Assembly (NCBI GenBank): GCA_018970445.1
Contig: JAGWWF010000013.1
Location: 1-64,000, forward strand
Reading direction: 5' to 3'
DNA from: Alphaproteobacteria bacterium
Lineage (GTDB): Bacteria; Pseudomonadota; Alphaproteobacteria; Sphingomonadales; Sphingomonadaceae
Length of the DNA: 64,000 nt
The position numbers and the translations under genes were made by a program. Under the pieces are notes generated by a model. The model worked only from the letters and a program-made list of their open reading frames with translations. It had not been told where the DNA came from and searched no databases. Positions 1-64,000 of the stretch are shown one piece after another; the first letter of the stretch is position 1, and each line of letters starts with the position of its first letter.

Positions 1-4
1 GGGC

Positions 5-100
5 GGCCCGGAGCGGCCCGGCTCAGCGCTCGCTTCGCTTGGACGCACCCGATCGGGTGCGCCACGGCGCTCACTCACTCGCGCCGGGCCGCTCCGGGCC
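5..100. repeat. large GC-rich palindrome (REP-like or terminator-like) at the left edge
   Basis: An 18-bp arm at 5-22 (GGCCCGGAGCGGCCCGGC) is the exact reverse complement of 83-100. Between the arms, 45-60 is a perfect 16-bp palindrome (GCACCCGATCGGGTGC). It lies 33 bp beyond the stop of the leftward gcvPB-like gene and could act as its transcription end or be a repeated intergenic element. No T-tract is visible, and there is only one copy in the window. Positions 101-132 hold nothing recognisable. Confidence 0.6.
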
Positions 101-132
101 GTGCCGGGGCATGGAATCAATGGGTCCTCACC

Positions 133-1635
133 CTAAGCCCTTCGTTTCCGTTGCCAGGCCGCCCAGGTGGTGGCCCAGTTGGCCGGATCGTTCAGATCGC
201 GATCCGACAATCTGGCCACGGCCTGGTTGTGCGGGGCGGCGCGCACATGATCGGGATCGCGATAGGCTTCGTCGATGACATGGGCCAGCACGTCGATCCA
301 CTCATCAATCTCCTCGCGTGACCACATCTCGCCGGCTTCGGGCGTGAAGGGCTGCGGCACGATCCAGGGTTCGTGGGACAGCCAGAAGGCATCGATGCCG
401 AAATCGGCAATGCGGTTCTGCACGTCCACCGCGCTCACGCCGGTCTCTTCATACAATTGGCCCAGGCTGTAGCGGGTCATTTCCAGCCGGGGCAGCGGCT
501 GATCGGGATGGGAACGGCTGACACCGCGCAGGGTGAGCAGGCGCTTTTCCATATAGTTGTTCATCAACACCGACAGGCCGCCCGCTTCACGCAGGCCATC
601 GGCCCCCATCGCCCGCGCCCAGGCATAGGCCTTGAACACCTGATGCAGATTGCCCAGATATTCCCGTACCTTGGCCGTGGCCAGCGGCGGCTGTTCCAGC
701 CGGTAGCCGGCATCGCCGGCTGCCACCAGCGGGCCGGGCAGGAAGGGGGCGAGTTCGGCCGTGCAGCCATAGGCCCCCACCGCCGGGCCGCCGCCGCCCT
801 TGGAGACGCCGAACGTCTTGTGCAGCATGAACATGCAGGCATCAAAGCCCAGATCGCGGGCGCGGATGCGGGTCATCACGCCGTTGAAATTGGCATGATC
901 GTAAAAGGCCAGGGCGCCGGCGGCCTTGGTCAACCGCACCCATTCGGCGATTTCGGGGTTGTACACGCCCATGTCGTCCGGGTTGTTGATCATCAGGGCC
1001 GCGGTATCGGGGCCCAGCGCGGCCTTGAGCGCATCAAGGCTGGGATAGCCATTTTCGCCCAGCGGCAGGGTGATCACCTCAAATCCGGCGGTGGCGGCGG
1101 TGGCCGGGTTGCACGGGTGGCTTTGCAGGCTGGTGATGATGCGGGTGCGGGTGGTGGATTCCCCGCGCGCAGCGTGGAAGGCGCGGGTGATGATGGCCTG
1201 GGTCCAGGCGGCATCGGCACCGCCGGCGGGCTGGAAGGTGAAACGGTCCATGCCCGACAGGCTGCGCAGGATCAGATCCAGCCCATGCACGGCGGCCAGC
1301 AGCCCCTGCATGGTTTCGGGCGGTTGCGCCGGGTGGATCCCGGCCAGGCGCCGTGCCGCCTGTTCGCCGGCGCGCGGGTTGTATTTCATCGTGCAGGTGC
1401 CGAACAGGCTGATGCCGATCATGCCCATCGTCTGCTGCGACAGGCGCAGATAATGGTTCAGCACTTCGGGTTCGCTCAGCTCCGGCAGGGCCGGCGGCGT
1501 TTGCCGTGCCAGGCCGGGCGGCACCAGGCCATCGCCGGCGACCTGCGGATAATGCTGGCCGCGCCGGCCGGGGGCACCGATCTGGTGGATCAGCGGTTCA
1601 TCCCAGCGGGCGGCATGGAAACGCCGCAGGCTCAT
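133..1635 (-). CDS. gcvPB: glycine dehydrogenase subunit 2-like PLP enzyme (GcvPB family)
   Basis: 500 residues of the fold-type I PLP family that forms the catalytic half of two-subunit glycine decarboxylase (P-protein). Family motifs are clear: a TCTMKYNP stretch near residue 80 and the cofactor lysine K273 in LHKTFG, followed by a glycine-rich loop (KGGGGP). It starts inside the stop of the upstream gcvPA-like gene (ATGA overlap), so the two subunits are co-translated. In a standard glycine cleavage system this enzyme loads the H-protein, but no gcvH, gcvT or lpd lies anywhere in the window. The C-terminal third also departs from well-known GcvPB proteins. I infer a PLP amino-acid decarboxylase or lyase, possibly with a substrate other than glycine. 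Family assignment is firm; substrate is open. Confidence 0.85.
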   Translation of the reverse strand: MSLRRFHAARWDEPLIHQIGAPGRRGQHYPQVAGDGLVPPGLARQTPPALPELSEPEVLNHYLRLSQQTMGMIGISLFGTCTMKYNPRAGEQAARRLAGIHPAQPPETMQGLLAAVHGLDLILRSLSGMDRFTFQPAGGADAAWTQAIITRAFHAARGESTTRTRIITSLQSHPCNPATAATAGFEVITLPLGENGYPSLDALKAALGPDTAALMINNPDDMGVYNPEIAEWVRLTKAAGALAFYDHANFNGVMTRIRARDLGFDACMFMLHKTFGVSKGGGGPAVGAYGCTAELAPFLPGPLVAAGDAGYRLEQPPLATAKVREYLGNLHQVFKAYAWARAMGADGLREAGGLSVLMNNYMEKRLLTLRGVSRSHPDQPLPRLEMTRYSLGQLYEETGVSAVDVQNRIADFGIDAFWLSHEPWIVPQPFTPEAGEMWSREEIDEWIDVLAHVIDEAYRDPDHVRAAPHNQAVARLSDRDLNDPANWATTWAAWQRKRRA

Positions 1636-2984
1636 GCCAATATCTCCGTCAGCGCCGTGGCCAGAAGTTCGATGTCGGCCGGGCTGTGCACGTCGGTCAC
1701 GGCGAACAGCGCACGGGTTTCATCCAGCGCGATGCCGCCCAGGATGCCGCGCGCCAGCAGGGCGGCGTTGACGGCCGCCACGCTGTGGCCGCTGGCGCTG
1801 AAATCGATCAGGATTTCGCGGAAGATGCCGGTGGTTTCAGCCACTTGGATGCCGGGCACGGCCGCCAGCCGCCGCGCGGCGGCGGTGGTGGTGTGCAGGA
1901 TCAGCCGGCCCAGTTCGGCAAAGCCGGCCGGCCCCAGCAGCGCCATGTGGGTGGCCGCCGCCACGGCCCACAGATAGGTGGAATTGCCCGTCCAGTCCTT
2001 GCCCAGCTCGCGGCTGCCATAGCTGGACTGGTGGAACAGCATCAGGCCGAACGCCAGCTGGCCATCAACGGTGGTGGTGAGGCTGTTCAGCAAGGTGGGA
2101 TATTCGGCGGCAAAACGCGCCTCGTCGCGGCTGGCGATGAAACCGCCCAGCCCGCCGCCGGCGTTCATGTGCACCCCCAGGGTCTGGATGGTGCCCACCG
2201 CGATATCGACGCCCAGATCGCCGGGCGGGGCGATCACGCCCAGGGTGATCGGATCGACCCCGGCGATGGTGAGCGCGCCGCAGCCGGCCGCAATGGCGGC
2301 GATGGCCGCCGCCCCGGTTTCCAGCCCGCCACGATAGGCCGGATTTTCATAATAGACCGCGGCCAGCCGGGCATCCGCCATGGCGGCAAGAGCAGAAACA
2401 TCAATGCGGCCAATGGCATCGCAGGGCAGCGGCACCAGTTCCAGCCGCAGTTCCGGATCGATGCTTTCGGCATAGCCGCGCAGCACCGCCAGCCGTTCCG
2501 GGCAGATTGCCGCCGGAATGGCGATGCGGGTGCGCCCCGTGATCCGGGCCGCCATGCGCACCCCGTGGCCGGCCGCCGCGCCCCAGCTGTACACCGGCAG
2601 GCCCACCAGTTCGAGGCCGAGCAGCGCGCCCAGCTGGCTGGTGAATTCCCACCACACCTGGTTGCGGCCGAAATCGCTGCTGGGCGTGCCCCAGACCGGC
2701 GTGAGAAATTCGGCGCGGCCAATGATTTCATCCACCACGGCCGGCACATGATGCTGCCAGATGCCGCCGCCCAGGAACGACAGCATGTCGCCAGCCGGCC
2801 GGTTCTGTGCAGCCAAGTCGTTCAGATGGCGGCGCAATTCCACTTCGCTGGACAGGGCGGGCGGCAGATCGGGCAGGCCATCCAGCCGGTGTGCCGCCGG
2901 GATCTGGGCAAACAGCGGCTCCACGCTGGCCAGCCCCAGTTCGGCCAGCACGGCGGCCGTGGTGGCCGGGGCCGAATTGGGCAT
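1632..2984 (-). CDS. gcvPA: glycine dehydrogenase subunit 1-like protein (GcvPA family)
   Basis: 450 residues, the usual length for the GcvPA half of split glycine decarboxylases. The FLGGGIWQHHVPAVVDEII stretch near residue 70 matches the family (FLGGGxxxHxxPxxVxxI), followed by a TPVWGTPSSDFGRNQ region. GcvPA has no PLP lysine and forms a heterodimer with GcvPB, consistent with the ATGA-coupled neighbour. I chose the ATG giving MPNSAPATTA because longer in-frame extensions run into the divergent AcoX-like gene. The 114-bp gap to that gene must carry both divergent promoters. Together with gcvPB this is one transcription unit reading left, out of the island. Confidence 0.83.
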   Translation of the reverse strand: MPNSAPATTAAVLAELGLASVEPLFAQIPAAHRLDGLPDLPPALSSEVELRRHLNDLAAQNRPAGDMLSFLGGGIWQHHVPAVVDEIIGRAEFLTPVWGTPSSDFGRNQVWWEFTSQLGALLGLELVGLPVYSWGAAAGHGVRMAARITGRTRIAIPAAICPERLAVLRGYAESIDPELRLELVPLPCDAIGRIDVSALAAMADARLAAVYYENPAYRGGLETGAAAIAAIAAGCGALTIAGVDPITLGVIAPPGDLGVDIAVGTIQTLGVHMNAGGGLGGFIASRDEARFAAEYPTLLNSLTTTVDGQLAFGLMLFHQSSYGSRELGKDWTGNSTYLWAVAAATHMALLGPAGFAELGRLILHTTTAAARRLAAVPGIQVAETTGIFREILIDFSASGHSVAAVNAALLARGILGGIALDETRALFAVTDVHSPADIELLATALTEILA

Positions 2985-3098
2985 GAACGGGTGCGCGCGG
3001 GGCCTTGTCACCTGATCCTCCTGCCGGGTCACAAAGGCCTTGCCAGTTTGTGCTGACAGCGCACAACAGGGCAGGATTGCGAACGGCGAGAGCATAAA

Positions 3099-4157
3099 GT
3101 GAAGCTGGGCTTTGTTGTCAACCCGCTGGCCGGCAGTGGCGGGCCGCTGGCGGCCGGTGGCAGCGATGGCCTGCCGCTGGCGCTGGCCGGCGGCTGGGCG
3201 GCGGCGCGGGCCGGGCGGGCGCTGGCTGGGCTGGCGGGCGCCGATGTGATGCTGTTCACGGCGGCCGGCGCGATGGGCGCGGCGGTGGCAAAGGCCGCAA
3301 ACGTGCCCGCCACCGTGGTGCATGTGCCCGCCCGCGCCACCAGCGCGGCCGATACCGTGGCGCTGGTGGCGGCAGCGGTGGCGGCGGGGGCCGAAATCAT
3401 CCTGTTTGCCGGCGGCGATGGCACGGCGCGCGACGTGCTGGCAGCCAGACCGCCGATTCCGGTGCTGGGCATCCCGGCCGGCGTGAAGATGCACAGCGGC
3501 GTGTTCGCGCCTTCCCCGGCCGCGGCCGCTGCCAGCCTAGCCCGGCTGCTGGCCGGTGCCCCCCGCCGGCTGGCGCAGGCCGAGGTGGTGGACCGCGATG
3601 GCGAGGGCCGGCTGTGCCTGTATGGCCAGTTGCCGGTGCTGGCCGATCTGCCGCGCCAGGCGGCCAAGGCCGGCGGGGTGTCGGCCGACGCCCTGCTGCC
3701 CGGCGCCATTGCCGAGGCCGCAACCCGGCTGCGCGCCGAACCCGTGTGCATGATCGGCCCCGGCCTGACCATGCTGGCGCTGAAACAGGCGCTGGCCGGG
3801 GCCGGCAGCCTGCTGGGGGTGGATGTGTTTGCCCATGGCCGGCTGGTGGCGGCCGATGCCGATGCCGCCACAGTGCTGGCGCTGGCCGGGGATGCCGCGC
3901 CGCTGTTGGTGCTGGGCGTGATTGGCGGGCAGGGGTTTCTGCTGGGCCGCGGCAACCGGCAACTGGCGCCGGCCTTGCTGGCGCGGGCGCAGTGGCCGCC
4001 GCTGGTGATCGCATCGGCGGCCAAGCTGGCTGCGCTGCCGGGCGGTGCGCTGTGGATCGACAGCGGCGATGAAGCGCTTGACGCGGCGCTGGCCGGGCAT
4101 ATCGAGGTGCGCACCGGCCGCCGCCGCGCGATGATGATGAGGCTTCATGCTGCCTGA
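3099..4157 (+). CDS. AcoX-like protein of the ATP-NAD kinase/diacylglycerol kinase superfamily
   Basis: 352 residues starting at GTG. An N-terminal GFVVNPLAGSGG strand-loop (residues 4-15) and the nucleotide-binding GGDGT motif (105-109), followed by GIPAGVKMHSG, place it in the NAD kinase-like fold. Its closest named relatives are the AcoX/COG3199 proteins, which occur in catabolic operons such as acetoin degradation and have unclear biochemistry. It is the first gene of a seven-gene rightward unit and overlaps the next gene by 11 bp, so it is translationally coupled to the adenylate-forming enzyme. Whether it phosphorylates NAD, a lipid or a pathway intermediate cannot be told. Confidence 0.75.
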   Translation: MKLGFVVNPLAGSGGPLAAGGSDGLPLALAGGWAAARAGRALAGLAGADVMLFTAAGAMGAAVAKAANVPATVVHVPARATSAADTVALVAAAVAAGAEIILFAGGDGTARDVLAARPPIPVLGIPAGVKMHSGVFAPSPAAAAASLARLLAGAPRRLAQAEVVDRDGEGRLCLYGQLPVLADLPRQAAKAGGVSADALLPGAIAEAATRLRAEPVCMIGPGLTMLALKQALAGAGSLLGVDVFAHGRLVAADADAATVLALAGDAAPLLVLGVIGGQGFLLGRGNRQLAPALLARAQWPPLVIASAAKLAALPGGALWIDSGDEALDAALAGHIEVRTGRRRAMMMRLHAA

Positions 4158-5592
4158 CCAGTTCACCCCCTTCGCCGATCTGCTGCGCTTGCACGCCGGC
4201 CAGGGCGACAAGCCGGCGATCATCGATGGCGAAACGGTGATCGGCTGGGCGGCGCTGGATGCGCTGGTGGATCGGGCCGCGGCGCGGTTGCAGCAGCAGG
4301 GCTGGGGCCGGGGCGATGTGATCGCCATTGCTGCCGGCATGTCGGCCGCGTATCTGCTGCTGTGGCTGGGGGCCCTGCGCGCCGGGCTGGCGGTGGCGCC
4401 GCTGCCGCCATCGGCCACCGCAGACACCATCGCGATGATGGCGGCCGATGCCGATGCGGTGCGGCTGTATGGCGATGCCGATCTGGCTGATGCCGAACTG
4501 TTCGCCGCGCCCGGCAGCGTGCCGATGCCGGTGGCCATCGGCCCGGATGATCCGTTCAACCTCATCTACAGCAGCGGCACCACCGGCGCCCCCAAGGGCA
4601 TCGTGCAGCCGCACCGGCAGCGCTGGGCACATGTGCAGCGCGGTGCCACCCAGGGCTATGGCCCGGATGCCGTGACGCTGATCGCCACCCCGCTGTACAG
4701 CAACACCACGCTGGTCAGCCTGTTTCCCACCCTGGGGCTGGGCGGCACGCTGGTGCTGATGCGCAAGTTCGATGCCGCCGGCTTTCTGGCGCTGGGCGAA
4801 CGCCACCGCGCCAGCCATGCCATGCTGGTGCCGGTGCAATATCGCCGCATCATGGATCTGCCCGATTTCGATTCCCATGATCTGTCGTCGTGGCGGCGCA
4901 AATTCTGCACCTCTGCCCCGTTTCCGGCGGCGTTGAAGGCGCAGGTGCTGGCGCGCTGGCCGGGCGGGCTGACCGAATATTATGGCATGACCGAAGGCGG
5001 CGGCACCTGCATCCTGCAATGCCATGAACGGCCCGACAAGCTGGCGACCGTGGGTCAGCCCGCCGCCGGCAGCGATATCCGCATCATCGATGGCGATGGC
5101 CGCGAACTGCCGCCCGGCCACACCGGCGAAGTGGTGGGCCGATCGCCTGCGATGATGAGCCAATATCACAAGCGCGACGATGCCACCCGCGCCGTGCTGT
5201 GGTTCTGCGAACAAGGCCAGCGCTTCATCCGCACCGGCGATATCGGCCGGTTCGATGAAGAAGGCTTCCTCACCCTGCTCGATCGCGCCAAGGATGTGGT
5301 GATTTCCGGCGGGTTCAACATCTATCCCATTGATCTGGAACAGGTGCTGGCCGGCCATCCCGATGTGGCCGATTGCGCCGTGGTGGGGGTGGCATCGGAT
5401 CGCTGGGGCGAAACGCCGGTGGCCTTTGTGGTGGGCCGCCGCCCGCTGGATGTGGCCGCCATCCGCGATTGGGCCAACGCCCGGCTGGGCCGGATGCAGC
5501 GGCTGGCCGACGTGGTGCAGATCGACGTGCTGCCGCGCAGCGAGATCGGCAAGGTGCTGAAACGCGATCTGCGCGTGCGTTATTCTGGCTGA
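4147..5592 (+). CDS. adenylate-forming enzyme (acyl-CoA synthetase/AMP ligase family)
   Basis: 481 residues of the ANL superfamily, which activates a carboxylate as acyl-AMP and usually transfers it to CoA. Visible motifs are the P-loop-like SSGTTG (142-147), YYGMTEGGG (A5-type) in the middle, RTGDIG followed by DRAKDVVISGGFNIYP near the hinge, and the catalytic lysine K469 in GKVLKRDLR. The protein is complete but slightly short for the family. It starts within the end of the AcoX-like gene and lies 54 bp before an SDR gene. In this context it probably activates a carboxylate intermediate of the island pathway. The acyl group is unknown. Confidence 0.85.
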   Translation: MLPDQFTPFADLLRLHAGQGDKPAIIDGETVIGWAALDALVDRAAARLQQQGWGRGDVIAIAAGMSAAYLLLWLGALRAGLAVAPLPPSATADTIAMMAADADAVRLYGDADLADAELFAAPGSVPMPVAIGPDDPFNLIYSSGTTGAPKGIVQPHRQRWAHVQRGATQGYGPDAVTLIATPLYSNTTLVSLFPTLGLGGTLVLMRKFDAAGFLALGERHRASHAMLVPVQYRRIMDLPDFDSHDLSSWRRKFCTSAPFPAALKAQVLARWPGGLTEYYGMTEGGGTCILQCHERPDKLATVGQPAAGSDIRIIDGDGRELPPGHTGEVVGRSPAMMSQYHKRDDATRAVLWFCEQGQRFIRTGDIGRFDEEGFLTLLDRAKDVVISGGFNIYPIDLEQVLAGHPDVADCAVVGVASDRWGETPVAFVVGRRPLDVAAIRDWANARLGRMQRLADVVQIDVLPRSEIGKVLKRDLRVRYSG

Positions 5593-5646
5593 TGCGCGCC
5601 GGTTTTCGGCTTTGCGCGGCCGGCCTGATATGCCAAGCCTTGGGCC

Positions 5647-6423
5647 ATGGCGATGGCGATTGATCTGACCGGCAAGACCGTGCTGCTCACCGGGGCGTCC
5701 AAGGGGATTGGCGCGGCCACGGCGGCCATATTGGGCGCGGCCGGCGCGCATCTGGTGGCGCATTATGGCGGCGATCGCGCCGGGGCCGAAGCCGCCACCG
5801 CCGCCATTCCCGAAGATCGCAAGCAGCTGCTGGCCGCCGATCTGGGTGACATGGCGCAGGTGGCGGCGCTGTGGCAGGCGGCGGTGGCCTGGCGCGGGCG
5901 GGTGGATGTGCTGGTGAACAATGCCGCCGTGATGGATTTCACCGGCGGTTTCGATGCCGATGATGAACATTGGGATGCGGTGTGGGACCGGGCGCTGGCG
6001 GTGAATGTGAAGGCCCCGGCGCGGCTGATGCGCGATGCGGTCAATCATTTTCGCGGGTGCGGCGGCGGCACCATCATTTCGATCAGCAGCTGGGCGGCGC
6101 AGCGCGGCGTCACCAATCCGGCCACCATCGCCTATGGCGCATCCAAGGCGGCGGTGCGGGCCGCCACCCAGAGCGTGGCGCGCGGCTTTGCCCGCGATGG
6201 CGTGCTGGCCTATGTCGTGGCGCCCGGCGTGGTGCGCACCCGGCTTTCCGAACAATTTGCCGCCAGCCAGGGCGGAGAGGACAAGGTTTCGGCCGGGCTG
6301 GCCAGCGGCGAGTGGGTGAGCCCCGATGAACTGGGCCGGCTGGTGGCGTTTCTGGCATCCGGCGCGGTGCCGCAGATGTCGGGGGCGACGATCGACGTGA
6401 ACGGCGCCAGCTATATCCGCTGA
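5647..6423 (+). CDS. short-chain dehydrogenase/reductase
   Basis: 258 residues with the classical SDR pattern: the TGASKGIG dinucleotide-binding motif at about 15-22, an NNAA motif near residue 94, the active-site serine in SISSW and the YGASK catalytic pair near 158. It would oxidise or reduce a hydroxy/keto group with NAD(P). The ATG at 5653 is an equally possible start. The stop shares a base with the start of the next gene (TGATG), tying it to the HcnAB-type oxidoreductase. The substrate is not evident. Confidence 0.85.
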   Translation: MAMAIDLTGKTVLLTGASKGIGAATAAILGAAGAHLVAHYGGDRAGAEAATAAIPEDRKQLLAADLGDMAQVAALWQAAVAWRGRVDVLVNNAAVMDFTGGFDADDEHWDAVWDRALAVNVKAPARLMRDAVNHFRGCGGGTIISISSWAAQRGVTNPATIAYGASKAAVRAATQSVARGFARDGVLAYVVAPGVVRTRLSEQFAASQGGEDKVSAGLASGEWVSPDELGRLVAFLASGAVPQMSGATIDVNGASYIR

Positions 6424-8132
6424 TGCGTGTGGCCCTGCCTGGCGTGGCGCGCAGTGGCGATGGCTTCGGCTTTCGCTTTGACGGGCGCGATTGTGTCGGG
6501 TTTCCCGGCGAAAGCCTGGCCGCGGCGCTGGTGGCGGGCGGGCACATGGCGCTGTCCACCACGGCGCGCGGCGATGGCCGCGGCGTGTTCTGCGGCATGG
6601 GCGTGTGCGGCGAATGCACGGTGCGGGTGGATGGCCAGACGCGGCGGGCCTGCATGATGGCGGCCGCGCCCGGCCTGGTGGTGGAAGCGATGCCGGCGCG
6701 CGCCGAACCTGCACCGCCGGCTGCCCTGCCGGCGGCGCAGGCGCTGGCCTGCGATGTGCTGGTGATCGGCGGCGGCCCGGCCGGGCTGGCGGCGGTGCAG
6801 GCGCTGGCCGCCACCGGTCTGGATGTGGTGGTGATCGACGAACGCAGCCGACCGGGCGGGCAATATTTCAAGCAGCCGGGGGCGGGCTTTGCCGTTGATC
6901 CGGCCCGGCTGGATGCGCAATTCGGCGAAGGCCGCGCCCTGATCGCCGCGGTGGCGGCCAGTGGCGCGCGGGTGCTGGCCGGCACGCTGGCCTGGGCCGC
7001 CGAAGCGGCGGGCGACCAGGTGGCCGTGCACGCGCAGGGGCCGGATGGGCCGCTGCGCATCACGGCGCGGCGGCTGATCATCGCCATGGGCGCCGCCGAA
7101 CGGCCCTGGCCGATGCCGGGCTGGACCCTGCCCGGCGTGATGACCACCGGCGCTGCCCAAACCCTGCTGCGATCGGGCGCGGTGGCACCGGGCCGCCGGG
7201 TGCTGGTGGCGGGCAATGGCCCCCTGAACATCCAGCTGGCCTGCGAATTGCTGGCGGCCGGCATCGATGTGGCGGGGCTGGTGGAACAGGCACCCTGGCC
7301 GTTCACGCGGCCGGCGGCGGCGCTGGCGATGGCGCGGCACGATGCGGCGCTGGCGCTGGCCGGGATCGGGCAACTGGCGCGGCTGGCGCGGGCAGGGGTG
7401 CCGCTGCTGTTTGGCCATGCCCTGATCGCGGCGCAGGGCGATGGCCGGGTGCAGCGGGCGGTGGCGGCGCGGCTGACGGCGGGCGGCCTGGCCGGCGAAC
7501 GCGCCTTTGCCGTGGATGCGCTGTGCATCGGGGCGGGTTTCCAGCCGCAGGCGGAACTGGCGCGGGCGCTGGGCTGTGCGCTGGGCTGGCACGATGGCGC
7601 AGCGGTGGTGGTGCGTGATGATGATGGCCGCACATCGCAGCGGCACGTGTTCGTGGCCGGCGATGGCGGTGGGCTGGGCGGCGCGCGCGCGGCGCTGGCG
7701 CAGGGCGCGCTGGCCGGGCTGGCAGCGGCGGCCGATCTGGGCGCTGCCGCCGATGCGGCGCGCGTGCGCCAGTTGCAGCGGCAGCTGGCGACGGCGCGCG
7801 GCTTTCAGGCCGGGCTGTGGCGGCTGTTTGCCCCGGCCCATGCCGCGCCTTCGGTGGCGACGGCGCAAACCATGATCTGCCGCTGCGAAGGCGTGACCTT
7901 TGGCGCGGTTGATGCGCTGATCGCCGACGGGCCGGCCGATGCCGGCCGCATCAAGCGGGCGACGCGGCTGGGCATGGGCCGTTGCCAGGGCCGTTATTGC
8001 GCGCCGCTGCTGGCAAACCGGCTGGCGGCGGCGGCCGGGCGGCCGGCGGCGGCCGATGATCTGTACGCGCCGCGCCCGCCGTTCAAGCCGATTAGCATTG
8101 CTGCGCTGGCGGCGGCGGCCGATCCGCCATGA
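6423..8132 (+). CDS. fused HcnA-HcnB-type 2Fe-2S/FAD/BFD oxidoreductase
   Basis: 569 residues carrying three modules. Residues about 1-85 are a plant-type [2Fe-2S] domain with cysteines C57, C62, C65 and C77. About 110-430 is an FAD/NAD-binding disulfide-reductase-like domain with GGGPAG at 116-121 and DERSRPGGQ. The C-terminus is a BFD-type iron-sulfur domain with C486, C488, C521 and C526. Separate versions of these modules are the HcnA and HcnB subunits of hydrogen cyanide synthase and the equivalent subunits of D-hydroxyproline dehydrogenase and opine oxidases. The third subunit type (HcnC/DAO) is encoded about 2.8 kb downstream on the other strand. I infer that the two form an electron-transferring amino- or imino-acid dehydrogenase. 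It overlaps the binding-protein-permease gene by 4 bp. Confidence 0.85.
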   Translation: MRVALPGVARSGDGFGFRFDGRDCVGFPGESLAAALVAGGHMALSTTARGDGRGVFCGMGVCGECTVRVDGQTRRACMMAAAPGLVVEAMPARAEPAPPAALPAAQALACDVLVIGGGPAGLAAVQALAATGLDVVVIDERSRPGGQYFKQPGAGFAVDPARLDAQFGEGRALIAAVAASGARVLAGTLAWAAEAAGDQVAVHAQGPDGPLRITARRLIIAMGAAERPWPMPGWTLPGVMTTGAAQTLLRSGAVAPGRRVLVAGNGPLNIQLACELLAAGIDVAGLVEQAPWPFTRPAAALAMARHDAALALAGIGQLARLARAGVPLLFGHALIAAQGDGRVQRAVAARLTAGGLAGERAFAVDALCIGAGFQPQAELARALGCALGWHDGAAVVVRDDDGRTSQRHVFVAGDGGGLGGARAALAQGALAGLAAAADLGAAADAARVRQLQRQLATARGFQAGLWRLFAPAHAAPSVATAQTMICRCEGVTFGAVDALIADGPADAGRIKRATRLGMGRCQGRYCAPLLANRLAAAAGRPAAADDLYAPRPPFKPISIAALAAAADPP

Positions 8133-9601
8133 GGCCGTTGCTGTTGCTGCTGTGGTTGCTGCTGGCCGGGCCGGTGCTGGCGCGCGATCTGGCCAGCATC
8201 CGCGCCGCCGGCGTGCTGCGCGTGGGCGTGAACCCGAATTTTCCGCCGATGAGCAGCTATGGCCCCGGTGGCCGCCTGCAGGGCTTTGATGTGGCGGTGG
8301 CGGGTGAGCTGGCGCGGCGGCTGGGGCTGGGCCTGGAACTGGTGCCCACCGAAGCGGCCAGCCGCGTGCCGTTTCTGGTGTCGGGCCGGATCGATCTGTC
8401 GCTGGGGGCGTTGACGATCACGCCGGAACGCCGGGCGCTGATCGATTTTTCGGTGCCGCTGCATTCCGAAGCGATGGGCGTGATCACCACCGATCGCCTG
8501 CCGGTGGCGCGCTGGCAGCAGCTGAACCGGGCCGATATCACCCTGGTCAACATGCGCGGCAACCAGTCGGTGGCGGTGCTGGCCGAAAAACTGCCGCGGC
8601 CGCAGCGGCTGCTGGTGGATGGCAATGCCGATACCATCCGCGCCATCGCGCAGGGGCGGGCCGATGCGCTGGTGGAAAATGTGGATTTCTTCATCGGTTT
8701 CACCCGCAATTATCCCGATGTGCGCTGGCGCGTGCTGCCCGATCCGATCTTCACCGCCTGGTGCGGCATCGGCCTGCCAAAGGGCCAGGAACCGTTACGC
8801 GCGGCGGTGGATGCGGCGCTGATCGCCATGCACCGCGATGGCACGGTGAACCGGCTGTGGCAGGCGGCCTATGGCGCGGCGATGACGGTGAAGGTGCAGC
8901 CCGATCAATATCGCCGCGTGGGCGCCAGCGGGCCGGCCGGATACCGGCTGGATTGGCGGCCGGTGCTGGCGCAATTGCCCTATCTGGCCGGGGGGGCTGC
9001 GATCAGCCTGCTGATTGCGGTGGTGGCCTTTGCGGCCGGCAGCGTGCTGGGGCTGGCGGCGGCGCTGGCGCGGCTGGGCGGGCCGGGCTGGGCGGCGCGC
9101 ACGGCCGGCGCCTATGTGGCGATCATCACCAACACGCCGGCGCTGGTGCAGATCTTCCTGCTTTATTATGCGCTGCCGCAGGCCGGCATCCGGCTGCCCG
9201 GGCTGGTGGCGGTGATGCTGGGATTGAGCCTGAATGCCGGCGGCTATCTGGCCGACATATTGCGCGCCGGCATCCAGTCGGTGCGCGCCAGCGAGCTGGA
9301 GGCGGCCGCCGTGCTTGGCCTGAGCCGCGCCGACACGCTGCGCCATGTGATGCTGCCGCACATCATCCGCACCGTGTATCGGCCGCTGGCGAATTTCTTC
9401 ATCGTGCTGGTGCTGGGCAGCTCGATGGCGGCGCTGTTCGGGGTGGAGGAATTGACCGGGCGGGCGATCAACATCTCCACCGCCAATCTGCGCACCATCG
9501 AGACGTTCGCGGTGACGGGGCTGCTCTATATCGGCCTCACGCTGCTGGCATCGGGCCTGCTGGCGCTGGCCGGCCGCCGGCTGCTGCGGGTGCGGGCATG
9601 A
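8129..9601 (+). CDS. amino-acid ABC transporter: periplasmic binding protein fused to permease
   Basis: 490 residues with an N-terminal signal segment (MRPLLLLLWLLLAGPVLA). A family 3 solute-binding domain follows (about 20-260; IRAAGVLRVGVNPNFPP near its start and a GFDVAVAGELA stretch). The C-terminal half is a HisM/GlnP-type permease with several hydrophobic spans and the ATPase-contact loop EAAAVLGLSRADT. This polar-amino-acid importer class normally has a separate binding protein; here it is one polypeptide, tethering the receptor to the channel. The ATG overlaps the preceding stop (ATGA). A second permease and an ATPase follow. It most likely imports the island's substrate. Confidence 0.88.
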   Translation: MRPLLLLLWLLLAGPVLARDLASIRAAGVLRVGVNPNFPPMSSYGPGGRLQGFDVAVAGELARRLGLGLELVPTEAASRVPFLVSGRIDLSLGALTITPERRALIDFSVPLHSEAMGVITTDRLPVARWQQLNRADITLVNMRGNQSVAVLAEKLPRPQRLLVDGNADTIRAIAQGRADALVENVDFFIGFTRNYPDVRWRVLPDPIFTAWCGIGLPKGQEPLRAAVDAALIAMHRDGTVNRLWQAAYGAAMTVKVQPDQYRRVGASGPAGYRLDWRPVLAQLPYLAGGAAISLLIAVVAFAAGSVLGLAAALARLGGPGWAARTAGAYVAIITNTPALVQIFLLYYALPQAGIRLPGLVAVMLGLSLNAGGYLADILRAGIQSVRASELEAAAVLGLSRADTLRHVMLPHIIRTVYRPLANFFIVLVLGSSMAALFGVEELTGRAINISTANLRTIETFAVTGLLYIGLTLLASGLLALAGRRLLRVRA

Positions 9602-10263
9602 GCGCGTTTTTCTCCACCGATACCGCCGCCTTTCTGGCCGGGGCGCTGGGCCGCACGCTGTGGATGACGATCATCGGCTGCACGCTGGGGTTGCTGCTGG
9701 GGGCCGGGCTGGCGCTGCTGCGCCGCACGCAGCTGCGGGCGCTGGCGCCGCTGCGGCTGCTGGCGCTGCTGCATGTCGAAGGCTTTCGCCGGGTGCCGTT
9801 TCTGGTGATCCTGATGTTCGTGCTGTTTTTCGTGCAGGCGGTGGCGCCCGATCTGTCGCTGCTGGGCATTGCCACGCTGGCCGTGACGTTGACGGCCAGC
9901 GCCTATCTGGCCGAAATCGTCGGGGCCGGGCTGGATGCGGTGCCGCGCCCGCAGGTGGAAAGCGCGCAGGTGCTGGGGCTTTCCTGGTGGGATCGGCTGG
10001 TGCGCGTGGTGCTGCCCCAGGCCTGGGGGGTGATCCTGCCGCCGGCCGCCGCCTTCATGGTGATGTTCGTGAAGGATACCGCGCTGGCCAGCCAGCTGGG
10101 CGTGGTCGAACTGGCCTTTTCGGCCAAGATATTGGTGAACAAGGGTGTATCGCCGCTGCTGGGCTATGGCGCGGTGCTGCTGCTGTATGCCGGGATCAGC
10201 TGGCCGCTGGGCCGGGCCGCCCGATTGTTGGAGAAACGCCTTGGCGCACATCGACATCGTTGA
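9598..10263 (+). CDS. amino-acid ABC transporter permease
   Basis: 221 residues of the HisM/GlnP permease family, with about five hydrophobic spans and the EAA loop ESAQVLGLSWWDRLVRVVLPQA that docks on the ATPase. It overlaps the fused permease gene by 4 bp and the ATPase gene by 23 bp, so the importer is a tightly coupled set with two different permeases. It probably pairs with the permease half of the fusion as a heterodimer. No substrate specificity is readable. Confidence 0.88.
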   Translation: MSAFFSTDTAAFLAGALGRTLWMTIIGCTLGLLLGAGLALLRRTQLRALAPLRLLALLHVEGFRRVPFLVILMFVLFFVQAVAPDLSLLGIATLAVTLTASAYLAEIVGAGLDAVPRPQVESAQVLGLSWWDRLVRVVLPQAWGVILPPAAAFMVMFVKDTALASQLGVVELAFSAKILVNKGVSPLLGYGAVLLLYAGISWPLGRAARLLEKRLGAHRHR

Positions 10264-10978
10264 TCTGGTGGCCGGCTATGGCGGCAGCACCATCCTGAAC
10301 GGCGTGTCGTTCAGCGCCGGGCGCGGCGAGGTGGTGGCGCTGATCGGGCCATCGGGATCGGGCAAATCCACCGTGCTGCGCGTGGCGATCGGGCTGACAC
10401 CGGCCAGCGGCGGCACGATCAGCATCGATGGCACGCCGGTGGATTATGCCCGCCCGGCTGCCGTGGCGGCGTTGCGCCGGCGCATGGGCATCGTGTTCCA
10501 GCAATATAATCTGTTCCAGAACATGACCGTGATCGACAATCTGGTGCTGGCCCCGGTGCGCACCCTGGGCGTGCCGCCGGCGCAGGCGGCAGCGCGGGCG
10601 CATGATCTGCTGGCGCGCGTGGGCCTGGCCGACAAGGCGGGCAGTTACCCCGACCAATTGTCGGGCGGGCAGCAGCAGCGGGTGGCGATTGCCCGCGCGC
10701 TGGCGATGCAGCCCGACATATTGCTGCTGGATGAAGTGACCGCCGCGCTGGATCCGGAACGGGTGGGCGAGGTGCTGGAAACCATCCGGGCGCTGGCCGA
10801 TACCGGCATCACCATGCTGATCGTCAGCCACGAAATGGGCTTTGTGCGCGAAATCGCCAGCCAGGTGGTGATGATGGATGCCGGCCGGGTGGTGGAAACC
10901 GGCCCACCGGCCGCGATGTTCGATGCGCCCACCCAGCCGCGCACCGCTGCCTTCATGAAGGCGATCCTGCGGCATTAG
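10241..10978 (+). CDS. amino-acid ABC transporter ATP-binding protein
   Basis: 245 residues of the GlnQ/HisP class. Walker A is GPSGSGKST, the Q-loop lies in GIVFQQYNLFQNMTV, the signature is LSGGQQQR, Walker B is ILLLDEVTAALD, and the switch histidine is in LIVSHEMGF. A TTG start is chosen because GGAG sits 8 bases upstream and homologues begin near this point. The start lies inside the end of the permease gene. The 3' end overlaps the convergent amine-oxidase gene by 26 bp, closing the rightward unit that began with the AcoX-like gene. Confidence 0.88.
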   Translation: MAHIDIVDLVAGYGGSTILNGVSFSAGRGEVVALIGPSGSGKSTVLRVAIGLTPASGGTISIDGTPVDYARPAAVAALRRRMGIVFQQYNLFQNMTVIDNLVLAPVRTLGVPPAQAAARAHDLLARVGLADKAGSYPDQLSGGQQQRVAIARALAMQPDILLLDEVTAALDPERVGEVLETIRALADTGITMLIVSHEMGFVREIASQVVMMDAGRVVETGPPAAMFDAPTQPRTAAFMKAILRH

Positions 10979-12101
10979 GGGCAAAGGCCGCCATTGGCAG
11001 ATCGAACGCCGGCGGCCGGCCCAGCAGCATGTCGGCCACCAGCCGGGCGGCGGCCGGGCTGCCGGTGAAGCCCACCCACGGCACGAAACACACCAGCGCA
11101 TCCGGGTGGCCAGGCAGGGGGCCGATGATGGGCAGCCAGTCATCGGTGCCGTTCACATGGGCGGCCCAGCTGCGCACGATGTTCAGCCCGGCGATGGCCG
11201 GCACCATGGCCATCGCCACGCGCAGATTGGCGGCCAGATTGGCGGCATCCACCTGCGGCCGGCCGCCTTCATCCAGCCGCGCATCCCAGCCGCCGCCGAT
11301 CAGCAGGCTGCCGTTGCGGGCCTGTTTCAGGGTGAGTTTCTGCCCGGCGCAGTAAAGCAGATGCGGCACCAGCGGCGCTGCCGGCTCGGTAACGCTCACC
11401 TGGATCGGCACCGCATCGATGGCCAGCGGCGTGCCCAGCTGCGCCGCCAGCGCGCCGGTGGCCGCCCCGGCGGCGATGACGATGCGCCGCGCCTGCCAGT
11501 GGCGATCCCCGGCCACAACCCGATAGCCCGTGCCGGTGGCGGTGATGCGCGCTTCGCCCACGCCGCTGGCCACCGCCACCCCGGCGGCGCGGGCGGCGCG
11601 CAGCAGGGCCGGCACCACCAGCAGCGGGTTGGCCTTGCCCTCGATCGGGGCAAATGCCCCGCCGATGGCCGTTTCGGCCAGATAGGGGGCGCGGGCGCGG
11701 ATCGTGTCGCGGCCGAGCAATTCCACCGCCAGTCCGGCGTCACGCTCGATCTGCGCCTTGGCGGCGATTTCGGCCATTTCGGCGTCGCTGGTGGCCACCA
11801 GCAGGCCGCCGCCAAAGCCGATTTCCAGATCGGCGGCCAGATCGGCCTCCAGCGTGCGCCACAAGCCAATGGATTCGATCAGCAGGCTGACCGCCGGGCG
11901 CCAGGCCCGCGCCCAATCGGCCCCCTTGTGGCGGAAGGGATCATGGGGGATCTGGGCGTGCAGGCTGCCGGCATTGGCCGATGAGGCCTGGCCGCCGGGC
12001 ACGCCGGCCTCCACCAGGGTGACGGCCATGCCGGCCCGCGCCAGATCGAGCGCGGTGGCGCAGCCGGCCAGCCCGCCGCCCAGCACGATCACATCGGTCA
12101 T
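10953..12101 (-). CDS. FAD-dependent amine/amino-acid oxidoreductase (DAO family, HcnC/DadA-like)
   Basis: 382 residues of the D-amino-acid-oxidase fold. The FAD motif VIVLGGGLAGCATA is at the N-terminus, with a SSANAGSLHAQ loop near residue 40 and the C-terminal family block with VGFTGSPAAARLVAD. Such proteins are the catalytic third subunit beside HcnA/HcnB-type partners in HCN synthase, D-hydroxyproline dehydrogenase and opine oxidases. The fused HcnAB gene is on the opposite strand and converges with this one, so they sit together without sharing an operon. It would take electrons from the C-N bond of an amino or imino acid. A free-standing oxidase of the DadA type remains possible. Confidence 0.8.
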   Translation of the reverse strand: MTDVIVLGGGLAGCATALDLARAGMAVTLVEAGVPGGQASSANAGSLHAQIPHDPFRHKGADWARAWRPAVSLLIESIGLWRTLEADLAADLEIGFGGGLLVATSDAEMAEIAAKAQIERDAGLAVELLGRDTIRARAPYLAETAIGGAFAPIEGKANPLLVVPALLRAARAAGVAVASGVGEARITATGTGYRVVAGDRHWQARRIVIAAGAATGALAAQLGTPLAIDAVPIQVSVTEPAAPLVPHLLYCAGQKLTLKQARNGSLLIGGGWDARLDEGGRPQVDAANLAANLRVAMAMVPAIAGLNIVRSWAAHVNGTDDWLPIIGPLPGHPDALVCFVPWVGFTGSPAAARLVADMLLGRPPAFDLPMAAFAPNAAGSPS

Positions 12102-12239
12102 CGGCCGCTCCGCGCCGGCATTGCGCCGCACTTGCCGCCGGCGATGTGGGCGCTATGGTAACTTCTGTTCGCGGATCGCATGGATCGGCCATCACCAAAC
12201 ATGGGTTCTTCCCAGCCTTCATCAGCCAAGGGCGCAGCA

Positions 12240-13202
12240 ATGACAACGACTTTCCGGGGCAGCCACAGCGTCATCGTCACCCCGTTCAATGATGATGGCA
12301 GCGATATCGATATCGGCCGCCTCAACGCCTTTCTGGACTGGCAGCTGGAATCGGGCGTGCCGGGCGTGATCGTGCTGGGCACCACCGGCGAATTCCTGAC
12401 GATCAGCGATGATGAACGCCGCCGGCTGGTGGATGCCACCGTGCGCCACGCCGCCGGCCGCTATCAGGTGATGGTGGGCAGCATGAATGCCTATACCCCC
12501 AATGCCGTGCGTTACAGCCGGGAAGCGCAGGATCTGGGCGCCGATGGCCTGATGATCATCCCGCCTTATTATTACACCCCCACCGATGACGAGATTTTCG
12601 AATATTATCGCGCCATCTGCGCTGCGGTGACGATCCCGATCATGCTGTACAACAACCCGGTCACATCCAACCGCGACATGTCGGCCGCATTGGTGGCGCG
12701 GTTGACGGCGGCGTTCGAACCGGTGCGATACATCAAGGAAGCCAGCATGGACGTGGCCCGCGTGTTCGACATTGTCGAGGCGACGGGCGGCGTGATGAAC
12801 GTGTTTGCCGGCGAACGGCCGGTGGAAAGTTTCCTGCTCGGCGCTGTTGGCTATGTGAACCCCTATGGCAATTATCTGCCCTATGCCACGCGGCGGCTGT
12901 GGGATCTGCTGGTGGATGGGCGCGTCCACGATGCGACGCGCATCCAGGGGCTGGTGCACAAGTTCGACCGGATCATTGCGCAAGGCCACCCCACTTATGG
13001 CCACCAATGCTATTCCAAGGCGCTGGCCCATGCCCGTGGCTATCCGGTGGGCGATGTGCGCGCGCCGCTGACGAAATTTGCCAGCCTGGGCGCAGAAGGC
13101 CGCGACAAGCTGGCCCAGATCATGGCGGTGTTCGACGAGATCGACGCCGCCATGGCCGATATCGACAGCCGATCGGCCGACGCCCGCGCCCACGCCGCCT
13201 GA
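12240..13202 (+). CDS. DapA/NAL-family lyase (dihydrodipicolinate synthase-like)
   Basis: 320 residues of the class I aldolase TIM-barrel family. The Schiff-base lysine K166 (YIKEAS), the GTTGE motif (47-51) and the active-site tyrosine Y137 (LYNNP) are all present. True DapA makes a lysine precursor, but catabolic members cleave or deaminate 2-keto acids, e.g. the deaminase of hydroxyproline catabolism. Its position behind an amine dehydrogenase suits the latter. A GAVGYVNPYGNYLP stretch near 202 differs from the usual family sequence there. The start is chosen for an AAGG upstream; the gene is divergent from the amine oxidase across a 138-bp gap and 2 bp before the OYE gene. Confidence 0.8.
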   Translation: MTTTFRGSHSVIVTPFNDDGSDIDIGRLNAFLDWQLESGVPGVIVLGTTGEFLTISDDERRRLVDATVRHAAGRYQVMVGSMNAYTPNAVRYSREAQDLGADGLMIIPPYYYTPTDDEIFEYYRAICAAVTIPIMLYNNPVTSNRDMSAALVARLTAAFEPVRYIKEASMDVARVFDIVEATGGVMNVFAGERPVESFLLGAVGYVNPYGNYLPYATRRLWDLLVDGRVHDATRIQGLVHKFDRIIAQGHPTYGHQCYSKALAHARGYPVGDVRAPLTKFASLGAEGRDKLAQIMAVFDEIDAAMADIDSRSADARAHAA

Positions 13203-13204
13203 TC

Positions 13205-14302
13205 ATGGCCGACATTGCGCTGTTCACGCCGCTGACCATCCGCGGCGTCACCTTCCGCAACCGCGTGATGCTGGCCCCGATGTGCCAGTATCGGGCGGTT
13301 GCTGGCCATGCCCAGCGCTGGCACCGCAGCCACCATGGCCGCATGGCGCTGGGCGGGCTGGGCGGCGCGCTGCTGGAGGCGACCGCCGTGGCGCCCGAAG
13401 GCCGCATCACGCCGGGCTGCCTGGGCATCTGGGATGATGCGCAGCTGCCCGGCCTGTCCGAACTGGTGGCCATCTATCATGATGAAGGCGTGCCGGTGGG
13501 CATCCAGCTGGCCCATGCCGGGCGCAAGGCGGCGGCCGCCACGCCGTTTGCCGGCGCGCAGCCGCTGGCCCCCGATGATCCCGACTGGTGGCAAGGCCTG
13601 GCCCCCAGCGCCATCGCGTTCGGCCCCGGCTGGCAGACGCCGCGCGCGCTGGATCGTGATGGCATCATGGCGGTGATCGGCCAGTTTGCCGCTGCCGCCC
13701 GCCGCGCCATGGCCGCCGGTTTCGATTTCGTCGAGATCCACGGCGCGCATGGCTATCTGATCAACAGCTTCACCTCCCCGATCAGCAACGCGCGCAGCGA
13801 CGCCTGGGGCGGCGGCAACCGGTTCCGGCTGGCGGTTGAAATCACCCGCGCCGTGCGCGCCGCAGTGGGGGAGGATATGCCCCTGTTCTTCCGCACATCC
13901 TGCGTGGATGGGGTGGATGGCGGCATCACCATGGCCGACACGGTGGCACTGGCCAGCGCCCTGAAGGAGGCCGGCGCCGATGTGATCGATTGTTCCACCG
14001 GCGGCGTGCTGGGGCCATCGGGCGTGGCGCATGTCGCCCCCGCGCCCGGCTATCTGGCGCCCTTTGCCCAGCAGGTGCGGCGCGAGGCCGGCATTGCCAG
14101 CATGGCGGTGGGGCTGATCATGGATGGGGCCCTGGCCAACCGCATCATTGCCGATGGCCAGGCCGATCTGGTGGCGGTGGGCCGGCAATTGCTGGCCGAT
14201 CCCGCCTTCGTGCACCGCGCCGCCCACGAACTTGGCCACCCCAACCCGCACCGCCTGCTGCCGCAGGGCCTGGGCTTCTGGCTGGAACGGCGGCGGGTGT
14301 AG
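13205..14302 (+). CDS. NADH:flavin oxidoreductase, Old Yellow Enzyme family (YqjM-like)
   Basis: 365 residues of the FMN-dependent TIM-barrel OYE family. It has the LAPMCQY motif with C27 and Y29 that marks the thermophilic-like/YqjM subgroup, HAGRKA near 101, the HGAHGYLINSFTSP histidine pair near 180, and SDAWGGG. Such enzymes reduce activated C=C bonds; relatives in N-methylproline and stachydrine catabolism act as demethylases. It follows the DapA-like gene by 2 bp and is likely co-translated. It probably acts on an unsaturated or N-alkyl intermediate of the island pathway, but the reaction is not determinable. Confidence 0.85.
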   Translation: MADIALFTPLTIRGVTFRNRVMLAPMCQYRAVAGHAQRWHRSHHGRMALGGLGGALLEATAVAPEGRITPGCLGIWDDAQLPGLSELVAIYHDEGVPVGIQLAHAGRKAAAATPFAGAQPLAPDDPDWWQGLAPSAIAFGPGWQTPRALDRDGIMAVIGQFAAAARRAMAAGFDFVEIHGAHGYLINSFTSPISNARSDAWGGGNRFRLAVEITRAVRAAVGEDMPLFFRTSCVDGVDGGITMADTVALASALKEAGADVIDCSTGGVLGPSGVAHVAPAPGYLAPFAQQVRREAGIASMAVGLIMDGALANRIIADGQADLVAVGRQLLADPAFVHRAAHELGHPNPHRLLPQGLGFWLERRRV

Positions 14303-14318
14303 GGCTGGCGGCGGCGTC

Positions 14319-15953
14319 TCACGGAATCGGCGGGGCGGTCCACATCGTCTGCACCTGATCGTCGTTGCCGGTCATTTCCCAGCGGACCAGGGTGATCGGC
14401 ATGATGCCGCTGGCGATGAAGCGATCGTGGAAGCGGGTGAGGTTGAAGGCGCGGCCCTCCCGGTCGGCCATTTCGGCCAGCAGTTGTTCCAGCTGGATGC
14501 GGCCGAAATAATAATTGATGCCAAGGCCCGGCTGGCGAAGATACAGCGCCATGTCGTAAAGCCCGGTATCGTCCGTCTTTTCCATCCAGTAGGGGGTGCG
14601 GGCGGCCAGGCTGGTCAGCGCCTGGTCGAACGTCCAGATATTGGCGTGCACCTGCAATTCGGGCAGCAGCCGGGCGGCGCGGTTGGCCATCAGGATGTAA
14701 TGGATCTCGCGCGCCTTGGGCCGGGCATCCAGAAAGCCGGTCTGCACCACCAGTTCTTCCAGATAGAAGGCCCAGCCTTCGATGCGCTGCGAATCGATGA
14801 AGTTCAGCCGGGCATCGCGGCGAATCGGGCGGGGATCGCGGGCGCGATAGGCCATGTCGAAGATGTGGCCGGGCAGATTGTGGGCGCGCAGGGTGCGCGG
14901 ATCGCGATCTTCGGCCTCGCGGAAGAAATTGCGGCCGGCCGGCGTGAAGGCGCCCGGCGCGGCCGGATCGCGGTTCATCGGCATGACATAGGGGCCTTCG
15001 GGCGGCGGCACCACCAGCCAGTCGGGCACGGTCATGATCTGGTTGGTTTTCAGGAAGGCCAGAAGATCGCTGTCGGCCGCGCGCCGCAGCGCCTCGAACC
15101 CGGCCAGATCGGCCACCATCGGCAGCATCGGCGTGGCGCGATTCTGATGTTCCGCCATTTTCAGGAACGCCATGTTGCGTTCCCACTCGCGCTCGCCAAT
15201 CGCCTTCATCTGATCGAAATCATAGGGATAAAGCAGCACATAGCGCATGTACCAGGCAAAGGCGTCGCGCCCGATGCCCGACGGCCCATCGGCCTTTTGC
15301 GCCAGCAGCCACTGGCCGAATTCGCGGCTGGCGCTGGCAGCGGCGGCGGCCGCCTGCGCCAGTTTCGGCAACTTCGCGGCGGCCAGATCGCGCGCCATAC
15401 GGTCATACAGCCGGGCTTCGATGGCGTGATGGGCCAGGCCCAGCGTGACCAGATCGCGCTTGAGATCGGTCAGGCTGCTGCGCGCTGCGGCCAGGGTGGC
15501 CGGCACGGCGGCCAGATTGGCGGCCAGCCGGGCGCGCGCGGCGGCATCCTTCGGCGGCAGGCTGGGCAGTTCGAAGGCGGTGGGGATTTTCGGGCCCCAG
15601 CCGATATCCAGCGTGGCCCACCAGCTGGGATCGCGCTGCCACTGGCGCAACACCTTGTGCTGGAACTGCACGCTGCGCGCTTCGGCCAGCACCATCAGAT
15701 GATCGGCGCGTTCGGGAATGGGCCAGGCGCGGCTGTCCATCGCCGAAAGATCGGCCACGGCGGCATCGGCCAGCGCGGCGCGGGCAGCCATGGCGGCGGG
15801 CGAATGATCGGGCACCCCGGCCTTCACCGGCAGGGCGATGGCGGCGCGGAACTGATCATAACGCGCCACCAGATCGGCGTGGGTGGCAGCAGCCACGGGG
15901 CCGGCCACGGCGCAGATGGTGATGGCAGCAGCTGCCAATATGGGCCACAACAT
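14319..15953 (-). CDS. DUF885 family protein, exported
   Basis: 544 residues with a signal-like N-terminus (MLWPILAAAAITICAVAGPVAA), so probably periplasmic. The second half carries DUF885 hallmarks: an LPGHIFD segment near residue 362 and EGWAFYLEEL about 40 residues later. Family members are thought to be zinc peptidase-like, usually with an HExxPGH motif. Here the stretch reads AHNLPGH, so the expected His-Glu pair is absent. It converges with the OYE gene and is divergent from the deacetylase gene (88-bp gap). A second DUF885 gene lies 1.1 kb away. Function unknown; a peptidase-like or binding role is a guess. Confidence 0.75.
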   Translation of the reverse strand: MLWPILAAAAITICAVAGPVAAATHADLVARYDQFRAAIALPVKAGVPDHSPAAMAARAALADAAVADLSAMDSRAWPIPERADHLMVLAEARSVQFQHKVLRQWQRDPSWWATLDIGWGPKIPTAFELPSLPPKDAAARARLAANLAAVPATLAAARSSLTDLKRDLVTLGLAHHAIEARLYDRMARDLAAAKLPKLAQAAAAAASASREFGQWLLAQKADGPSGIGRDAFAWYMRYVLLYPYDFDQMKAIGEREWERNMAFLKMAEHQNRATPMLPMVADLAGFEALRRAADSDLLAFLKTNQIMTVPDWLVVPPPEGPYVMPMNRDPAAPGAFTPAGRNFFREAEDRDPRTLRAHNLPGHIFDMAYRARDPRPIRRDARLNFIDSQRIEGWAFYLEELVVQTGFLDARPKAREIHYILMANRAARLLPELQVHANIWTFDQALTSLAARTPYWMEKTDDTGLYDMALYLRQPGLGINYYFGRIQLEQLLAEMADREGRAFNLTRFHDRFIASGIMPITLVRWEMTGNDDQVQTMWTAPPIP

Positions 15954-16041
15954 TTCAGCTTCCCCGCGCCTGCATGCTGGCGAACATGTGTTTACCATGC
16001 GAACAATGCCAGCCGCCGCCACCGCCGCCAAGGAAAATCCG

Positions 16042-16968
16042 ATGAACACGCCACCGATGCAGCCGCCCTGGCAGATGAGCGAAGCGGAGGTGCGCGATGT
16101 GGTGGGCCTGGTGCGTGCCGGACAATCGCTGGCACCGGCCGCCTGGCCGGGCGGCGCCCAGGTGGCCGTGGCCTTGAGTTTCGATTGCGATCATGAATGT
16201 TTCGAACTGGGCGGTGGCGGCCGCGCCGTGGGCCGGCTGGCCTGGGGCGAATATGGCCGGCGGGTGGGGGTGCCGCGCATCCTGGAGGTGCTGCGCCGCC
16301 ATGACGTGCCGGCCAGTTTCTTCATGCCCGCCGTGTGCGCCCGGCTTGATCCGGACGAGACGCGCCGCATCGTGGCGGCCGGGCACGAGGTGGGGCTGCA
16401 CGGCTGGATTCACGAGAACAACAGCCTGCTGGATGAAGCCACCGAACGCGATCTGATGCTGCGGGCGATGGATGTGCTGACCCCGTTGATCGGGCGGCCG
16501 CCGGTGGGGTTCCGTTCGGCCAACTGGGATCTGTCGCGCCACACCATCGCGCTGGTGGCCGAACTGGGCCTGGCCTATGACAGTTCGCTGATGGCCGACG
16601 AGACGCCCTATGAGCTGATCATCGATGGCCAGAACAGCGGCGTGGTGGAAATTCCGGTGGAATGGCTGCGCGACGATGCGGTGTATTTCCTGTTCAACCG
16701 CAACCCGGCCACCCGGCCATGGGCGACGCCAGATGATGTGTTCGGCATCTTTGCCCGCGAACTGGATGCCGCCATTGCCGAAGGCGGCCTGTTCCAGCTG
16801 GTGATGCACCCGTTCGTGATCGGTTATCGCAGCCGCATCTGGATCCTGCAGGCGCTGATCGAACGCGCCATCGAACGCACCGGCGGCAAGGTGTGGTTTG
16901 CCACCCACGAACAGGTGGCCGATCATGTGCGCACAGCGGCGCTGCGTGCGCCAGCCGCGCATGATTGA
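16042..16968 (+). CDS. polysaccharide deacetylase/cyclic amidase family (NodB fold, HpPgdA/PuuE-like)
   Basis: 308 residues with the NodB homology core. The metal and catalytic aspartates are in SFDCDHE (D48, D50) and the second motif is H120-x3-H124 in LHGWIHEN. RSANWDLS and a late LVMHP histidine follow. The spacing and the lack of a signal peptide resemble the cytoplasmic HpPgdA/allantoinase-like branch, which hydrolyses small amides or rings rather than cell-wall glycan. The start is chosen for AAGGA 7 bases upstream. Set between two DUF885 genes beside a nitrogen-compound catabolic island, a ring-amide hydrolase is more likely than a chitin-type deacetylase, but this is inference. Confidence 0.75.
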   Translation: MNTPPMQPPWQMSEAEVRDVVGLVRAGQSLAPAAWPGGAQVAVALSFDCDHECFELGGGGRAVGRLAWGEYGRRVGVPRILEVLRRHDVPASFFMPAVCARLDPDETRRIVAAGHEVGLHGWIHENNSLLDEATERDLMLRAMDVLTPLIGRPPVGFRSANWDLSRHTIALVAELGLAYDSSLMADETPYELIIDGQNSGVVEIPVEWLRDDAVYFLFNRNPATRPWATPDDVFGIFARELDAAIAEGGLFQLVMHPFVIGYRSRIWILQALIERAIERTGGKVWFATHEQVADHVRTAALRAPAAHD

Positions 16969-17033
16969 TTGACAGGCCGCAGCCAAGGCAGTGTTATCGC
17001 CCGGTGGCATCGGTTCAAGGCAGGGAGAGCGGG

Positions 17034-18704
17034 ATGAAGCGGGCAGGCGTTGTGACGATGGTGGCGCTGACCACGGCGCTGGCGATGGCGCTGCCGGTGC
17101 AGCCGGTGCTGGCGCAAACCGCCGCCACGGCCGAAGCCGGGCCGCCGCGCGGGCGGGGCGGCTATCCGGATCTGCTGGCGGTGTGGGGCGAATTTCTGGC
17201 CTGGCGCGGCGGCTGGGCGGCGCGCACCCCCGATTGGTCGGCCGCCGGCATGGCCACCGAACGCGCGGCGATGGCCAGTTTCCTGTCGCGCATCGAAGAC
17301 ATGAACGTGGCCGCCATGAATCGCGGCCAGCGCGCCGAATGGCTGGCGGCGCGCGCCAAGCTGCTGGAGCACCAGTTCCTGATCGAAGTGGCCAAGCCGT
17401 GGGAGCGGGACCCCGGCTTCTATGTCGACAAGTTGCTGGATATCGGCTTTGCCGAGCTGCCGGCCAGGGGCGAGGCGCTGGCCCGGCTGAAGACACGGCT
17501 GGCCGATGTGCCGCGCCTGACCGCGATTGCAAGGGCCAATCTGCGCGATGTGCCGGGCGATTATGCCGATCTGGCGCTGCACAATCTGGATACCGCCGAT
17601 GGCGTGGGCCATGGCCACCCCTATCGCCCGGTGCCGCCGGCCGGCGTGCTGGGCTGGCTGGACGATCTGGCCGGGCGCGCGGCCAAACAGCAGCCCGAAC
17701 TGCTGCCCGATATCCGCACGGCGCGCGCCGCCGCCGTGGATTTCCAGGCCTGGCTGAAGGCCGGGCGCCCCGGCATGACGGCCAGGGCCGGCGTGGGCAA
17801 GGCGCGGTTCGACTGGTATCTGAAGAATGTGAAGCTGCTGCCCTATACCAGCGATCAGCTGCTGGTGCTGGGCGCGCGCGAGACGCAGCGGCTGTGGTCC
17901 ATCCACGCGCTGGAGGAGCATCGCAACCGCAAGGCGCCGCCACTGACCCTGCCGGCCACGGCGGCCGACTATCAGGCCCGCAAGGATCGCACCCTGGCCC
18001 TGATCCGCGACTGGATCGCGAAGGAAGAGATCATCACCGTGCCCGATGACATCGGCGAGCTTTATATCAACGTGCCGTGGATCGTGCGGCCCGATGGCCC
18101 CAATTTCTGGGAACAGGTGCAGTATCGCGATCCCACCCCCGATCTGCTGCACGCCACCCTGCCGGGCCATGCCTATGACGGGCAGCTGGCGCGGCGCGAC
18201 AAGCGACCGATCCGCGGCCGCATCGGCGATGGCGTGCGCGCCGAAGGCTGGGGCGTGTATCTGGAGGAAGCGGCGCAGAAGCTGGGCTTCATGGAGGATC
18301 GGCCGCGGGTGCGCGAGCTGATCGACATCTTCGGCATCTTCCGCGCCGTGCGCGTGGCCGGCGACGTGCAGTTGCAGCTGAACCAGAAGTCGGTGGCGCA
18401 GGTGGTGGCCGACTGGCAGAAATGGACGCCGTGGCTGGACAAGAACGTGGCGCGGGTGGACGCCGAAATCTATCTGCGCCGGCCGCCCGGCTATGGCCTG
18501 GGCTATACGGTGGGCATGATCGAGATGCAGAAATTGCTGGCCGATCGCCGCCACCAGCTGGGCGAAAAATTCGTGCTGAAACAGTTCCACGACGAGGTGA
18601 TGGCCGCCGGCCGGCTGCCCTTGAGCCTGATCCGCTATGATCTGACCGGTCTGGACGACGAGGTGCAGTTTTTCTGGCAGCGCGATCCCATGCCGGGCGC
18701 GTGA
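17034..18704 (+). CDS. DUF885 family protein, exported
   Basis: 556 residues. A signal peptide is visible (MKRAGVVTMVALTTALAMAL, then PVQPVLAQ). The DUF885 core includes HATLPGHAYDGQL near 378 and EGWGVYLEEAAQ near 405, followed by a YGLGYTVGM stretch. The motif keeps HxxxPGH but has Ala where family members usually have the catalytic Glu. It is a distant paralogue of the other DUF885 protein here and is also predicted to be periplasmic. A GGGAGAG stretch upstream fixes the start. It follows the deacetylase by 65 bp on the same strand and converges with the S24 regulator with only 1 bp between. Biochemical role unknown. Confidence 0.75.
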   Translation: MKRAGVVTMVALTTALAMALPVQPVLAQTAATAEAGPPRGRGGYPDLLAVWGEFLAWRGGWAARTPDWSAAGMATERAAMASFLSRIEDMNVAAMNRGQRAEWLAARAKLLEHQFLIEVAKPWERDPGFYVDKLLDIGFAELPARGEALARLKTRLADVPRLTAIARANLRDVPGDYADLALHNLDTADGVGHGHPYRPVPPAGVLGWLDDLAGRAAKQQPELLPDIRTARAAAVDFQAWLKAGRPGMTARAGVGKARFDWYLKNVKLLPYTSDQLLVLGARETQRLWSIHALEEHRNRKAPPLTLPATAADYQARKDRTLALIRDWIAKEEIITVPDDIGELYINVPWIVRPDGPNFWEQVQYRDPTPDLLHATLPGHAYDGQLARRDKRPIRGRIGDGVRAEGWGVYLEEAAQKLGFMEDRPRVRELIDIFGIFRAVRVAGDVQLQLNQKSVAQVVADWQKWTPWLDKNVARVDAEIYLRRPPGYGLGYTVGMIEMQKLLADRRHQLGEKFVLKQFHDEVMAAGRLPLSLIRYDLTGLDDEVQFFWQRDPMPGA

Positions 18705-18705
18705 T

Positions 18706-19383
18706 TCAGCCCAGCTTGCGGCCCACCCAGACGACGCGGCCGATCAGCGCGATGGCGGCCGGATCGCAATCGGGCCAGCTGGGATAGGCTTCGTTGTCGG
18801 ACTGGATGGTGAGCCGCCGGGTGGCGGGGTTGAGCGACAGCCGCTTGACCATCAGCGCCTCATCGACGCGCAGCACATAGATGCCATCGCGCACCCGCAG
18901 CCGATCGGCGGTGTCGATCAATATCTGATCGCCATGGGCCAGGGTGGGGAACATCGAATCCCCCTCCACGTTCAGCACGGCCAGATGTTCGGGCGGGTTG
19001 GGCGCCAGATCGCGGATGAAGCCGGCCTTGAAGGCGATGGCGGCGGCCGGGCCTTCGCCATCGGGCAGGGCACCCGGCCCGGCCGAGGCGCGCACCTGAT
19101 AATGCGGGATCAGCACGAAATCATCGGCGGCGCGGGCAAGGCCGGGGCGCGGCAACAGCGCCGGGCCGGCATCGGCCGGGCCGCCCAGCAGATGTTCGGC
19201 AATGCCGAAATGCTGGGCCAGGATGCGTCGGTCGCTTTCCGACAGGCGCCTGGGCACGCCGCGCTTGATGAATTGCTGGATATAGCTGGCGTTGCGCCCG
19301 AGCCGCCGCGACAGCGAGGCATAATCCTCGCCGCGCGACGTGATCAGCGCATCCAGCCGTTGCCGGATGGCAATGCTGTCCAT
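18706..19383 (-). CDS. XRE-type helix-turn-helix regulator with S24 (LexA-like) C-terminal domain
   Basis: 225 residues. The N-terminus (about 10-60) is a helix-turn-helix-like segment with SLSRRLGRNASYIQQFIKRG. The C-terminal half (about 92-225) is an S24 fold with serine S143 in VEGDSMFPTL and lysine K180 in ALMVKRL, the catalytic dyad used for self-cleavage or retained for dimerisation. No clear Ala-Gly cleavage site stands out, though AGPGA near 101 is possible. Such regulators are common in sphingomonad core genomes and are not necessarily prophage. A GGAGG lies 9 bases before the ATG. The divergent intergenic region carries repeats that could be its operator. Confidence 0.85.
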   Translation of the reverse strand: MDSIAIRQRLDALITSRGEDYASLSRRLGRNASYIQQFIKRGVPRRLSESDRRILAQHFGIAEHLLGGPADAGPALLPRPGLARAADDFVLIPHYQVRASAGPGALPDGEGPAAAIAFKAGFIRDLAPNPPEHLAVLNVEGDSMFPTLAHGDQILIDTADRLRVRDGIYVLRVDEALMVKRLSLNPATRRLTIQSDNEAYPSWPDCDPAAIALIGRVVWVGRKLG

Positions 19384-19416
19384 GACCCACGGACCTCCTC
19401 TCTGATCCGCATGGGA

Positions 19417-19522
19417 TCCATAGCAATAGTTTTTTCCCTAGACTAGTAGGATTCTTCCTTCGATAAAGAGGTGTTCCCACCGAATCGCGAGGGATAGGCG
19501 GGAATATAGTCCATAGTTGTAG
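19417..19522. promoter_or_regulatory. direct-repeat operator candidates between the S24 regulator and the small genes
   Basis: TCCATAG-CAA-TAG (19417-19429) recurs as TCCATAG-TTG-TAG (19510-19522), 93 bp apart and in the same orientation. One copy lies just upstream of the S24 regulator start and the other just upstream of the 70-aa gene. The region between is clearly AT-richer than its surroundings. This fits shared autoregulation by the S24 protein but is only inferred. Confidence 0.4.
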
Positions 19523-19534
19523 GGAGTTGACGAC

Positions 19535-19747
19535 ATGAGCCTGTTGCCTGTCGTGGAGAAATATCTGCGTACCCATCATGTGGCTGCCTCGCGCTTTGGC
19601 CGCATGGTGGCGGGGGATCCCCGTTTCGTGTTCGATCTGCGGCGCGGGCGCGAACCCCGCGCAGCCACCCGGGCCCGCGTGCTGGCCCATATCGCCGGCG
19701 GCAGCGCCGGTCTGGCCGCGGAGGTGCGCCATGCGTCCGCACGCTGA
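19535..19747 (+). CDS. small conserved-type protein with FGR..GDPRFV.DLR.GR motif
   Basis: 70 residues, basic, with no signal peptide or membrane span. The stretch FGRMVAGDPRFVFDLRRGREP looks like the small helix-turn-helix-like proteins seen in sphingomonads, whose function is unknown to me beyond likely DNA binding. A GGGAG lies 8-12 bases upstream of the ATG. It is divergent from the S24 regulator and overlaps the next small gene by 17 bp, so both are probably made from one message. Confidence 0.6.
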   Translation: MSLLPVVEKYLRTHHVAASRFGRMVAGDPRFVFDLRRGREPRAATRARVLAHIAGGSAGLAAEVRHASAR

Positions 19748-20054
19748 TCGGGTGCAGGCCGCCATCCTGCGGGCGGTATCGGCGCTGGTGGCCCCGCATG
19801 GCGTGCGGCTGGTGATCGAGGAGCTGCGCTGCCGCGACTGGGCCAGCCTGACCCTGTGCGGTGGCCGGCATGAGCTGGACATCCGCCTGGATGGGCCGGG
19901 CGCCGCCGCCGCGCTGGCGCAGCTGGTGGCAGTGGCGCCCGATCTGGAATTCCACATTCCCGGCCACATCCTGGCCGAACTGGTGGTGGAACCGGGCAGC
20001 GGCGATGATGATGGCGTGGCGCTGACCCTGAATGCGCTGGTGATCCGCGATTGA
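19731..20054 (+). CDS. hypothetical protein, 107 aa
   Basis: 107 residues, acidic in the second half, without signal peptide or transmembrane segment. I recognise no family. The protein has an alternating pattern (VRLVIEELRCRDWASLTLCGGRHELDIRL) suggesting a small alpha/beta fold. It starts inside the 70-aa gene, 17 bp before that stop, with GGAGG immediately upstream, so translational coupling is likely. The next gene begins 143 bp on, behind two operator-like dyads, and is probably transcribed separately. Confidence 0.55.
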   Translation: MRPHADRVQAAILRAVSALVAPHGVRLVIEELRCRDWASLTLCGGRHELDIRLDGPGAAAALAQLVAVAPDLEFHIPGHILAELVVEPGSGDDDGVALTLNALVIRD

Positions 20055-20078
20055 TCCGGCGCGGCCACCTGCGACACG

Positions 20079-20143
20079 TTTGAGCATCGCTCAAAAGTCT
20101 TGCGCCGGGGCGCGGGCGGCGATAGGTTTGAGTCGGAATCAAA
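20079..20143. promoter_or_regulatory. twin operator-like dyads before the RND efflux operon
   Basis: Two 17-bp sites share the form TTTGA-N7-TCAAA, at 20079-20095 and 20127-20143, with start points 48 bp apart. The conserved part reads GTTTGAG-N6-TCAAAAG in both. The first is a full 7+3+7 palindrome (TTTGAGC atc GCTCAAA). They lie 55-119 bp before the membrane-fusion gene, where a TetR/MarR-type repressor would act. No such repressor gene is adjacent. Confidence 0.65.
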
Positions 20144-20197
20144 AGCTGGCGGCCTGTGGTGGCCGCCAGCAACCGGCACAAACGGCGGGCGCAGCGC

Positions 20198-21259
20198 ATG
20201 GCAGGATTTCCGACAATCAGACTGGCGCTGGCCACAGCGCTGCTGGCCGGCTGCGGGGCGAAGGAAAGCCCACGTGCCGCACCGGAACGGCCGCGCCCGG
20301 TGCGGCTGGTGACAGTGGGCCTGGCCGATGCCAGCGCCCGGCTGGAGGTGTCGGGGACGGTGCGCCTGAAGCGCGAAACCGCGTTGAGTTTCAATGCGCC
20401 GGGCCGGATCGCGGCCATATTCGTGCAGGAAGGCGACCGGGTGCGCGCCGGCCAGCTGCTGGCGCGGCTGGATACCACGGCGCTGGGCGCCAATGTCGCT
20501 GCGGCGCGGGCCGAAGTGGTGCGCGCGCAGGCCGACGTGAAGCGCGCCGAGGATCTGTTTGCCAAGGGCTGGGTGACGGCGCCGCGGGTGGAACAGGCGC
20601 GCGCCACGATGGTGGCGGCGGTTGAACGGGCGCGGGCGGCCGGATTTGATGTGCAGCTGGCGGCGCTGGTGGCGCCATCGGCCGGCGTGGTGCTGGCGCG
20701 GCCGGGGGAGCCGGGGCAGATTGCCCAGCCCGGCGTGCCGGTGGTGACGCTGGGCGAACTGGGCCAGGGATTTGTATTGCAGCTGCCGCTGGCCGATCGC
20801 GATGCCGCGCGGGTGCGGCCGGGCCAGCGCGCCGAGGTGACGATTCCGGCGCTGGGTCGTCAGCCGCTGGCCGCCGTGGTGAGCGAAGTGGGCGCGCGCG
20901 GCGATGATGGCACCGGCACCTTTCGCATCGAGTTGAAATTGCCGGCCGATGCCCGGCTGGCATCGGGCCAGATCGGCACCGCGCAGCTGGTGCTGGGGCC
21001 GGCGCAGGCGGGGGCGCCGTTGCTGGTGCCGGCATCGGCGGTGTTTGCCGCGCGCGCCGATGAAGGCTTTGTGTTCGTGCTGGAACCGGCCACGCGCCGG
21101 GTGCGGCAACGGCTGGTGATGCTGGGCACGGTCAGCGATGCCGGCGTGGTGGTGACTGCCGGTTTGCAGCCCGGCGAACTGGTGGTGGCCACGGGGCTTG
21201 ACCGGCTGCGCGATGGCGCGCTGGTGGCCGCAGCGACAGCGGCCGTGGGTGATCGGTGA
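20198..21259 (+). CDS. RND efflux periplasmic adaptor (membrane fusion protein), lipoprotein
   Basis: 353 residues. The N-terminal ALLAGC lipobox indicates an inner-membrane-anchored lipoprotein. The barrel-sandwich halves flank a short alpha hairpin with the repeated basic segment AEVVRAQADVKRAEDLF, typical of AcrA/MexE-like adaptors. It would link the RND pump to an outer-membrane channel, which is not encoded here. It is coupled to the pump gene by a GTGA overlap. The substrate is unknown; the dyads upstream suggest inducible repression. Confidence 0.87.
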   Translation: MAGFPTIRLALATALLAGCGAKESPRAAPERPRPVRLVTVGLADASARLEVSGTVRLKRETALSFNAPGRIAAIFVQEGDRVRAGQLLARLDTTALGANVAAARAEVVRAQADVKRAEDLFAKGWVTAPRVEQARATMVAAVERARAAGFDVQLAALVAPSAGVVLARPGEPGQIAQPGVPVVTLGELGQGFVLQLPLADRDAARVRPGQRAEVTIPALGRQPLAAVVSEVGARGDDGTGTFRIELKLPADARLASGQIGTAQLVLGPAQAGAPLLVPASAVFAARADEGFVFVLEPATRRVRQRLVMLGTVSDAGVVVTAGLQPGELVVATGLDRLRDGALVAAATAAVGDR

Positions 21260-24200
21260 ACGCCATCATCCGCTTTGCCATTCAACGCTGGCAGATCACC
21301 CTGGTGGTGTTTCTGGCGCTGGCGGCGCTGGGCACATCGGCCTTTTTCACCATTCCGCGATCGGTTGATCCGCATTTCACCGCGCCCAACGTGCTGGTGG
21401 TCGTCACCCTGCCGGGGGCGGAACCGGCCGACATGGAATCCACCATCGCCAAGCCGATCGAGGATGTGCTGCAGGGCCTGGATGGCATTGTGAAGGTGCA
21501 ATCCAATTCCACCGATTCCACCGCGGTGATCGCCGCCGAGTTCGGCTGGGACGGCGATCCGGAGAAGAATTACGACGAGGTGGTGCGCGAGGTGAACGCC
21601 ATCCGCCAGACGCTGCCGGCGGGCATCGCGCGGCTGGAATTCCAGAAATTCCGCACGACCGAAGCGGCCGTGCTGCAATTTGCCCTGGTGTCGGAGACGG
21701 CAAGCTATCGCCGGCTGGAAAAGCTGGCGCAGGATCTGCGCGAACAGTTGAACGCCGTTGCCGGCGTGCGCGGCACCCGCATCTGGGCGCTGCCAACGCC
21801 GGAAATGCGCGTGGCGCTGGACACCGGCCGCATGGCACAGCTGGGCATCCCGGCCGCCGCCGTGACCGATGCGCTGCGCAGCGGCGGCCAGGATCTGCCG
21901 CCGGGCGCGGTGCAATCGGGCGGCACGCGCCTGAATGTGCAGGCCGGCGGCGCCTACAAGACCGTGGCCGACGTGGCCGATGAACCGGTGCGCGCGCGCG
22001 ATGGCCGCATCGTGCGGGTGAAGGATATCGCCCAGGTTGGCTGGGCCTATGAGGAACAGCCGCATTTCGCCCGGTACAACGGCAAGCGGGCGATCTGGGT
22101 GACGCTGAACCAGAAGGATGGCCTCAATGTGCTGGATATCCGCAATGATGCGGTGAAGGTGGCCGAGGGCTTTGCCGCACAATTGCCGCCGGATGTGAAG
22201 CTGGAAACCGGCTTTGACCAGAGCGGCGACATCGCCCGCAAGCTGGGCCAGCTGGGCCGGGATTTCGGCATTGCGCTGGGGCTGGTGCTGATCACGCTGC
22301 TGCCGCTGGGCTGGCGGGCCAGCATCGTGGTGATGGTGTCGGTGCCGCTCAGCCTGGCCATGGGCGTGGCGGTGCTGAACTGGACCGGCTTCACCCTGAA
22401 CCAGCTGGCGATTTCGGGCTTCATCATCGCGCTGGGCCTGTTGGTGGACGATTCGATCGTGGTGGCGGAAAATATCTCGCGCCACCTGCGCATGGGCAAG
22501 AGCCGCGAACAGGCCGCCATCGATGGCACCAACCAGATTGCGGTGGCGGTGATCGGCTGCACCTTTGTGTTGCTGTTTGCCTTTCTGCCGCTGACCATGC
22601 TGCCCGAAGGCGCCGGCAAGTTCACCCGCAGCCTGCCGGTCGCCGTGCTCGCAACAGTGGCAGCCTCGCTGCTGGTGTCGCTGTCGATCGTGCCGTTCCT
22701 GGCCAGCCGCATGCTGCCGCGTTCCGAGGCCGCGCATGGCAACCGCTTCCTGCAGGCGGTGAACGGCGGCATCCACCGTTTCTATCAGCCGGTGCTGCAT
22801 TGGGGCCTGGGCAACCCGTGGAAGGCGATGCTGGCGGCCACCGCGCTGGTGTTTTCGGGCCTGGCGCTGGTGCCGCTGATCGGATCCAGCCTGTTTCCGC
22901 CGGCCGAAACCCCCTATTTCCTGGTGCAGGTGACCGCCAGCGAAGGCACCGCGATTCCCGCCACCGATGCCGCCGTGCGCAATGTGGAGGCCGCCCTGAA
23001 GGGCGAGCCCGATGTGACGACGGTGATGAGCAATGTCGGCCGTGCCAACCCGCGCATCTTTTACAACCAGAGCAACAATGACCAGCGCAGCAGCATCGGC
23101 GAGGTGCTGGTGGTGTTGAAACAATGGGATGAATTTGGCGGCCCGGCGCTGGTGCAGCGGCTGCGCACCCGGCTGGAGGCGTTGCCCGATGCGCAATATG
23201 TGGTGAAGATCTTCAAGAACGGCCCGCCCATCGACGCGCCGATCCAGATGCGCATCATCGGCCCGGAACTGGATGTGCTGAAGCGGCTGGCGGCCGAGAC
23301 GGAAAACGTGATGCGCAAGGTGCCCGGCACCCGCGATGTGCGCAATGCCCTGGCGGTTGATCAACCCCGGCTGAACCTGGGGCTGGACAGCGACAAGGCG
23401 GCGTTGCTGGGCGTGGCGCCGGGCGCGCCGCGCCGGGCGCTGCGCCTGGCGCTGGCCGGCGAAAATGCCGGGCGCTTCCGCGATGTGGAAGGCGACAGTT
23501 ACAATGTCGTGGTGCGGCTGCCGCTGGCGGAACGGCACGATGTGGCGGTGCTGGACAATGTCTATGTGCAGGGCAGCCGCGGGCCGGTGCCGCTGCGCGA
23601 GATTGCCAGCCCCTATCTTGATTCGGCGCCGCCGCAGATCAGCCGCCTGCGCCAGAACCGGGTGGTGTTCGTCGATTGTCAGGTGGGCGAGGGTTTCCTG
23701 ACGGCCAAGGTCAACCAGGCGGTGATCGCGGCGCTCAACGCCCAGGTGAAGCTGCCCTATGGCTATCGCTTTGAAGTGGGCGGCGAGGCCGAAACCGCCT
23801 CGCGCAGCTTTGGCGGGCTGGGGCCGATCATCGCACTGGCGGTGTTCGGCATATTGGCCGTTCTGGTGATCGAATTTGGCCGCTTCCGCGAAACGCTGGT
23901 GGTGGCGGGCGTGATCCCGCTGGGCCTGTTCGGCGGGCTGGTGGCGCTGTTCCTCACCGGCAATTCATTGAGCTATACCGCCGTCATCGGCTTCGTCGCG
24001 CTGATCGGGATCGAGATCAAGAACAGCCTGCTGCTGGTGGATTTCACCACCCAGCTGCGCGAAGCCGGCCGCCCGTTGCGCGATGCCATCGAGGAGGCCG
24101 GCGAGGTGCGCTTCCTGCCGGTGCTGCTGACCAGCGTGACCGCGATCGGCGGCCTGCTGCCGCTCGCCCTGTCGGGCTCTGGCCTCTACAGCCCGCTGGC

Positions 24201-24318
24201 CTGGGTGATCATCGGCGGGCTGGTGTCGTCCACCGTGCTCAGCCGGGTGGTGACGCCGGTGATGTATCTCTTGATCGTGCGCGGCCAGGCGGCCCCGGCC
24301 GGTGTCCAGCCAAATTGA
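21256..24318 (+). CDS. RND efflux transporter permease
   Basis: 1020 residues with the AcrB-family layout: TM1 at the N-terminus (QITLVVFLALAALGTSAFF), two large periplasmic loops, and two six-helix bundles. TM4 contains LLVDDSIVVAENISRH with the paired aspartates used in proton relay. The start is GTG, overlapping the adaptor stop. It is a proton-driven exporter of small molecules. Length and IPRSVDPHFTAPNV near residue 34 fit the branch with a single adaptor and separate channel. Specificity cannot be read from sequence. Confidence 0.9.
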   Translation: MNAIIRFAIQRWQITLVVFLALAALGTSAFFTIPRSVDPHFTAPNVLVVVTLPGAEPADMESTIAKPIEDVLQGLDGIVKVQSNSTDSTAVIAAEFGWDGDPEKNYDEVVREVNAIRQTLPAGIARLEFQKFRTTEAAVLQFALVSETASYRRLEKLAQDLREQLNAVAGVRGTRIWALPTPEMRVALDTGRMAQLGIPAAAVTDALRSGGQDLPPGAVQSGGTRLNVQAGGAYKTVADVADEPVRARDGRIVRVKDIAQVGWAYEEQPHFARYNGKRAIWVTLNQKDGLNVLDIRNDAVKVAEGFAAQLPPDVKLETGFDQSGDIARKLGQLGRDFGIALGLVLITLLPLGWRASIVVMVSVPLSLAMGVAVLNWTGFTLNQLAISGFIIALGLLVDDSIVVAENISRHLRMGKSREQAAIDGTNQIAVAVIGCTFVLLFAFLPLTMLPEGAGKFTRSLPVAVLATVAASLLVSLSIVPFLASRMLPRSEAAHGNRFLQAVNGGIHRFYQPVLHWGLGNPWKAMLAATALVFSGLALVPLIGSSLFPPAETPYFLVQVTASEGTAIPATDAAVRNVEAALKGEPDVTTVMSNVGRANPRIFYNQSNNDQRSSIGEVLVVLKQWDEFGGPALVQRLRTRLEALPDAQYVVKIFKNGPPIDAPIQMRIIGPELDVLKRLAAETENVMRKVPGTRDVRNALAVDQPRLNLGLDSDKAALLGVAPGAPRRALRLALAGENAGRFRDVEGDSYNVVVRLPLAERHDVAVLDNVYVQGSRGPVPLREIASPYLDSAPPQISRLRQNRVVFVDCQVGEGFLTAKVNQAVIAALNAQVKLPYGYRFEVGGEAETASRSFGGLGPIIALAVFGILAVLVIEFGRFRETLVVAGVIPLGLFGGLVALFLTGNSLSYTAVIGFVALIGIEIKNSLLLVDFTTQLREAGRPLRDAIEEAGEVRFLPVLLTSVTAIGGLLPLALSGSGLYSPLAWVIIGGLVSSTVLSRVVTPVMYLLIVRGQAAPAGVQPN

Positions 24319-24331
24319 CAGGAAAATGTCA

Positions 24332-24404
24332 AATTCACGTGACGCTTTGGCAAGAAAGCCGGTCGCTTGATTGCGTTGCAGCGCAGCGTGAATTATCGTT
24401 TTTT
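24332..24404 (+). promoter_or_regulatory. structured leader/attenuator-like element before metZ
   Basis: AATTCACG (24332-24339) pairs perfectly with CGTGAATT (24387-24394), enclosing inner pairings (GGC at 349-351 with GCC at 358-360, and CGC with GCG pairs). A run of six T follows at 24399-24404, ending 1 base before the chosen metZ ATG. There is no Shine-Dalgarno sequence. A TTGCAGC stretch resembles the SAM-II riboswitch often found before alphaproteobacterial metZ/metA/metX, but the 3' A-rich, GG-ending strand of SAM-II is missing. It may also be the terminator of the RND operon. Confidence 0.4.
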
Positions 24405-24405
24405 C

Positions 24406-25614
24406 ATGAAGCGGACGGCCGGCCAGACCCCTGAGATCGTGAAGACGTGGCGCCCCGCCACGCAGATGGTGCGCGGCGGCACGATGCGCACGGAGGTGGG
24501 CGAAACCTCGGAAGCCATCTTCATGACCTCGGGCTATTGCTATGACAATGCCGAGGAGGCGGCGGCGCGCTTCCGGGGCGAGCGGCCGGGCATGACCTAC
24601 AGCCGGCTGCAGAACCCCACGGTGGAGATGCTGGAACAGCGCATCGCCCTGATCGAAGGGGCACAGGCCGCGCGGGCCACCGCCACCGGCATGGCGGCGA
24701 TGACCGGCATGCTGCTTTCCACCCTGTCGGCCGGCGATCATCTGGTGGCGGGCCGGGCGCTGTTCGGTTCGTGCCGGGTGCTGGTGGATACGATCCTGCC
24801 GCGCTTCGGCATTGAAACCACAACGGTGGATGCGCGCGATACCGATGCCTGGGCGCGGGCGCGGCGGCCCAACACCAGGGCGTTTTTTCTGGAAACGCCC
24901 ACCAATCCCGGCCTTGATCTGTGCGATATCCGCGCCATCGCCGATATCGCCCATGATGCGGGTGCGCTGGTGATGGTCGATAATGCCTTTGCCTCCCCCA
25001 TCGTGCAGAAGCCGCTGGAACTTGGCGCCGATATCGTTGCCTACAGCGCCACCAAGCTGATGGACGGGCAGGGCCGGGTGCTGGCCGGCGCGGTGGTGGG
25101 CAGCGCGCAATGGATCAACGATGTCTATCTGGCGTTTGCGCGCCACACCGGGCCCAATCTGTCGCCGTTCAACGCCTGGGTGGTGCTGAAAAGCCTGGAA
25201 ACGCTGGACCTGCGCGTGCGCCGGCAATGCGACAATGCGTTGAAGGTTGCGACATTCCTGGCCGGCCGGGTGCCGCGCCTGATCTATCCCGGCCTGGCCA
25301 GCCACCCGCAGCATGATCTGGCCCGGCGCCAGATGCAGGCCGGCGGCACCATCATCGCCATGCATCTGGATGGCGGCCGCCCCCAGGCCCAGGCACTGCT
25401 GGATGCGCTGGCGATCATCGATATTTCCAACAATCTGGGCGATTCCCGCAGCTTGATGACCCATCCGGCCAGCACCACCCATGCCAGCGTCTCCCCCGAC
25501 GTGCGCGCCGAAATGGGCATCAGCGAAGGCATGTTGCGGCTTTCGATCGGGCTGGAAGACCCGGATGATCTGATCGACGACCTGAATCAGGCCCTGAAGG
25601 AGGCCGGCTTATGA
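24406..25614 (+). CDS. metZ: O-succinylhomoserine sulfhydrylase
   Basis: 402 residues of the Cys/Met-metabolism PLP family, with the cofactor lysine K217 in YSATKLMDGQGR, a YSRLQNPT motif near 65 and C-terminal SIGLEDPDDLIDDL. The family converts O-succinyl- or O-acetylhomoserine and sulfide to homocysteine in the direct sulfhydrylation route. The N-terminal WRPATQMVRGGTMRTEVGE block is typical of MetZ. The ATG gives a normal N-terminus but has no clear ribosome site; an upstream in-frame TTG is less likely. It overlaps apaG by 4 bp. The structured leader may control it. Confidence 0.88.
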   Translation: MKRTAGQTPEIVKTWRPATQMVRGGTMRTEVGETSEAIFMTSGYCYDNAEEAAARFRGERPGMTYSRLQNPTVEMLEQRIALIEGAQAARATATGMAAMTGMLLSTLSAGDHLVAGRALFGSCRVLVDTILPRFGIETTTVDARDTDAWARARRPNTRAFFLETPTNPGLDLCDIRAIADIAHDAGALVMVDNAFASPIVQKPLELGADIVAYSATKLMDGQGRVLAGAVVGSAQWINDVYLAFARHTGPNLSPFNAWVVLKSLETLDLRVRRQCDNALKVATFLAGRVPRLIYPGLASHPQHDLARRQMQAGGTIIAMHLDGGRPQAQALLDALAIIDISNNLGDSRSLMTHPASTTHASVSPDVRAEMGISEGMLRLSIGLEDPDDLIDDLNQALKEAGL

Positions 25615-26027
25615 GCATGATCGGGCAGATGTTCCCCTACAGCGCCGCCACCGGCAGCCTGGTGGTGCGGGTGGCCCCGCATTTCCTGCCCGATCAATCC
25701 GATCCGGATCGCGGCTATTTCGTCTGGGCCTATCATGTGCGGGTGGAAAATCATGGCGATGCATCGGTGCGGCTGATGGCGCGCCACTGGCTGATCACCG
25801 ATGCCGATGGCCGGGTGGAGGAAGTGGCCGGCGATGGCGTGGTGGGGGTGCAGCCGCTGATCCCGCCCGGCGGTGCCTATGATTATGTGTCGGGCTGCCC
25901 GCTGCCCACTGCCCATGGCCGGATGGAGGGCCGCTACAAGATGATGGCCGAAGACGGCAGCCGTTTTTCGGTGGATATTCCGGCCTTTGCGCTGGAACTG
26001 CCCAGCAACCGGCCGGCGGTGCATTGA
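25611..26027 (+). CDS. apaG: ApaG family protein
   Basis: 138 residues with the ApaG beta-sandwich pattern: YFVWAYHVRVENHG, ARHWLITDADGRVEEVAGDGVVG, and a Cys-Pro-Leu segment followed by GRMEGRYKM. ApaG is linked to Co2+/Mg2+ efflux and Ap4A phenotypes in enterobacteria, but its molecular role is not settled. The gene is coupled to metZ by an ATGA overlap, an arrangement I recall from other alphaproteobacteria. It is a soluble cytoplasmic protein. Confidence 0.9.
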   Translation: MSMIGQMFPYSAATGSLVVRVAPHFLPDQSDPDRGYFVWAYHVRVENHGDASVRLMARHWLITDADGRVEEVAGDGVVGVQPLIPPGGAYDYVSGCPLPTAHGRMEGRYKMMAEDGSRFSVDIPAFALELPSNRPAVH

Positions 26028-26058
26028 TCGCCCGCGCCGCGCGCGCCACACTGGCGGC

Positions 26059-26868
26059 ATGAAGCGCACCCATCTGCCCCTGAATGCCCTGCGCGTGTTC
26101 GAGGCATCGGCCCGGCACCTGTCGTTCACGCGCGCCGCCGATGAACTGGCCGTCACCCCGGCCGCCGTGGGCCAGCAGATCCGTGCGCTGGAAGACACGC
26201 TGGGCGTGGTGCTGTTCCGCCGCCTCACCCGCAACCTGGAATTGACTCCGGAGGCCGAGCAGGCGCTGCCGGCGTTGCAGCAGGGCTTTCTGGCCTTTGA
26301 AGAGGCGGTGCGGCTGATGCAGGCCGGGCAATCGAGCACGGTCTTGAGCCTGGCCGCGCCGCGCGCGCTGGTGGCCAAGTGGCTGGCGGCGCGGCTGGCC
26401 GATTATGGCCGGCTGCATCCGCACGTGCGCTTTGCCATCACTGCCCACGACGCCGGCGAGGTGGATTTCACCCAGGCCAATCTGGATCTGGCGCTGCATT
26501 TCGGCGGTGAACCGCAGGCCGAAGCCATCCACGGCCGCACGCTGGGGGCCGAACGGCTGATCACCGTTGCGGCCCCCGGCGATCCGGCGGCGGCCTGTAT
26601 CGCCCACCCGCTTGATCCTGAAACCATCTGTGTGGAAAGCGCCATCACGCTGGCCGATGCCGGGCTGGCCATCGATGCGGCGGCGGCCGGGCTGGGGCGG
26701 GCGCGGGTGCCGGCGTTGCTGGCGGCGGCCGATCTGGCCGCCGGCCGGGTGGTGGCGCTGGATGAAGGGGTGGCGGCGGCCGGGGCCTGGTGGCTCACCG
26801 CGCCCACGCCGCAATGGCGGCAGGCCAAGGTGCGCGATCTGGTGGCGTTTCTGCTGGGCGGCGATTGA
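26059..26868 (+). CDS. LysR-family regulator, GcvA-like
   Basis: 269 residues. The winged helix at the N-terminus (LNALRVFEASARHLSFTRAADELAVTPAAVGQQIRALED) strongly resembles the GcvA/AmpR subgroup. The effector domain is about 30 residues shorter than usual and has few conserved landmarks. It lies 31 bp after apaG and 24 bp before the peptidase gene, so it may share their transcript. GcvA-type proteins often control amino-acid catabolism; with GcvPAB-like genes 23 kb away a functional link is possible but unsupported. Confidence 0.85.
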   Translation: MKRTHLPLNALRVFEASARHLSFTRAADELAVTPAAVGQQIRALEDTLGVVLFRRLTRNLELTPEAEQALPALQQGFLAFEEAVRLMQAGQSSTVLSLAAPRALVAKWLAARLADYGRLHPHVRFAITAHDAGEVDFTQANLDLALHFGGEPQAEAIHGRTLGAERLITVAAPGDPAAACIAHPLDPETICVESAITLADAGLAIDAAAAGLGRARVPALLAAADLAAGRVVALDEGVAAAGAWWLTAPTPQWRQAKVRDLVAFLLGGD

Positions 26869-26892
26869 CGGGATTTCTTGGAGGACGATGCG

Positions 26893-28245
26893 ATGATGCA
26901 CAGATTTCTGCCGTTGCTGCTGGCCGGTCTGGCCATGCCGGCGCTGGCCGCCGAACCGGCGCCGGGCGCGCTGGCCAGCGCCGTGAGCGAGGCCGAGCTG
27001 AAGGCCAGCATCACCAGCCTGGTGGGCTTTGGCACCCGCCACAGCGCCAGCGACACCGCCAGCCCCACCCGCGGCATCGGCGCGGCGCGGCGCTGGGCCG
27101 AAGAACGCTTCAAGGGCTTCAGCGCCGCCTGCGGCAATTGCCTGACGATCATCAAGCCATCCGAAGTGGTGACCGGCGACCGGCTGCCGACACCGACCGA
27201 GATTGTCGATGTGCTGGCCATCCAGCCCGGCACCAGCGATCCGGATCGTTTCATCATCATGTCGGCCCATATCGACAGCCGCAACAGTGATCCGCTGGAC
27301 AGCAAGGGCGATGCGCCCGGCGCCAACGATGATGGCAGCGGCACCGCCGCCGTGATCGAGGCGGCGCGGGTGCTGAGCGGCCACAAATTCCCCGCCACCA
27401 TCGTTTATGCCGTGCTGTCGGGCGAGGAACAGGGGCTGAACGGCGGCAAGGTGCTGGCCGATTTCGCCCGCGCCCATGGCTGGACGGTGGAGGCCGTGCT
27501 GAACAACGATATCATCGGCAACAGCACCGGCGCATCGGGCCTGAAGGATTCGGGCCATGTCCGGGTGTTTTCCGAAGGCACCAAGGCGGTGGAAACCCCG
27601 GCCCAGGCGGGTCGCCGCCGCTATAATGGTGGCGAGGTGGACTCGCCCTCCCGCAACCTGGCGCGCTTCATCGATGGCCTCGCCGATCACAACATCAATG
27701 GCCTGGATGTGAAGATGATCTATCGCACCGATCGTTTTGGCCGCGGCGGCGATCAGACGCGGCTGCTGGAGGCCGGATATCCGGCGGTGCGCATCACCGA
27801 AAGCGTGGAACATTATGACCGGCAGCACCAGAATGTGCGGGTGGAAAAGGGCCGCCCCTATGGCGATCTGATCGACGGCGTGGATTTTGCCTATCTGGCC
27901 AAGGTGACGCGGCTGAACGTGGCGGCGCTGGCCGCGCTGGCCCGCGCCCCGATGCCGCCGGCTGTGACGATCAGCGGCCAGGTCAGCCCCGATACCAAGG
28001 TGAGCTGGACCCCGGTGAAGGGGGCGGCGGGATACAAGGTGTGGTGGCGGGACACCACCGCGCCGCAATGGCAATACAGCCGCACCGCCCCGGCCGATGC
28101 CACCAGCCTGACCCTGGCGGGCGTGGTGATCGATGATTGGTTCTTTGGCGTGTCGGCCGTCGCCGCCGATGGCAGCGAAAGCCCCATCGCCTTTCCGGGC
28201 GACGCCGGCAATTTCATCAGCGCAGGCCCGCCGCCAAAGCCCTGA
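26893..28245 (+). CDS. secreted M28-family zinc peptidase with C-terminal fibronectin-like domain
   Basis: 450 residues. The signal peptide (MMHRFLPLLLAGLAMPALAA) is followed by an M28 core. Zinc ligands and catalytic acids lie in MSAHIDS, GANDDGSG and LSGEEQGLNGG, with a late HYDRQHQN histidine. Residues about 360-445 form a fibronectin type III-like module (VTISGQVSPDTKVSWTPV, then AAGYKVWW). Such enzymes are aminopeptidases or carboxypeptidases in the periplasm or outside the cell. A GGAGG lies 8 bases before the ATG. Confidence 0.87.
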   Translation: MMHRFLPLLLAGLAMPALAAEPAPGALASAVSEAELKASITSLVGFGTRHSASDTASPTRGIGAARRWAEERFKGFSAACGNCLTIIKPSEVVTGDRLPTPTEIVDVLAIQPGTSDPDRFIIMSAHIDSRNSDPLDSKGDAPGANDDGSGTAAVIEAARVLSGHKFPATIVYAVLSGEEQGLNGGKVLADFARAHGWTVEAVLNNDIIGNSTGASGLKDSGHVRVFSEGTKAVETPAQAGRRRYNGGEVDSPSRNLARFIDGLADHNINGLDVKMIYRTDRFGRGGDQTRLLEAGYPAVRITESVEHYDRQHQNVRVEKGRPYGDLIDGVDFAYLAKVTRLNVAALAALARAPMPPAVTISGQVSPDTKVSWTPVKGAAGYKVWWRDTTAPQWQYSRTAPADATSLTLAGVVIDDWFFGVSAVAADGSESPIAFPGDAGNFISAGPPPKP

Positions 28246-28248
28246 TGG

Positions 28249-28713
28249 TCAGGCCCCGGCAATCACCGGGCGGCCGATCAGGATCAGGGCGCTGCGCGCC
28301 AGCACCCGCGTTTCGCCGCTGATCGGGTGGCGGGCGCTGAACAGGCCGCGATCGTGCCCGGTGATCAGCCACCACTGCCCGGCCATGTCCAGCGCCACGC
28401 CCGGCAGGCCAGCGACAAGATCGCGATACAGCAGCGGTTCGGCCGGCGATGGCGGCTGGCCGGCCTCCCACATGATTTCGATGGCGGTTTCCACCTCCTC
28501 CTCATCGGCGCTGGTCGCCGCACCGGCCAGGGCGAGCAGGGCGGCCCGGCCGCTGCGCCCGGCGATGCGGGCCGCCACCTGTTCGGGCGTGAAGCGGGTG
28601 CCACGCGCGGTCCAGCCGGTGGCCACGGCGGCGGCCAGCGCATCGGCGGGTTGGGCCCGCGCCGGAATGGCGGCCAGCAGCGGCAGGGCCAGCAACAAGC
28701 GACGATCAATCAT
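28249..28713 (-). CDS. hypothetical exported protein, 154 aa
   Basis: 154 residues beginning MIDRRLLLALPLLAAIPARAQ, a clear signal peptide with cleavage after ARA. The mature part has a short acidic helix (SADEEEVETAIEIMWEAG) and no cysteines or known motif that I recognise. It converges with the peptidase gene (3 bp apart) and is divergent from the ABC-F gene across a 46-bp gap. Probably periplasmic. Confidence 0.6.
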   Translation of the reverse strand: MIDRRLLLALPLLAAIPARAQPADALAAAVATGWTARGTRFTPEQVAARIAGRSGRAALLALAGAATSADEEEVETAIEIMWEAGQPPSPAEPLLYRDLVAGLPGVALDMAGQWWLITGHDRGLFSARHPISGETRVLARSALILIGRPVIAGA

Positions 28714-28759
28714 GCCGGCAGCCTAGCGGTGCGCGCGCCCGCCTGCTAGGGGCCGGCCC

Positions 28760-30619
28760 ATGTTGTCGTTCACCGATCTTGTCATCCGCATGGGCGGCCG
28801 CCCGATCATTGATGGGGCATCGGCCACGCTGCCGGCGCGCGGCTGTGTGGGCCTGGTTGGCCGCAACGGCGCGGGCAAATCCACCCTGATGAAGGTGATG
28901 GCCGGCGTGCTGGATGTGGATGGCGGCCGCATCGACAAGCCGCGCGCCGCCCGGCTGGGCTGGCTGAAGCAGGATGCGCCGCAGGGCAGCACCAGTGCCT
29001 TTGAAACCGTGCTGGCCGCCGATACCGAACGCGCCGCCCTGCTGGCCGAAGAAGAGGCGGGCGCCGCGCCGGAACGGCTGGCCGATCTGCACGAACGGTT
29101 GATCGCCATTGATGCCTATACCGCCCCGGCGCGCGCTGCCCGCATCCTGAAGGGCCTGGGCTTTGACGAGGCGATGCAGGCGCGCCCGCTCGACAGTTTT
29201 TCGGGCGGCTGGCGCATGCGGGTGGCGCTGGCCAGCCTGTTGTTCACCGGGCCGGATATCCTGCTGCTGGACGAACCGTCGAACCATCTTGATCTGGAAT
29301 CGGCGCTGTGGCTGGAAGATTTCCTGATCTCCTATCCCGGCCTGATCGTGTTGATCAGCCATGAACGCGATCTGCTGAACCGGGTGGCGGGCCATATCGC
29401 CCATCTGGAAGCCGGCAAGGTGCAGCTTTACACCGGCAATTACGACAGTTTCGAAAGGCAGCGCGCCGAACGGCTGGCGCAGCTGGAGGCGGCACGCACC
29501 GCCCAGGCGGCGCAGCGGGCCAAATTGCAGGATTATGTGGCGCGCAATTCGGCGCGCGCCTCCACCGCCAAGCAGGCGCAAAGCCGGGCCAAGGCGCTGG
29601 CCCGCATGCAACCGGTGGCCGAAGCCGCGACCGATCCCACGATGAAATTCGATTTTCCCAGCCCGGCGCCGCTGCGCCCGCCGCTGGTGACGCTGGATCA
29701 GACCCAGGTGGGCTATGATGGCAACCCGGTGCTTTCCGGCCTGGATCTGCGGCTGGACCCGGATGACCGGCTGGCGCTGGTGGGCCGCAATGGCAATGGC
29801 AAGACCACGCTGGCCCGGCTGATGATCGGGCAATTGCCGGTGATGGCCGGGGCGCGCAACGCCACCGGCAAGCTGAAGGTGGGATATTTCACCCAGTATC
29901 AGGTGGAGGAGCTGGACCGCGACGCCACGCCCTTGCAGCACATGAGCCGGGCGATGAAGGGCGCATCGCCATCGGCGGTGCGGGCGCAGCTGGGGCGGTT
30001 CGGGTTCAGTGGGCCGAGCGCGGAACAGCAGATCGGCACGATGAGCGGCGGCGAACGCGCCCGGCTGGCGCTGGCGCTGGTGACGCGCGATGCGCCGCAT
30101 CTGATCGTGCTGGACGAACCGACCAACCACCTGGACATCGATGCCCGCCAGGCGCTGGTGCAGGCACTGGCCGGCTATGACGGCGCGGTGGTGGTGGTGA
30201 GCCATGATCGCCACCTGATCGAAGCGACAGCGGACAGGCTGGTGCTGGTGGATGCCGGCCGGGCGACGCCGTTCGATGGCAGCATCGATGATTATGAGGC
30301 GCTGGTGCTGGGCGCCAGCGCGCCGGCCGCGGCCGCGCCCGTGCCAAAGCCCGCGCGCATCGATCCCAAGGAGGCCCGCCGCCAGGCCGCCGCCCGGCGC
30401 GAGGCGGCGCAGCCGCTGCGCAAGGCGATGCTGGCGGCCGAAGCCAGGGTGACGCGGCTGATCGCCGAACGCGAAGCGGTGGAGGAACAGATGACCCAGG
30501 CCCCGGCCGACATCACCAGCCTGATGCTGCGCCGCGGCGCCCTGGATGCCGAGATTGCCGCCGCCGAGGCGCAATGGCTGGCGGCCAGCGACGCCTATGA
30601 TGCGGCGGTGGCGGGATAA
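28760..30619 (+). CDS. ABC-F family ATPase
   Basis: 619 residues with two ABC domains and no membrane segments. Walker A motifs are GRNGAGKST (near 35) and GRNGNGKTT (near 342), signatures are SFSGGWRMR and MSGGERAR, and both Walker B motifs lead into DEPSNHLD/DEPTNHLD. The linker is rich in Arg, Lys and Gln, and the C-terminal 80 residues form a probable coiled coil. ABC-F proteins act on ribosomes, relieving stalls or protecting from antibiotics; this one looks like a housekeeping Uup/YheS-type member. It converges with the SGNH hydrolase gene end to end. Confidence 0.88.
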   Translation: MLSFTDLVIRMGGRPIIDGASATLPARGCVGLVGRNGAGKSTLMKVMAGVLDVDGGRIDKPRAARLGWLKQDAPQGSTSAFETVLAADTERAALLAEEEAGAAPERLADLHERLIAIDAYTAPARAARILKGLGFDEAMQARPLDSFSGGWRMRVALASLLFTGPDILLLDEPSNHLDLESALWLEDFLISYPGLIVLISHERDLLNRVAGHIAHLEAGKVQLYTGNYDSFERQRAERLAQLEAARTAQAAQRAKLQDYVARNSARASTAKQAQSRAKALARMQPVAEAATDPTMKFDFPSPAPLRPPLVTLDQTQVGYDGNPVLSGLDLRLDPDDRLALVGRNGNGKTTLARLMIGQLPVMAGARNATGKLKVGYFTQYQVEELDRDATPLQHMSRAMKGASPSAVRAQLGRFGFSGPSAEQQIGTMSGGERARLALALVTRDAPHLIVLDEPTNHLDIDARQALVQALAGYDGAVVVVSHDRHLIEATADRLVLVDAGRATPFDGSIDDYEALVLGASAPAAAAPVPKPARIDPKEARRQAAARREAAQPLRKAMLAAEARVTRLIAEREAVEEQMTQAPADITSLMLRRGALDAEIAAAEAQWLAASDAYDAAVAG

Positions 30620-31255
30620 TCAGCCCGGCGGGCAATGGCCTGCCAGCAGCGGTGGCAAGCCAGCCGCCAGCCGGGCATGGCCGGCCCGGCTGAAATGCAG
30701 ATGATCAACCCGATATACGGGATCAATGCCGCTCCGGCCCGCCAGCAGTGCGGGCACATCCAGCCAGCGGGCACCCGCCGGCAGCACCAGCCCGGCCATG
30801 ATGGCCTGCATCGCGCGGGACTGGCGATCGCCGATCAGCAATTGTCGCCACCAGGGTTGCCGGCCCAGGGGGGCCAGCCTGGCCACCAGCACCCGCGCGC
30901 CGTGGGCGGCGCCAGCGCGCGCCATGCCGGCAATGGCCGCCCTGGCCTGCGCCACCGCATCGCCCCCCGGCCACAGCGCTGCGCCCCGCGCATCATTGCT
31001 GCCGGCCAGGATCAGGATGGCGTGCGGGCGCTGTGCCTGCATGGCGGCCGGCAAGGCGGCGGCGATGGCCGCGGCCCGCGCGCCTGGCTGGCCGTGGACC
31101 TGCTGCACCCAGCCGGCCGGCGGCGGGGCCGACCATTGCGCTGCCAGCGAATCACCGATGATCAGCAGGCGGCAGGGGGCGGCCAGCGCCGGCATTGTGG
31201 GCATCAGCGCCAGCGCCAGCGCCAGATGGTTCGCGCGCCGCTTCAGGGCCGCCAC
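30620..31255 (-). CDS. SGNH/GDSL-type hydrolase, exported
   Basis: About 211 residues if the GTG at 31255 is used. That start gives a good signal peptide (VAALKRRANHLALALALMPT, then MPALAA); the ATG at 31204 would cut it short. Block I is IIGDSLAAQW with the catalytic serine, block III is LILAGSNDARG, and the catalytic Asp-His pair is in YRVDHLHFSRAG. Family members are esterases, lipases or deacetylases of sugars. The gene overlaps the end of the upstream acyltransferase gene by 13 bp, so an acylation/deacylation pair on one message is likely. Confidence 0.75.
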   Translation of the reverse strand: MAALKRRANHLALALALMPTMPALAAPCRLLIIGDSLAAQWSAPPPAGWVQQVHGQPGARAAAIAAALPAAMQAQRPHAILILAGSNDARGAALWPGGDAVAQARAAIAGMARAGAAHGARVLVARLAPLGRQPWWRQLLIGDRQSRAMQAIMAGLVLPAGARWLDVPALLAGRSGIDPVYRVDHLHFSRAGHARLAAGLPPLLAGHCPPG

Positions 31256-31707
31256 AGCCGCCGGGTGTTTTCGATGGCCACCTCCAGCTGGCCAAAGCGC
31301 CGCACCGTGATGTCGGATCGCACCACCCGCGCCGGATTGCCGGCGACGATGCTGTGCGAGGGCACATCGGCCATCACCACCGCGCCGGCCGCCACGATCA
31401 CCTGATCCCCGATCGTCACGCCGGCCATGATCATGCTGCCACCGCCGATGAAGCATTTTTCGCCGATGCGGATGGGTTTGACGGTGCCGGTGGCCGGATC
31501 GCGGGCATCAAGCAGCGTCTTGAAGGCGATCAGCGTATCGGGGCCGATGCGGATGCCGCCGGGCTGGCCGGCGATGAAGCGGCTGGACAGCGAGATGCTG
31601 CACGATGGATCGATGCTGATGCCGGTGCGCCATTCCAGCCAGCGCCGGCGCAGGCCGGTGAGGAACAGGCGCAGCGGGCGCAACCGGTTGAGCGAGGCCA
31701 GTGCCAT
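31243..31707 (-). CDS. hexapeptide-repeat acyltransferase (maltose/galactoside O-acetyltransferase-like)
   Basis: 154 residues. A basic N-terminus (LNRLRPLRLFLTGLRRRWLEWR) leads into left-handed beta-helix repeats such as IGEKCFIGGGSMIMAGVTIG. The end has the usual VAAGAVVMADVPSHSIVAGNPARVV. These enzymes O-acetylate sugars, often in surface polysaccharide synthesis. Its 3' end overlaps the SGNH hydrolase start. Another acyltransferase of the same fold is divergent 76 bp away. The N-terminus shows no canonical LbH repeats. Confidence 0.8.
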   Translation of the reverse strand: MALASLNRLRPLRLFLTGLRRRWLEWRTGISIDPSCSISLSSRFIAGQPGGIRIGPDTLIAFKTLLDARDPATGTVKPIRIGEKCFIGGGSMIMAGVTIGDQVIVAAGAVVMADVPSHSIVAGNPARVVRSDITVRRFGQLEVAIENTRRLWRP

Positions 31708-31783
31708 GATGCCGGCATCTAGCGGCCAAGTCGCCGGCTTGTAAATCGCCGCCGGGCGTGAAAAAGCAGGGGCAGGGGGCAGC

Positions 31784-32155
31784 ATGGCACGACGCAAGAC
31801 ATTCGGGCAAATGGTGCAGGCGCTGGTGCGCAAGCATGTGTGGGCGATGGATGTGCACCCCAGCGCCTGGATTGCACCCACCGCCCTGATTGATCGCACC
31901 TGGCCCCGGGGCGTGCACATCGCCGCCGATGTGATCATCGGCGAGGAGGTGGTGCTGCTCACCCATGATCTCACCCGCGGCCTGTATCTGGACACGCGGG
32001 TGGGGGCCGGCACGCTGGTGGGCCCGCGCGCCATCATCCTGCCGGGCATCACCGTGGGGGCAGATTGCGTGATCCAGCCCGGCGCGCTGGTCAACCGCGA
32101 TGTGCCCGATGGCCATGTCGCCGAAGGCAATCCGGCGGTGGTGCGGCCGCGCTGA
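31784..32155 (+). CDS. hexapeptide-repeat acyltransferase, short
   Basis: 123 residues. The left-handed beta-helix pattern is clear (WIAPTALIDRTWPRGVHIAA, then VGAGTLVGPRAIILPGITVG), as is the family ending (HVAEGNPAVVRPR). At 123 residues it is short for an active trimeric O-acetyltransferase and has no separate substrate domain. It may act with the divergent paralogue. An AGGGGGCAGC stretch precedes the ATG. It converges with parE, stops 2 bp apart. Confidence 0.75.
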   Translation: MARRKTFGQMVQALVRKHVWAMDVHPSAWIAPTALIDRTWPRGVHIAADVIIGEEVVLLTHDLTRGLYLDTRVGAGTLVGPRAIILPGITVGADCVIQPGALVNRDVPDGHVAEGNPAVVRPR

Positions 32156-32157
32156 CC

Positions 32158-34149
32158 TTACGCATCGATGGCGTCGGCCTCGATCGAGGTGGCGTGGCTC
32201 TGGATGAAGTGGAAGCGGTGTTCGGGGTTGCGGCCCATCAGCCGTTCCACCAGATCGGCGGTTTCGGCGCGGCCGTCGACGCTGTCGGGCAGTTTCACCC
32301 GGATCAGGCTGCGGCTGGCCTTGTCCATGGTGGTTTCCTTCAATTGCGACGGGTTCATCTCGCCCAGGCCCTTGAAGCGGCTCACGTCCACCTTGGTCTT
32401 GCCGGCAAAGAGGGTCTTCATCAATTCCAGCCGGTGGGCATCGTCGCGGGCATAGGCAACCGTGCCGCCGGCCGCGAGGCGATAGAGCGGCGGCTGCGCC
32501 AGATAGAGCCGGCCATCGCGCACCAGCCCCGGCATCTCGCGGAAGAAGAAGGTCATCAGCAAGGTGGCGATATGGGCGCCATCGACATCGGCATCGGTCA
32601 TGATGATGATGCGTTCGTAACGAAGATGTTCGGGCCGATATTTGTCGCGCGTGCCGCAGCCCAGCGCCATGGCCAGATCGGCGATTTCGCTGTTGGCGCC
32701 GATCTTGGCGGTGTTGGCGCTGGCGACGTTCAATATCTTGCCGCGGATGGGCAGGATCGCCTGGGTGTTGCGATCGCGCGCCTGCTTGGCGCTGCCACCG
32801 GCCGAATCGCCTTCGACGATGAACAATTCGGTGCCCTGCGCGTCGTCGCGGGCGCAATCGGTCAGCTTGCCGGGCAGGCGCAGCGATGATTTGCTGGTCG
32901 CGGTCTTGCGTTTCACCAGCGCTTCGGCACGGCGGCGCAGCCGGTCTTCCATCCGTTCCACCACAAAGGCCAGCAGCGCCTTGCCGCGCTCGCCGCTGCC
33001 GGTCAGCCAGTGATCGAAATGATCCTTGATGGCATTGTCGACCAGCCGCGTCGCTTCCGGGCTGGTCAGCCGGTCCTTGGTCTGGCTCTGGAACTGCGGA
33101 TCGCGGATGAACAGAGACAGCATGATTTCGGCGCCGGCAAACACATCCTCGCCCGACAGGTCGGCGGCGCGTTTGTTGCCGGTGAGGCCGGCAAAGCCTT
33201 TGAGCCCGCGGGTGAGCGCAAGGCGCAGCCCGGCCTCGTGCGTGCCGCCGTCGGGGGTGGGGATGGTGTTGCAATAATGGCTGGCGCTGCCTTCGCCCCA
33301 TTGCGGCCAGGCACAGGCCCATTCCACCGCGCCCAGCGGCCGGCCATCGGGGCCGGCGGGCAGATCGGCACGGCCGGCAAACAGATCGGGCACCACCAGC
33401 GGCCGGTTTTCCAGCCGTTCCTTCAAGTGATCGGCCAGGCCGCCGGGAAAAGTGAAGACGGCGGATTCGGGCACATCGGCGCTGGCCAGTTCGGGGGCAC
33501 AGCGCCAGCGGATCTCGACGCCGCCGAACAGATAGGCCTTTGACCGGGCCAGCTTGTAGAGCCGGGCCGGGCGGAAGGCAGCATCGGGGCCGAAGATTTC
33601 GGCATCGGGGTGGAAACGCACCGTGGTGCCGCGCCGGTTGGAAACGGCCCCCAGGCGTTCGATCGGCCCCAGCGGCACCCCGCGCGAAAAGCGCTGGCGG
33701 AACAATTCGCGGTTGCGGGCAACCTCCACCACCGTTTCATCCGACAGGGCGTTGACCACGCTGATGCCCACGCCGTGCAGGCCGCCGGAGGTGGCATAGG
33801 CCTTGCCGCTGAACTTGCCGCCCGAATGCAGCATGGTCAGGATCACTTCCAGTGCCGATTTGTCGGGAAAGCGCGGGTGCGGATCGATCGGGATGCCGCG
33901 GCCATTGTCGGCGATGGTCAGGCTGTTGTCGGCCTCCAGCGTCACCTCGATGCGGCTGGCGTGGCCGGCCACCGCCTCGTCCATCGCATTGTCCAGCACT
34001 TCGGCGGCGAGATGGTGCAGGGCGCGCTCGTCGGTGCCGCCGATATACATGCCGGGGCGGCGGCGGACGGGTTCCAGGCCTTCGAGCACCTCGATATGGC
34101 TGGCATCATAATCGCTGGAGCTTTGCGTGGCGGCAAACAGATCGGACAT
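32158..34149 (-). CDS. parE: DNA topoisomerase IV subunit B
   Basis: 663 residues of the type IIA topoisomerase B subunit. The GHKL ATPase domain is N-terminal (EVLDNAMDEAVAGHAS, DNGRGIPID, GGLHGVGISVVNALS). The TOPRIM domain carries the metal glutamate in IVEGDSAGGSAKQARD and the DADVDGAHI aspartates. The C-terminal RFKGLGEMNPSQLKETTMD is typical. The total length and the SKSSLRLPGKLTDC stretch favour ParE over GyrB. It decatenates chromosomes with ParC, which is not in the window. Confidence 0.93.
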   Translation of the reverse strand: MSDLFAATQSSSDYDASHIEVLEGLEPVRRRPGMYIGGTDERALHHLAAEVLDNAMDEAVAGHASRIEVTLEADNSLTIADNGRGIPIDPHPRFPDKSALEVILTMLHSGGKFSGKAYATSGGLHGVGISVVNALSDETVVEVARNRELFRQRFSRGVPLGPIERLGAVSNRRGTTVRFHPDAEIFGPDAAFRPARLYKLARSKAYLFGGVEIRWRCAPELASADVPESAVFTFPGGLADHLKERLENRPLVVPDLFAGRADLPAGPDGRPLGAVEWACAWPQWGEGSASHYCNTIPTPDGGTHEAGLRLALTRGLKGFAGLTGNKRAADLSGEDVFAGAEIMLSLFIRDPQFQSQTKDRLTSPEATRLVDNAIKDHFDHWLTGSGERGKALLAFVVERMEDRLRRRAEALVKRKTATSKSSLRLPGKLTDCARDDAQGTELFIVEGDSAGGSAKQARDRNTQAILPIRGKILNVASANTAKIGANSEIADLAMALGCGTRDKYRPEHLRYERIIIMTDADVDGAHIATLLMTFFFREMPGLVRDGRLYLAQPPLYRLAAGGTVAYARDDAHRLELMKTLFAGKTKVDVSRFKGLGEMNPSQLKETTMDKASRSLIRVKLPDSVDGRAETADLVERLMGRNPEHRFHFIQSHATSIEADAIDA

Positions 34150-34261
34150 GACAGACTGTATAGGGGCAGCCGGGGCCGGCCGCCAGCGGCTTGGCAGCAG
34201 GACGTCACCCCCTGACTGCGACGAAATTTCTTGCGCCTACGCATTTTCGCGCATTGTTCTG

Positions 34262-34352
34262 TAACGTTGTGCAGTGCAAAAGGGTCATGCCGATATGGCG
34301 ATCCTCCCCAAGGATTTACTGGGCCCGGAACTTTGGTTCCGGGCCTTTTTTT
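34262..34352 (+). ncRNA. candidate small RNA with CU-rich hairpin loop and intrinsic terminator
   Basis: No protein gene reads rightward between parE and glnA, yet a strong rightward terminator ends at 34352. Upstream of it a small hairpin (ATCCT at 34301-34305, AGGAT at 34311-34315) displays a CCTCCCC stretch, the anti-Shine-Dalgarno type motif common in alphaproteobacterial small RNAs such as the mmgR/suhB-like families. A weak promoter is possible (TTGCGC at 34231, 17-bp spacing, TTGTTC). The 5' end is a guess. Confidence 0.5.
34322..34352 (+). terminator. Rho-independent terminator, rightward
   Basis: A perfect 10-bp stem (GGCCCGGAAC with GTTCCGGGCC), a TTTG loop, then seven T. It cannot serve parE or glnA, which both read leftward, so it implies a rightward transcript starting in this gap. 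Confidence 0.85.
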
Positions 34353-34483
34353 ATCCCTTCTAAGGGAGTTACCGGATTGGCGGGCGCGGTGCCCTGGGCA
34401 GTGGCCGAATCGGCCGCATGTTGTGCGGCGCACAAACCCCGTTCATGTTGGCGATGATTTCGGGCGCGGGGCGTCAGCCCGGC

Positions 34484-34513
34484 AAAAAAGGGGCGGCCCG
34501 CAAGGGCCGCCCC
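34484..34513 (-). terminator. Rho-independent terminator of glnA
   Basis: On the minus strand GGGGCGGCCC, loop TTGC, GGGCCGCCCC is followed by six T. It lies 44 bp past the glnA stop, ending the glnB-glnA message. Between it and the small-RNA terminator (about 34353-34483) I see no gene. Confidence 0.85.
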
Positions 34514-34556
34514 TGTTTGCACCATCCGGCTCCGGCCAGCGCCGGGGCGGGCGGCG

Positions 34557-35966
34557 TCAGGCGCTGTAATACATGTCGAATTCCACCGGCGCCGGGGTCA
34601 TTTCCCAGCGCTGCACCTCTTCCATCTTCAGTTCGATATAGGAATCGATCTGGTCGTCGGTGAACACGCCGCCCTTGGTGAACACGGCGCGGCTCTTGTC
34701 GAGCGCGGCGAGGGCCTCGCGCAGGGAGGCGCACACCGTGGGCACCTTCTTTAGCTCGCGCGGCGGCAGGTCATAGAGATTCTTGTCCATGGCCGGGCCG
34801 GGGTGGATCTTGTTCTCGATGCCGTCCAGGCCGGCCATCAACAGCGCGGTATAGGCCAGATAGGGATTGGCCAGCGCATCGGGGAAGCGCACCTCGACGC
34901 GCTTGGACTTGGCACCGGTGCCATAGGGGATGCGGCACGAGGCCGAACGGTTGCGGCTGGAATAGGCCAGCAGCACCGGCGCTTCAAAGCCGGGCACCAG
35001 CCGCTTGTAGCTGTTGGTGCCGGGGTTGGTGAAGGCGTTGCAGGCCTTGGCGTGCTTGATGATGCCGCCGATGAAATACAGCGCCATTTCCGACAGGCCG
35101 GCATATTGGTCGCCGGCGAACAGCGGGGTCTTGCCGTTCCAGATGCTCAAATGGGTGTGCATGCCGCTGCCGTTGTCGTCCTTGATCGGCTTGGGCATGA
35201 AGGTGGCGGTCTTGCCATAGGCATGGGCCACCTGGTGCACGACATATTTGTACACCTGCATGCGATCGGCGGTTTCCACCAGCTTGCCGAAGGTCAGCCC
35301 CAGTTCGTGCTGGGCCGATGCCACCTCGTGGTGGTGCTTGTCACACGGCAGGCCCATGTCCAGCATGGTGGCGACCATTTCGGCGCGCAGATCAACGGCG
35401 CTGTCCACCGGGGCGACCGGGAAATAGCCGCCCTTGGCGCGCGGGCGGTGGGCCATGTTGCCCTGTTCATACGAACGGCCGCTGTTGGTGGGCAGTTCGA
35501 TGTCGTCGAGGTGGAAGAAGCCCTCGTTGTAGCTCAGGCCGAAGCGGACATCGTCGAACACGAAGAATTCGGCTTCCGGGCCGACATAGACGGTGTCGCC
35601 GATGCCGGTGGCCTTGAGATAGGCTTCACCGCGCTTGGCGGTGGAACGGGGATCGCGGCCATAGAGCTGGCCGGTCGACGGTTCGACGATGTCGCAGATC
35701 AGGATCAGCATCGGCGTGGCCGAGAAGGGATCGACATAGGTCGCATCCAGATCGGGCTTGAGGATCATGTCGCTTTCGTTGATCGCCTTCCAGCCGGCGA
35801 TGGACGACCCATCGAACATGAAGCCATCGGTCAGCATGTCCTCGTCGATCACGCCCGACACCATGGTGAGATGCTGCCACTTGCCCTTGGGATCGGTGAA
35901 GCGCAGATCGACCCATTCGATCTCCTTCTCCTTGATGGTGGCGAGGATGTCGGCAGCCGTGGTCAT
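34557..35966 (-). CDS. glnA: glutamine synthetase, type I
   Basis: 469 residues, the standard dodecameric GSI length. Visible family motifs include [10 protein letters not shown] near 50, the metal-site region [11 protein letters not shown] near 128, [12 protein letters not shown] near 266 and [12 protein letters not shown]. The [13 protein letters not shown] segment near 400 contains the tyrosine adenylylated by GlnE. It makes glutamine from glutamate, ammonia and ATP. It lies 37 bp behind glnB in one operon. An AAGGGACG stretch precedes the ATG. Regulation by PII-dependent adenylylation is expected from the conserved tyrosine. Confidence 0.95.
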
Positions 35967-36003
35967 TGGATCGTCCCTTGTCTTCTTGTTGGTTGCTTAA
36001 AAT

Positions 36004-36813
<810 letters not shown>

Positions 36814-38181
36814 ATGAAGACGATCCTCAACCGAACAGGGATGCCGGCAATGCGTGCCGGTCTTGCCCTGGTGACCGCCCTCTTGACTGCCCTTGTGACC
36901 GCCGGGCCTGCGCTTGCGCAGGAGGCAGCGCCGCTCGTGCCCGACAAGGGCGACACCGCCTGGATGCTCGTCTCCACGCTGCTGGTGCTCTTGATGATCC
37001 TGCCGGGCCTGCAACTTTTCTATGGCGGCCTTGCCCGCAGCAAGAACATGCTTTCAACCATGACCCAGATTGGTGCCGCCACCTGCCTGGTCATGCTGCT
37101 GTGGGTGGCGTTTGGCTATTCGCTGGCGTTCGGGCCCGACATGGAAGGGCCGCTGAAGCCGTTCATCGCCGGGTTTGACCGGCTGTTCCTGGCCGGCATC
37201 ACGCCCGACAGCACGGCGGCCACCTTCACCAAGGATGTGGTGATCCCCGAATATGTGTTCGTGTGTTTCCAGATGACCTTCGCCGCCATCACCGCCAGCC
37301 TGGTGCTGGGATCGGTGGTGGAGCGGATCAGATTTTCCGCCGTGCTGGTGTTCACGCTGGTGTGGATGCCGCTGGTCTATCTGCCGATCGCCCACATGGT
37401 GTGGGCGGCGTCCGGCCTGTTTTTCGTGATGGGCGCGCTGGATTTCGCCGGCGGCACCGTGGTTCACATCAACGCCGGCGTGTCGGCGCTGGTGGCCGCC
37501 ATCATTCTGGGCAAGCGCCTGGGCTTTGGCCGGGACACGATGGCTCCCCATTCGCTCACGCTCACGCTGGTGGGCACCGGCATGCTGTGGGTCGGCTGGT
37601 TCGGCTTCAATGCCGGCTCGGCGCTGGAAGCCAATGGATCGGCGGCGCTGGCCATGATCAACAGCTTCGTCGCCACCGCTGCCGGCGCCCTGGCCTGGCT
37701 GGCCACCGAAAGACTGGCCGGCCACAAGCCGTCGTCGCTTGGGCTGGCGTCGGGCATCGTGGCCGGGCTGGTGGCCGTCACCCCGGCCGCCGGCAATGCC
37801 GGCCCGCTGGGTGCCATTGCCTTGGGGGCCATAGCGGCTGTCGTCTGCTATGTCGCGGTGTCGGTGATCAAGCCGCGGCTTGGCTATGACGATTCGCTGG
37901 ATGCCTTTGGCATTCATGGCGTGGGCGGGATCGTTGGCGCGATCGGCACCGCCGTGGTCTATGCACCGGCGCTGGGCGGCCCCGGCGCAGCGGATTATGA
38001 CATGGGTGCCAAGCTTCTGGTCCAGTTGGTGGCGGTGGGCACCACCATCGTGTGGGCCGCCATTGGCACGACAATCGCCATCTTCGTGGCCAAGGCGGTG
38101 ACCGGGCTGCGCGTCAGCAGCGATGTCGAGCGTGAAGGGCTCGATCTTGGCGAGCATGGCGAGCGGGCCTATAATCCCTGA
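36814..38181 (+). CDS. amtB: ammonium transporter
   Basis: 455 residues. A cleavable signal segment (GLALVTALLTALVTAGPALAQ) precedes eleven hydrophobic spans. Family motifs include QLFYGGLARSKNML near residue 72 and FAGGTVVHINAGVSALVAA, which carries a channel histidine; the second pore histidine is in FGIHGVGGIVGAIG. It conducts ammonium/ammonia and is blocked by PII under nitrogen excess. An AAGGG lies 7 bases upstream of the ATG. It is separated from, and divergent to, glnB rather than forming the common glnK-amtB pair. Confidence 0.93.
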   Translation: MKTILNRTGMPAMRAGLALVTALLTALVTAGPALAQEAAPLVPDKGDTAWMLVSTLLVLLMILPGLQLFYGGLARSKNMLSTMTQIGAATCLVMLLWVAFGYSLAFGPDMEGPLKPFIAGFDRLFLAGITPDSTAATFTKDVVIPEYVFVCFQMTFAAITASLVLGSVVERIRFSAVLVFTLVWMPLVYLPIAHMVWAASGLFFVMGALDFAGGTVVHINAGVSALVAAIILGKRLGFGRDTMAPHSLTLTLVGTGMLWVGWFGFNAGSALEANGSAALAMINSFVATAAGALAWLATERLAGHKPSSLGLASGIVAGLVAVTPAAGNAGPLGAIALGAIAAVVCYVAVSVIKPRLGYDDSLDAFGIHGVGGIVGAIGTAVVYAPALGGPGAADYDMGAKLLVQLVAVGTTIVWAAIGTTIAIFVAKAVTGLRVSSDVEREGLDLGEHGERAYNP

Positions 38182-38368
38182 TCCGCCAACCGATGAATGC
38201 AATGGCCCGCCGGCTGACTGGCGTGTTGTTGATGGCTGCGGCGACGTTTCCCGCTGGCCCGGCGGCCGCCGGGGATGCGCTGCGCACGCTGTCCCTGGTG
38301 CCGGGTGGTGCCCGGAACCGCAAGGCGCGCATCAGCCTTGCCCGGATCCGGGCGCAGCAGGGGGCCGA

Positions 38369-39139
38369 TCAGGCCGTAGTGGCATAGCCGCCATCGACAG
38401 TGACAACACTGCCGCACAGGAAATCGCTGGCCCGGCTGGCCAGGAACAGCGCGACGCCGGCCATGTCGTCCGGCGTGCCCCAGCGCTGCATCGGGGTGGC
38501 GGCGCGGAAGGCTTCGCGGAACTCCTCGGCGATGCCGGCCGTCATCTTCGACGGGAAAAAGCCCGGTGCGATGGCGTTCACCGCAATGTGCCGCGGGGCA
38601 AGGAACTTGGCCATCATCCGGGTGAGGTGCAGCACGCCGGCCTTTGACGCGGCATAGCTGTAGGTTTCCAGATCGGAAATGTGCTGCCCGTCGATCGAGC
38701 CGATGTTGATCACCTTCGCCAATGTGCCGGGGCCGGCCGCGGCTTCGAGCAGCGGCATGAGGGCCTGGGTGAGGAAGAAGACCGACTTCACATTGATGTC
38801 CATCACCTTGTCCCAGCCGGATTCGGGGAACTGGTCGAACTGTGCACCCCACGAGGCGCCGGCGTTGTTGAACAAGATATCCACCCGGGGCGTGATGGCA
38901 GCAACAGCGGCGGCGAAGCGGGTGATTTCGGCCATCTGCGCCAGATCGGCCGGAATGGCGGTGCAGGCCGGGCCCAGCCGGGCGGCCAGCCCTTCGCAAT
39001 CGGCCTGCTTGCGGCTGGTGATGATCACGGTTGCGCCGTTCTCCACCAGGGCGCGGGCGATCATCTCGCCGATGCCGCGGCTGCCGCCGGTGACGATGGC
39101 GGTCTTGCCGGCAACGCTGAACAGCTGGTCGATCTTCAT
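38369..39139 (-). CDS. short-chain dehydrogenase/reductase
   Basis: 256 residues. The TGGSRGIG motif is near 19, NNAGASW near 97, serine in NIGSIDG and the YSYAASKAG active site near 162, with the C-terminal GSVVTVDGGYATT. It is a typical bacterial NAD(P)-dependent oxidoreductase, similar in layout to 3-oxoacyl or gluconate dehydrogenases. The start overlaps the stop of the MFS gene (ATGA). Probably co-expressed with the transporter and perhaps under the LuxR-type regulator upstream. Substrate unknown. Confidence 0.85.
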   Translation of the reverse strand: MKIDQLFSVAGKTAIVTGGSRGIGEMIARALVENGATVIITSRKQADCEGLAARLGPACTAIPADLAQMAEITRFAAAVAAITPRVDILFNNAGASWGAQFDQFPESGWDKVMDINVKSVFFLTQALMPLLEAAAGPGTLAKVINIGSIDGQHISDLETYSYAASKAGVLHLTRMMAKFLAPRHIAVNAIAPGFFPSKMTAGIAEEFREAFRAATPMQRWGTPDDMAGVALFLASRASDFLCGSVVTVDGGYATTA

Positions 39140-40776
39140 GTTGCATTCTCTCCGATGATTTCGCCGGCGGCGCGGGCGCGGTCGAGCCGGCTGGCTTCGG
39201 CGGCGGGCAGCCAGCGGAAGACCATGAACAGGCTTGCAATGGTGAACGGGGCCATCAGCAGCAACGCCAGCACCCCGGTGCCCAGGCTGCCGCTGAGTTT
39301 CGAGACAAAGCCGGTGAACCAGGGGCCCAGGCCCAGGCCGAACAGGGTGGTGCCGATGAAGAAGGTGGCCGTGGCGGCACCGCGCATGCGCGGCATCACC
39401 AGATCCTGCGTGGTGGCGGCCGCCACGCCGACATACATCGAACCGAACACCGTGGTGGGGGCAAAGCACAGGAAGAAGGTGGCCAGATCGGTTGTGGTAT
39501 ATTGCAGCCAGATGAAGGGCGCCGGCACCAGCGTGGCCAGCGCGCCGACCATGATGCGGCCCGAAGGATGGCGTTTCTTGGCCCAATCGCCCAGCACGCC
39601 GCCCAGGATGGTGCCGACAAAGCCGCCCAGCGCCCCGCCGCCGCCCAGGATGAAGGCCACCGCCTCCTTGGTTGCATACCAGGGGATGGGCCCGCCCGCG
39701 GCCAGCATCGGTTCGGCAAAGGTGCGCAGCGCATAGGGCGCGGCCCAGAAGCCGACGCTGTATCCGACGAAACTGATCGAGCCGAAGCCCAATATGGTCA
39801 GCACGAAGGCCGGCGTGCCCCAGATCATCTCAAAGGTCGGCTGGTCGCGGCGCTTGATCGATTGCGCCCAGCTGATCACGGCATAAAGCCCGGTGCCGAC
39901 CGCCACGAACTGCGGGATTTCGCCGGTGAGATGCACCAGGCTGGCCACCAGCCCCGCCACCAGCGCCAGCGCGGCGATATTCTCCAGCAGCGCCCGGCGG
40001 CCAAGCAGCGCCATGTTGATGAGGGTGAGCGGCGGGATGACGCTTGCCATGTCGGCCAGGAAATTGCGGATGATGGCGCGCCCCGCCATCGGCACCGGCG
40101 GCGGCAGCCCATCGGCGCGGCCGCGAATGGGTTCGATCAGCGTGGCTACCCACAGCGCCAGCAGCAGGCCGGGCAGGCCCACCGCCATGAAGGCCGCCTG
40201 CCAGCCCACCAGCCCCAGCGGCCCGCCATCGGGATAGGCGCTGTTCCAGCCCTTCACCACCACGGCGCCGATCAGCAGCGAGACGCCGCCACCCAGATAC
40301 AGGCCGGCAGCATAGATGGACAGCGCGGTGGCCCGCCGCGCCTTGGGGAACCAATCGGAAATCATCGAATAGGCCGATGGGCCGGCCGTGGCCTCGCCCA
40401 CCCCCACCCCGACACGGGCCAGCGACAATTGCGCAAAGCTGCCCGACAGGCCCGACAGCGCCGTCATCCCCGACCACAGGGTGAGGCCCAGGCTGAGCAG
40501 CCGGGTGCGCACCCAGTTGTCGGCCAGCCGACCGATCGGCACGCCGAACAGCGCGTAGAACACGGCAAAGGCGGTGCCGTAAAGAAAGCCAAGCTGGGCA
40601 TCGGACAGATCAAGGTCGCGCTTGATGTCTTCGGCCAGGATCGACAGGATCTGGCGATCGATGAAATTGAACACATAAACCAGAACCAGCAGCGCCAGCA
40701 CATACCAGGCATAGGGGCCGCCCACGGCGGGCACCTTGCCTTGCGGTTCCGCGCCCGCCGCGTCGTGATCGGCCAT
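39136..40776 (-). CDS. MFS transporter, spinster-like
   Basis: 546 residues with about twelve membrane spans. The YVFNFIDRQILSILAEDIKRD motif after TM1 and the GRLADNWVRTR loop are typical of the spinster (Spns)-like MFS subgroup. A long loop with RGRADGLPPPVPM splits the halves. Substrates in this group include lipids and organic acids; none can be assigned. Two close ATGs (40776, 40782) are possible starts. It is followed by a coupled SDR and preceded by a LuxR-type receptor gene 52 bp upstream. Confidence 0.85.
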   Translation of the reverse strand: MADHDAAGAEPQGKVPAVGGPYAWYVLALLVLVYVFNFIDRQILSILAEDIKRDLDLSDAQLGFLYGTAFAVFYALFGVPIGRLADNWVRTRLLSLGLTLWSGMTALSGLSGSFAQLSLARVGVGVGEATAGPSAYSMISDWFPKARRATALSIYAAGLYLGGGVSLLIGAVVVKGWNSAYPDGGPLGLVGWQAAFMAVGLPGLLLALWVATLIEPIRGRADGLPPPVPMAGRAIIRNFLADMASVIPPLTLINMALLGRRALLENIAALALVAGLVASLVHLTGEIPQFVAVGTGLYAVISWAQSIKRRDQPTFEMIWGTPAFVLTILGFGSISFVGYSVGFWAAPYALRTFAEPMLAAGGPIPWYATKEAVAFILGGGGALGGFVGTILGGVLGDWAKKRHPSGRIMVGALATLVPAPFIWLQYTTTDLATFFLCFAPTTVFGSMYVGVAAATTQDLVMPRMRGAATATFFIGTTLFGLGLGPWFTGFVSKLSGSLGTGVLALLLMAPFTIASLFMVFRWLPAAEASRLDRARAAGEIIGENAT

Positions 40777-40828
40777 TCCCATCCATCCCCAAATGCCGGC
40801 AGCGACTGCCTGTTGGGGCAATGGCTTA

Positions 40829-41593
40829 TCAGCCGTCCTGTCGGCTGTCACCCATCACATCGGCAAAGGCGATCTGGCCATCGAACAGGGCGCGCACCAC
40901 CAGTTCGGTGCGGCTGGACACGCCATAGCGCTGTTTGGCGGCTTCCAGATATTTGTGCACCGTGCCCGCCGAAAGGCCCAGCAGCTGGCCGGCCACCCAG
41001 TTGGATTTGCCGCGCGCCGCCAGCACCAGGCAATCAAGCTGGCGCTGGGTAAGGCGTTGCGCCGCCGCGGGGCCAGCGCTGGCGGCAGTGGGCGCGCGCA
41101 GCCGGCGGGCGGCTTCAAAGGCGAAACAGGCCAGATACTGCGCGGCCGGCAGGCTGTCCTGCGGCAACGGGGCGGTGCCGGCGGTGACGAAGCTGACCAG
41201 GCCCGACGCCTCACCGGGAATGTGGATGGGGACCGTATAGCCTTCGGCGAGGCCGGCGGCGCGGGCATCGGCCATATAGGCGTGATGCCGGCGGGTCATC
41301 GGCACCAGGCCGGGCAGGTTGCTCCAGGCAAAGGGCGTGACCGTGCGTTCGCAGGCCAGCAGCACCGGATCATCGGCGACCAGATTGCTCGCCACCAGCC
41401 GATCCACCCAGGCATCCGGAAAATCGCTGAGCCGCAAGGGCCCCAGCCGTTTGGCCGAGACCTGCTGGGCCAGTGCGAAATGATCGAACTGCAACTGGCG
41501 GGTTGCCGCCTTCAGCACCAGCCCGATATCGGTGAGGCTGTGCGCATCGCGCACATCGCGGACAAATGCCTGCACATTGCTTATCGTCGCCAC
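40829..41593 (-). CDS. LuxR-type regulator with autoinducer-binding-like domain (solo)
   Basis: 254 residues from a GTG preceded by GGGG. The N-terminal domain keeps several acyl-homoserine-lactone receptor residues (W62, D75-P76, W90), but the position of the invariant tyrosine (TraR Y61) is L66. The C-terminal HTH (LTQRQLDCLVLAARGKSNWVAGQLLGLSAGTVHKYLEAAKQR) is a standard GerE/LuxR DNA-binding domain. No luxI is in the window, so it is a solo receptor. It reads the same way as the MFS-SDR pair and is divergent from msrA across palindromes that may be its targets. The longer reading frame upstream of the GTG is not credible. Confidence 0.82.
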   Translation of the reverse strand: MATISNVQAFVRDVRDAHSLTDIGLVLKAATRQLQFDHFALAQQVSAKRLGPLRLSDFPDAWVDRLVASNLVADDPVLLACERTVTPFAWSNLPGLVPMTRRHHAYMADARAAGLAEGYTVPIHIPGEASGLVSFVTAGTAPLPQDSLPAAQYLACFAFEAARRLRAPTAASAGPAAAQRLTQRQLDCLVLAARGKSNWVAGQLLGLSAGTVHKYLEAAKQRYGVSSRTELVVRALFDGQIAFADVMGDSRQDG

Positions 41594-41685
41594 GCCACAC
41601 CCCTGCCTGCGTCGCTGCACGCTGCGACGTCCTGCCGGTTGGCACTGCCCTTGCCCACCATGTGCCTGCGCGCCTATGCGCAACC

Positions 41686-41727
41686 ACATCACGTGATGTT
41701 TCACCAAAAAAAGGTGAAAATTACCTT
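41686..41727. promoter_or_regulatory. cluster of overlapping palindromes between luxR-like gene and msrA
   Basis: A perfect 14-bp palindrome ACATCACGTGATGT (41686-41699) abuts TTTCACC (41699-41705), which pairs with GGTGAAA (41713-41719) across seven A. AAGGT (41711-41715) also pairs with ACCTT (41723-41727). The set lies 16 bp before msrA and 93 bp before the regulator start. The local composition is unusually AT-rich. Operator for the LuxR-type protein is inferred. Confidence 0.5.
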
Positions 41728-41742
41728 TACGATGAGGCGAAA

Positions 41743-42276
41743 ATGAACCAGCAAATCGCAATTATTGCCGGCGGATGCTTCTGGTGCACCGAAGCGGTGT
41801 TCAATGATCTGCGCGGTGTTGTCGCGGTCGAATCAGGCTATATCGGCGGTCAGACCGCCAATCCCACCTATGAACAGGTCTGTTCGGGGCGGACCGGCCA
41901 TGCCGAGGCGGTGCGGATCGTTTATGACGATTCTGTTATATCATATGCCGAACTGCTCGACATCTTTTTCCATACCCATGATCCGACCACGCTGAATCGC
42001 CAGGGCGCCGATGTCGGCACCCAATATCGTTCGGCCATCTATCCGCAGAACGGCGTGCAGGCAGTGGAGGCCGAAGCGGCGATCGCCCGCAACCAGGCCA
42101 GCTGGGACAACCCGATCGTGACCGCGATCGAGCCCAATGCCCCGTGGTGGCCGGCCGAAGCCTATCACCAGCGCTATTTCGAAACCAACGGCACAAGGAA
42201 CGGCTATTGCGTGGCGGTGGTGGGCCCCAAGCTGGCCAAGTTCCGCAAGAGCTATGCCGCCCGGCTGAAGCGCTGA
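41743..42276 (+). CDS. msrA: peptide-methionine (S)-S-oxide reductase
   Basis: 177 residues. The N-terminal GGCFWCTEAVF motif holds the catalytic cysteine C12 with C15 beside it. It continues with GYIGGQTANPTYEQVCSGRTGHAEAV and GTQYRSAIY, and ends with EAYHQRYFETN. It repairs S-sulfoxide methionine in proteins. The C-terminal resolving cysteine may be the one in NGYCVAVV. A GAGG precedes the ATG. It converges with glmS, stops 3 bp apart. Confidence 0.92.
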   Translation: MNQQIAIIAGGCFWCTEAVFNDLRGVVAVESGYIGGQTANPTYEQVCSGRTGHAEAVRIVYDDSVISYAELLDIFFHTHDPTTLNRQGADVGTQYRSAIYPQNGVQAVEAEAAIARNQASWDNPIVTAIEPNAPWWPAEAYHQRYFETNGTRNGYCVAVVGPKLAKFRKSYAARLKR

Positions 42277-42279
42277 CGC

Positions 42280-44106
42280 CTATTCCACCGTCACCGATTT
42301 GGCCAGGTTGCGCGGCTGGTCGACATCGGTGCCCTTGGCCAGGGCGACATGATAGGCCAGCAGTTGCACCGGGATGGCGCTGACCAGCGGGCTGATGAAC
42401 GGATCGACCGTGGGCAGGGTGATGCCGGCCAGGCTGCCCTGGCCGTGGGCGGCAATGCCGGGCGCATCGGAAATCAGCACCACCCGGCCGCCGCGCGCCA
42501 TCACCTCCTGGCAATTGGAGATGGTCTTTTCAAAGCGTGGGCCCGACGGGGCCAGCACGATCACCGGCACATGTTCGTCGATCAGGGCGATGGGGCCGTG
42601 CTTCAGCTCGCCAGCGGCATAGCCTTCTGCGTGGATATAGCTGATTTCCTTCAGTTTCAGTGCGCCTTCCAGCGCCATGGGATAATCCGGCCCGCGCCCG
42701 ATGAACAGGATGTCACGCGCCTTGGCCAGGGTGGGGGCCAGCGCCGCGATCGCCTCCTCGCCCTTCAGCGCCGCGTTCATCGCCGCCGGCACTTCGGTGA
42801 GCAGATGGACCAGCCGGCCTTCCGTGGCCGCGTCCACCCGGCCCCTGGCCTTGCCCAGTGCGATGGCGAAGGCGGCCAGCACGGCCAATTGGCAGGTGAA
42901 GGCCTTGGTGGAGGCAACGCCCACTTCCGGCCCGGCGTGGGTGGGCAGCAGCAACTGGGTTTCGCGCGCCATCGTCGAGGTGTCGACATTGATGACGGCG
43001 GCGATCATCTGGCCGCCAGCCTTGGCGTGGCGCAGGGCGGCCAGCGTGTCGGCGGTTTCGCCCGATTGGCTGATGAACAGGCACAGGCCGCCCGGTTCAT
43101 ACACCGGATCGCGATAGCGATATTCCGAGGCATTCTCGATGGCCACCGGCACGCGGGCCAGGCTTTCGATCCAGTAGGAGGCAACATGGCCGGCCAGCAG
43201 CGCGGTGCCGCAGGCGACGATCTGCACGCGGGCCACATCGGCCAGATCGAAGGGCAGCGCACTGGGCAGCGCCACGGTTTCGGCCAGCGGATCAAGATAG
43301 GCCCCCAGCGTCTGCGCCACCACGATCGGCTGTTCGTGGATTTCCTTTTCCATGTAATGGCGGTGGTTGCCCTTTTCCATTACCGCCGCGCTGGCCGACG
43401 AGGTGATGAAGGGGCGTTCCACGGGCTGGTCGCCGGCATCAAAGATCGCCGCGCCACCATGCGACAGGCGCACCCAGTCGCCTTCCTCCAGATAGCAGAT
43501 GCGGTTGGTGAAGGGCGCCAGCCCCAGCGCATCGGAACCCAGGAACATTTCATCCGTGCCCGCGCCCAGCACCAGCGGCGAACCCCGGCGCGCGCCGTAC
43601 AGCACGTCGGGGTGGGATTTGAACAGGATGGCAAAGCTGAAGGCACCGTGCAGACGCTTCAGCGTGGCGGCCACGGCGGCATCGGGCGTCGCACCGCCGG
43701 CCAGCGCCAGTTCGATCAGATGGGCGACGACTTCGGTATCGGTGTCGGATTCAAGGCGGCGGCCCGCGGCGATGACTTCGGCCCGCAGCGGCTTGAAATT
43801 CTCGATGATGCCGTTGTGGACCAGGCACACATTCTCGGTCGCGTGCGGGTGGGCATTGCCGGTGGTGGGGGCGCCGTGCGTCGCCCAGCGGGTGTGGGCG
43901 ATGCCGATGGTGCCGGGCAGGGGATCCAGCACCAGTGCGCGGGCCAGATTGGCCAGCTTGCCCGACGCCCGGCGGCGATCCATCACGCCATCATGGATGG
44001 TGGCGATGCCCGCGCTGTCGTAACCGCGATATTCCAGCCGCCTGAGGCCATCGATCAGCCGATCGGCAACAGGTTCGCGCGAGACGATGCCGATGATGCC
44101 GCACAT
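42280..44106 (-). CDS. glmS: glutamine-fructose-6-phosphate aminotransferase (isomerizing)
   Basis: 608 residues. The mature N-terminal cysteine nucleophile follows the start (MCGIIG). The glutaminase domain is about 1-240 and two SIS sugar-phosphate domains follow, including SQSGETADTLAAL and SKAFTCQLAVLAA. The C-terminal DQPRNLAKSVTVE is diagnostic. It makes glucosamine-6-phosphate for peptidoglycan and LPS. The start shares one base with the glmU stop (TAATG), so the two steps of UDP-GlcNAc synthesis are coupled. No glmS ribozyme-like leader is possible because the gene is internal to the operon. Confidence 0.95.
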   Translation of the reverse strand: MCGIIGIVSREPVADRLIDGLRRLEYRGYDSAGIATIHDGVMDRRRASGKLANLARALVLDPLPGTIGIAHTRWATHGAPTTGNAHPHATENVCLVHNGIIENFKPLRAEVIAAGRRLESDTDTEVVAHLIELALAGGATPDAAVAATLKRLHGAFSFAILFKSHPDVLYGARRGSPLVLGAGTDEMFLGSDALGLAPFTNRICYLEEGDWVRLSHGGAAIFDAGDQPVERPFITSSASAAVMEKGNHRHYMEKEIHEQPIVVAQTLGAYLDPLAETVALPSALPFDLADVARVQIVACGTALLAGHVASYWIESLARVPVAIENASEYRYRDPVYEPGGLCLFISQSGETADTLAALRHAKAGGQMIAAVINVDTSTMARETQLLLPTHAGPEVGVASTKAFTCQLAVLAAFAIALGKARGRVDAATEGRLVHLLTEVPAAMNAALKGEEAIAALAPTLAKARDILFIGRGPDYPMALEGALKLKEISYIHAEGYAAGELKHGPIALIDEHVPVIVLAPSGPRFEKTISNCQEVMARGGRVVLISDAPGIAAHGQGSLAGITLPTVDPFISPLVSAIPVQLLAYHVALAKGTDVDQPRNLAKSVTVE

Positions 44107-45455
44107 TATGGCTTGCCCTTCTTCGCGGTCTGCAGCGCCCGGAATCGCGCGGCCCAGCCGGTGCGTTCATCCTGCCGGCCGCGCGCCACGGCCAGGGCAT
44201 CGGCGCCCACATCGGCGGTGATCACGCTGCCGGCGCCCACGATCGCGCCATCGCCAATGCTGACCGGCGCGACCAGCGCGCTGTTGGAGCCGATGAACGC
44301 CCCGGCGCCGATCACCGTCTGATATTTGAAAAACCCATCATAATTGCAGGTGATGGTGCCGGCCCCGATATTGGCCGCGGCCCCCACCGTTGCATCGCCG
44401 AGGTAGGACAGATGGTTGGCCTTGGCCCCGTCGCCCAGCACCGCCTTCTTGGTTTCGACGAAATTGCCGATCTTCACGCCCTGGCCCAGCACGGTGCCGG
44501 GGCGCAGCCGGGCAAAGGGGCCGATCTCGCAATCGCGGCCGATCTGCGCGCCTTCGATATGGCTGTGGGCGCGGATGCGGGTGCCGCTGGCTATGCTGAC
44601 ACCGGGGCCGAACACCACAAAGGGTTCGATCTCCACATCCGCCTCGATCCGGGTGTCGGCGCACAGGAACACGGTTTCGGGGGCCTGCATCGAAACGCCG
44701 GCCGCCATCAGTTCGGCGCGGCGGCGGCGCTGGAAGATGGCTTCCAGCTGGGCCAGTTCGGCCCGGCTGTTGGCACCGGCCACATCATCGGCGGCGGTTT
44801 CGATCACCGTGCAGGGCCGGCCATCGGCCAGCGCCAGGCCCACGATGTCGGGCAGATAATATTCGCGGGCCGCATTGGCGTTGGTCACACGGGCCAGCAG
44901 GGTGAACAGATCGCGGCTGTGCACGGCCATCAGGCCGGAATTGCACAGGGTTTCGCCGCGTTCGGCGGGGCTGGCATCCTTGTATTCCACCATTTTTTCA
45001 ATGGCGCCATCGCGGGCGATGATGCGGCCATAGGCACCCGGATCGGCCGGGCGAAAGCCCAGCACCGCCACCGCAACATCGCCGGCCAGCGCATCGAGCA
45101 GCCGCTGCATGGTGGCCGGCGGCACCAGCGGCGCATCGCCATAGAGGATCAGGCATTTGCCATCGAACCCGGCCAGCGCGGCCTCGCCCTGCTGCACGGC
45201 ATGGCCGGTGCCCAGTTGCGGCTGCTGCACGGCGATATCCGCGCGGCCGGCGATTTCGGCCTCCACCTGATCCTTCAGTGCGCCCACGACGACAACCGTG
45301 CGGGCCGGGGCCAGTTGCGCCAGACTGTCCATCAGGTGGCGCAGCATCGGCTTGCCGGCAATGGCATGCAACACCTTGTGCCGGCTGGATTTCAGCCTGG
45401 TGCCCATGCCGGCGGCAAGGATGATGGCAGCGATGGGGGCAACAGGGCTGGTCAC
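44106..45455 (-). CDS. glmU: bifunctional GlcN-1-P acetyltransferase/GlcNAc-1-P uridyltransferase
   Basis: 449 residues from a GTG, the usual length; longer in-frame extension into the gph side has no family likeness. The N-terminal nucleotidyltransferase begins IAAIILAAGMGTRLKSSRHKVLH and has YGDAPLV near 100. The C-terminal hexapeptide helix carries the acetyltransferase site (KKAVLGDGAKANHLSYLGDA, NYDGFFKYQT). It catalyses the last two steps to UDP-GlcNAc. Divergent from gph across a 100-bp gap; glmS follows. Confidence 0.93.
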   Translation of the reverse strand: MTSPVAPIAAIILAAGMGTRLKSSRHKVLHAIAGKPMLRHLMDSLAQLAPARTVVVVGALKDQVEAEIAGRADIAVQQPQLGTGHAVQQGEAALAGFDGKCLILYGDAPLVPPATMQRLLDALAGDVAVAVLGFRPADPGAYGRIIARDGAIEKMVEYKDASPAERGETLCNSGLMAVHSRDLFTLLARVTNANAAREYYLPDIVGLALADGRPCTVIETAADDVAGANSRAELAQLEAIFQRRRRAELMAAGVSMQAPETVFLCADTRIEADVEIEPFVVFGPGVSIASGTRIRAHSHIEGAQIGRDCEIGPFARLRPGTVLGQGVKIGNFVETKKAVLGDGAKANHLSYLGDATVGAAANIGAGTITCNYDGFFKYQTVIGAGAFIGSNSALVAPVSIGDGAIVGAGSVITADVGADALAVARGRQDERTGWAARFRALQTAKKGKP

Positions 45456-45555
45456 GGCCGTTGCCCTGCCACAATGCCACAGGCTTGAAAAGTGGCGGCA
45501 CCGGGCGCAACGACGGATCGCATTATTGCAACAATGTTCAGGCAGGCCGAGCCGG

Positions 45556-46227
45556 GTGACTCTTCCGCAGACAATCCTGTTCGATCTTGACGGCACGCTG
45601 GTCGATACTGCGCCCGATCTGGCCGGGGCGATGAACCATGTGCTGGCCAGCCTGGGCCGACCCAGCGTGCCGGTTGACCGGGTGCGGCACCTGGTGGGCC
45701 ATGGCGCGCGGGCGCTGATCAAGCGCGGGCTGGCCGAAACCGGGGAGCCAAGGCCCGATCTGGTGGAACCGGCGATGCCGCTGTTCCTGGCGCATTATGC
45801 CGCCCATATCGCCGATGCCTCCCGTCCGTATGATGGCGTGGAACGGGCGCTCGATGCGCTGGCGGCGGCCGGCTGCCGGCTGGCGATCTGCACCAACAAG
45901 CCGACGGCGCTGGCCACGCAGCTGGTTGCGGCCCTGGGCTGGACGCAGCGCTTTGCCGCCGTGATCGGCCAGGATCGCGCGCCCCGGCCAAAGCCCGATG
46001 CCGCGCATGTGCACGCGACGCTGGCGGCCTGCGGCGGTGACGCGGCCGCGTGCGTTTTCGTGGGCGATTCGGCCACCGATGCCGGGGCCGCCCGCAACGC
46101 CGGGCTGCCGCTGGTGCTGGTGAGCTTTGGGTATAGCGATGTGCCGGTCGCCACGCTGGGGGCCGATGCCGTGATTGGCCATTATGACGATCTGCTGCCG
46201 GCGCTGGCGGCGATGGTGCCGGCATGA
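45556..46227 (+). CDS. gph: phosphoglycolate phosphatase-like HAD hydrolase
   Basis: 223 residues from a GTG. HAD motif I is ILFDLDGTLVDTAPDL, motif II lies in ICTNKP, motif III in RPKPDAAHV and motif IV in VFVGDSATDAGAARNAG, with an alpha-helical cap of the Gph type. It removes phosphate from 2-phosphoglycolate or similar metabolites. It overlaps phoR by 4 bp (ATGA), an unusual link between a housekeeping phosphatase and the phosphate sensor. Substrate assignment is by family only. Confidence 0.85.
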   Translation: MTLPQTILFDLDGTLVDTAPDLAGAMNHVLASLGRPSVPVDRVRHLVGHGARALIKRGLAETGEPRPDLVEPAMPLFLAHYAAHIADASRPYDGVERALDALAAAGCRLAICTNKPTALATQLVAALGWTQRFAAVIGQDRAPRPKPDAAHVHATLAACGGDAAACVFVGDSATDAGAARNAGLPLVLVSFGYSDVPVATLGADAVIGHYDDLLPALAAMVPA

Positions 46228-47384
46228 CCTCGCTGGAAATCGCCCTGCTGGTGCTGGCGGTGATGCTGCTGGGCTATTTTCTGGGCCGGGTGACGGCACC
46301 CGATCCCGTGGTGCCGCCGCCACCGTCGCCGCTGGTGGACGCGCCGGCACCGGCCGTGCCCGATGGCCCGCGCGCCGATCTGCTGCACATCGAAAGCCTG
46401 AACGGCCCGGTGCTGATCCTGCGTGGCACCCTGGTGGAGGCGGCCAACAGCGCCGCGCGCAGCCTGCTGGGCAGCCGTGTGGTGGGCAGCGACATCCGCC
46501 TGACGGTGCGCCACCCGGCGCTGCTGGACGCGGTGGACCAGGTGATGGCCGATGGCGCATCCGACGAACGCGAGATCACCGGGCTGGGCAGTGGCGGCCT
46601 GGCCGGGGGCAACCGCAGTTTCCGGCTGCGCGCGCTGGCCGATGGCGCCGGGCGCTGCATCGTGCTGCTGGATGATGTGACCCAGGCCAAGGCGACCGAG
46701 CGGATGCGGGTGGATTTCGTGGCCAATGCCAGCCACGAACTGCGCACGCCGCTGGCCACGCTCACCGGTTTCATCGAGACCCTGCAAGGCCCGGCCGCCG
46801 AGGATGAACCGGCGCGGCAGCGGTTCCTCACCATCATGGCCCAGGAAGCCGATCGCATGCGCCGGCTGATCGATGATCTGATGAGCCTGTCGCGCATCGA
46901 GCTGGACAAGTTCATCCGGCCCACCCAGCCGCTGGGCCTGGCCGGTATTGCCGCGGAAGTGGCGCGCACGCTGGCGATGCGGCTTGATGCCGATCAGCGC
47001 CGCCTGGTGATCGAGGAGCCGGCCGATCTGTCGCCGGTGATCGCCGATCGCGACCAGGTGCTGCAGGTGCTGCACAATCTTGTCTCCAACGCGCTGAAAT
47101 ATGGCCGCAGCGGCACCCCGATCGCGGTGGCATTGGCGAACAGCGGCGACATGGTGCAGATCAGCGTGCGCGATATCGGCGAGGGCATTGCGCCCGAACA
47201 TCTGCCGCGCCTGACCGAGCGTTTCTATCGCGTCGATTCCCAGCGCAGCCGCACCATGGGCGGCACCGGGCTGGGGCTGGCCATCGTGAAACATATCGTT
47301 GAACGCCATCGCGGCCGGCTGGAGATCGACAGCCGCCAGGGCGAAGGCACCGAGGTGCGGTTCAGTCTGCCGAAAGCGCCGTAA
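46224..47384 (+). CDS. phoR: phosphate-regulon sensor histidine kinase
   Basis: 386 residues. One N-terminal membrane span (EIALLVLAVMLLGYFLG) leads to a proline-rich linker, a PAS-like domain (about 55-155), the phosphorylated histidine H171 in ANASHELRTPL, and a HATPase_c domain with NLVSNALKYG and GGTGLGLAIVK. PhoR phosphorylates PhoB when Pi is scarce, signalling through PstSCAB and PhoU. Here it precedes the pst genes and is separated from phoB, which ends the cluster. The Pho box begins 6 bp after its stop. Confidence 0.92.
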   Translation: MTSLEIALLVLAVMLLGYFLGRVTAPDPVVPPPPSPLVDAPAPAVPDGPRADLLHIESLNGPVLILRGTLVEAANSAARSLLGSRVVGSDIRLTVRHPALLDAVDQVMADGASDEREITGLGSGGLAGGNRSFRLRALADGAGRCIVLLDDVTQAKATERMRVDFVANASHELRTPLATLTGFIETLQGPAAEDEPARQRFLTIMAQEADRMRRLIDDLMSLSRIELDKFIRPTQPLGLAGIAAEVARTLAMRLDADQRRLVIEEPADLSPVIADRDQVLQVLHNLVSNALKYGRSGTPIAVALANSGDMVQISVRDIGEGIAPEHLPRLTERFYRVDSQRSRTMGGTGLGLAIVKHIVERHRGRLEIDSRQGEGTEVRFSLPKAP

Positions 47385-47389
47385 CAGGA

Positions 47390-47418
47390 ATGTCACAAAT
47401 CCGTCATAAGGCCCTCAT
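47390..47418 (+). promoter_or_regulatory. Pho box with three 11-bp-spaced repeats
   Basis: Three heptamers, ATGTCAC, CCGTCAT and CCCTCAT, start at 47390, 47401 and 47412, separated by AAAT and AAGG. The first two match the CTGTCAT Pho consensus well; the third is weaker. The site is 76 bp before the pstS start, as expected for PhoB activation of pstS. Confidence 0.85.
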
Positions 47419-47493
47419 CGGCGGGCGCTAGGGCGTTGCCATGGGGAAATTGCGGCCGCGCCGATTCGGCCAGCCGCCATCAAGAGGTCGACC

Positions 47494-48567
47494 TTGCAGC
47501 ACAGTGGATCGCGTGACAGCCGGGCAGTGCGGCTTGGCCTGTGCGCCGCGGGGCTGGTGCTGGCGTCGCTGCTGGTGGCGGCGTGCGCTGGCGGCAGCCG
47601 CACGCAGATCCGCATTGTCGGCTCGTCCACCGTCTACCCCTTCACCACGGCGGTGGCCGAACAGTTCAAGCGCAAATGGCCGGAATTTCCGGCCCCGATC
47701 GTCGAATCGACCGGCACCGGCGGCGGCATCAAATTGATGTGCGCCGGCCTGGGCGCGCAGTTTCCCGATGCCGCCAACGCCTCGCGCCGGATCAAGCGCA
47801 GCGAGCTGGACGATTGCGCCAAGCATGGCGTGAAGGGCCTGATCGAATTGCAGGTGGGCATCGATGGTCTGGTCATCGCGCAGAGCCGCCAGGGCAGCTT
47901 TCCCGGCTTGACCGAGCGTGATGTCTATCTGGCGCTGGCCGCCAATCCGTTTGGCAAGGGCCCCAACACCGCGCGCAGCTGGCGCGATGTCAACCCGGCG
48001 CTGCCCGACATCCGCATCGAGGTGATCGGCCCGCCGCCCACCAGCGGCACCCGCGACAGTTTCAACGAACTGTACATGCTGAAAGGCTGCAACAGCGAAC
48101 CCGCCATGCAGGCCCTGAAGAAGAGCGACGAGGCCGCCCACAAGCAGATCTGCGAGAAGGTGCGCGAGGATGGCGCGTTCGTGGAAGGCGGCGAGAACGA
48201 CAATCTGATCGTCCAGAAGATTGCCGCCAATCCGCAGGCGCTGGGCGTGTTCGGTTACAGCTTTGTCGAGGAAAACAGCGACAAGGTGAAGGATGTGCCG
48301 CTGGGCGGCGTGGCGGCCACCTATGACAATATTGCCGGCGGCCGCTTCCCGGCATCGCGGCCGCTGTACCTGTATGTGAAGGCGCAGCACGTGCCGGCGG
48401 TGCGCGGCATGCGCGAATTCCTGGCCGAATTTGCCCGCGAATCGACCTGGGGGCGCGGCGGCTATCTGGCGCGCAAGGGGCTGGTGGCGGCACCCGAACC
48501 GGTGCGCCGGGCCGGCGAGGCCGTGGCCCGCAATCTGACCCTGCTGGAAGAGGCCGGCATTTCATGA
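47494..48567 (+). CDS. pstS: phosphate ABC transporter substrate-binding lipoprotein
   Basis: 357 residues starting at TTG with AGAGGT 5 bases upstream. The lipobox LLVAAC near residue 30 predicts an acylated, membrane-tethered binding protein rather than a free periplasmic one. Phosphate-binding signatures are IRIVGSSTVYPFT, ESTGTGGGIKLMCAG and GPPPTSGTRDSF. It captures phosphate for PstCAB. Four bases overlap pstC. The Pho box lies upstream. An ATG further upstream opens a different reading frame. Confidence 0.9.
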   Translation: MQHSGSRDSRAVRLGLCAAGLVLASLLVAACAGGSRTQIRIVGSSTVYPFTTAVAEQFKRKWPEFPAPIVESTGTGGGIKLMCAGLGAQFPDAANASRRIKRSELDDCAKHGVKGLIELQVGIDGLVIAQSRQGSFPGLTERDVYLALAANPFGKGPNTARSWRDVNPALPDIRIEVIGPPPTSGTRDSFNELYMLKGCNSEPAMQALKKSDEAAHKQICEKVREDGAFVEGGENDNLIVQKIAANPQALGVFGYSFVEENSDKVKDVPLGGVAATYDNIAGGRFPASRPLYLYVKAQHVPAVRGMREFLAEFARESTWGRGGYLARKGLVAAPEPVRRAGEAVARNLTLLEEAGIS

Positions 48568-49958
48568 AGCTGCTGATCGCCTTTGCGCTGGTGCTGGCGC
48601 TGGCCGGTCTGGCCTATCTGGCTGGCCGGGCCCGCGCCGTGCGGATGACCCTGGCCGCCGGTGGCCGCATCGGGGCGGTGCATTCGCGGCCCGCCTATCA
48701 CGGTGCCTATGTGGCGGTGCTGGCGCTGGCCCCGGCGCTGATCCTGCTGGCCGGCTGGGGCCTGATGGGTGAAGGCGTGATCGAAGGCCGGGTGCTGGCG
48801 ACGCTGGATGCCGCCAGCCAGCCGGCACCGGGGCCGGACCGTGCGGCGCTGATGAACGAGGTGCGCGGGCTGGTGGCCGGCGATCTGCCCCAGGCCTTCA
48901 ACCCGCTCGCCCCGGTGCTGGCGCCGCGCTATGCCGCGACGAGGGCCAATCTGGATCTGCTGGCCGGCGCGCTCGCTGTGGCGCTGCTCTGTCTGGGCGG
49001 CCTGTGGGGTTACAGCCGCATCCGGCCGGATTTCCGCGCCCGCAACCGGGTGGAATCCCAGGTGCGCGCCCTGTTGCTGCTCGCCTCCGTGGTGGCGATC
49101 CTCACCACCTTCGGCATCGTGCTGTCGCTGATCTTTGAATCGATCCGCTTCTTCCGGCTGGTGTCGCCGATCGAATTCCTCACCGGCCTGGCCTGGAGCC
49201 CGCAGACCGCCCTGCGCGCCGATCAGGTCGGCTCCACCGGTGCCTTCGGGGCGGTGCCCCTGTTCTGGGGCACGATCTTCATCGGCGCGATCATCGCCAT
49301 GGCCGTGGCCATCCCGCTGGGCCTGATGTCGGCCATCTATCTCACCCAATATGCACAGCCGCGCCTGCGCCGCTGGCTCAAACCGGTGCTGGAACTGCTC
49401 GCTGGCGTGCCCACCGTGGTCTATGGCTTTTTCGCCGCGCTCACCGTGGCGCCGGTGGTGCGCCAGATCGCGGTGGCGCTGGGGATGAGCGATGCCTCGT
49501 CCGACAGCGCGCTGGCCGCCGGCCTGGTGATGGGGGTGATGATCATTCCCTTTGTCTCCTCGATGGCCGATGATGCCTTGACGGCGGTGCCGCGGGCGAT
49601 GCGCGATGGCAGCCTGGCGATGGGCGCGACCATGAGCGAGACGGTGAAGAAGGTGATGGTGCCGGCGGCGCTGCCGGGCATCATCGGCGGCGTGCTGCTG
49701 GCGGTGAGCCGCGCCATCGGCGAGACGATGATCGTGGTGATGGCGGCCGGCCTTGCCGCCAATCTTACTGCCAATCCGTTCAGCAGCGTCACCACGGTCA
49801 CCACCCAGATCGTCGCGCTGCTGACCGGTGACCAGGAATTCGACAGCGCCAAGACCTTGTCGGCCTTTGCGCTGGGCCTGGTGCTGTTCGGCATGACGCT
49901 GGTGCTGAACATCTATGCGCTGGCCGTCGTGAAGCGCTATCGGGAGGCCTATGAATGA
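48564..49958 (+). CDS. pstC: phosphate ABC transporter permease PstC
   Basis: 464 residues, the long alphaproteobacterial form. An N-terminal extension of about 170 residues contains two or three extra hydrophobic spans before the transporter core. The core has LLAGVPTVVYGFFAAL and the ATPase-contact region GATMSETVKKVMVPAALPG. It forms the inner-membrane phosphate channel with PstA. It overlaps pstS and pstA by 4 bp each, so stoichiometric co-translation is likely. Confidence 0.92.
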   Translation: MKLLIAFALVLALAGLAYLAGRARAVRMTLAAGGRIGAVHSRPAYHGAYVAVLALAPALILLAGWGLMGEGVIEGRVLATLDAASQPAPGPDRAALMNEVRGLVAGDLPQAFNPLAPVLAPRYAATRANLDLLAGALAVALLCLGGLWGYSRIRPDFRARNRVESQVRALLLLASVVAILTTFGIVLSLIFESIRFFRLVSPIEFLTGLAWSPQTALRADQVGSTGAFGAVPLFWGTIFIGAIIAMAVAIPLGLMSAIYLTQYAQPRLRRWLKPVLELLAGVPTVVYGFFAALTVAPVVRQIAVALGMSDASSDSALAAGLVMGVMIIPFVSSMADDALTAVPRAMRDGSLAMGATMSETVKKVMVPAALPGIIGGVLLAVSRAIGETMIVVMAAGLAANLTANPFSSVTTVTTQIVALLTGDQEFDSAKTLSAFALGLVLFGMTLVLNIYALAVVKRYREAYE

Positions 49959-51262
49959 CGGCGATGCCGATCATCCCGCCGCTGCCGGAACGCCAGCCGA
50001 CCGACTGGACCTCGCCCGCCATGCAGGCCCGGCTTGCCGCGCGCTATCGCGGCGAACGCAATTTCCGCCGGATGGGCGCGGCTGCGCTGCTCATTGCCGC
50101 CAGCTTTCTGGCGTTCCTGCTGTTCACCATCGTGCGCGATGGCTGGAGCGGTTTCCTGCGCACCGAAGCGCGGGTGGAAGTGACCTTCACCGCCGCCACG
50201 CTGGATGTCGATCCGGCGGCCGTGGCCGGGCCGAACGGGGCGGCCACGCTGGCCCGCGCCGATTATCTGGCCCTGATGAACGAGGCGGCCAAGGGGCTGG
50301 ACCCGGCCGCCGGCACCCTGTCGGACGCGGCGTGGCTGGCCTTGCGTGATCGCCTGCTGGCCGATCCGGCCCTGCTGGGGCAGCGCGTGACCGTGTGGGT
50401 GCCGGTGCGATCGACCATCGATCTGCTGGCCAAGGGCAAATATGATCTGTCCGCCCCGGCCGACAGCCGGGGGGTGAGCGACCGCGAGGTGGAGGCCTGG
50501 CGCTGGCTGGAACGCGAAGGCCGGCTGCGCACCGGCTTCAACGCCGCCTTTCTGGGCAATGCCGACAGCACCGAGCCGGAACTGGCCGGGATTGGCGGCG
50601 CAGCGCTGGGATCGCTGTTCACCCTGTTCATCACCATCATCATCGCCTTTCCGCTGGGCGTGCTGTCGGCGGTGTGGCTGGAGGAGTTTGCGCCGCGGGG
50701 GCGGCTGGCCGATGTGATCGAATTGTCGATCAACAATCTGGCGGCGGTGCCGTCGATCATCTTCGGGCTGCTGGGCCTGGCCTTCTTCCTGAACTTTGCC
50801 GGGTTGCCGCGATCATCGCCGCTGGTGGGCGGCATCACCCTGGCGCTGATGATCATGCCGGTGATCGTGATTGCGGCGCGGGTGGCGATCAAGGCGGTGC
50901 CGCCATCGATCCGCGATGCGGCGCTGGGCATCGGCGCCTCGCCCATCCAGGTGGTGTTCCAGCATGTGCTGCCGCTGTCGCTGCCGGGCATCATGACCGG
51001 CACCATCATCGGCATTGCCCGCGCCCTGGGGGAAACCGCGCCGCTGCTGCTGATCGGGATGCGGGCCTTTGTCACCGACGTGCCGCAGGGCATCACCGCG
51101 CCGGCGACCGTGCTGCCGATGCAGGTGTTCCTGTGGTCGGATGATGTGCAGCGCGGCTTTGTCGAAAAAACCTCTGCGGCCATATTGGTGCTGCTGGTGA
51201 TCCTGATCACCATGAACAGCCTGGCCATCTATCTTCGCAACCGTTTCGAGAGGCGCTGGTGA
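49955..51262 (+). CDS. pstA: phosphate ABC transporter permease PstA
   Basis: 435 residues. The N-terminal half (about 30-210) is the DUF3333-type extension found in alphaproteobacterial PstA: one span ([19 protein letters not shown]) and a periplasmic segment. The permease core has [19 protein letters not shown] and the contact loop [19 protein letters not shown]. The stop overlaps the pstB GTG (GTGA). Confidence 0.92.
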
Positions 51263-52059
51263 ACCCCAATCCTGCCCCCAATCCAGCCATTGGCCACAAT
51301 ATCGTGCCCAAGATGACGGCGCGCGATGTGAATGTTTTCTATGGCCAGAAACAGGCCATCAAGAACGTCTCGATCGATGTGTCCAGCGAGCATGTGACCG
51401 CCTTCATCGGCCCGTCGGGCTGCGGCAAGTCCACCTTCCTGCGCTGCCTCAACCGTATGAACGACACGGTGGACGGTGCCCGCGTCGAAGGCCGCATCGA
51501 GCTGGATTCGCAGGATATCTATGCCCCGGCCATGGATGTGGTGCAGCTGCGCGCCCGGGTTGGCATGGTGTTCCAGAAGCCCAACCCGTTCCCCAAGTCC
51601 ATTTATGAAAATGTGGCCTATGGGCCGCGCATCCACGGCCTGGCCCGTGCCAAGGCCGACATGGACAATATCGTTGAAAGCGCGCTGCGGCGGGCCGGCC
51701 TGTGGGACGAGGTGAAGGACCGCCTGGCCGAAAGCGGCACCGCCATGTCGGGCGGGCAACAGCAGCGGCTGTGCATCGCACGGGCCATCGCGGTGGACCC
51801 CGAAGTGATCCTGATGGACGAGCCCTGTTCGGCGCTGGATCCCATCGCCACCGCCCGCATCGAGGAGCTGATCGACGAACTGCGGGGCCGTTATGCCATC
51901 GTGATCGTCACGCACAACATGCAGCAGGCCGCCCGCGTTTCCCAGAAGACCGCGTTTTTCCACCTCGGCACGCTGGTGGAATATGACGACACGTCGGCGA
52001 TCTTCACCAATCCGAAGGCGACCCGCACCAAGGATTATATCACCGGCCGCTATGGCTGA
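51259..52059 (+). CDS. pstB: phosphate ABC transporter ATP-binding protein
   Basis: 266 residues from GTG. Walker [10 protein letters not shown], the PstB-specific [10 protein letters not shown] that follows, the Q-loop in [21 protein letters not shown], signature [14 protein letters not shown] and Walker [14 protein letters not shown] are all intact. The 20-residue N-terminal tail before the first strand is poorly conserved; the ATG at codon 19 is another possible start. It powers PstCA. Confidence 0.93.
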
Positions 52060-52082
52060 ACCGGCATCGAAAGGCTGATCCC

Positions 52083-52793
52083 ATGGCCGAATTTTCTGCC
52101 CACACCGTCAAGAGCTTTGACGAGGACATTGCGCAGCTGCGGGCAGTGATCACCCGCATGGGCGGCCTGTGCGAAAGCCAGATCGCCGATGCGGTGGACG
52201 CGCTGGTGAGCCGCAATGTCGAGGCCGCCGCCGTGGTGGTGGAGAATGACAAGCGCCTGGACGCGCTGGAGGCCGAGGCCGAGGCGCTGGCGGTGCGCAT
52301 CATCGCCCTGCGCGCACCCCTGGCCGATGATCTGCGCGAAATCGTCGCCGCCCTGAAGATCGCCGGCGTGATGGAGCGCATCGGCGATTACGCCAAGAAC
52401 ATCGCCAAGCGCGCATCGGTGGTGGCACTGTCGCAGCCGGTGGGGCCCGCGGTGATCATTCCGGAAATGGCCCGCGCCGTCATCAGCATCATCCGCGACA
52501 CGCTGGATGCCTTTGTCGATCGCGATGCCGCCAAGGCCAATGCCATTCTCAGCCGCGATCAGCAGGTGGACGAATTCTACAATTCGCTGTTCCGTTCGCT
52601 GCTGACGTTCATGATGGAAAACCCGCATTACATCACGCCATCCACCCACCTACTGTTTGTCGCCAAGAATCTGGAGCGCATCGGCGATCATGCCACTTCG
52701 GTGGCGGAGATGATCTATTTCACCGCCACCGGCCAGCGCCCGGCCGAGCGGCCCAAGAACGACTTCACCGCCACCATCTATGCCCCCCAGTAA
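52083..52793 (+). CDS. phoU: phosphate signalling protein
   Basis: 236 residues, two three-helix bundle repeats. Each carries the metal-binding acidic pattern: MERIGDYAKNIAKR near 98 and LERIGDHATSVAEM near 198. PhoU connects PstB and PhoR and keeps the regulon off when phosphate is plentiful. It lies 23 bp after pstB and 15 bp before phoB. Soluble, all-alpha. Confidence 0.93.
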   Translation: MAEFSAHTVKSFDEDIAQLRAVITRMGGLCESQIADAVDALVSRNVEAAAVVVENDKRLDALEAEAEALAVRIIALRAPLADDLREIVAALKIAGVMERIGDYAKNIAKRASVVALSQPVGPAVIIPEMARAVISIIRDTLDAFVDRDAAKANAILSRDQQVDEFYNSLFRSLLTFMMENPHYITPSTHLLFVAKNLERIGDHATSVAEMIYFTATGQRPAERPKNDFTATIYAPQ

Positions 52794-52808
52794 TCCGGGA
52801 GACTGTCC

Positions 52809-53525
52809 ATGCGCGCCAAGATTCTTCTGGTCGAAGATGATGCCAGCCTGATCGAGCTGGTCACCTACAATCTGGAAAAGGAAGGCTTTGACGTTGTCCG
52901 CACCGGCGACGGCGAAGAGGCCCTGACCCTGGCCGAAGAGGAAAAGCCCGATCTGGTGATCCTGGACTGGATGATCGCCAACCTGTCGGGCATCGAGGTG
53001 TGCCGACGCCTGCGCCGCGCGCCCACCACGGCCAACCTGCCCATCGTCATGCTGACCGCGCGTGGTGACGAGGCCGATCGCATCCGCGGCCTGGAAACCG
53101 GCGCCGATGATTACATGACCAAGCCGTTTTCCCCCCGCGAACTGATCGCCCGCATCCGCGCCGTGCTGCGCCGGCTGCGCCCGGCGCTGCAGGGCGGCCA
53201 GCTGGAATTTGCCGGCATCGCCATGGACACCACCGCCCATCGTGTCACCCGCGATGGCCGCACGGTGCAGCTGGGCCCGACCGAATTTCGCCTGCTGCGC
53301 CATTTCCTGGAGCATCCCGGCCGGGTGTTCAGCCGCGAACAGCTGCTGGATGCGGTGTGGGGCCGCGATGTCTATGTGGAGCAGCGCACGGTGGATGTGC
53401 ACATCCGCCGGCTGCGCAAGGCGGTGAATGCCGGGCCGTCGGGCGAGGAGCTGCCCGATCTGATCCGCACCGTGCGCTCGGCCGGTTATTCGCTGGATGC
53501 CACCCCCGAAGCCCAGGCGGCCTGA
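52809..53525 (+). CDS. phoB: phosphate-regulon response regulator
   Basis: 238 residues. The receiver domain has acidic residues D10-D11, the phosphoacceptor D53 in VILDWM and the conserved lysine in TKPFSPREL. The OmpR/PhoB winged helix follows (GPTEFRLLRHFLEHPGRVF, then YVEQRTVDVHIRRLRKAV). Phosphorylated by PhoR, it binds Pho boxes such as that before pstS. A GGGAGA precedes the ATG. Last gene of the cluster; the 103 bp after it show no obvious terminator. Confidence 0.94.
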   Translation: MRAKILLVEDDASLIELVTYNLEKEGFDVVRTGDGEEALTLAEEEKPDLVILDWMIANLSGIEVCRRLRRAPTTANLPIVMLTARGDEADRIRGLETGADDYMTKPFSPRELIARIRAVLRRLRPALQGGQLEFAGIAMDTTAHRVTRDGRTVQLGPTEFRLLRHFLEHPGRVFSREQLLDAVWGRDVYVEQRTVDVHIRRLRKAVNAGPSGEELPDLIRTVRSAGYSLDATPEAQAA

Positions 53526-53628
53526 ACAACCGCGCACACCCCCGGATCGTATTTGGCTTTGCAGGCCGCGCTGCCTTGGCTAAACGGCGGCCTTGTCTTG
53601 ATTCCAACTGTTCGGGGGACCCACCCAA

Positions 53629-54525
53629 ATGACGATTAGCTTTGAAGGTCGTGTTGCCATTGTCACCGGGGCTGGTGGCGGCCTTGGCCGGGCCTATGCC
53701 CTTGATCTGGCACGGCGCGGGGCCAAGGTGGTGGTGAATGATCTGGGCGGTGCCCGCGATGGTTCGGGCGCGTCGCTGTCGGCCGCGCAGGCCGTGGTGG
53801 ACGAAATTCATGCCATGGGCGGCGAGGCGATGGCCAATGGGGCCAGCGTCACCGACATGGCGGCGGTGGAAAAGATGGTGGCCAACGTCAAGGAACGCTG
53901 GGGCCGCATCGACATCCTGATCAACAATGCCGGCATCCTGCGCGACAAGACCTTCGTGAAGATGACGCTGGATGATTTCCGCACCGTGATCGACGTGCAC
54001 CTGATGGGCAGCGTCAACTGCACCAAGGCGGTGTGGGAACTGATGCGCGAACAGGCCTATGGCCGCATCCTGATGACCACCAGCTCAACCGGCCTGTATG
54101 GCAATTTCGGCCAGGCCAATTATGGCGCGGCCAAGCTGGCGCTGGTTGGCCTGATGAAGACGCTGGCGCTGGAAGGCGCCAAGTATAATGTCCATGTCAA
54201 CACCATCGCGCCGCTGGCCGCCACCCGCATGACCGAAGATCTGATGCCACCGGCCATGCTGGAAAAGATGGGCCCGGAAACCGTGGTGCCGGCCAGCGTG
54301 TATCTGGTGTCGCAAGAGGCGCCGACCAATGTGATCCTGAATGCCGGTGGCGGCGGGATCGAGCGGGCCTATGTCACGCTCACCCGCGGCATCCATCTTT
54401 CACCCGATGAACTGACCGCCGAAACCGTGGCCGCCCGCTTTGCCGAGATCAGCGACCGCACCGGCGAACTGGCACCCGACAGCGGCAGCGCCCAGGCGCA
54501 GACCGCGCTGGGCGGGGCGCGCTGA
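53629..54525 (+). CDS. short-chain dehydrogenase, HSD17B4/multifunctional-enzyme-like
   Basis: 298 residues. The FEGRVAIVTGAGGGLGRAYAL start, VVVNDLGG and the YGAAK active site near 164 match the dehydrogenase domain of peroxisomal multifunctional enzyme 2. That domain oxidises (3R)-hydroxyacyl-CoA. The C-terminal 60 residues (AYVTLTRGIHLSPDELTAE) are also typical of that branch. Stand-alone bacterial versions are common in alphaproteobacteria with fatty-acid or steroid catabolism. GGGGGA lies about 10 bases upstream. Substrate by family only. Confidence 0.82.
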   Translation: MTISFEGRVAIVTGAGGGLGRAYALDLARRGAKVVVNDLGGARDGSGASLSAAQAVVDEIHAMGGEAMANGASVTDMAAVEKMVANVKERWGRIDILINNAGILRDKTFVKMTLDDFRTVIDVHLMGSVNCTKAVWELMREQAYGRILMTTSSTGLYGNFGQANYGAAKLALVGLMKTLALEGAKYNVHVNTIAPLAATRMTEDLMPPAMLEKMGPETVVPASVYLVSQEAPTNVILNAGGGGIERAYVTLTRGIHLSPDELTAETVAARFAEISDRTGELAPDSGSAQAQTALGGAR

Positions 54526-54535
54526 CGACGGCTTG

Positions 54536-54560
54536 ATCCTCCCCCCAATGGGGGGAGGAT
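54536..54560. terminator. bidirectional hairpin between convergent genes
   Basis: ATCCTCCCCCC, loop AAT, GGGGGGAGGAT: a perfect 11-bp stem placed between the stops of the SDR and the DUF2794 gene. It has no T-tract, so it may also be an unrelated repeat. Confidence 0.55.
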
Positions 54561-54562
54561 GT

Positions 54563-54910
54563 TCAGCCTTCCACCGCCTTGAGCAGGCGGCGTTCCAGCA
54601 CGGCGAGCACGCTGGCCAGTTCATGGCCGCGCTTCAGGATCACGCCGCCTTCGCCATAGAGGATCCATTCGCCCTGCCGGCTGCGCAGCGCTGGGTCCTT
54701 CACCAGCCGCACCTCCGGATTTTCGGCGGTGCGGCGAAAGGCGGAAAAGCTGGCGAATTTCGGGCCCATTTCCAGGCCATAATCACGCCACAGGCCAGCG
54801 GCGACCATGCGGCCATATAATGACATGATGCGGTCAAGCTCTGGCCGGGTGAAGGCCACCTGCGGCGCGCGCTGGCTGCCGGCGATGGCGAACGGGATGA
54901 TGTTGCTCAC
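54563..54910 (-). CDS. DUF2794 family protein
   Basis: 115 residues. The pattern FTRPELDRIMSLYGRMVAAG, WRDYGLEMG and RLVKDPALRSRQGEWILYGEG fits the alphaproteobacterial DUF2794 family, which has no known function. Soluble, no signal peptide. It stands 31 bp downstream of the serine acetyltransferase gene on the same strand and may be co-transcribed. It is useful as a lineage marker. Confidence 0.8.
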   Translation of the reverse strand: MSNIIPFAIAGSQRAPQVAFTRPELDRIMSLYGRMVAAGLWRDYGLEMGPKFASFSAFRRTAENPEVRLVKDPALRSRQGEWILYGEGGVILKRGHELASVLAVLERRLLKAVEG

Positions 54911-54941
54911 CGGCCAAGAGTGGCGCTGTGGCCGGCGCCGG

Positions 54942-55628
54942 TCAACCCGCCTGGCTGGAGTTGCGCGGCCGGCGCGCCTCTTCGCGGGTCAGTTCGTCCA
55001 GCCGGGCCTTCAGCACCTCCATCTCGCAGCGCAGCAGTTCCAGCTTTTGCGTTTCGGGATCGAATTTCTGCGCGCATGGCGTGCCATAGGGCAGGAACGG
55101 CTTCACATAATCTTCCGCCGCCATCACCACCGGCCGCGCCGGGATGCCCACCATGGTCGCGCCTTCGGCAACATCGCGGGTGACAACCGCATTGGCGCCG
55201 ATGCGGGCATTGGCGCCCACGGTGATCGGCCCCAGCACCTGCGCGCCCGAACCGATGATCGCGCCATCCAGGATGGTGGGGTGGCGTTTGCCGCCCACCC
55301 CGCCCGACGGATCGGTGCCGCCCAGGGTCACGCATTGATAGATGGTGACATTGTCGCCAATCTCGGCCGTCTCGCCAATCACCACAAAGCCGTGATCGAT
55401 GAAGAAGTTGCGGCCGATGCGGGCACCGGGGTGAATATCGATGGCGGTGAGGAAGCGGCTGGTGTGGTTGACCAGCCGGGCCAGGAAAAAGAAGCGGCCC
55501 CGGAACAGGCCATGGGCAATGCGGTGCAGGCCCAGCGCCCAGACACCGGGATAGGTGAGGATTTCCAGCCGGCCGCGCGGCGCCGGATCGCGCTGCTTCA
55601 CCGAATCAAGAAAGGCGATCAACCCCAT
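54942..55628 (-). CDS. cysE: serine O-acetyltransferase
   Basis: 228 residues of the short (EpsC-like) CysE form. The N-terminal helices are brief ([16 protein letters not shown]). The hexapeptide domain has [20 protein letters not shown] with the catalytic histidine and [20 protein letters not shown]. The end is a charged probable coiled coil ([20 protein letters not shown]). It makes O-acetylserine for cysteine synthesis. The ATG is favoured over an upstream GTG because GGAG is 7 bases before it. Confidence 0.88.
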
Positions 55629-55695
55629 GCTCACTCTCCGCCGCCGGTGGTGCGCCGGCCGGTGATTTGAGCGCCACTTAACGCATCAGACGGCA

Positions 55696-55730
55696 AAAGG
55701 CCAGCCATCCCGGCGGGATGACTGACCTTT
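55696..55730 (-). terminator. Rho-independent terminator of ahpD
   Basis: On the minus strand a 17-bp stem with G-T pairs (AAAGGTCAGTCATCCCG against CGGGATGGCTGGCCTTT) has a one-base gap, too tight for a true loop, so the tip opens. It ends in TTTT. It begins 25 bp after the ahpD stop. Confidence 0.7.
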
Positions 55731-55754
55731 CATGTGGTTGCCGCGTGGGCGCCG

Positions 55755-56273
55755 TTACAGCGCCTGGAGGGTGCGGGCCACCGCGTGCACCACGGCGGCG
55801 ATGCGCACCGCGGCCTGGATCTTGTCGGCCCCCACACCGTGCTGGGCCAGCACCTTGTCGTGCGCGTCGATGCACATGCCGCAGCCGTTGACGGCGGACA
55901 CCGCCAGGCTGAACAGCTCGAAATCGGCCTTTTCAATGCCGGGCGCACCGATGACGTTCATGCGCAGCTTGGCCGGCATCGTCTTGTAATCGGGGCGCGA
56001 CGCCATGTAGGTGAAGCGGTAGTAGATGTTGTTCATCGCCATGATGCTGGCGGCGGCCTTGGCGGCGGTCAGCGCTTCGGTCGAAAGTTTCGCAGCCGCT
56101 TCGGCTTCCACCGCATCGATCAGCGGCTTGTGGGCGCAGGCATGGGCGACGGCCACCAGCGTGCCCCACTTCTGCTGATCGTTGAGCAATTGCTCGGTGA
56201 GCAGGCTGGAGACGTTGAGGCGCAGATCCTTGGCATAGTCCGGCAAGGTCTTGGCGAGTTCGGAAAACAGCAT
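55755..56273 (-). CDS. ahpD: alkylhydroperoxidase AhpD
   Basis: 172 residues, all-alpha. The catalytic set matches mycobacterial AhpD shifted by one: E119, C131 and C134 (NGCGMCIDAHD), and H138. AhpD passes electrons from lipoamide-linked carriers to AhpC and has weak peroxidase activity itself. It is downstream of ahpC on the same strand with a 166-bp gap filled by a palindromic repeat, and ends at a terminator. Probably OxyR-controlled with ahpC. Confidence 0.92.
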   Translation of the reverse strand: MLFSELAKTLPDYAKDLRLNVSSLLTEQLLNDQQKWGTLVAVAHACAHKPLIDAVEAEAAAKLSTEALTAAKAAASIMAMNNIYYRFTYMASRPDYKTMPAKLRMNVIGAPGIEKADFELFSLAVSAVNGCGMCIDAHDKVLAQHGVGADKIQAAVRIAAVVHAVARTLQAL

Positions 56274-56286
56274 GGGTGCTCCTCAA

Positions 56287-56435
56287 AACCCCTCTCCCTT
56301 CAGGGGAGAGGGCGGGGCCCGCGCGCGCGACGCGCGGGAGGGTGAGGGAGAGCGGGGGGAGGCTGCGCACACGGCCCAGCCCCTCACCCCGCTCAGCTTC
56401 GCTGAGTCGCCCTCTCCCCAAATGGGAGAGGGGTT
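56287..56435. repeat. 149-bp MITE-like palindromic element between ahpC and ahpD
   Basis: Terminal inverted repeats of 12 bp are exact: AACCCCTCTCCC at 56287-56298 and GGGAGAGGGGTT at 56424-56435. Inner hairpins include CCCTCTCCC with GGGAGAGGG near the left end and CTCAGC-TTC-GCTGAG near 56392. CCTCA at 56281-56285 recurs at 56438-56442 and could be a target duplication, though the right copy includes the ahpC stop. C/T-rich repeats like this are known between genes of many proteobacteria. Confidence 0.7.
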
Positions 56436-56439
56436 GGCC

Positions 56440-56988
56440 TCAGGCCGCCGGCTTCAGGGTCTCTTGCCCTTCGCTCCAGTTGCACGGGCACAGTTCGTCG
56501 GTCTGCAGCGCATCCAGGATGCGCAGGGTTTCGGCCGGGTTGCGGCCGACGTTCAGGCCGTTGACCGTGATGTGCTGGATGACGTTTTCCGGATCGATGA
56601 TGAAGGTGGCGCGCAGCGGCACGCCGGCACCGGCAACGATGATGCCCAGCGCATCGGCCAGCAGCTTGGAATTGTCGGCCAGCCAGGGGAAATCGCAGGC
56701 GGCCAGACGCTCGTCGCTCTTGCGCCAGGCGAAGTGGACGAAATCGGTGTCGGTCGACGCGCCGATCAGCACGGCGTCACGATCCTCGAAATCACCCTTC
56801 AGCTCGCCATAGCCGATGATTTCGGTCGGGCAGACGAAGGTGAAATCCTTGGGCCAGTAAAACAGGATCTTCCACTTGCCGGGATAGGCGGTGGTGATGT
56901 CCAGCGTTTCGCCGGCCGGCAGCGCGGCAATGCCCTGCTGCACCGGAAGATCGAAGGAGGGGATGGTATCGCCAACGGTCAGCGCCAT
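56440..56988 (-). CDS. ahpC: peroxiredoxin AhpC
   Basis: 182 residues. The peroxidatic cysteine is C53 in FTFVCPTE; a CPC pair near the end (C167, C169 in ELCPCNW) marks the AhpD-dependent type known from mycobacteria. It reduces H2O2, organic peroxides and peroxynitrite. AAGGA precedes the ATG by 9 bases. Divergent from oxyR across 132 bp. The stop lies directly beside the palindromic repeat, which may have inserted there. Confidence 0.92.
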   Translation of the reverse strand: MALTVGDTIPSFDLPVQQGIAALPAGETLDITTAYPGKWKILFYWPKDFTFVCPTEIIGYGELKGDFEDRDAVLIGASTDTDFVHFAWRKSDERLAACDFPWLADNSKLLADALGIIVAGAGVPLRATFIIDPENVIQHITVNGLNVGRNPAETLRILDALQTDELCPCNWSEGQETLKPAA

Positions 56989-57070
56989 GGGTCGGGTCCT
57001 TGCTTGGGGGGTTGAATTTCGTCCGGCCCGGGGTGTTCGGCTGGCCGGCGAGTTGCGCAATGACGCGGGG

Positions 57071-57120
57071 AGAGATAGAAATCCAATCGATAATATCGGT
57101 GTGACAAATCGAATCTGTCG
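57071..57120. promoter_or_regulatory. probable OxyR-binding region between ahpC and oxyR
   Basis: An AT-rich stretch just before oxyR contains the dyad CGATAATATCG (57088-57098), an ATAG at 57075-57078 and further ATCGA repeats. The spacing resembles LysR/OxyR tandem half-sites, but no full ATAG-N7-CTAT pair is intact. The site would serve both divergent genes. Confidence 0.5.
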
Positions 57121-58029
57121 ATGACGGCCTTTCAACCCACGCTGAAGCAGCTGCAATATCTGACAAGCCTGCACATTCACGGCCATTTCGGCCGCGCGGC
57201 AGAGGCGTGCTTTGTCACCCAGTCCACCCTGTCGGCCGGTCTGGCCGAACTGGAATCGCTGCTGGGCGTGCGGCTGGTGGAACGCAACCGCCGCGTGGTG
57301 CGCTTCACGCCCATGGGTGAACGCGTGGTGGCCAAGGCCTATGGCGTGCTGCGCGAGGCCGATGAGCTGGTGGGCCTGACCGTGGGCGGCGACAAGCCGC
57401 TGGCCGGGCCGCTGCGGCTGGGGGTGATCCCCACCATCGCGCCCTTCCTGCTGCCGCGCATCATGGCCGGCATCCGCGCCGATTATCCCGATCTGAAGCT
57501 GTATCTGCGCGAGGAGATGAGCGGCCCGGCCACCGAGGCGTTGAGCCGCGGCATGCTGGATGCGGTGTTGCTGGCGCTGCCGTGGGACACGGCGGGATTG
57601 GCGGCGCTGCCGCTGGCCGATGATCCCTTCTTCCTGGTGTTTGCGCCTGGCGATCTGCCCGATCCGCCGCCGTCGGTGGCGCCCGATTCGATCGATGCGC
57701 AGCAATTGCTGCTGCTGGAAGACGGGCATTGCCTGAAGGATCAGGCGCTTTCGGCCTGTGGCCGGCCGGAGTTGCGCGCCGATCCGGCGCATCGCGGCAC
57801 CAGCCTGGTGACCCTGGTGGAAATGGTGGCGGGTGGCCTTGGGCAGACATTGATGCCGAAACTGGCGCTGGATGCCGGGATCATCGCCCACACCCGCCTG
57901 ATCGCGCGGCCGGTTTCCGGCGGAAATGCCGCGCGCACCCTGGCGCTGGTGTGGCGGCAGGGATCCCCGCGTGAAGCCGAATTCCGCCTGCTGGGCGCGG
58001 CAATAGTGGCAGGATTGGCGCAGGCGTAA
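57121..58029 (+). CDS. oxyR: hydrogen-peroxide sensor LysR regulator
   Basis: 302 residues. The N-terminal helix-turn-helix is FGRAAEACFVTQSTLSAGLAELE. The redox cysteines C204 and C213 lie in EDGHCLKDQALSAC with the same spacing as E. coli C199/C208, so disulfide sensing is expected. It activates ahpC/ahpD and represses itself in other bacteria. The ATG follows the divergent control region directly, without a strong ribosome site. Confidence 0.92.
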   Translation: MTAFQPTLKQLQYLTSLHIHGHFGRAAEACFVTQSTLSAGLAELESLLGVRLVERNRRVVRFTPMGERVVAKAYGVLREADELVGLTVGGDKPLAGPLRLGVIPTIAPFLLPRIMAGIRADYPDLKLYLREEMSGPATEALSRGMLDAVLLALPWDTAGLAALPLADDPFFLVFAPGDLPDPPPSVAPDSIDAQQLLLLEDGHCLKDQALSACGRPELRADPAHRGTSLVTLVEMVAGGLGQTLMPKLALDAGIIAHTRLIARPVSGGNAARTLALVWRQGSPREAEFRLLGAAIVAGLAQA

Positions 58030-58073
58030 TGCCCGGCTATGCTGGGCGCGATCGATATTGGGGAGTGACGGGC

Positions 58074-59048
58074 ATGAAGGCCGTGCTGTGCGTTGAACAT
58101 GGGCCGCCAGAACAGCTGGTGGTGCGCGATGTGCCGGTGCCGGAACCGGGCAAGGGCCAGGTGCGCATTTCGGTGAAGGCGGTTGGGGTGAATTTTCCCG
58201 ACACGCTGATCATCCGGAATCTCTATCAGTTCAAACCAGCGCTGCCGTTCAGCCCCGGCGGTGAATGCGCCGGCGTGGTGAGCGCGGTGGGCGAGGGCGT
58301 GGCCGATGTGGCGGTGGGCGATCATGTGATCGCCATGATCGGGCACGGCGCCATGGCCGAAGAGGCGATCGCCAATCGCGGCCAGGTGGTGAAGATGCCG
58401 CCGGGCATGCCGTTCGATGTCGCCGCCGGCTTCACCATGACCTATGGCACCAGCCACCATGCCCTGAAACAGCGCGGCGCGCTGAAACCGGGCGAGACGC
58501 TGCTGGTGCTGGGCGCGGCCGGCGGCGTGGGCCTGACCGCGGTGGAACTGGGCAAGGTGATGGGCGCAAAGGTGATTGCGGCCGCCAGTTCCGATGAAAA
58601 GCTGGAATTGTGCAAGGCGATGGGCGCCGATGAGGTCATCAACTATGCCAGCGAGGATCTCAAGGATCGGGTCAAGGCCCTGACCGGTGGGCGCGGCGCC
58701 GATGTGATCTATGATCCGGTGGGCGACCGCTTTGCCGAGCCGGCGTTCCGCGGCATCGCCTGGAACGGCCGCTATCTGGTGATCGGCTTTGCCGCCGGCA
58801 CCATCCCGGCGCTGCCGCTGAACCTGCCCCTGATCAAGGGGGCCAGCATTGTCGGCGTGTTCTGGGGGGCCTTCACCCAGGCCGAACCCAAGGTGCATCT
58901 GGAAAACATGGCCGAACTGCTGGGCTGGTATGCCAGCGGCAAGTTGAAGCCGCATGTGTCGCGCCATTTCAGCCTGGATGAAGGGCCGCAGGCCATCCGC
59001 TGGATGATGGACAGGAAGGCGCTGGGCAAGATCGTGTTGACAATCTGA
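58074..59048 (+). CDS. NADPH:quinone oxidoreductase-like, zinc-independent MDR family
   Basis: 324 residues of the medium-chain dehydrogenase fold without the structural or catalytic zinc cysteines. Features are KAVGVNFPDTLIIR, PFSPGGECAGVV, the nucleotide motif GAAGGVGLTAVE near 149, and ADVIYDPVGD. Members reduce quinones, enoyl-thioesters or reactive carbonyls. GGGGAG precedes the ATG. It is 44 bp behind oxyR and 38 bp before an aldehyde dehydrogenase gene, suggesting a carbonyl-stress unit. Confidence 0.85.
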   Translation: MKAVLCVEHGPPEQLVVRDVPVPEPGKGQVRISVKAVGVNFPDTLIIRNLYQFKPALPFSPGGECAGVVSAVGEGVADVAVGDHVIAMIGHGAMAEEAIANRGQVVKMPPGMPFDVAAGFTMTYGTSHHALKQRGALKPGETLLVLGAAGGVGLTAVELGKVMGAKVIAAASSDEKLELCKAMGADEVINYASEDLKDRVKALTGGRGADVIYDPVGDRFAEPAFRGIAWNGRYLVIGFAAGTIPALPLNLPLIKGASIVGVFWGAFTQAEPKVHLENMAELLGWYASGKLKPHVSRHFSLDEGPQAIRWMMDRKALGKIVLTI

Positions 59049-59086
59049 TCATTGATCGGTTGGCCGCAATCGGGGGAGTGAAGGCC

Positions 59087-60529
59087 ATGGCACTGCGTGA
59101 CGTCTATCCGCTCTATCTTGCCAACCGGGCGGAGCAGCCCAACAGCGACCTGGTGGTGACCGACAAGTTCACCGGCCAGCCGGCCACGCGCGTGGCGCAG
59201 GCCGATGCCGCGATGATCGACCGGGCGATTGCCGCCGCCGTGGCTGCCGCCGCACCGATGGCGGCGATGGCCAGTTTCGAGCGCCAGGCCGTGCTGGCCC
59301 ATTGCGTGATGCGCTTTACCGAGCGTTTTGAGGAACTGGCCCATGCCCTGTGCATCGAGGCCGGCAAGCCGATCCGCGATGCGCGCGGCGAGGTGGGCCG
59401 CCTGATCGACACCTTCCGCATTGCAGCGGAAGAAAGCGTGCGGCTGTGCGGCGAAGTGCAGCCGCTCGACATTTCGGCGCGGGCGCGCGGCTATCAGGGC
59501 ATGTGGAAACGCGTGCCGATCGGGCCGTGCAGCTTCATCAGCCCGTTCAACTTTCCGCTCAACCTTGCCGCCCACAAGATCGCGCCGGCGATTGCCGTGG
59601 GCTGCCCGTTCGTGATGAAGCCGGCCAGCCGCACGCCGCTGGGCGCGATCATCATCGGCGAGGTGCTGGCCGAGACCGATCTGCCGGCGGGGGCCTTTTC
59701 GATCCTGCCCGCTGCCCGCGACGGCGCCGATCTGTTCACCACCGATGACCGGCTGAAACTGCTCAGCTTCACCGGCAGCCCGGATGTGGGCTGGGATCTG
59801 AAGGCGCGCGCCGGCAAGAAGAAGGTGGTGCTGGAACTGGGCGGCAATGCCGCGGTGATCATCATGCCCGATGCCGATCTGGACGATGCCGCCGATCGCA
59901 CCGTGTTCGGTGCCTTCTATCAATCGGGGCAAAGCTGCATCGGGGTGCAGCGCATCCTGGTGCATGATGCGGTGTATGACGCGTTCAAGGCGAAATTGGT
60001 GGAGCGCACGGCAAGGCTGATCGCCGGCGACCCGCGCGAGGAGGCGACCTTCGTGGGCCCGATGATCGACGTGAAGGAGGCCACCCGGCTGGACGGCTGG
60101 ATCAAGGAGGCGGTGGCTGGCGGCGCGACCCTGCTGTGCGGCGGCCAGCGCGACGGTGCCATGCTGGCGGCGACATTGCTGGAAGATGTGCCGAAGACGG
60201 CAAGGCTGAACACGGAAGAAGCCTTTGGCCCGGTGGCGTTCTTCACCCGCTTTTCCACCTTCGAGGATGCGCTTGCCATCGTCAACGACAGCAAGTTCGG
60301 CCTTCAGGCCGGCATCTTCACCCGCGATCTGTTCCAGATGCTGAAGGCCTGGGATCATCTGGATGTCGGCGGCGTGGTGATCAACGATGTGCCCAGCTAC
60401 CGCGTCGACAACATGCCCTATGGCGGGGTGAAGGATTCAGGCCTGGGCCGCGAAGGCGTGCGCTTTGCCATGGAGGACATGACCGAGATCCGCAATCTGG
60501 TCATCCGGCGGCGGCCGCAGGATCTGTGA
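59087..60529 (+). CDS. NAD(P)+-dependent aldehyde dehydrogenase
   Basis: 480 residues. Motifs: the PFNFPLNL stretch near 157, FTGSPDVGWDLKARAG near 230, the catalytic glutamate in LELGGNA near 252, the nucleophile C286 in QSGQSCIGVQ, and EEAFGPVAFF. It oxidises an aldehyde to the acid; the family members closest in layout include lactaldehyde and succinate-semialdehyde types. GGGGGAG lies upstream of the ATG. Likely co-transcribed with the quinone oxidoreductase. Substrate unknown. Confidence 0.88.
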   Translation: MALRDVYPLYLANRAEQPNSDLVVTDKFTGQPATRVAQADAAMIDRAIAAAVAAAAPMAAMASFERQAVLAHCVMRFTERFEELAHALCIEAGKPIRDARGEVGRLIDTFRIAAEESVRLCGEVQPLDISARARGYQGMWKRVPIGPCSFISPFNFPLNLAAHKIAPAIAVGCPFVMKPASRTPLGAIIIGEVLAETDLPAGAFSILPAARDGADLFTTDDRLKLLSFTGSPDVGWDLKARAGKKKVVLELGGNAAVIIMPDADLDDAADRTVFGAFYQSGQSCIGVQRILVHDAVYDAFKAKLVERTARLIAGDPREEATFVGPMIDVKEATRLDGWIKEAVAGGATLLCGGQRDGAMLAATLLEDVPKTARLNTEEAFGPVAFFTRFSTFEDALAIVNDSKFGLQAGIFTRDLFQMLKAWDHLDVGGVVINDVPSYRVDNMPYGGVKDSGLGREGVRFAMEDMTEIRNLVIRRRPQDL

Positions 60530-60600
60530 CGCCCGTGCTTCAGCCGCGCTTCATCAGGGCGGGGCTACCAAGCGCCGGTGCATCCTGCTAGGGCAAGTCC

Positions 60601-61395
60601 ATGCGTCGTCTTTCCCGTTCCGCCATCCTCTCGCTGGCCGTGCTGGCCCTGTTGTCGGGCTGTGCCGGCGGCGGCGGCAAGGGCAAGAAGGATCAGCGTT
60701 ACATCGCCCAGGATGTGGAAACGCTTTATTCGGCCGCCAAGCAGACGCTGGATCGCCGCCAATATCGGCTGGCCGCCGCCCAGTTTGACGAAGTCGAACG
60801 CCAGCACCCCTATAGCGTGTGGGCGCGCCGCGCGCAGTTGATGAGCGCCTTCAGCTATTTCGTGGCGGGGGAATATGCCGAATCGATCAGCGCGGCGCAG
60901 CGCTTCCTGTCGCTGCACCCCGGCAGCCGCGAGGCACCCTATGCCTATTACATGGTGGCGCTCAGCCATTACAACCAGATCATGGCCGTGGGGAAGGACC
61001 AGAAGGTCACCCAGCAGGCGCTGGACGCCCTGGGTGAACTGGTGCGGCGCTATCCCAACACCGATTATGCCGCCGATGCCCGGTTGAAGATCGATCTGGC
61101 CCGCGACCATCTGGCCGGCAAGGAGATGGACATCGGCCGCTTCTACCAGAAACAGGGCCTGTATCTGGCGGCGATCACCCGGTTCCGCACCGTGATCGAG
61201 AAATTCGACACCACCAGCCATGCGCCCGAAGCGCTGCACCGGCTGGTGGAATCCTATCTGGCGATGGGCGTGCCGGAAGAGGCAGTGAAATCGGCCGCCG
61301 TGCTGGGCAACAATTATCCCGGCTCCAAATGGTATGACCGCAGTTACCGGCTGGTCGAACGCTGGGTGCCCGACGCGGCGAAAAAGGCCGGCTGA
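60601..61395 (+). CDS. bamD: outer-membrane assembly lipoprotein BamD
   Basis: 264 residues. The lipobox LLSGC near 21 gives an outer-membrane lipoprotein after a KGKKDQ linker. TPR-like repeats follow, with LAAAQFDEVERQHPYSVWARRAQLM and YPNTDYAADARLK. The Bam complex inserts beta-barrel proteins; BamD and BamA are its essential parts. The stop shares a base with the MAPEG start (TGATG). Often found near lpxC/recN in alphaproteobacteria, which are not visible here. Confidence 0.92.
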   Translation: MRRLSRSAILSLAVLALLSGCAGGGGKGKKDQRYIAQDVETLYSAAKQTLDRRQYRLAAAQFDEVERQHPYSVWARRAQLMSAFSYFVAGEYAESISAAQRFLSLHPGSREAPYAYYMVALSHYNQIMAVGKDQKVTQQALDALGELVRRYPNTDYAADARLKIDLARDHLAGKEMDIGRFYQKQGLYLAAITRFRTVIEKFDTTSHAPEALHRLVESYLAMGVPEEAVKSAAVLGNNYPGSKWYDRSYRLVERWVPDAAKKAG

Positions 61396-61811
61396 TGCCG
61401 ATTCCGGCCACCCTGATCACCGCGGGCCTGCTGGGCCTGGTGTTCATGGCGCTGACCATCCGCGTGGTGGGCCGCCGCATGTCGGGCCAGATCATGATCG
61501 GCGATGGCGGCGATCAACAGATGCTGGAACGCATCCGCGCCCATGGCAATTTTGCCGAACATGTGCCGCTGTCGCTCGTTCTGATGGGCGGCATCGAACT
61601 GGGCATCGGCCACGGCTCGCTGTGGCTGTGGGGCATCGGGGCGGCGCTGGTGCTGGCCCGCATCGCCCACGCCATCGGCATGAGCCGGCCGGCCCCCAAC
61701 AAGTTCCGGGCCGCCGGGGCCCTGATCAGCTGGCTGGTGATCCTGGGGCTGAGCCTGTGGGCGCTGTGGCTGGGCGTGATGCCGCCGCCTTCACCCCATG
61801 ATTTCGTTTAA
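61395..61811 (+). CDS. MAPEG family membrane protein
   Basis: 138 residues with four hydrophobic spans. The ERIRAHGNFAEHVPLSLVL segment near 50 is the MAPEG signature (E-R-x-x-x-N-xx-E-xxP). Eukaryotic relatives are membrane glutathione transferases and leukotriene synthases; bacterial roles are mostly untested. It is coupled to bamD and overlaps the convergent hydrolase gene by 4 bp. Confidence 0.85.
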   Translation: MPIPATLITAGLLGLVFMALTIRVVGRRMSGQIMIGDGGDQQMLERIRAHGNFAEHVPLSLVLMGGIELGIGHGSLWLWGIGAALVLARIAHAIGMSRPAPNKFRAAGALISWLVILGLSLWALWLGVMPPPSPHDFV

Positions 61812-62470
61812 CCCAGCATCCGGTCCGCCACATAGGCGTTGGTCTGGCGTTCGCGGCCGAATGTGCTCATCGGGCCGTGGCCGGGCACGAAGGCGGTGGC
61901 ATTGCCCAGCGGCCACAGCCGGGTGGTGATGGCGGTGATCAGATCATTGTAATTGCCCCTGGGGAAATCGGTGCGGCCGATGCTGCCCTGAAACAGCACG
62001 TCGCCCACGATCGCCAGCTGCGACGGCGCGTGGTGGAACACGACATGGCCGGGCGTGTGACCGGGGCAATGATATACGTCCAGCACCAGATCACCCACCG
62101 TCACCTGATCGCCATCGAACAGCCAGCGATCGGGCGTGAAGGCGGTGGCGCCGGGCACGCCATAGGCCGCCCCTTGCGCCGGGTTCATGTCGATCCAGAA
62201 CTTGTCATCGGGGTGGGGGCCTTCGATCGGCACGCCCAGCCGCTCGGCCAGCACGCCGGCCAGGCCACAATGATCGATATGGCCGTGGGTGATCAGCAGC
62301 TTCTCGATGGTCACGCCCTGTTCGGCTGCCACCCCCAGCAGACGATCCAGATCGCCGCCGGGATCGGTGAAGGCGCCGCGCATGGTGTTGGTGCACCAGA
62401 TCAGGGTGCAGTTCTGTTGCAGCGGCGTCACCGGCACGATCACGGCCTGCAGGGGCGGTTTGGCGTTCAT
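61808..62470 (-). CDS. metallo-beta-lactamase-fold hydrolase (YcbL/GloB-like)
   Basis: 220 residues. The metal motif is THGHIDHCG near 65, a further histidine is in CPGHTPGHVVFH near 141, and the aspartate is in IVGDVLFQGSIGRTDF. The layout matches the short glyoxalase II-like hydrolases (YcbL type) that cleave thioesters such as S-lactoylglutathione. The ATG at 62470 (MNAKPP) is chosen because the upstream extension lacks homology. Cytoplasmic. Confidence 0.85.
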   Translation of the reverse strand: MNAKPPLQAVIVPVTPLQQNCTLIWCTNTMRGAFTDPGGDLDRLLGVAAEQGVTIEKLLITHGHIDHCGLAGVLAERLGVPIEGPHPDDKFWIDMNPAQGAAYGVPGATAFTPDRWLFDGDQVTVGDLVLDVYHCPGHTPGHVVFHHAPSQLAIVGDVLFQGSIGRTDFPRGNYNDLITAITTRLWPLGNATAFVPGHGPMSTFGRERQTNAYVADRMLG

Positions 62471-62592
62471 GGCCAGCAGCGTTGCCAAAGCCTTCGCTTC
62501 GGCGCAACCCATCACAGCTTGCGGTTCCGTAATGATACGGGCTTGCGCCCACCTGCTAGCCTGCGCCTTGATGGGCTGGGAGGTTTGATCGG

Positions 62593-64000
62593 ATGAAGGA
62601 AATCAGTGGCCTGGCGGCCAGCTGGCGCCAGGACGTGCCGGCCTCGATCGTGGTGGCGCTGGTGGCGCTGCCACTGTGTCTGGGCGTGGCGCTGGCATCG
62701 GGGGCGCCGCTGATGTCGGGCCTGGTGGCCGGCATCGTCGGCGGACTGGTGGTGGGTGCAGCCAGCCGTTCGGCGCTGTCGGTCGCCGGCCCGGCTGCCG
62801 GCCTCACCACCATCGTGCTGGCCGCCATCACCAGCCTGCCCAGTTTCGAAGCCTTCCTGCTCAGCGTGTGCCTGGCCGGCCTGCTGCAGATGATCTTTGC
62901 CGCCAGCCGCGGCGGGGTGATTGCCGAATTCGTGCCGGGCGCGGTGATCACCGGCATGCTGGCAGCGATCGGCCTGATCCTGATCCTGAAACAATTGCCG
63001 CACGCGGTGGGCTATGATGGCGATCCCGAAGGCGATTTCGGTTTTTTCCAGGCCGATGGCGACAACACGCTCACCGCGCTGGGCCATGTGCTGACCAATG
63101 ATTTCCTGTGGGGCGCGGCGATCATCGCGCTGATCTCCCTGATCTTCCTGTTCTGGTGGGACAAGGCGCGGCCCCAGCAGGGGCCATTCAAGCTGCTGCC
63201 CGGCCCGCTGGTGGTGGTGCTGTTCGGCATTGGCGCCAATGCCGGCTTTCAGGCCTTTGTGCCTGAACTGGCGGTGGCCAGCACCCATCTGGTGCAGGTG
63301 CCGGTGGGGGCAACGCCGCTGGCGCTGATCGATCAGGTGCGCCTGCCCGATGTGGCGGCCATCACCAATCCCAGGGTGTGGACGATCGCGCTCACCCTGG
63401 CCATCGTTGCCAGCCTCGAATCGCTGCTGTCGGTCAAGGCGGTGGACGAACTTGATCCAAAGCGCCGCGTGACCGACAAGAATCGCGAGCTGCTGGCGCA
63501 AGGGGCGGGCAATCTCGTGTCGGGTCTGCTCGGCGGCCTGCCGGTCACCTCGGTGATCGTGCGATCATCGGCCAATGTCGAATCGGGGGCGGATTCGCGC
63601 CTGTCCACCATGCTGCACGGGGCCTGGCTGCTGCTGGGGCTGGCGCTGGTGCCAGGCCTGCTCAACCTCATTCCCTTGTCGGCGCTGGCCGCGGTGCTGA
63701 TCGCCACCGGCTACAAGCTGGCCAAGCCGTCGCTGTTCCTGCTGCGCTGGCGGCAGGGGATGAGCCAGTTCATCCCCTTCGTGGTGACGGTGCTGGCGAT
63801 CCTGTTCACCGATCTGCTGATCGGCATCGCCATCGGGCTGGCGGTGGGCTTTGCCTTTGTGATCTGGCGCTCCACCGGCGATATCATCACCTATGTCGAA
63901 TATGGCGGCACGGTCATGGTCCGGGCACGGCGCAATCTCTATTTCATGCACAAGCCGGCCCTGCAGGAGGCGCTGGGCCGGGTGCCGGACGGGGCCGAGC
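62593..64000 (+). CDS. SulP-family anion transporter, cut by the window end
   Basis: 469 complete codons are visible with no stop. The N-terminus (SWRQDVPASIVVALVALPLC) and the conserved VAGPAAGLTTIVLAA, QGAGNLVSGLLGGLPVTSVI and SSANVESGADSRLSTMLHG stretches mark the SulP/SLC26 family. About ten hydrophobic spans lie in the visible part. Substrates include sulfate, bicarbonate and dicarboxylates; some relatives carry a C-terminal STAS or carbonic anhydrase domain, which would lie beyond the edge. It is divergent from the hydrolase gene across 122 bp. Confidence 0.85.
   Translation, partial: MKEISGLAASWRQDVPASIVVALVALPLCLGVALASGAPLMSGLVAGIVGGLVVGAASRSALSVAGPAAGLTTIVLAAITSLPSFEAFLLSVCLAGLLQMIFAASRGGVIAEFVPGAVITGMLAAIGLILILKQLPHAVGYDGDPEGDFGFFQADGDNTLTALGHVLTNDFLWGAAIIALISLIFLFWWDKARPQQGPFKLLPGPLVVVLFGIGANAGFQAFVPELAVASTHLVQVPVGATPLALIDQVRLPDVAAITNPRVWTIALTLAIVASLESLLSVKAVDELDPKRRVTDKNRELLAQGAGNLVSGLLGGLPVTSVIVRSSANVESGADSRLSTMLHGAWLLLGLALVPGLLNLIPLSALAAVLIATGYKLAKPSLFLLRWRQGMSQFIPFVVTVLAILFTDLLIGIAIGLAVGFAFVIWRSTGDIITYVEYGGTVMVRARRNLYFMHKPALQEALGRVPDGAE

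Follow-up and report, generated by a model that had tools for sequence, protein, structure and literature searches.

Genes at the locus and its continuation

The window, by which we mean the whole 64,000-nucleotide stretch of sphingomonad DNA that was analysed, carries twelve adjacent genes at 133-14302, and all twelve gene families named in the initial annotation were found there. These genes are arranged not as a single operon but as several units, namely PA-PB on the minus strand, KIN to the ABC transporter genes on the plus strand, HcnC on the minus strand, and DHDPS-OYE on the plus strand, and several adjoining genes overlap by a few bases. A motif check found the family-typical motifs, which presumably carry their usual meaning, unbroken in the window proteins. 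The features are listed below with the number of the 88 sampled loci in which an orthologue was found.

133..1635, minus strand: GcvPB-like PLP subunit (PB); NF003346 459.6 bits against a cutoff of 441; clade apart from glycine dehydrogenase
1632..3032, minus strand: GcvPA-like subunit (PA), start at 3032 or 2984; NF001696 359.2 bits, just under the cutoff of 364
3099..4157, plus strand: KIN, NAD-kinase-fold/AcoX-like kinase, partner of PA/PB; PF01513, PF20143
4147..5592, plus strand: LIG, AMP-forming acyl-CoA-ligase-family enzyme; 3/88, accessory in close relatives
5647..6423, plus strand: SDR oxidoreductase; 32/88
6423..8132, plus strand: fused HcnAB-like subunit (2Fe-2S, FAD, BFD); 33/88
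8129..9601, plus strand: fused family-3 solute-binding protein and permease; 9/88
9598..10263, plus strand: second amino-acid-type permease; 12/88
about 10241..10978 (start approximate), plus strand: polar amino-acid-type ABC ATPase; 19/88
10953..12131, minus strand: HcnC-like FAD (DAO family) subunit; 34/88
12157..12172: candidate operator in the HcnC/DHDPS divergent promoter; 3 mismatches, weak alone
12180..13202, plus strand: DapA/DHDPS-family lyase; GTTGE present, expected Schiff-base Lys within an IKEA stretch; 23/88 at at least 50% identity
13205..14302, plus strand: Old Yellow Enzyme (OYE), NamA-like; 15/88
14319..15953, minus strand: DUF885 protein, possible accessory; 1/88
15980..15995: candidate operator between the DUF885 and PuuE-like genes; 2 mismatches
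16042..16968, plus strand: PuuE-like polysaccharide-deacetylase-family hydrolase, possible accessory; 4/88 at at least 55%
16965..18704, plus strand: second DUF885 protein, possible accessory; 6/88
1..17: identical to the last 17 bases of contig C7, with which the window overlaps here
C7:41939-42793, minus strand: IclR, end of C7
about C7:42751-44211, minus strand: SSADH, end of C7
C7:44332-45720, plus strand: class III aminotransferase, end of C7

The island is interrupted by the contig end and continues leftward on C7. The extent first assigned to it was therefore correct for the twelve genes but too narrow, since the IclR, SSADH and class III aminotransferase genes lie on C7. On the other side, the two DUF885 genes and the PuuE-like gene (14319-18704) may also belong to the island; a PuuE-like gene is close to the Roseicitreum island as well. 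In relatives, the second DUF885 gene adjoins a gene of 900-1000 amino acids (f37), which may encode a TonB receptor, judging from its size and place rather than from a domain scan. A close relative of the 3HAD-like protein found at other loci was absent from the window's own genome (best 35%).

Recurrence of the gene set

The 88 loci comprise 80 found via PB (the best 80 of 236 confirmed relatives), all of which have PB owing to the way they were selected, and eight plasmid loci found via PA or KIN, two of them from one plasmid. Families were counted as single-linkage clusters at fixed thresholds, and locus counts ignore relatedness except in one palindrome test described below. Five of nine stretches from the G genomes (L184, L187, L188, L189, L190) duplicate the DNA of L062, L026, L028, L042 and L027, and thus provide no independent evidence.

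In support of the initial annotation, the set recurs in other genomes. KIN adjoins the GcvPA/GcvPB-like pair in 84 of the 88 loci, mostly from Proteobacteria and Actinobacteria, and PB of the island clade was found in six of the seven strongly KIN-positive alphaproteobacterial genomes that were also searched for PB, the window's own genome counted. In the 57 loci of at least 20 kb, we detected the aminotransferase in 31, SSADH in 26, HcnC in 25, IclR in 24, HcnAB in 23, the 3HAD-like protein in 22, SDR in 21, and DHDPS and OYE in 11 each, whereas none of these nine families occurred in any of 20 control neighbourhoods of canonical gcvPB. Unrelated alphaproteobacterial families (L182, L183) contained near-complete sets, as did two plasmids of Rhodobacterales. 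The surrounding genes are less constant: of the 57 longer loci, 26 lack the aminotransferase and 31 lack SSADH, and for 22 of the 88 members of the PB tree no aminotransferase, HcnABC or DapA-family cluster member was in view, some of their contigs being short. The importer is elsewhere a carbohydrate-type ABC transporter or an APC permease. In Gemmobacter, a primary-amine oxidase and an acyl-CoA synthetase adjoin the trio, and in two Pseudomonas loci an acyl-CoA synthetase directly follows PB. This variation in accessory content would fit a chance neighbourhood of unrelated metabolic genes, but such a grouping is extremely unlikely and was rejected, given the frequent co-occurrence against 0/20 controls and the palindrome common to the loci.

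In the initial annotation, CoA activation together with OYE was read as a sign of a ring or unsaturated acid. Both the ligase and OYE are intact in the window, and the two Pseudomonas synthetases could likewise be taken to favour a pathway in which a nitrogen ring or an unsaturated acid is degraded via CoA activation and OYE reduction. However, the low counts of the ligase orthologue and OYE in the sampled loci mean that neither enzyme defines the core, the AMP ligase is confined to close relatives, and no ring oxygenase was found among the scanned window genes. Thus, the argument for such an acid is weak, and we regard this route as very unlikely.

A palindrome shared by island promoters

The palindrome GCGAACA-NN-TGTTCGC was enriched in island promoters. 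It was derived from repeated GCGAACA in the window, in C7 and in eleven loci from relatives, together with two perfect pairs (L028/L188, L038), and was scanned across all 88 loci before the permutation tests. The first test, on 78 loci that still included L036, L053 and L098, which had been seen at its discovery, gave 22 sites with at most two mismatches against a mean of 0.5. When these three loci and four Pseudomonas kin were dropped, the remaining 71 loci gave 16 such sites, whereas 209 permuted half-sites gave a mean of 0.4 and a maximum of 6. A set thinned to a single locus for each 80% PB cluster (35 loci) had 12 sites against 0.17 (maximum 3). A site was present in 29 of 36 loci with the IclR family and in 18 of 52 without it.

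The plain rate comparison was equivocal: sites with at most one mismatch were about equally frequent in island and control loci (10 in 1.68 Mb and 2 in 0.39 Mb, respectively), and the counts with at most two mismatches were 52 and 3 for the same lengths. Sites with at most three mismatches are common (13 in the 64 kb window), and no candidate operator of the window is a perfect match. The signal of a putative common operator holds across loci and is weak inside the window. A search for a common motif that was confined to four promoters of the window's genome found nothing, 23 of 40 shuffles being as good. Since the palindrome is enriched also in loci that were not seen at its discovery, the island looks like one regulon; for co-induction of its genes, the common palindrome is indirect support.

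The PA/PB pair differs from glycine dehydrogenase

PA and PB share with the two-subunit glycine dehydrogenase GcvPA/GcvPB the fold family, the PA-PB order and the PLP-lysine segment HKTF (HKTFGxxK in 87 of 88 PB), and PB exceeds the NCBI GcvPB cutoff. In contrast, 38 + 48 nearly fixed positions are switched in PA/PB, and the PB tree placed the island proteins in a clade of their own, separate from 28 canonical PB. The PHGGG(G) loop past the PLP lysine was found in 0/88 PB and the A-subunit motif YxPYQPExSQG (scored as YQPExxQG) in 0/86 PA; both are present in the two solved chains displayed, while the contrast with the 28 canonical sequences is circular for PHGGG, by which these were chosen, and carries the same caveat for YQPExxQG. 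The predicted PB model was of low quality (pLDDT 71.7).

The window's genome has a canonical glycine dehydrogenase elsewhere, as do all six genus members with the island clade, and no gcvH or gcvT domain was found among the scanned window genes. Housekeeping glycine cleavage was rejected as the main role because the canonical copy is kept and many fixed positions are changed. PA/PB might instead be an extra glycine dehydrogenase, using glycine released by the pathway with the ordinary GcvH and GcvT of the cell. This would account for the PB score and the retained HKTF segment, and glycine and sarcosine oxidases are among the nearest relatives of HcnC and HcnAB with solved structures. It is nevertheless distinctly unlikely in view of the absent motifs, the switched positions and the canonical copy, and it leaves KIN unexplained. 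PA/PB is probably a lipoyl-independent PLP decarboxylase that feeds the aminotransferase and SSADH.

KIN, the kinase-fold partner

KIN has a PF01513 domain with a GGDGT motif, and PF20143. These features are shared with the AcoX/ATP-NAD kinase family of acetoin clusters. The partner of KIN is, unlike that of AcoX, the PA/PB pair, and no acetoin dehydrogenase gene was found among the scanned window genes, for which reason a role in acetoin metabolism was rejected. The predicted model of KIN was good (pLDDT 88) and gave no match in the PDB at an E-value of 0.001 or better; weak matches included diacylglycerol kinase, NAD kinase and phosphofructokinase among other folds. According to an excerpt of PMC6722718, an ATP-NAD kinase sits in an acetoin operon, and the glycine dehydrogenase subunits referred to there are HcnABC.

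KIN relatives also occur at places where PA/PB were not seen nearby, including L186. In Peptoclostridium, the gene for a relative of KIN and a HisC/CobD-like PLP gene overlap. The contexts in Aeromonas and Pseudoalteromonas, with five ORFs scanned at each, gave no information.

The dehydrogenase, lyase, aminotransferase and SSADH

Both a DAO-family catalytic subunit and a 2Fe-2S/FAD/BFD subunit are present in the window, together with an importer and a DapA-family neighbour, as for HcnABC, opine and D-hydroxyproline dehydrogenases. The amino-acid-type importer and HcnABC/opine-dehydrogenase-type enzyme reported in the initial annotation are thus present. At the level of genes, the island differs from those systems in the fusion of A and B and in the company of PA/PB, KIN, the aminotransferase and SSADH. 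The HcnC translation has an RSW stretch. Opine and D-hydroxyproline dehydrogenases have an R-x-W FMN motif according to PMC4575208, and the two may be the same site.

This resemblance raises the possibility of a hydroxyproline- or opine-type pathway composed of the HcnABC dehydrogenase, a DapA-family deaminase/aldolase, a semialdehyde dehydrogenase and the amino-acid importer, with the other genes as side branches. An Agrobacterium vitis plasmid has the HcnAB-HcnC, DapA-family and importer genes without KIN or PA/PB, and some islands have M24 and DPP IV-type peptidases in their vicinity. Such a pathway is unlikely, however. It leaves PA/PB, KIN, the aminotransferase, SDR and OYE unexplained; no gene for proline racemase or hydroxyproline epimerase was noticed among those annotated, nor one for the epimerase among the scanned window genes; and the DapA-family protein had no match in 34 kb of Sinorhizobium meliloti pSymB, an unannotated stretch that may or may not include the known hyp genes.

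Class III amine aminotransferases and SSADH form GABA- and polyamine-type routes. An aminotransferase and an SSADH from relatives scored above the NF004767 and TIGR01780 cutoffs, respectively, and the island versions differ from such routes in their linkage to PA/PB, KIN and the common palindrome.

Proposed pathway

With a probability that we put at about 0.5, the island forms a single catabolic regulon under IclR control and serves the use of an imported amino or imino acid, which may derive from peptides or amides; the neighbouring families suggest this substrate class. The gene set, its conservation, the additional genes on C7, the common palindrome and the distinct PA/PB clade with its many changed positions are observed, and the enzymatic steps that follow are inferred. 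The compound would be brought in by the ABC importer, or by its substitutes elsewhere, and its C-N bond oxidised by HcnAB/HcnC. The resulting 2-oxo acid would pass to the DapA-family lyase, its redox state being adjusted by SDR, OYE or the 3HAD-like enzyme. PA/PB would work without lipoyl H-protein and, most likely as a PLP decarboxylase, convert an alpha-amino acid to a primary amine, which the class III aminotransferase, or in Gemmobacter the primary-amine oxidase, would turn into a semialdehyde. The SSADH-family enzyme would oxidise this to an acid, which in loci with a CoA ligase or CoA transferase would then be activated. KIN may phosphorylate an intermediate or support PA/PB, which is the least certain step. 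The decarboxylase chain draws on the families of neighbouring genes and the amine-oxidase swap on one locus, and the score of PB above the GcvPB cutoff counts against the proposal.

A more specific form of this proposal appears rather unlikely. In it, KIN would phosphorylate the hydroxyl group of an amino acid, and PA/PB, as a new heteromeric enzyme that needs no lipoyl group, would decarboxylate the phosphorylated hydroxy-amino acid, or else an acidic amino acid bound through the newly fixed arginines R388 and R408. The island would then be a widespread and so far undescribed entry route from an abundant natural amino or imino acid via a primary amine to a semialdehyde, and a single IclR operator, conserved all the way from Proteobacteria to Actinobacteria, would control it. 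Mycosporine, opine, phytosiderophore and hydroxylysine were also considered as substrates, and no test supported them.

Among the papers listed in searches of an open-access library, we recognised none on the set, in agreement with the initial annotation, which knew of no described pathway that uses all of it. When a regulon is conserved and an importer recurs in it, the nutrient is usually a common one, and the central enzyme here is named glycine dehydrogenase despite many changed, otherwise fixed positions. The palindrome and the binding protein of the importer make the question of the substrate directly testable. Its identification would add a new catabolic route, put a misannotation right and assign a role to an AcoX-type kinase. 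If the reading of a decarboxylase with a hydroxyl kinase is true, the whole clade now called glycine dehydrogenase is misnamed.

Island genes in the window

All twelve adjacent genes that the initial annotation had assigned to a catabolic island were found in the window. The minus strand carries PB, PA (the GcvPB- and GcvPA-like PLP subunits) and HcnC (a DAO-family FAD subunit), and the plus strand carries DHDPS (a DapA-family lyase) and an Old Yellow Enzyme (OYE). A plus-strand run, with short overlaps or gaps between neighbours, contains KIN (an AcoX-like kinase), a ligase, an SDR oxidoreductase, a fused HcnAB (2Fe-2S/FAD/BFD subunit), a fused binding protein-permease, a permease and an ATPase. 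The family-typical motifs are undamaged in the island proteins of the window. On the right flank of the island lie a DUF885 gene, a PuuE-like gene and a second DUF885 gene.

133-1635, minus strand, PB
1632 to about 3032, minus strand, PA
3099-4157, plus strand, KIN
8129 to about 8890, binding-protein domain of the fused binding protein-permease
16042-16968, PuuE-like deacetylase-family gene
18706-19383, minus strand, S24 peptidase-family, repressor-like gene immediately right of the second DUF885 gene
20156-24318, adaptor and pump of an RND efflux system, right of the island
24367, O-succinylhomoserine-sulfhydrylase-like gene, after the RND pair

PA/PB form a clade separate from glycine dehydrogenase

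Sequence comparison indicates that PA/PB is not an ordinary glycine dehydrogenase. Aligned with canonical alphaproteobacterial sequences (24 PA, 28 PB), the clade differed at 38 PA and 48 PB positions that are nearly fixed within both groups; since the canonical set was picked by the motifs PHGGG and YQPExxQG, this contrast is circular at those positions, but not at the others. The solved chains displayed also carry these motifs. The newly fixed PB residues include E385, R388, R408, D415 and W424; these might bind a substrate that is acidic or phosphorylated. In a tree, all 88 clade sequences fell on a long branch into one group free of canonical ones (support 0.946).

KIN contains NAD-kinase domains and the motif GGDGTARD, and its confidently predicted structure gave no solved-structure match at E 0.001 or better. 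In Peptoclostridium (L108 7689-9765), the gene of a KIN relative overlaps with that of a HisC/CobD-like PLP enzyme, which hints that relatives of KIN may produce the phosphorylated substrates of PLP enzymes. Further KIN relatives are neighbours of shikimate-pathway or EpmC genes, and the ORFs scanned there included no PA/PB.

Co-occurrence of the island families

Of the 199 genomes searched in the family, only the window's own matched KIN; in the class, 13 of 385 did, nine of them (own genome included) at E 1e-20 or better. PB search scores in 289 alphaproteobacterial genomes were bimodal: full-length clade members scored at least 446 bits, whereas canonical GcvPB scored at most 266 bits; one clade PB was split into fragments of 338 and 228 bits. 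Clade PB was present in seven of these genomes and in 6 of 24 genomes of the genus, all six of which also have a canonical copy. It was found in six of the seven strongly KIN-positive genomes covered by the PB search, and KIN and PB lie less than 3 kb apart in the five such genomes other than the window's. The seventh, G284, has KIN and no PB match in the score range of the clade.

Among 88 loci from plasmid records and one genome scan, KIN was present in 84. Three of the remaining four are contigs starting at or within PA/PB, and the fourth lies on a haloarchaeal plasmid that carries KIN at another position. The initial annotation had proposed a search for the same gene set in other genomes, and the families do co-occur: the 57 loci of at least 20 kb contained KIN (56), aminotransferase (31), SSADH (26), HcnC (25), IclR (24), HcnAB (23), 3HAD-like (22), SDR (21), ABC (15), DHDPS (11) and OYE (11), whereas each counted island family was absent from 20 canonical gcvPB neighbourhoods (one of 11.9 kb, the others of 20 kb). 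The ligase and PuuE were each found in one of the 57 loci, the second DUF885 in five and the first in none. On plasmids of Antarctobacter and Roseicitreum the set is nearly complete and is joined by an Xaa-Pro peptidase and by oligopeptide and carbohydrate-type importers. In Mesorhizobium islands (L045 13087-14511, L050), an ornithine/arginine-decarboxylase-family gene lies between the SDR and DapA-family genes.

In a second arrangement, which groups together in the PB tree, KIN-PA-PB is accompanied by a CoA ligase, by alcohol dehydrogenases or by an amine oxidase, with no HcnABC in view. L084, L101, L105, L019 and L022 are of this type, with an acyl-CoA-ligase-family gene nearby.

Agrobacterium vitis plasmid pAt (L114 6328-13997) carries an importer, a DapA-family gene, a dihydropyrimidinase and one protein in which HcnAB and HcnC are fused; neither KIN nor PA/PB was matched in this stretch, which is possibly a stand-alone half of the pathway. 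PuuE-like genes, 54-61% identical in the 15 matches listed of 463 plasmid records, also turn up where the island is absent, one example being a neighbourhood with creatininase, ketopantoate-reductase-like and isoaspartyl-peptidase genes. PuuE-like genes in other loci include:

L111 9690-10577, PuuE-like deacetylase-family gene
L112 8001-8900, PuuE-like deacetylase-family gene

A palindrome shared by island promoters

In relatives, GCGAACA repeats lie directly upstream of KIN, aminotransferase and SDR, and pairs of them form the palindrome GCGAACA-NN-TGTTCGC. It was searched for in 71 loci, leaving out those examined at its discovery and their kin, with 209 permuted half-sites as the null; island-gene promoter stretches made up 6.6% of the sequence. 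Promoters held 16 sites with at most two mismatches (permuted mean 0.4, maximum 6) and 49 with at most three (mean 4.9, maximum 29). When each 80% PB cluster was represented by a single locus (35 loci), the counts were 12 (0.17, maximum 3) and 30 (2.56, maximum 15), respectively.

At up to three mismatches in all 88 loci, sites were found upstream of carbohydrate-type binding proteins (8 sites, 9 genes), aminotransferase (12, 37), IclR (11, 36), SSADH (9, 29), SDR (9, 32), PA (12, 65), HcnC (7, 36) and others, and none at the promoters of 24 HcnAB genes. A site was present in 29 of 36 loci with the IclR family vs 18 of 52 without it, a comparison that ignores relatedness and in which the IclR gene adds one promoter to the search. 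The window's own candidates, at 15980 (two mismatches) and 12157 (three), are imperfect and would not suffice by themselves.

A contig end probably splits the island

Base 1 of the window is also base 1 of its contig, C17. In the near relatives L026, L029 and L031, PB is followed by an aminotransferase and an IclR gene. When the L026 proteins were used as queries of the window's genome, both matched contig C7 (45,874 bases), with 86% and 81% identity, respectively. The aminotransferase stops about 150 bases short of the C7 end, and between it and IclR lies an SSADH-type gene 75% identical to that of a relative. The C7 end (L161 17859-17875) is identical over 17 bases to window 1-17, and gene order and strands across the two contigs agree with the relatives. 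From this overlap and synteny, we infer that C7 and C17 are neighbours. The overlap sits where the aminotransferase and PB genes converge, in a repeat-like stretch that probably broke the assembly.

Proposed pathway

Every single family is already known. In line with the initial annotation, which knew of no pathway using the full set, text searches of an open-access library listed no paper recognised as a description of it; within that library, the way the genes are combined, the pairing of the PA/PB clade with KIN and the common palindrome seem not to have been described. Import and C-N oxidation are steps that would follow from the families. A decarboxylation route from amino acid to acid would run from PA/PB through an aminotransferase or amine oxidase and SSADH to CoA activation. 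The replacement of the aminotransferase by a primary-amine oxidase, seen once, and the interchange of CoA ligase and CoA transferase between loci fit this route. Peptidase and amide-hydrolase genes (DUF885, M24, DPP IV, PuuE-like, amidohydrolase) adjoin some islands, which suggests that the compound may come in peptide or amide form.
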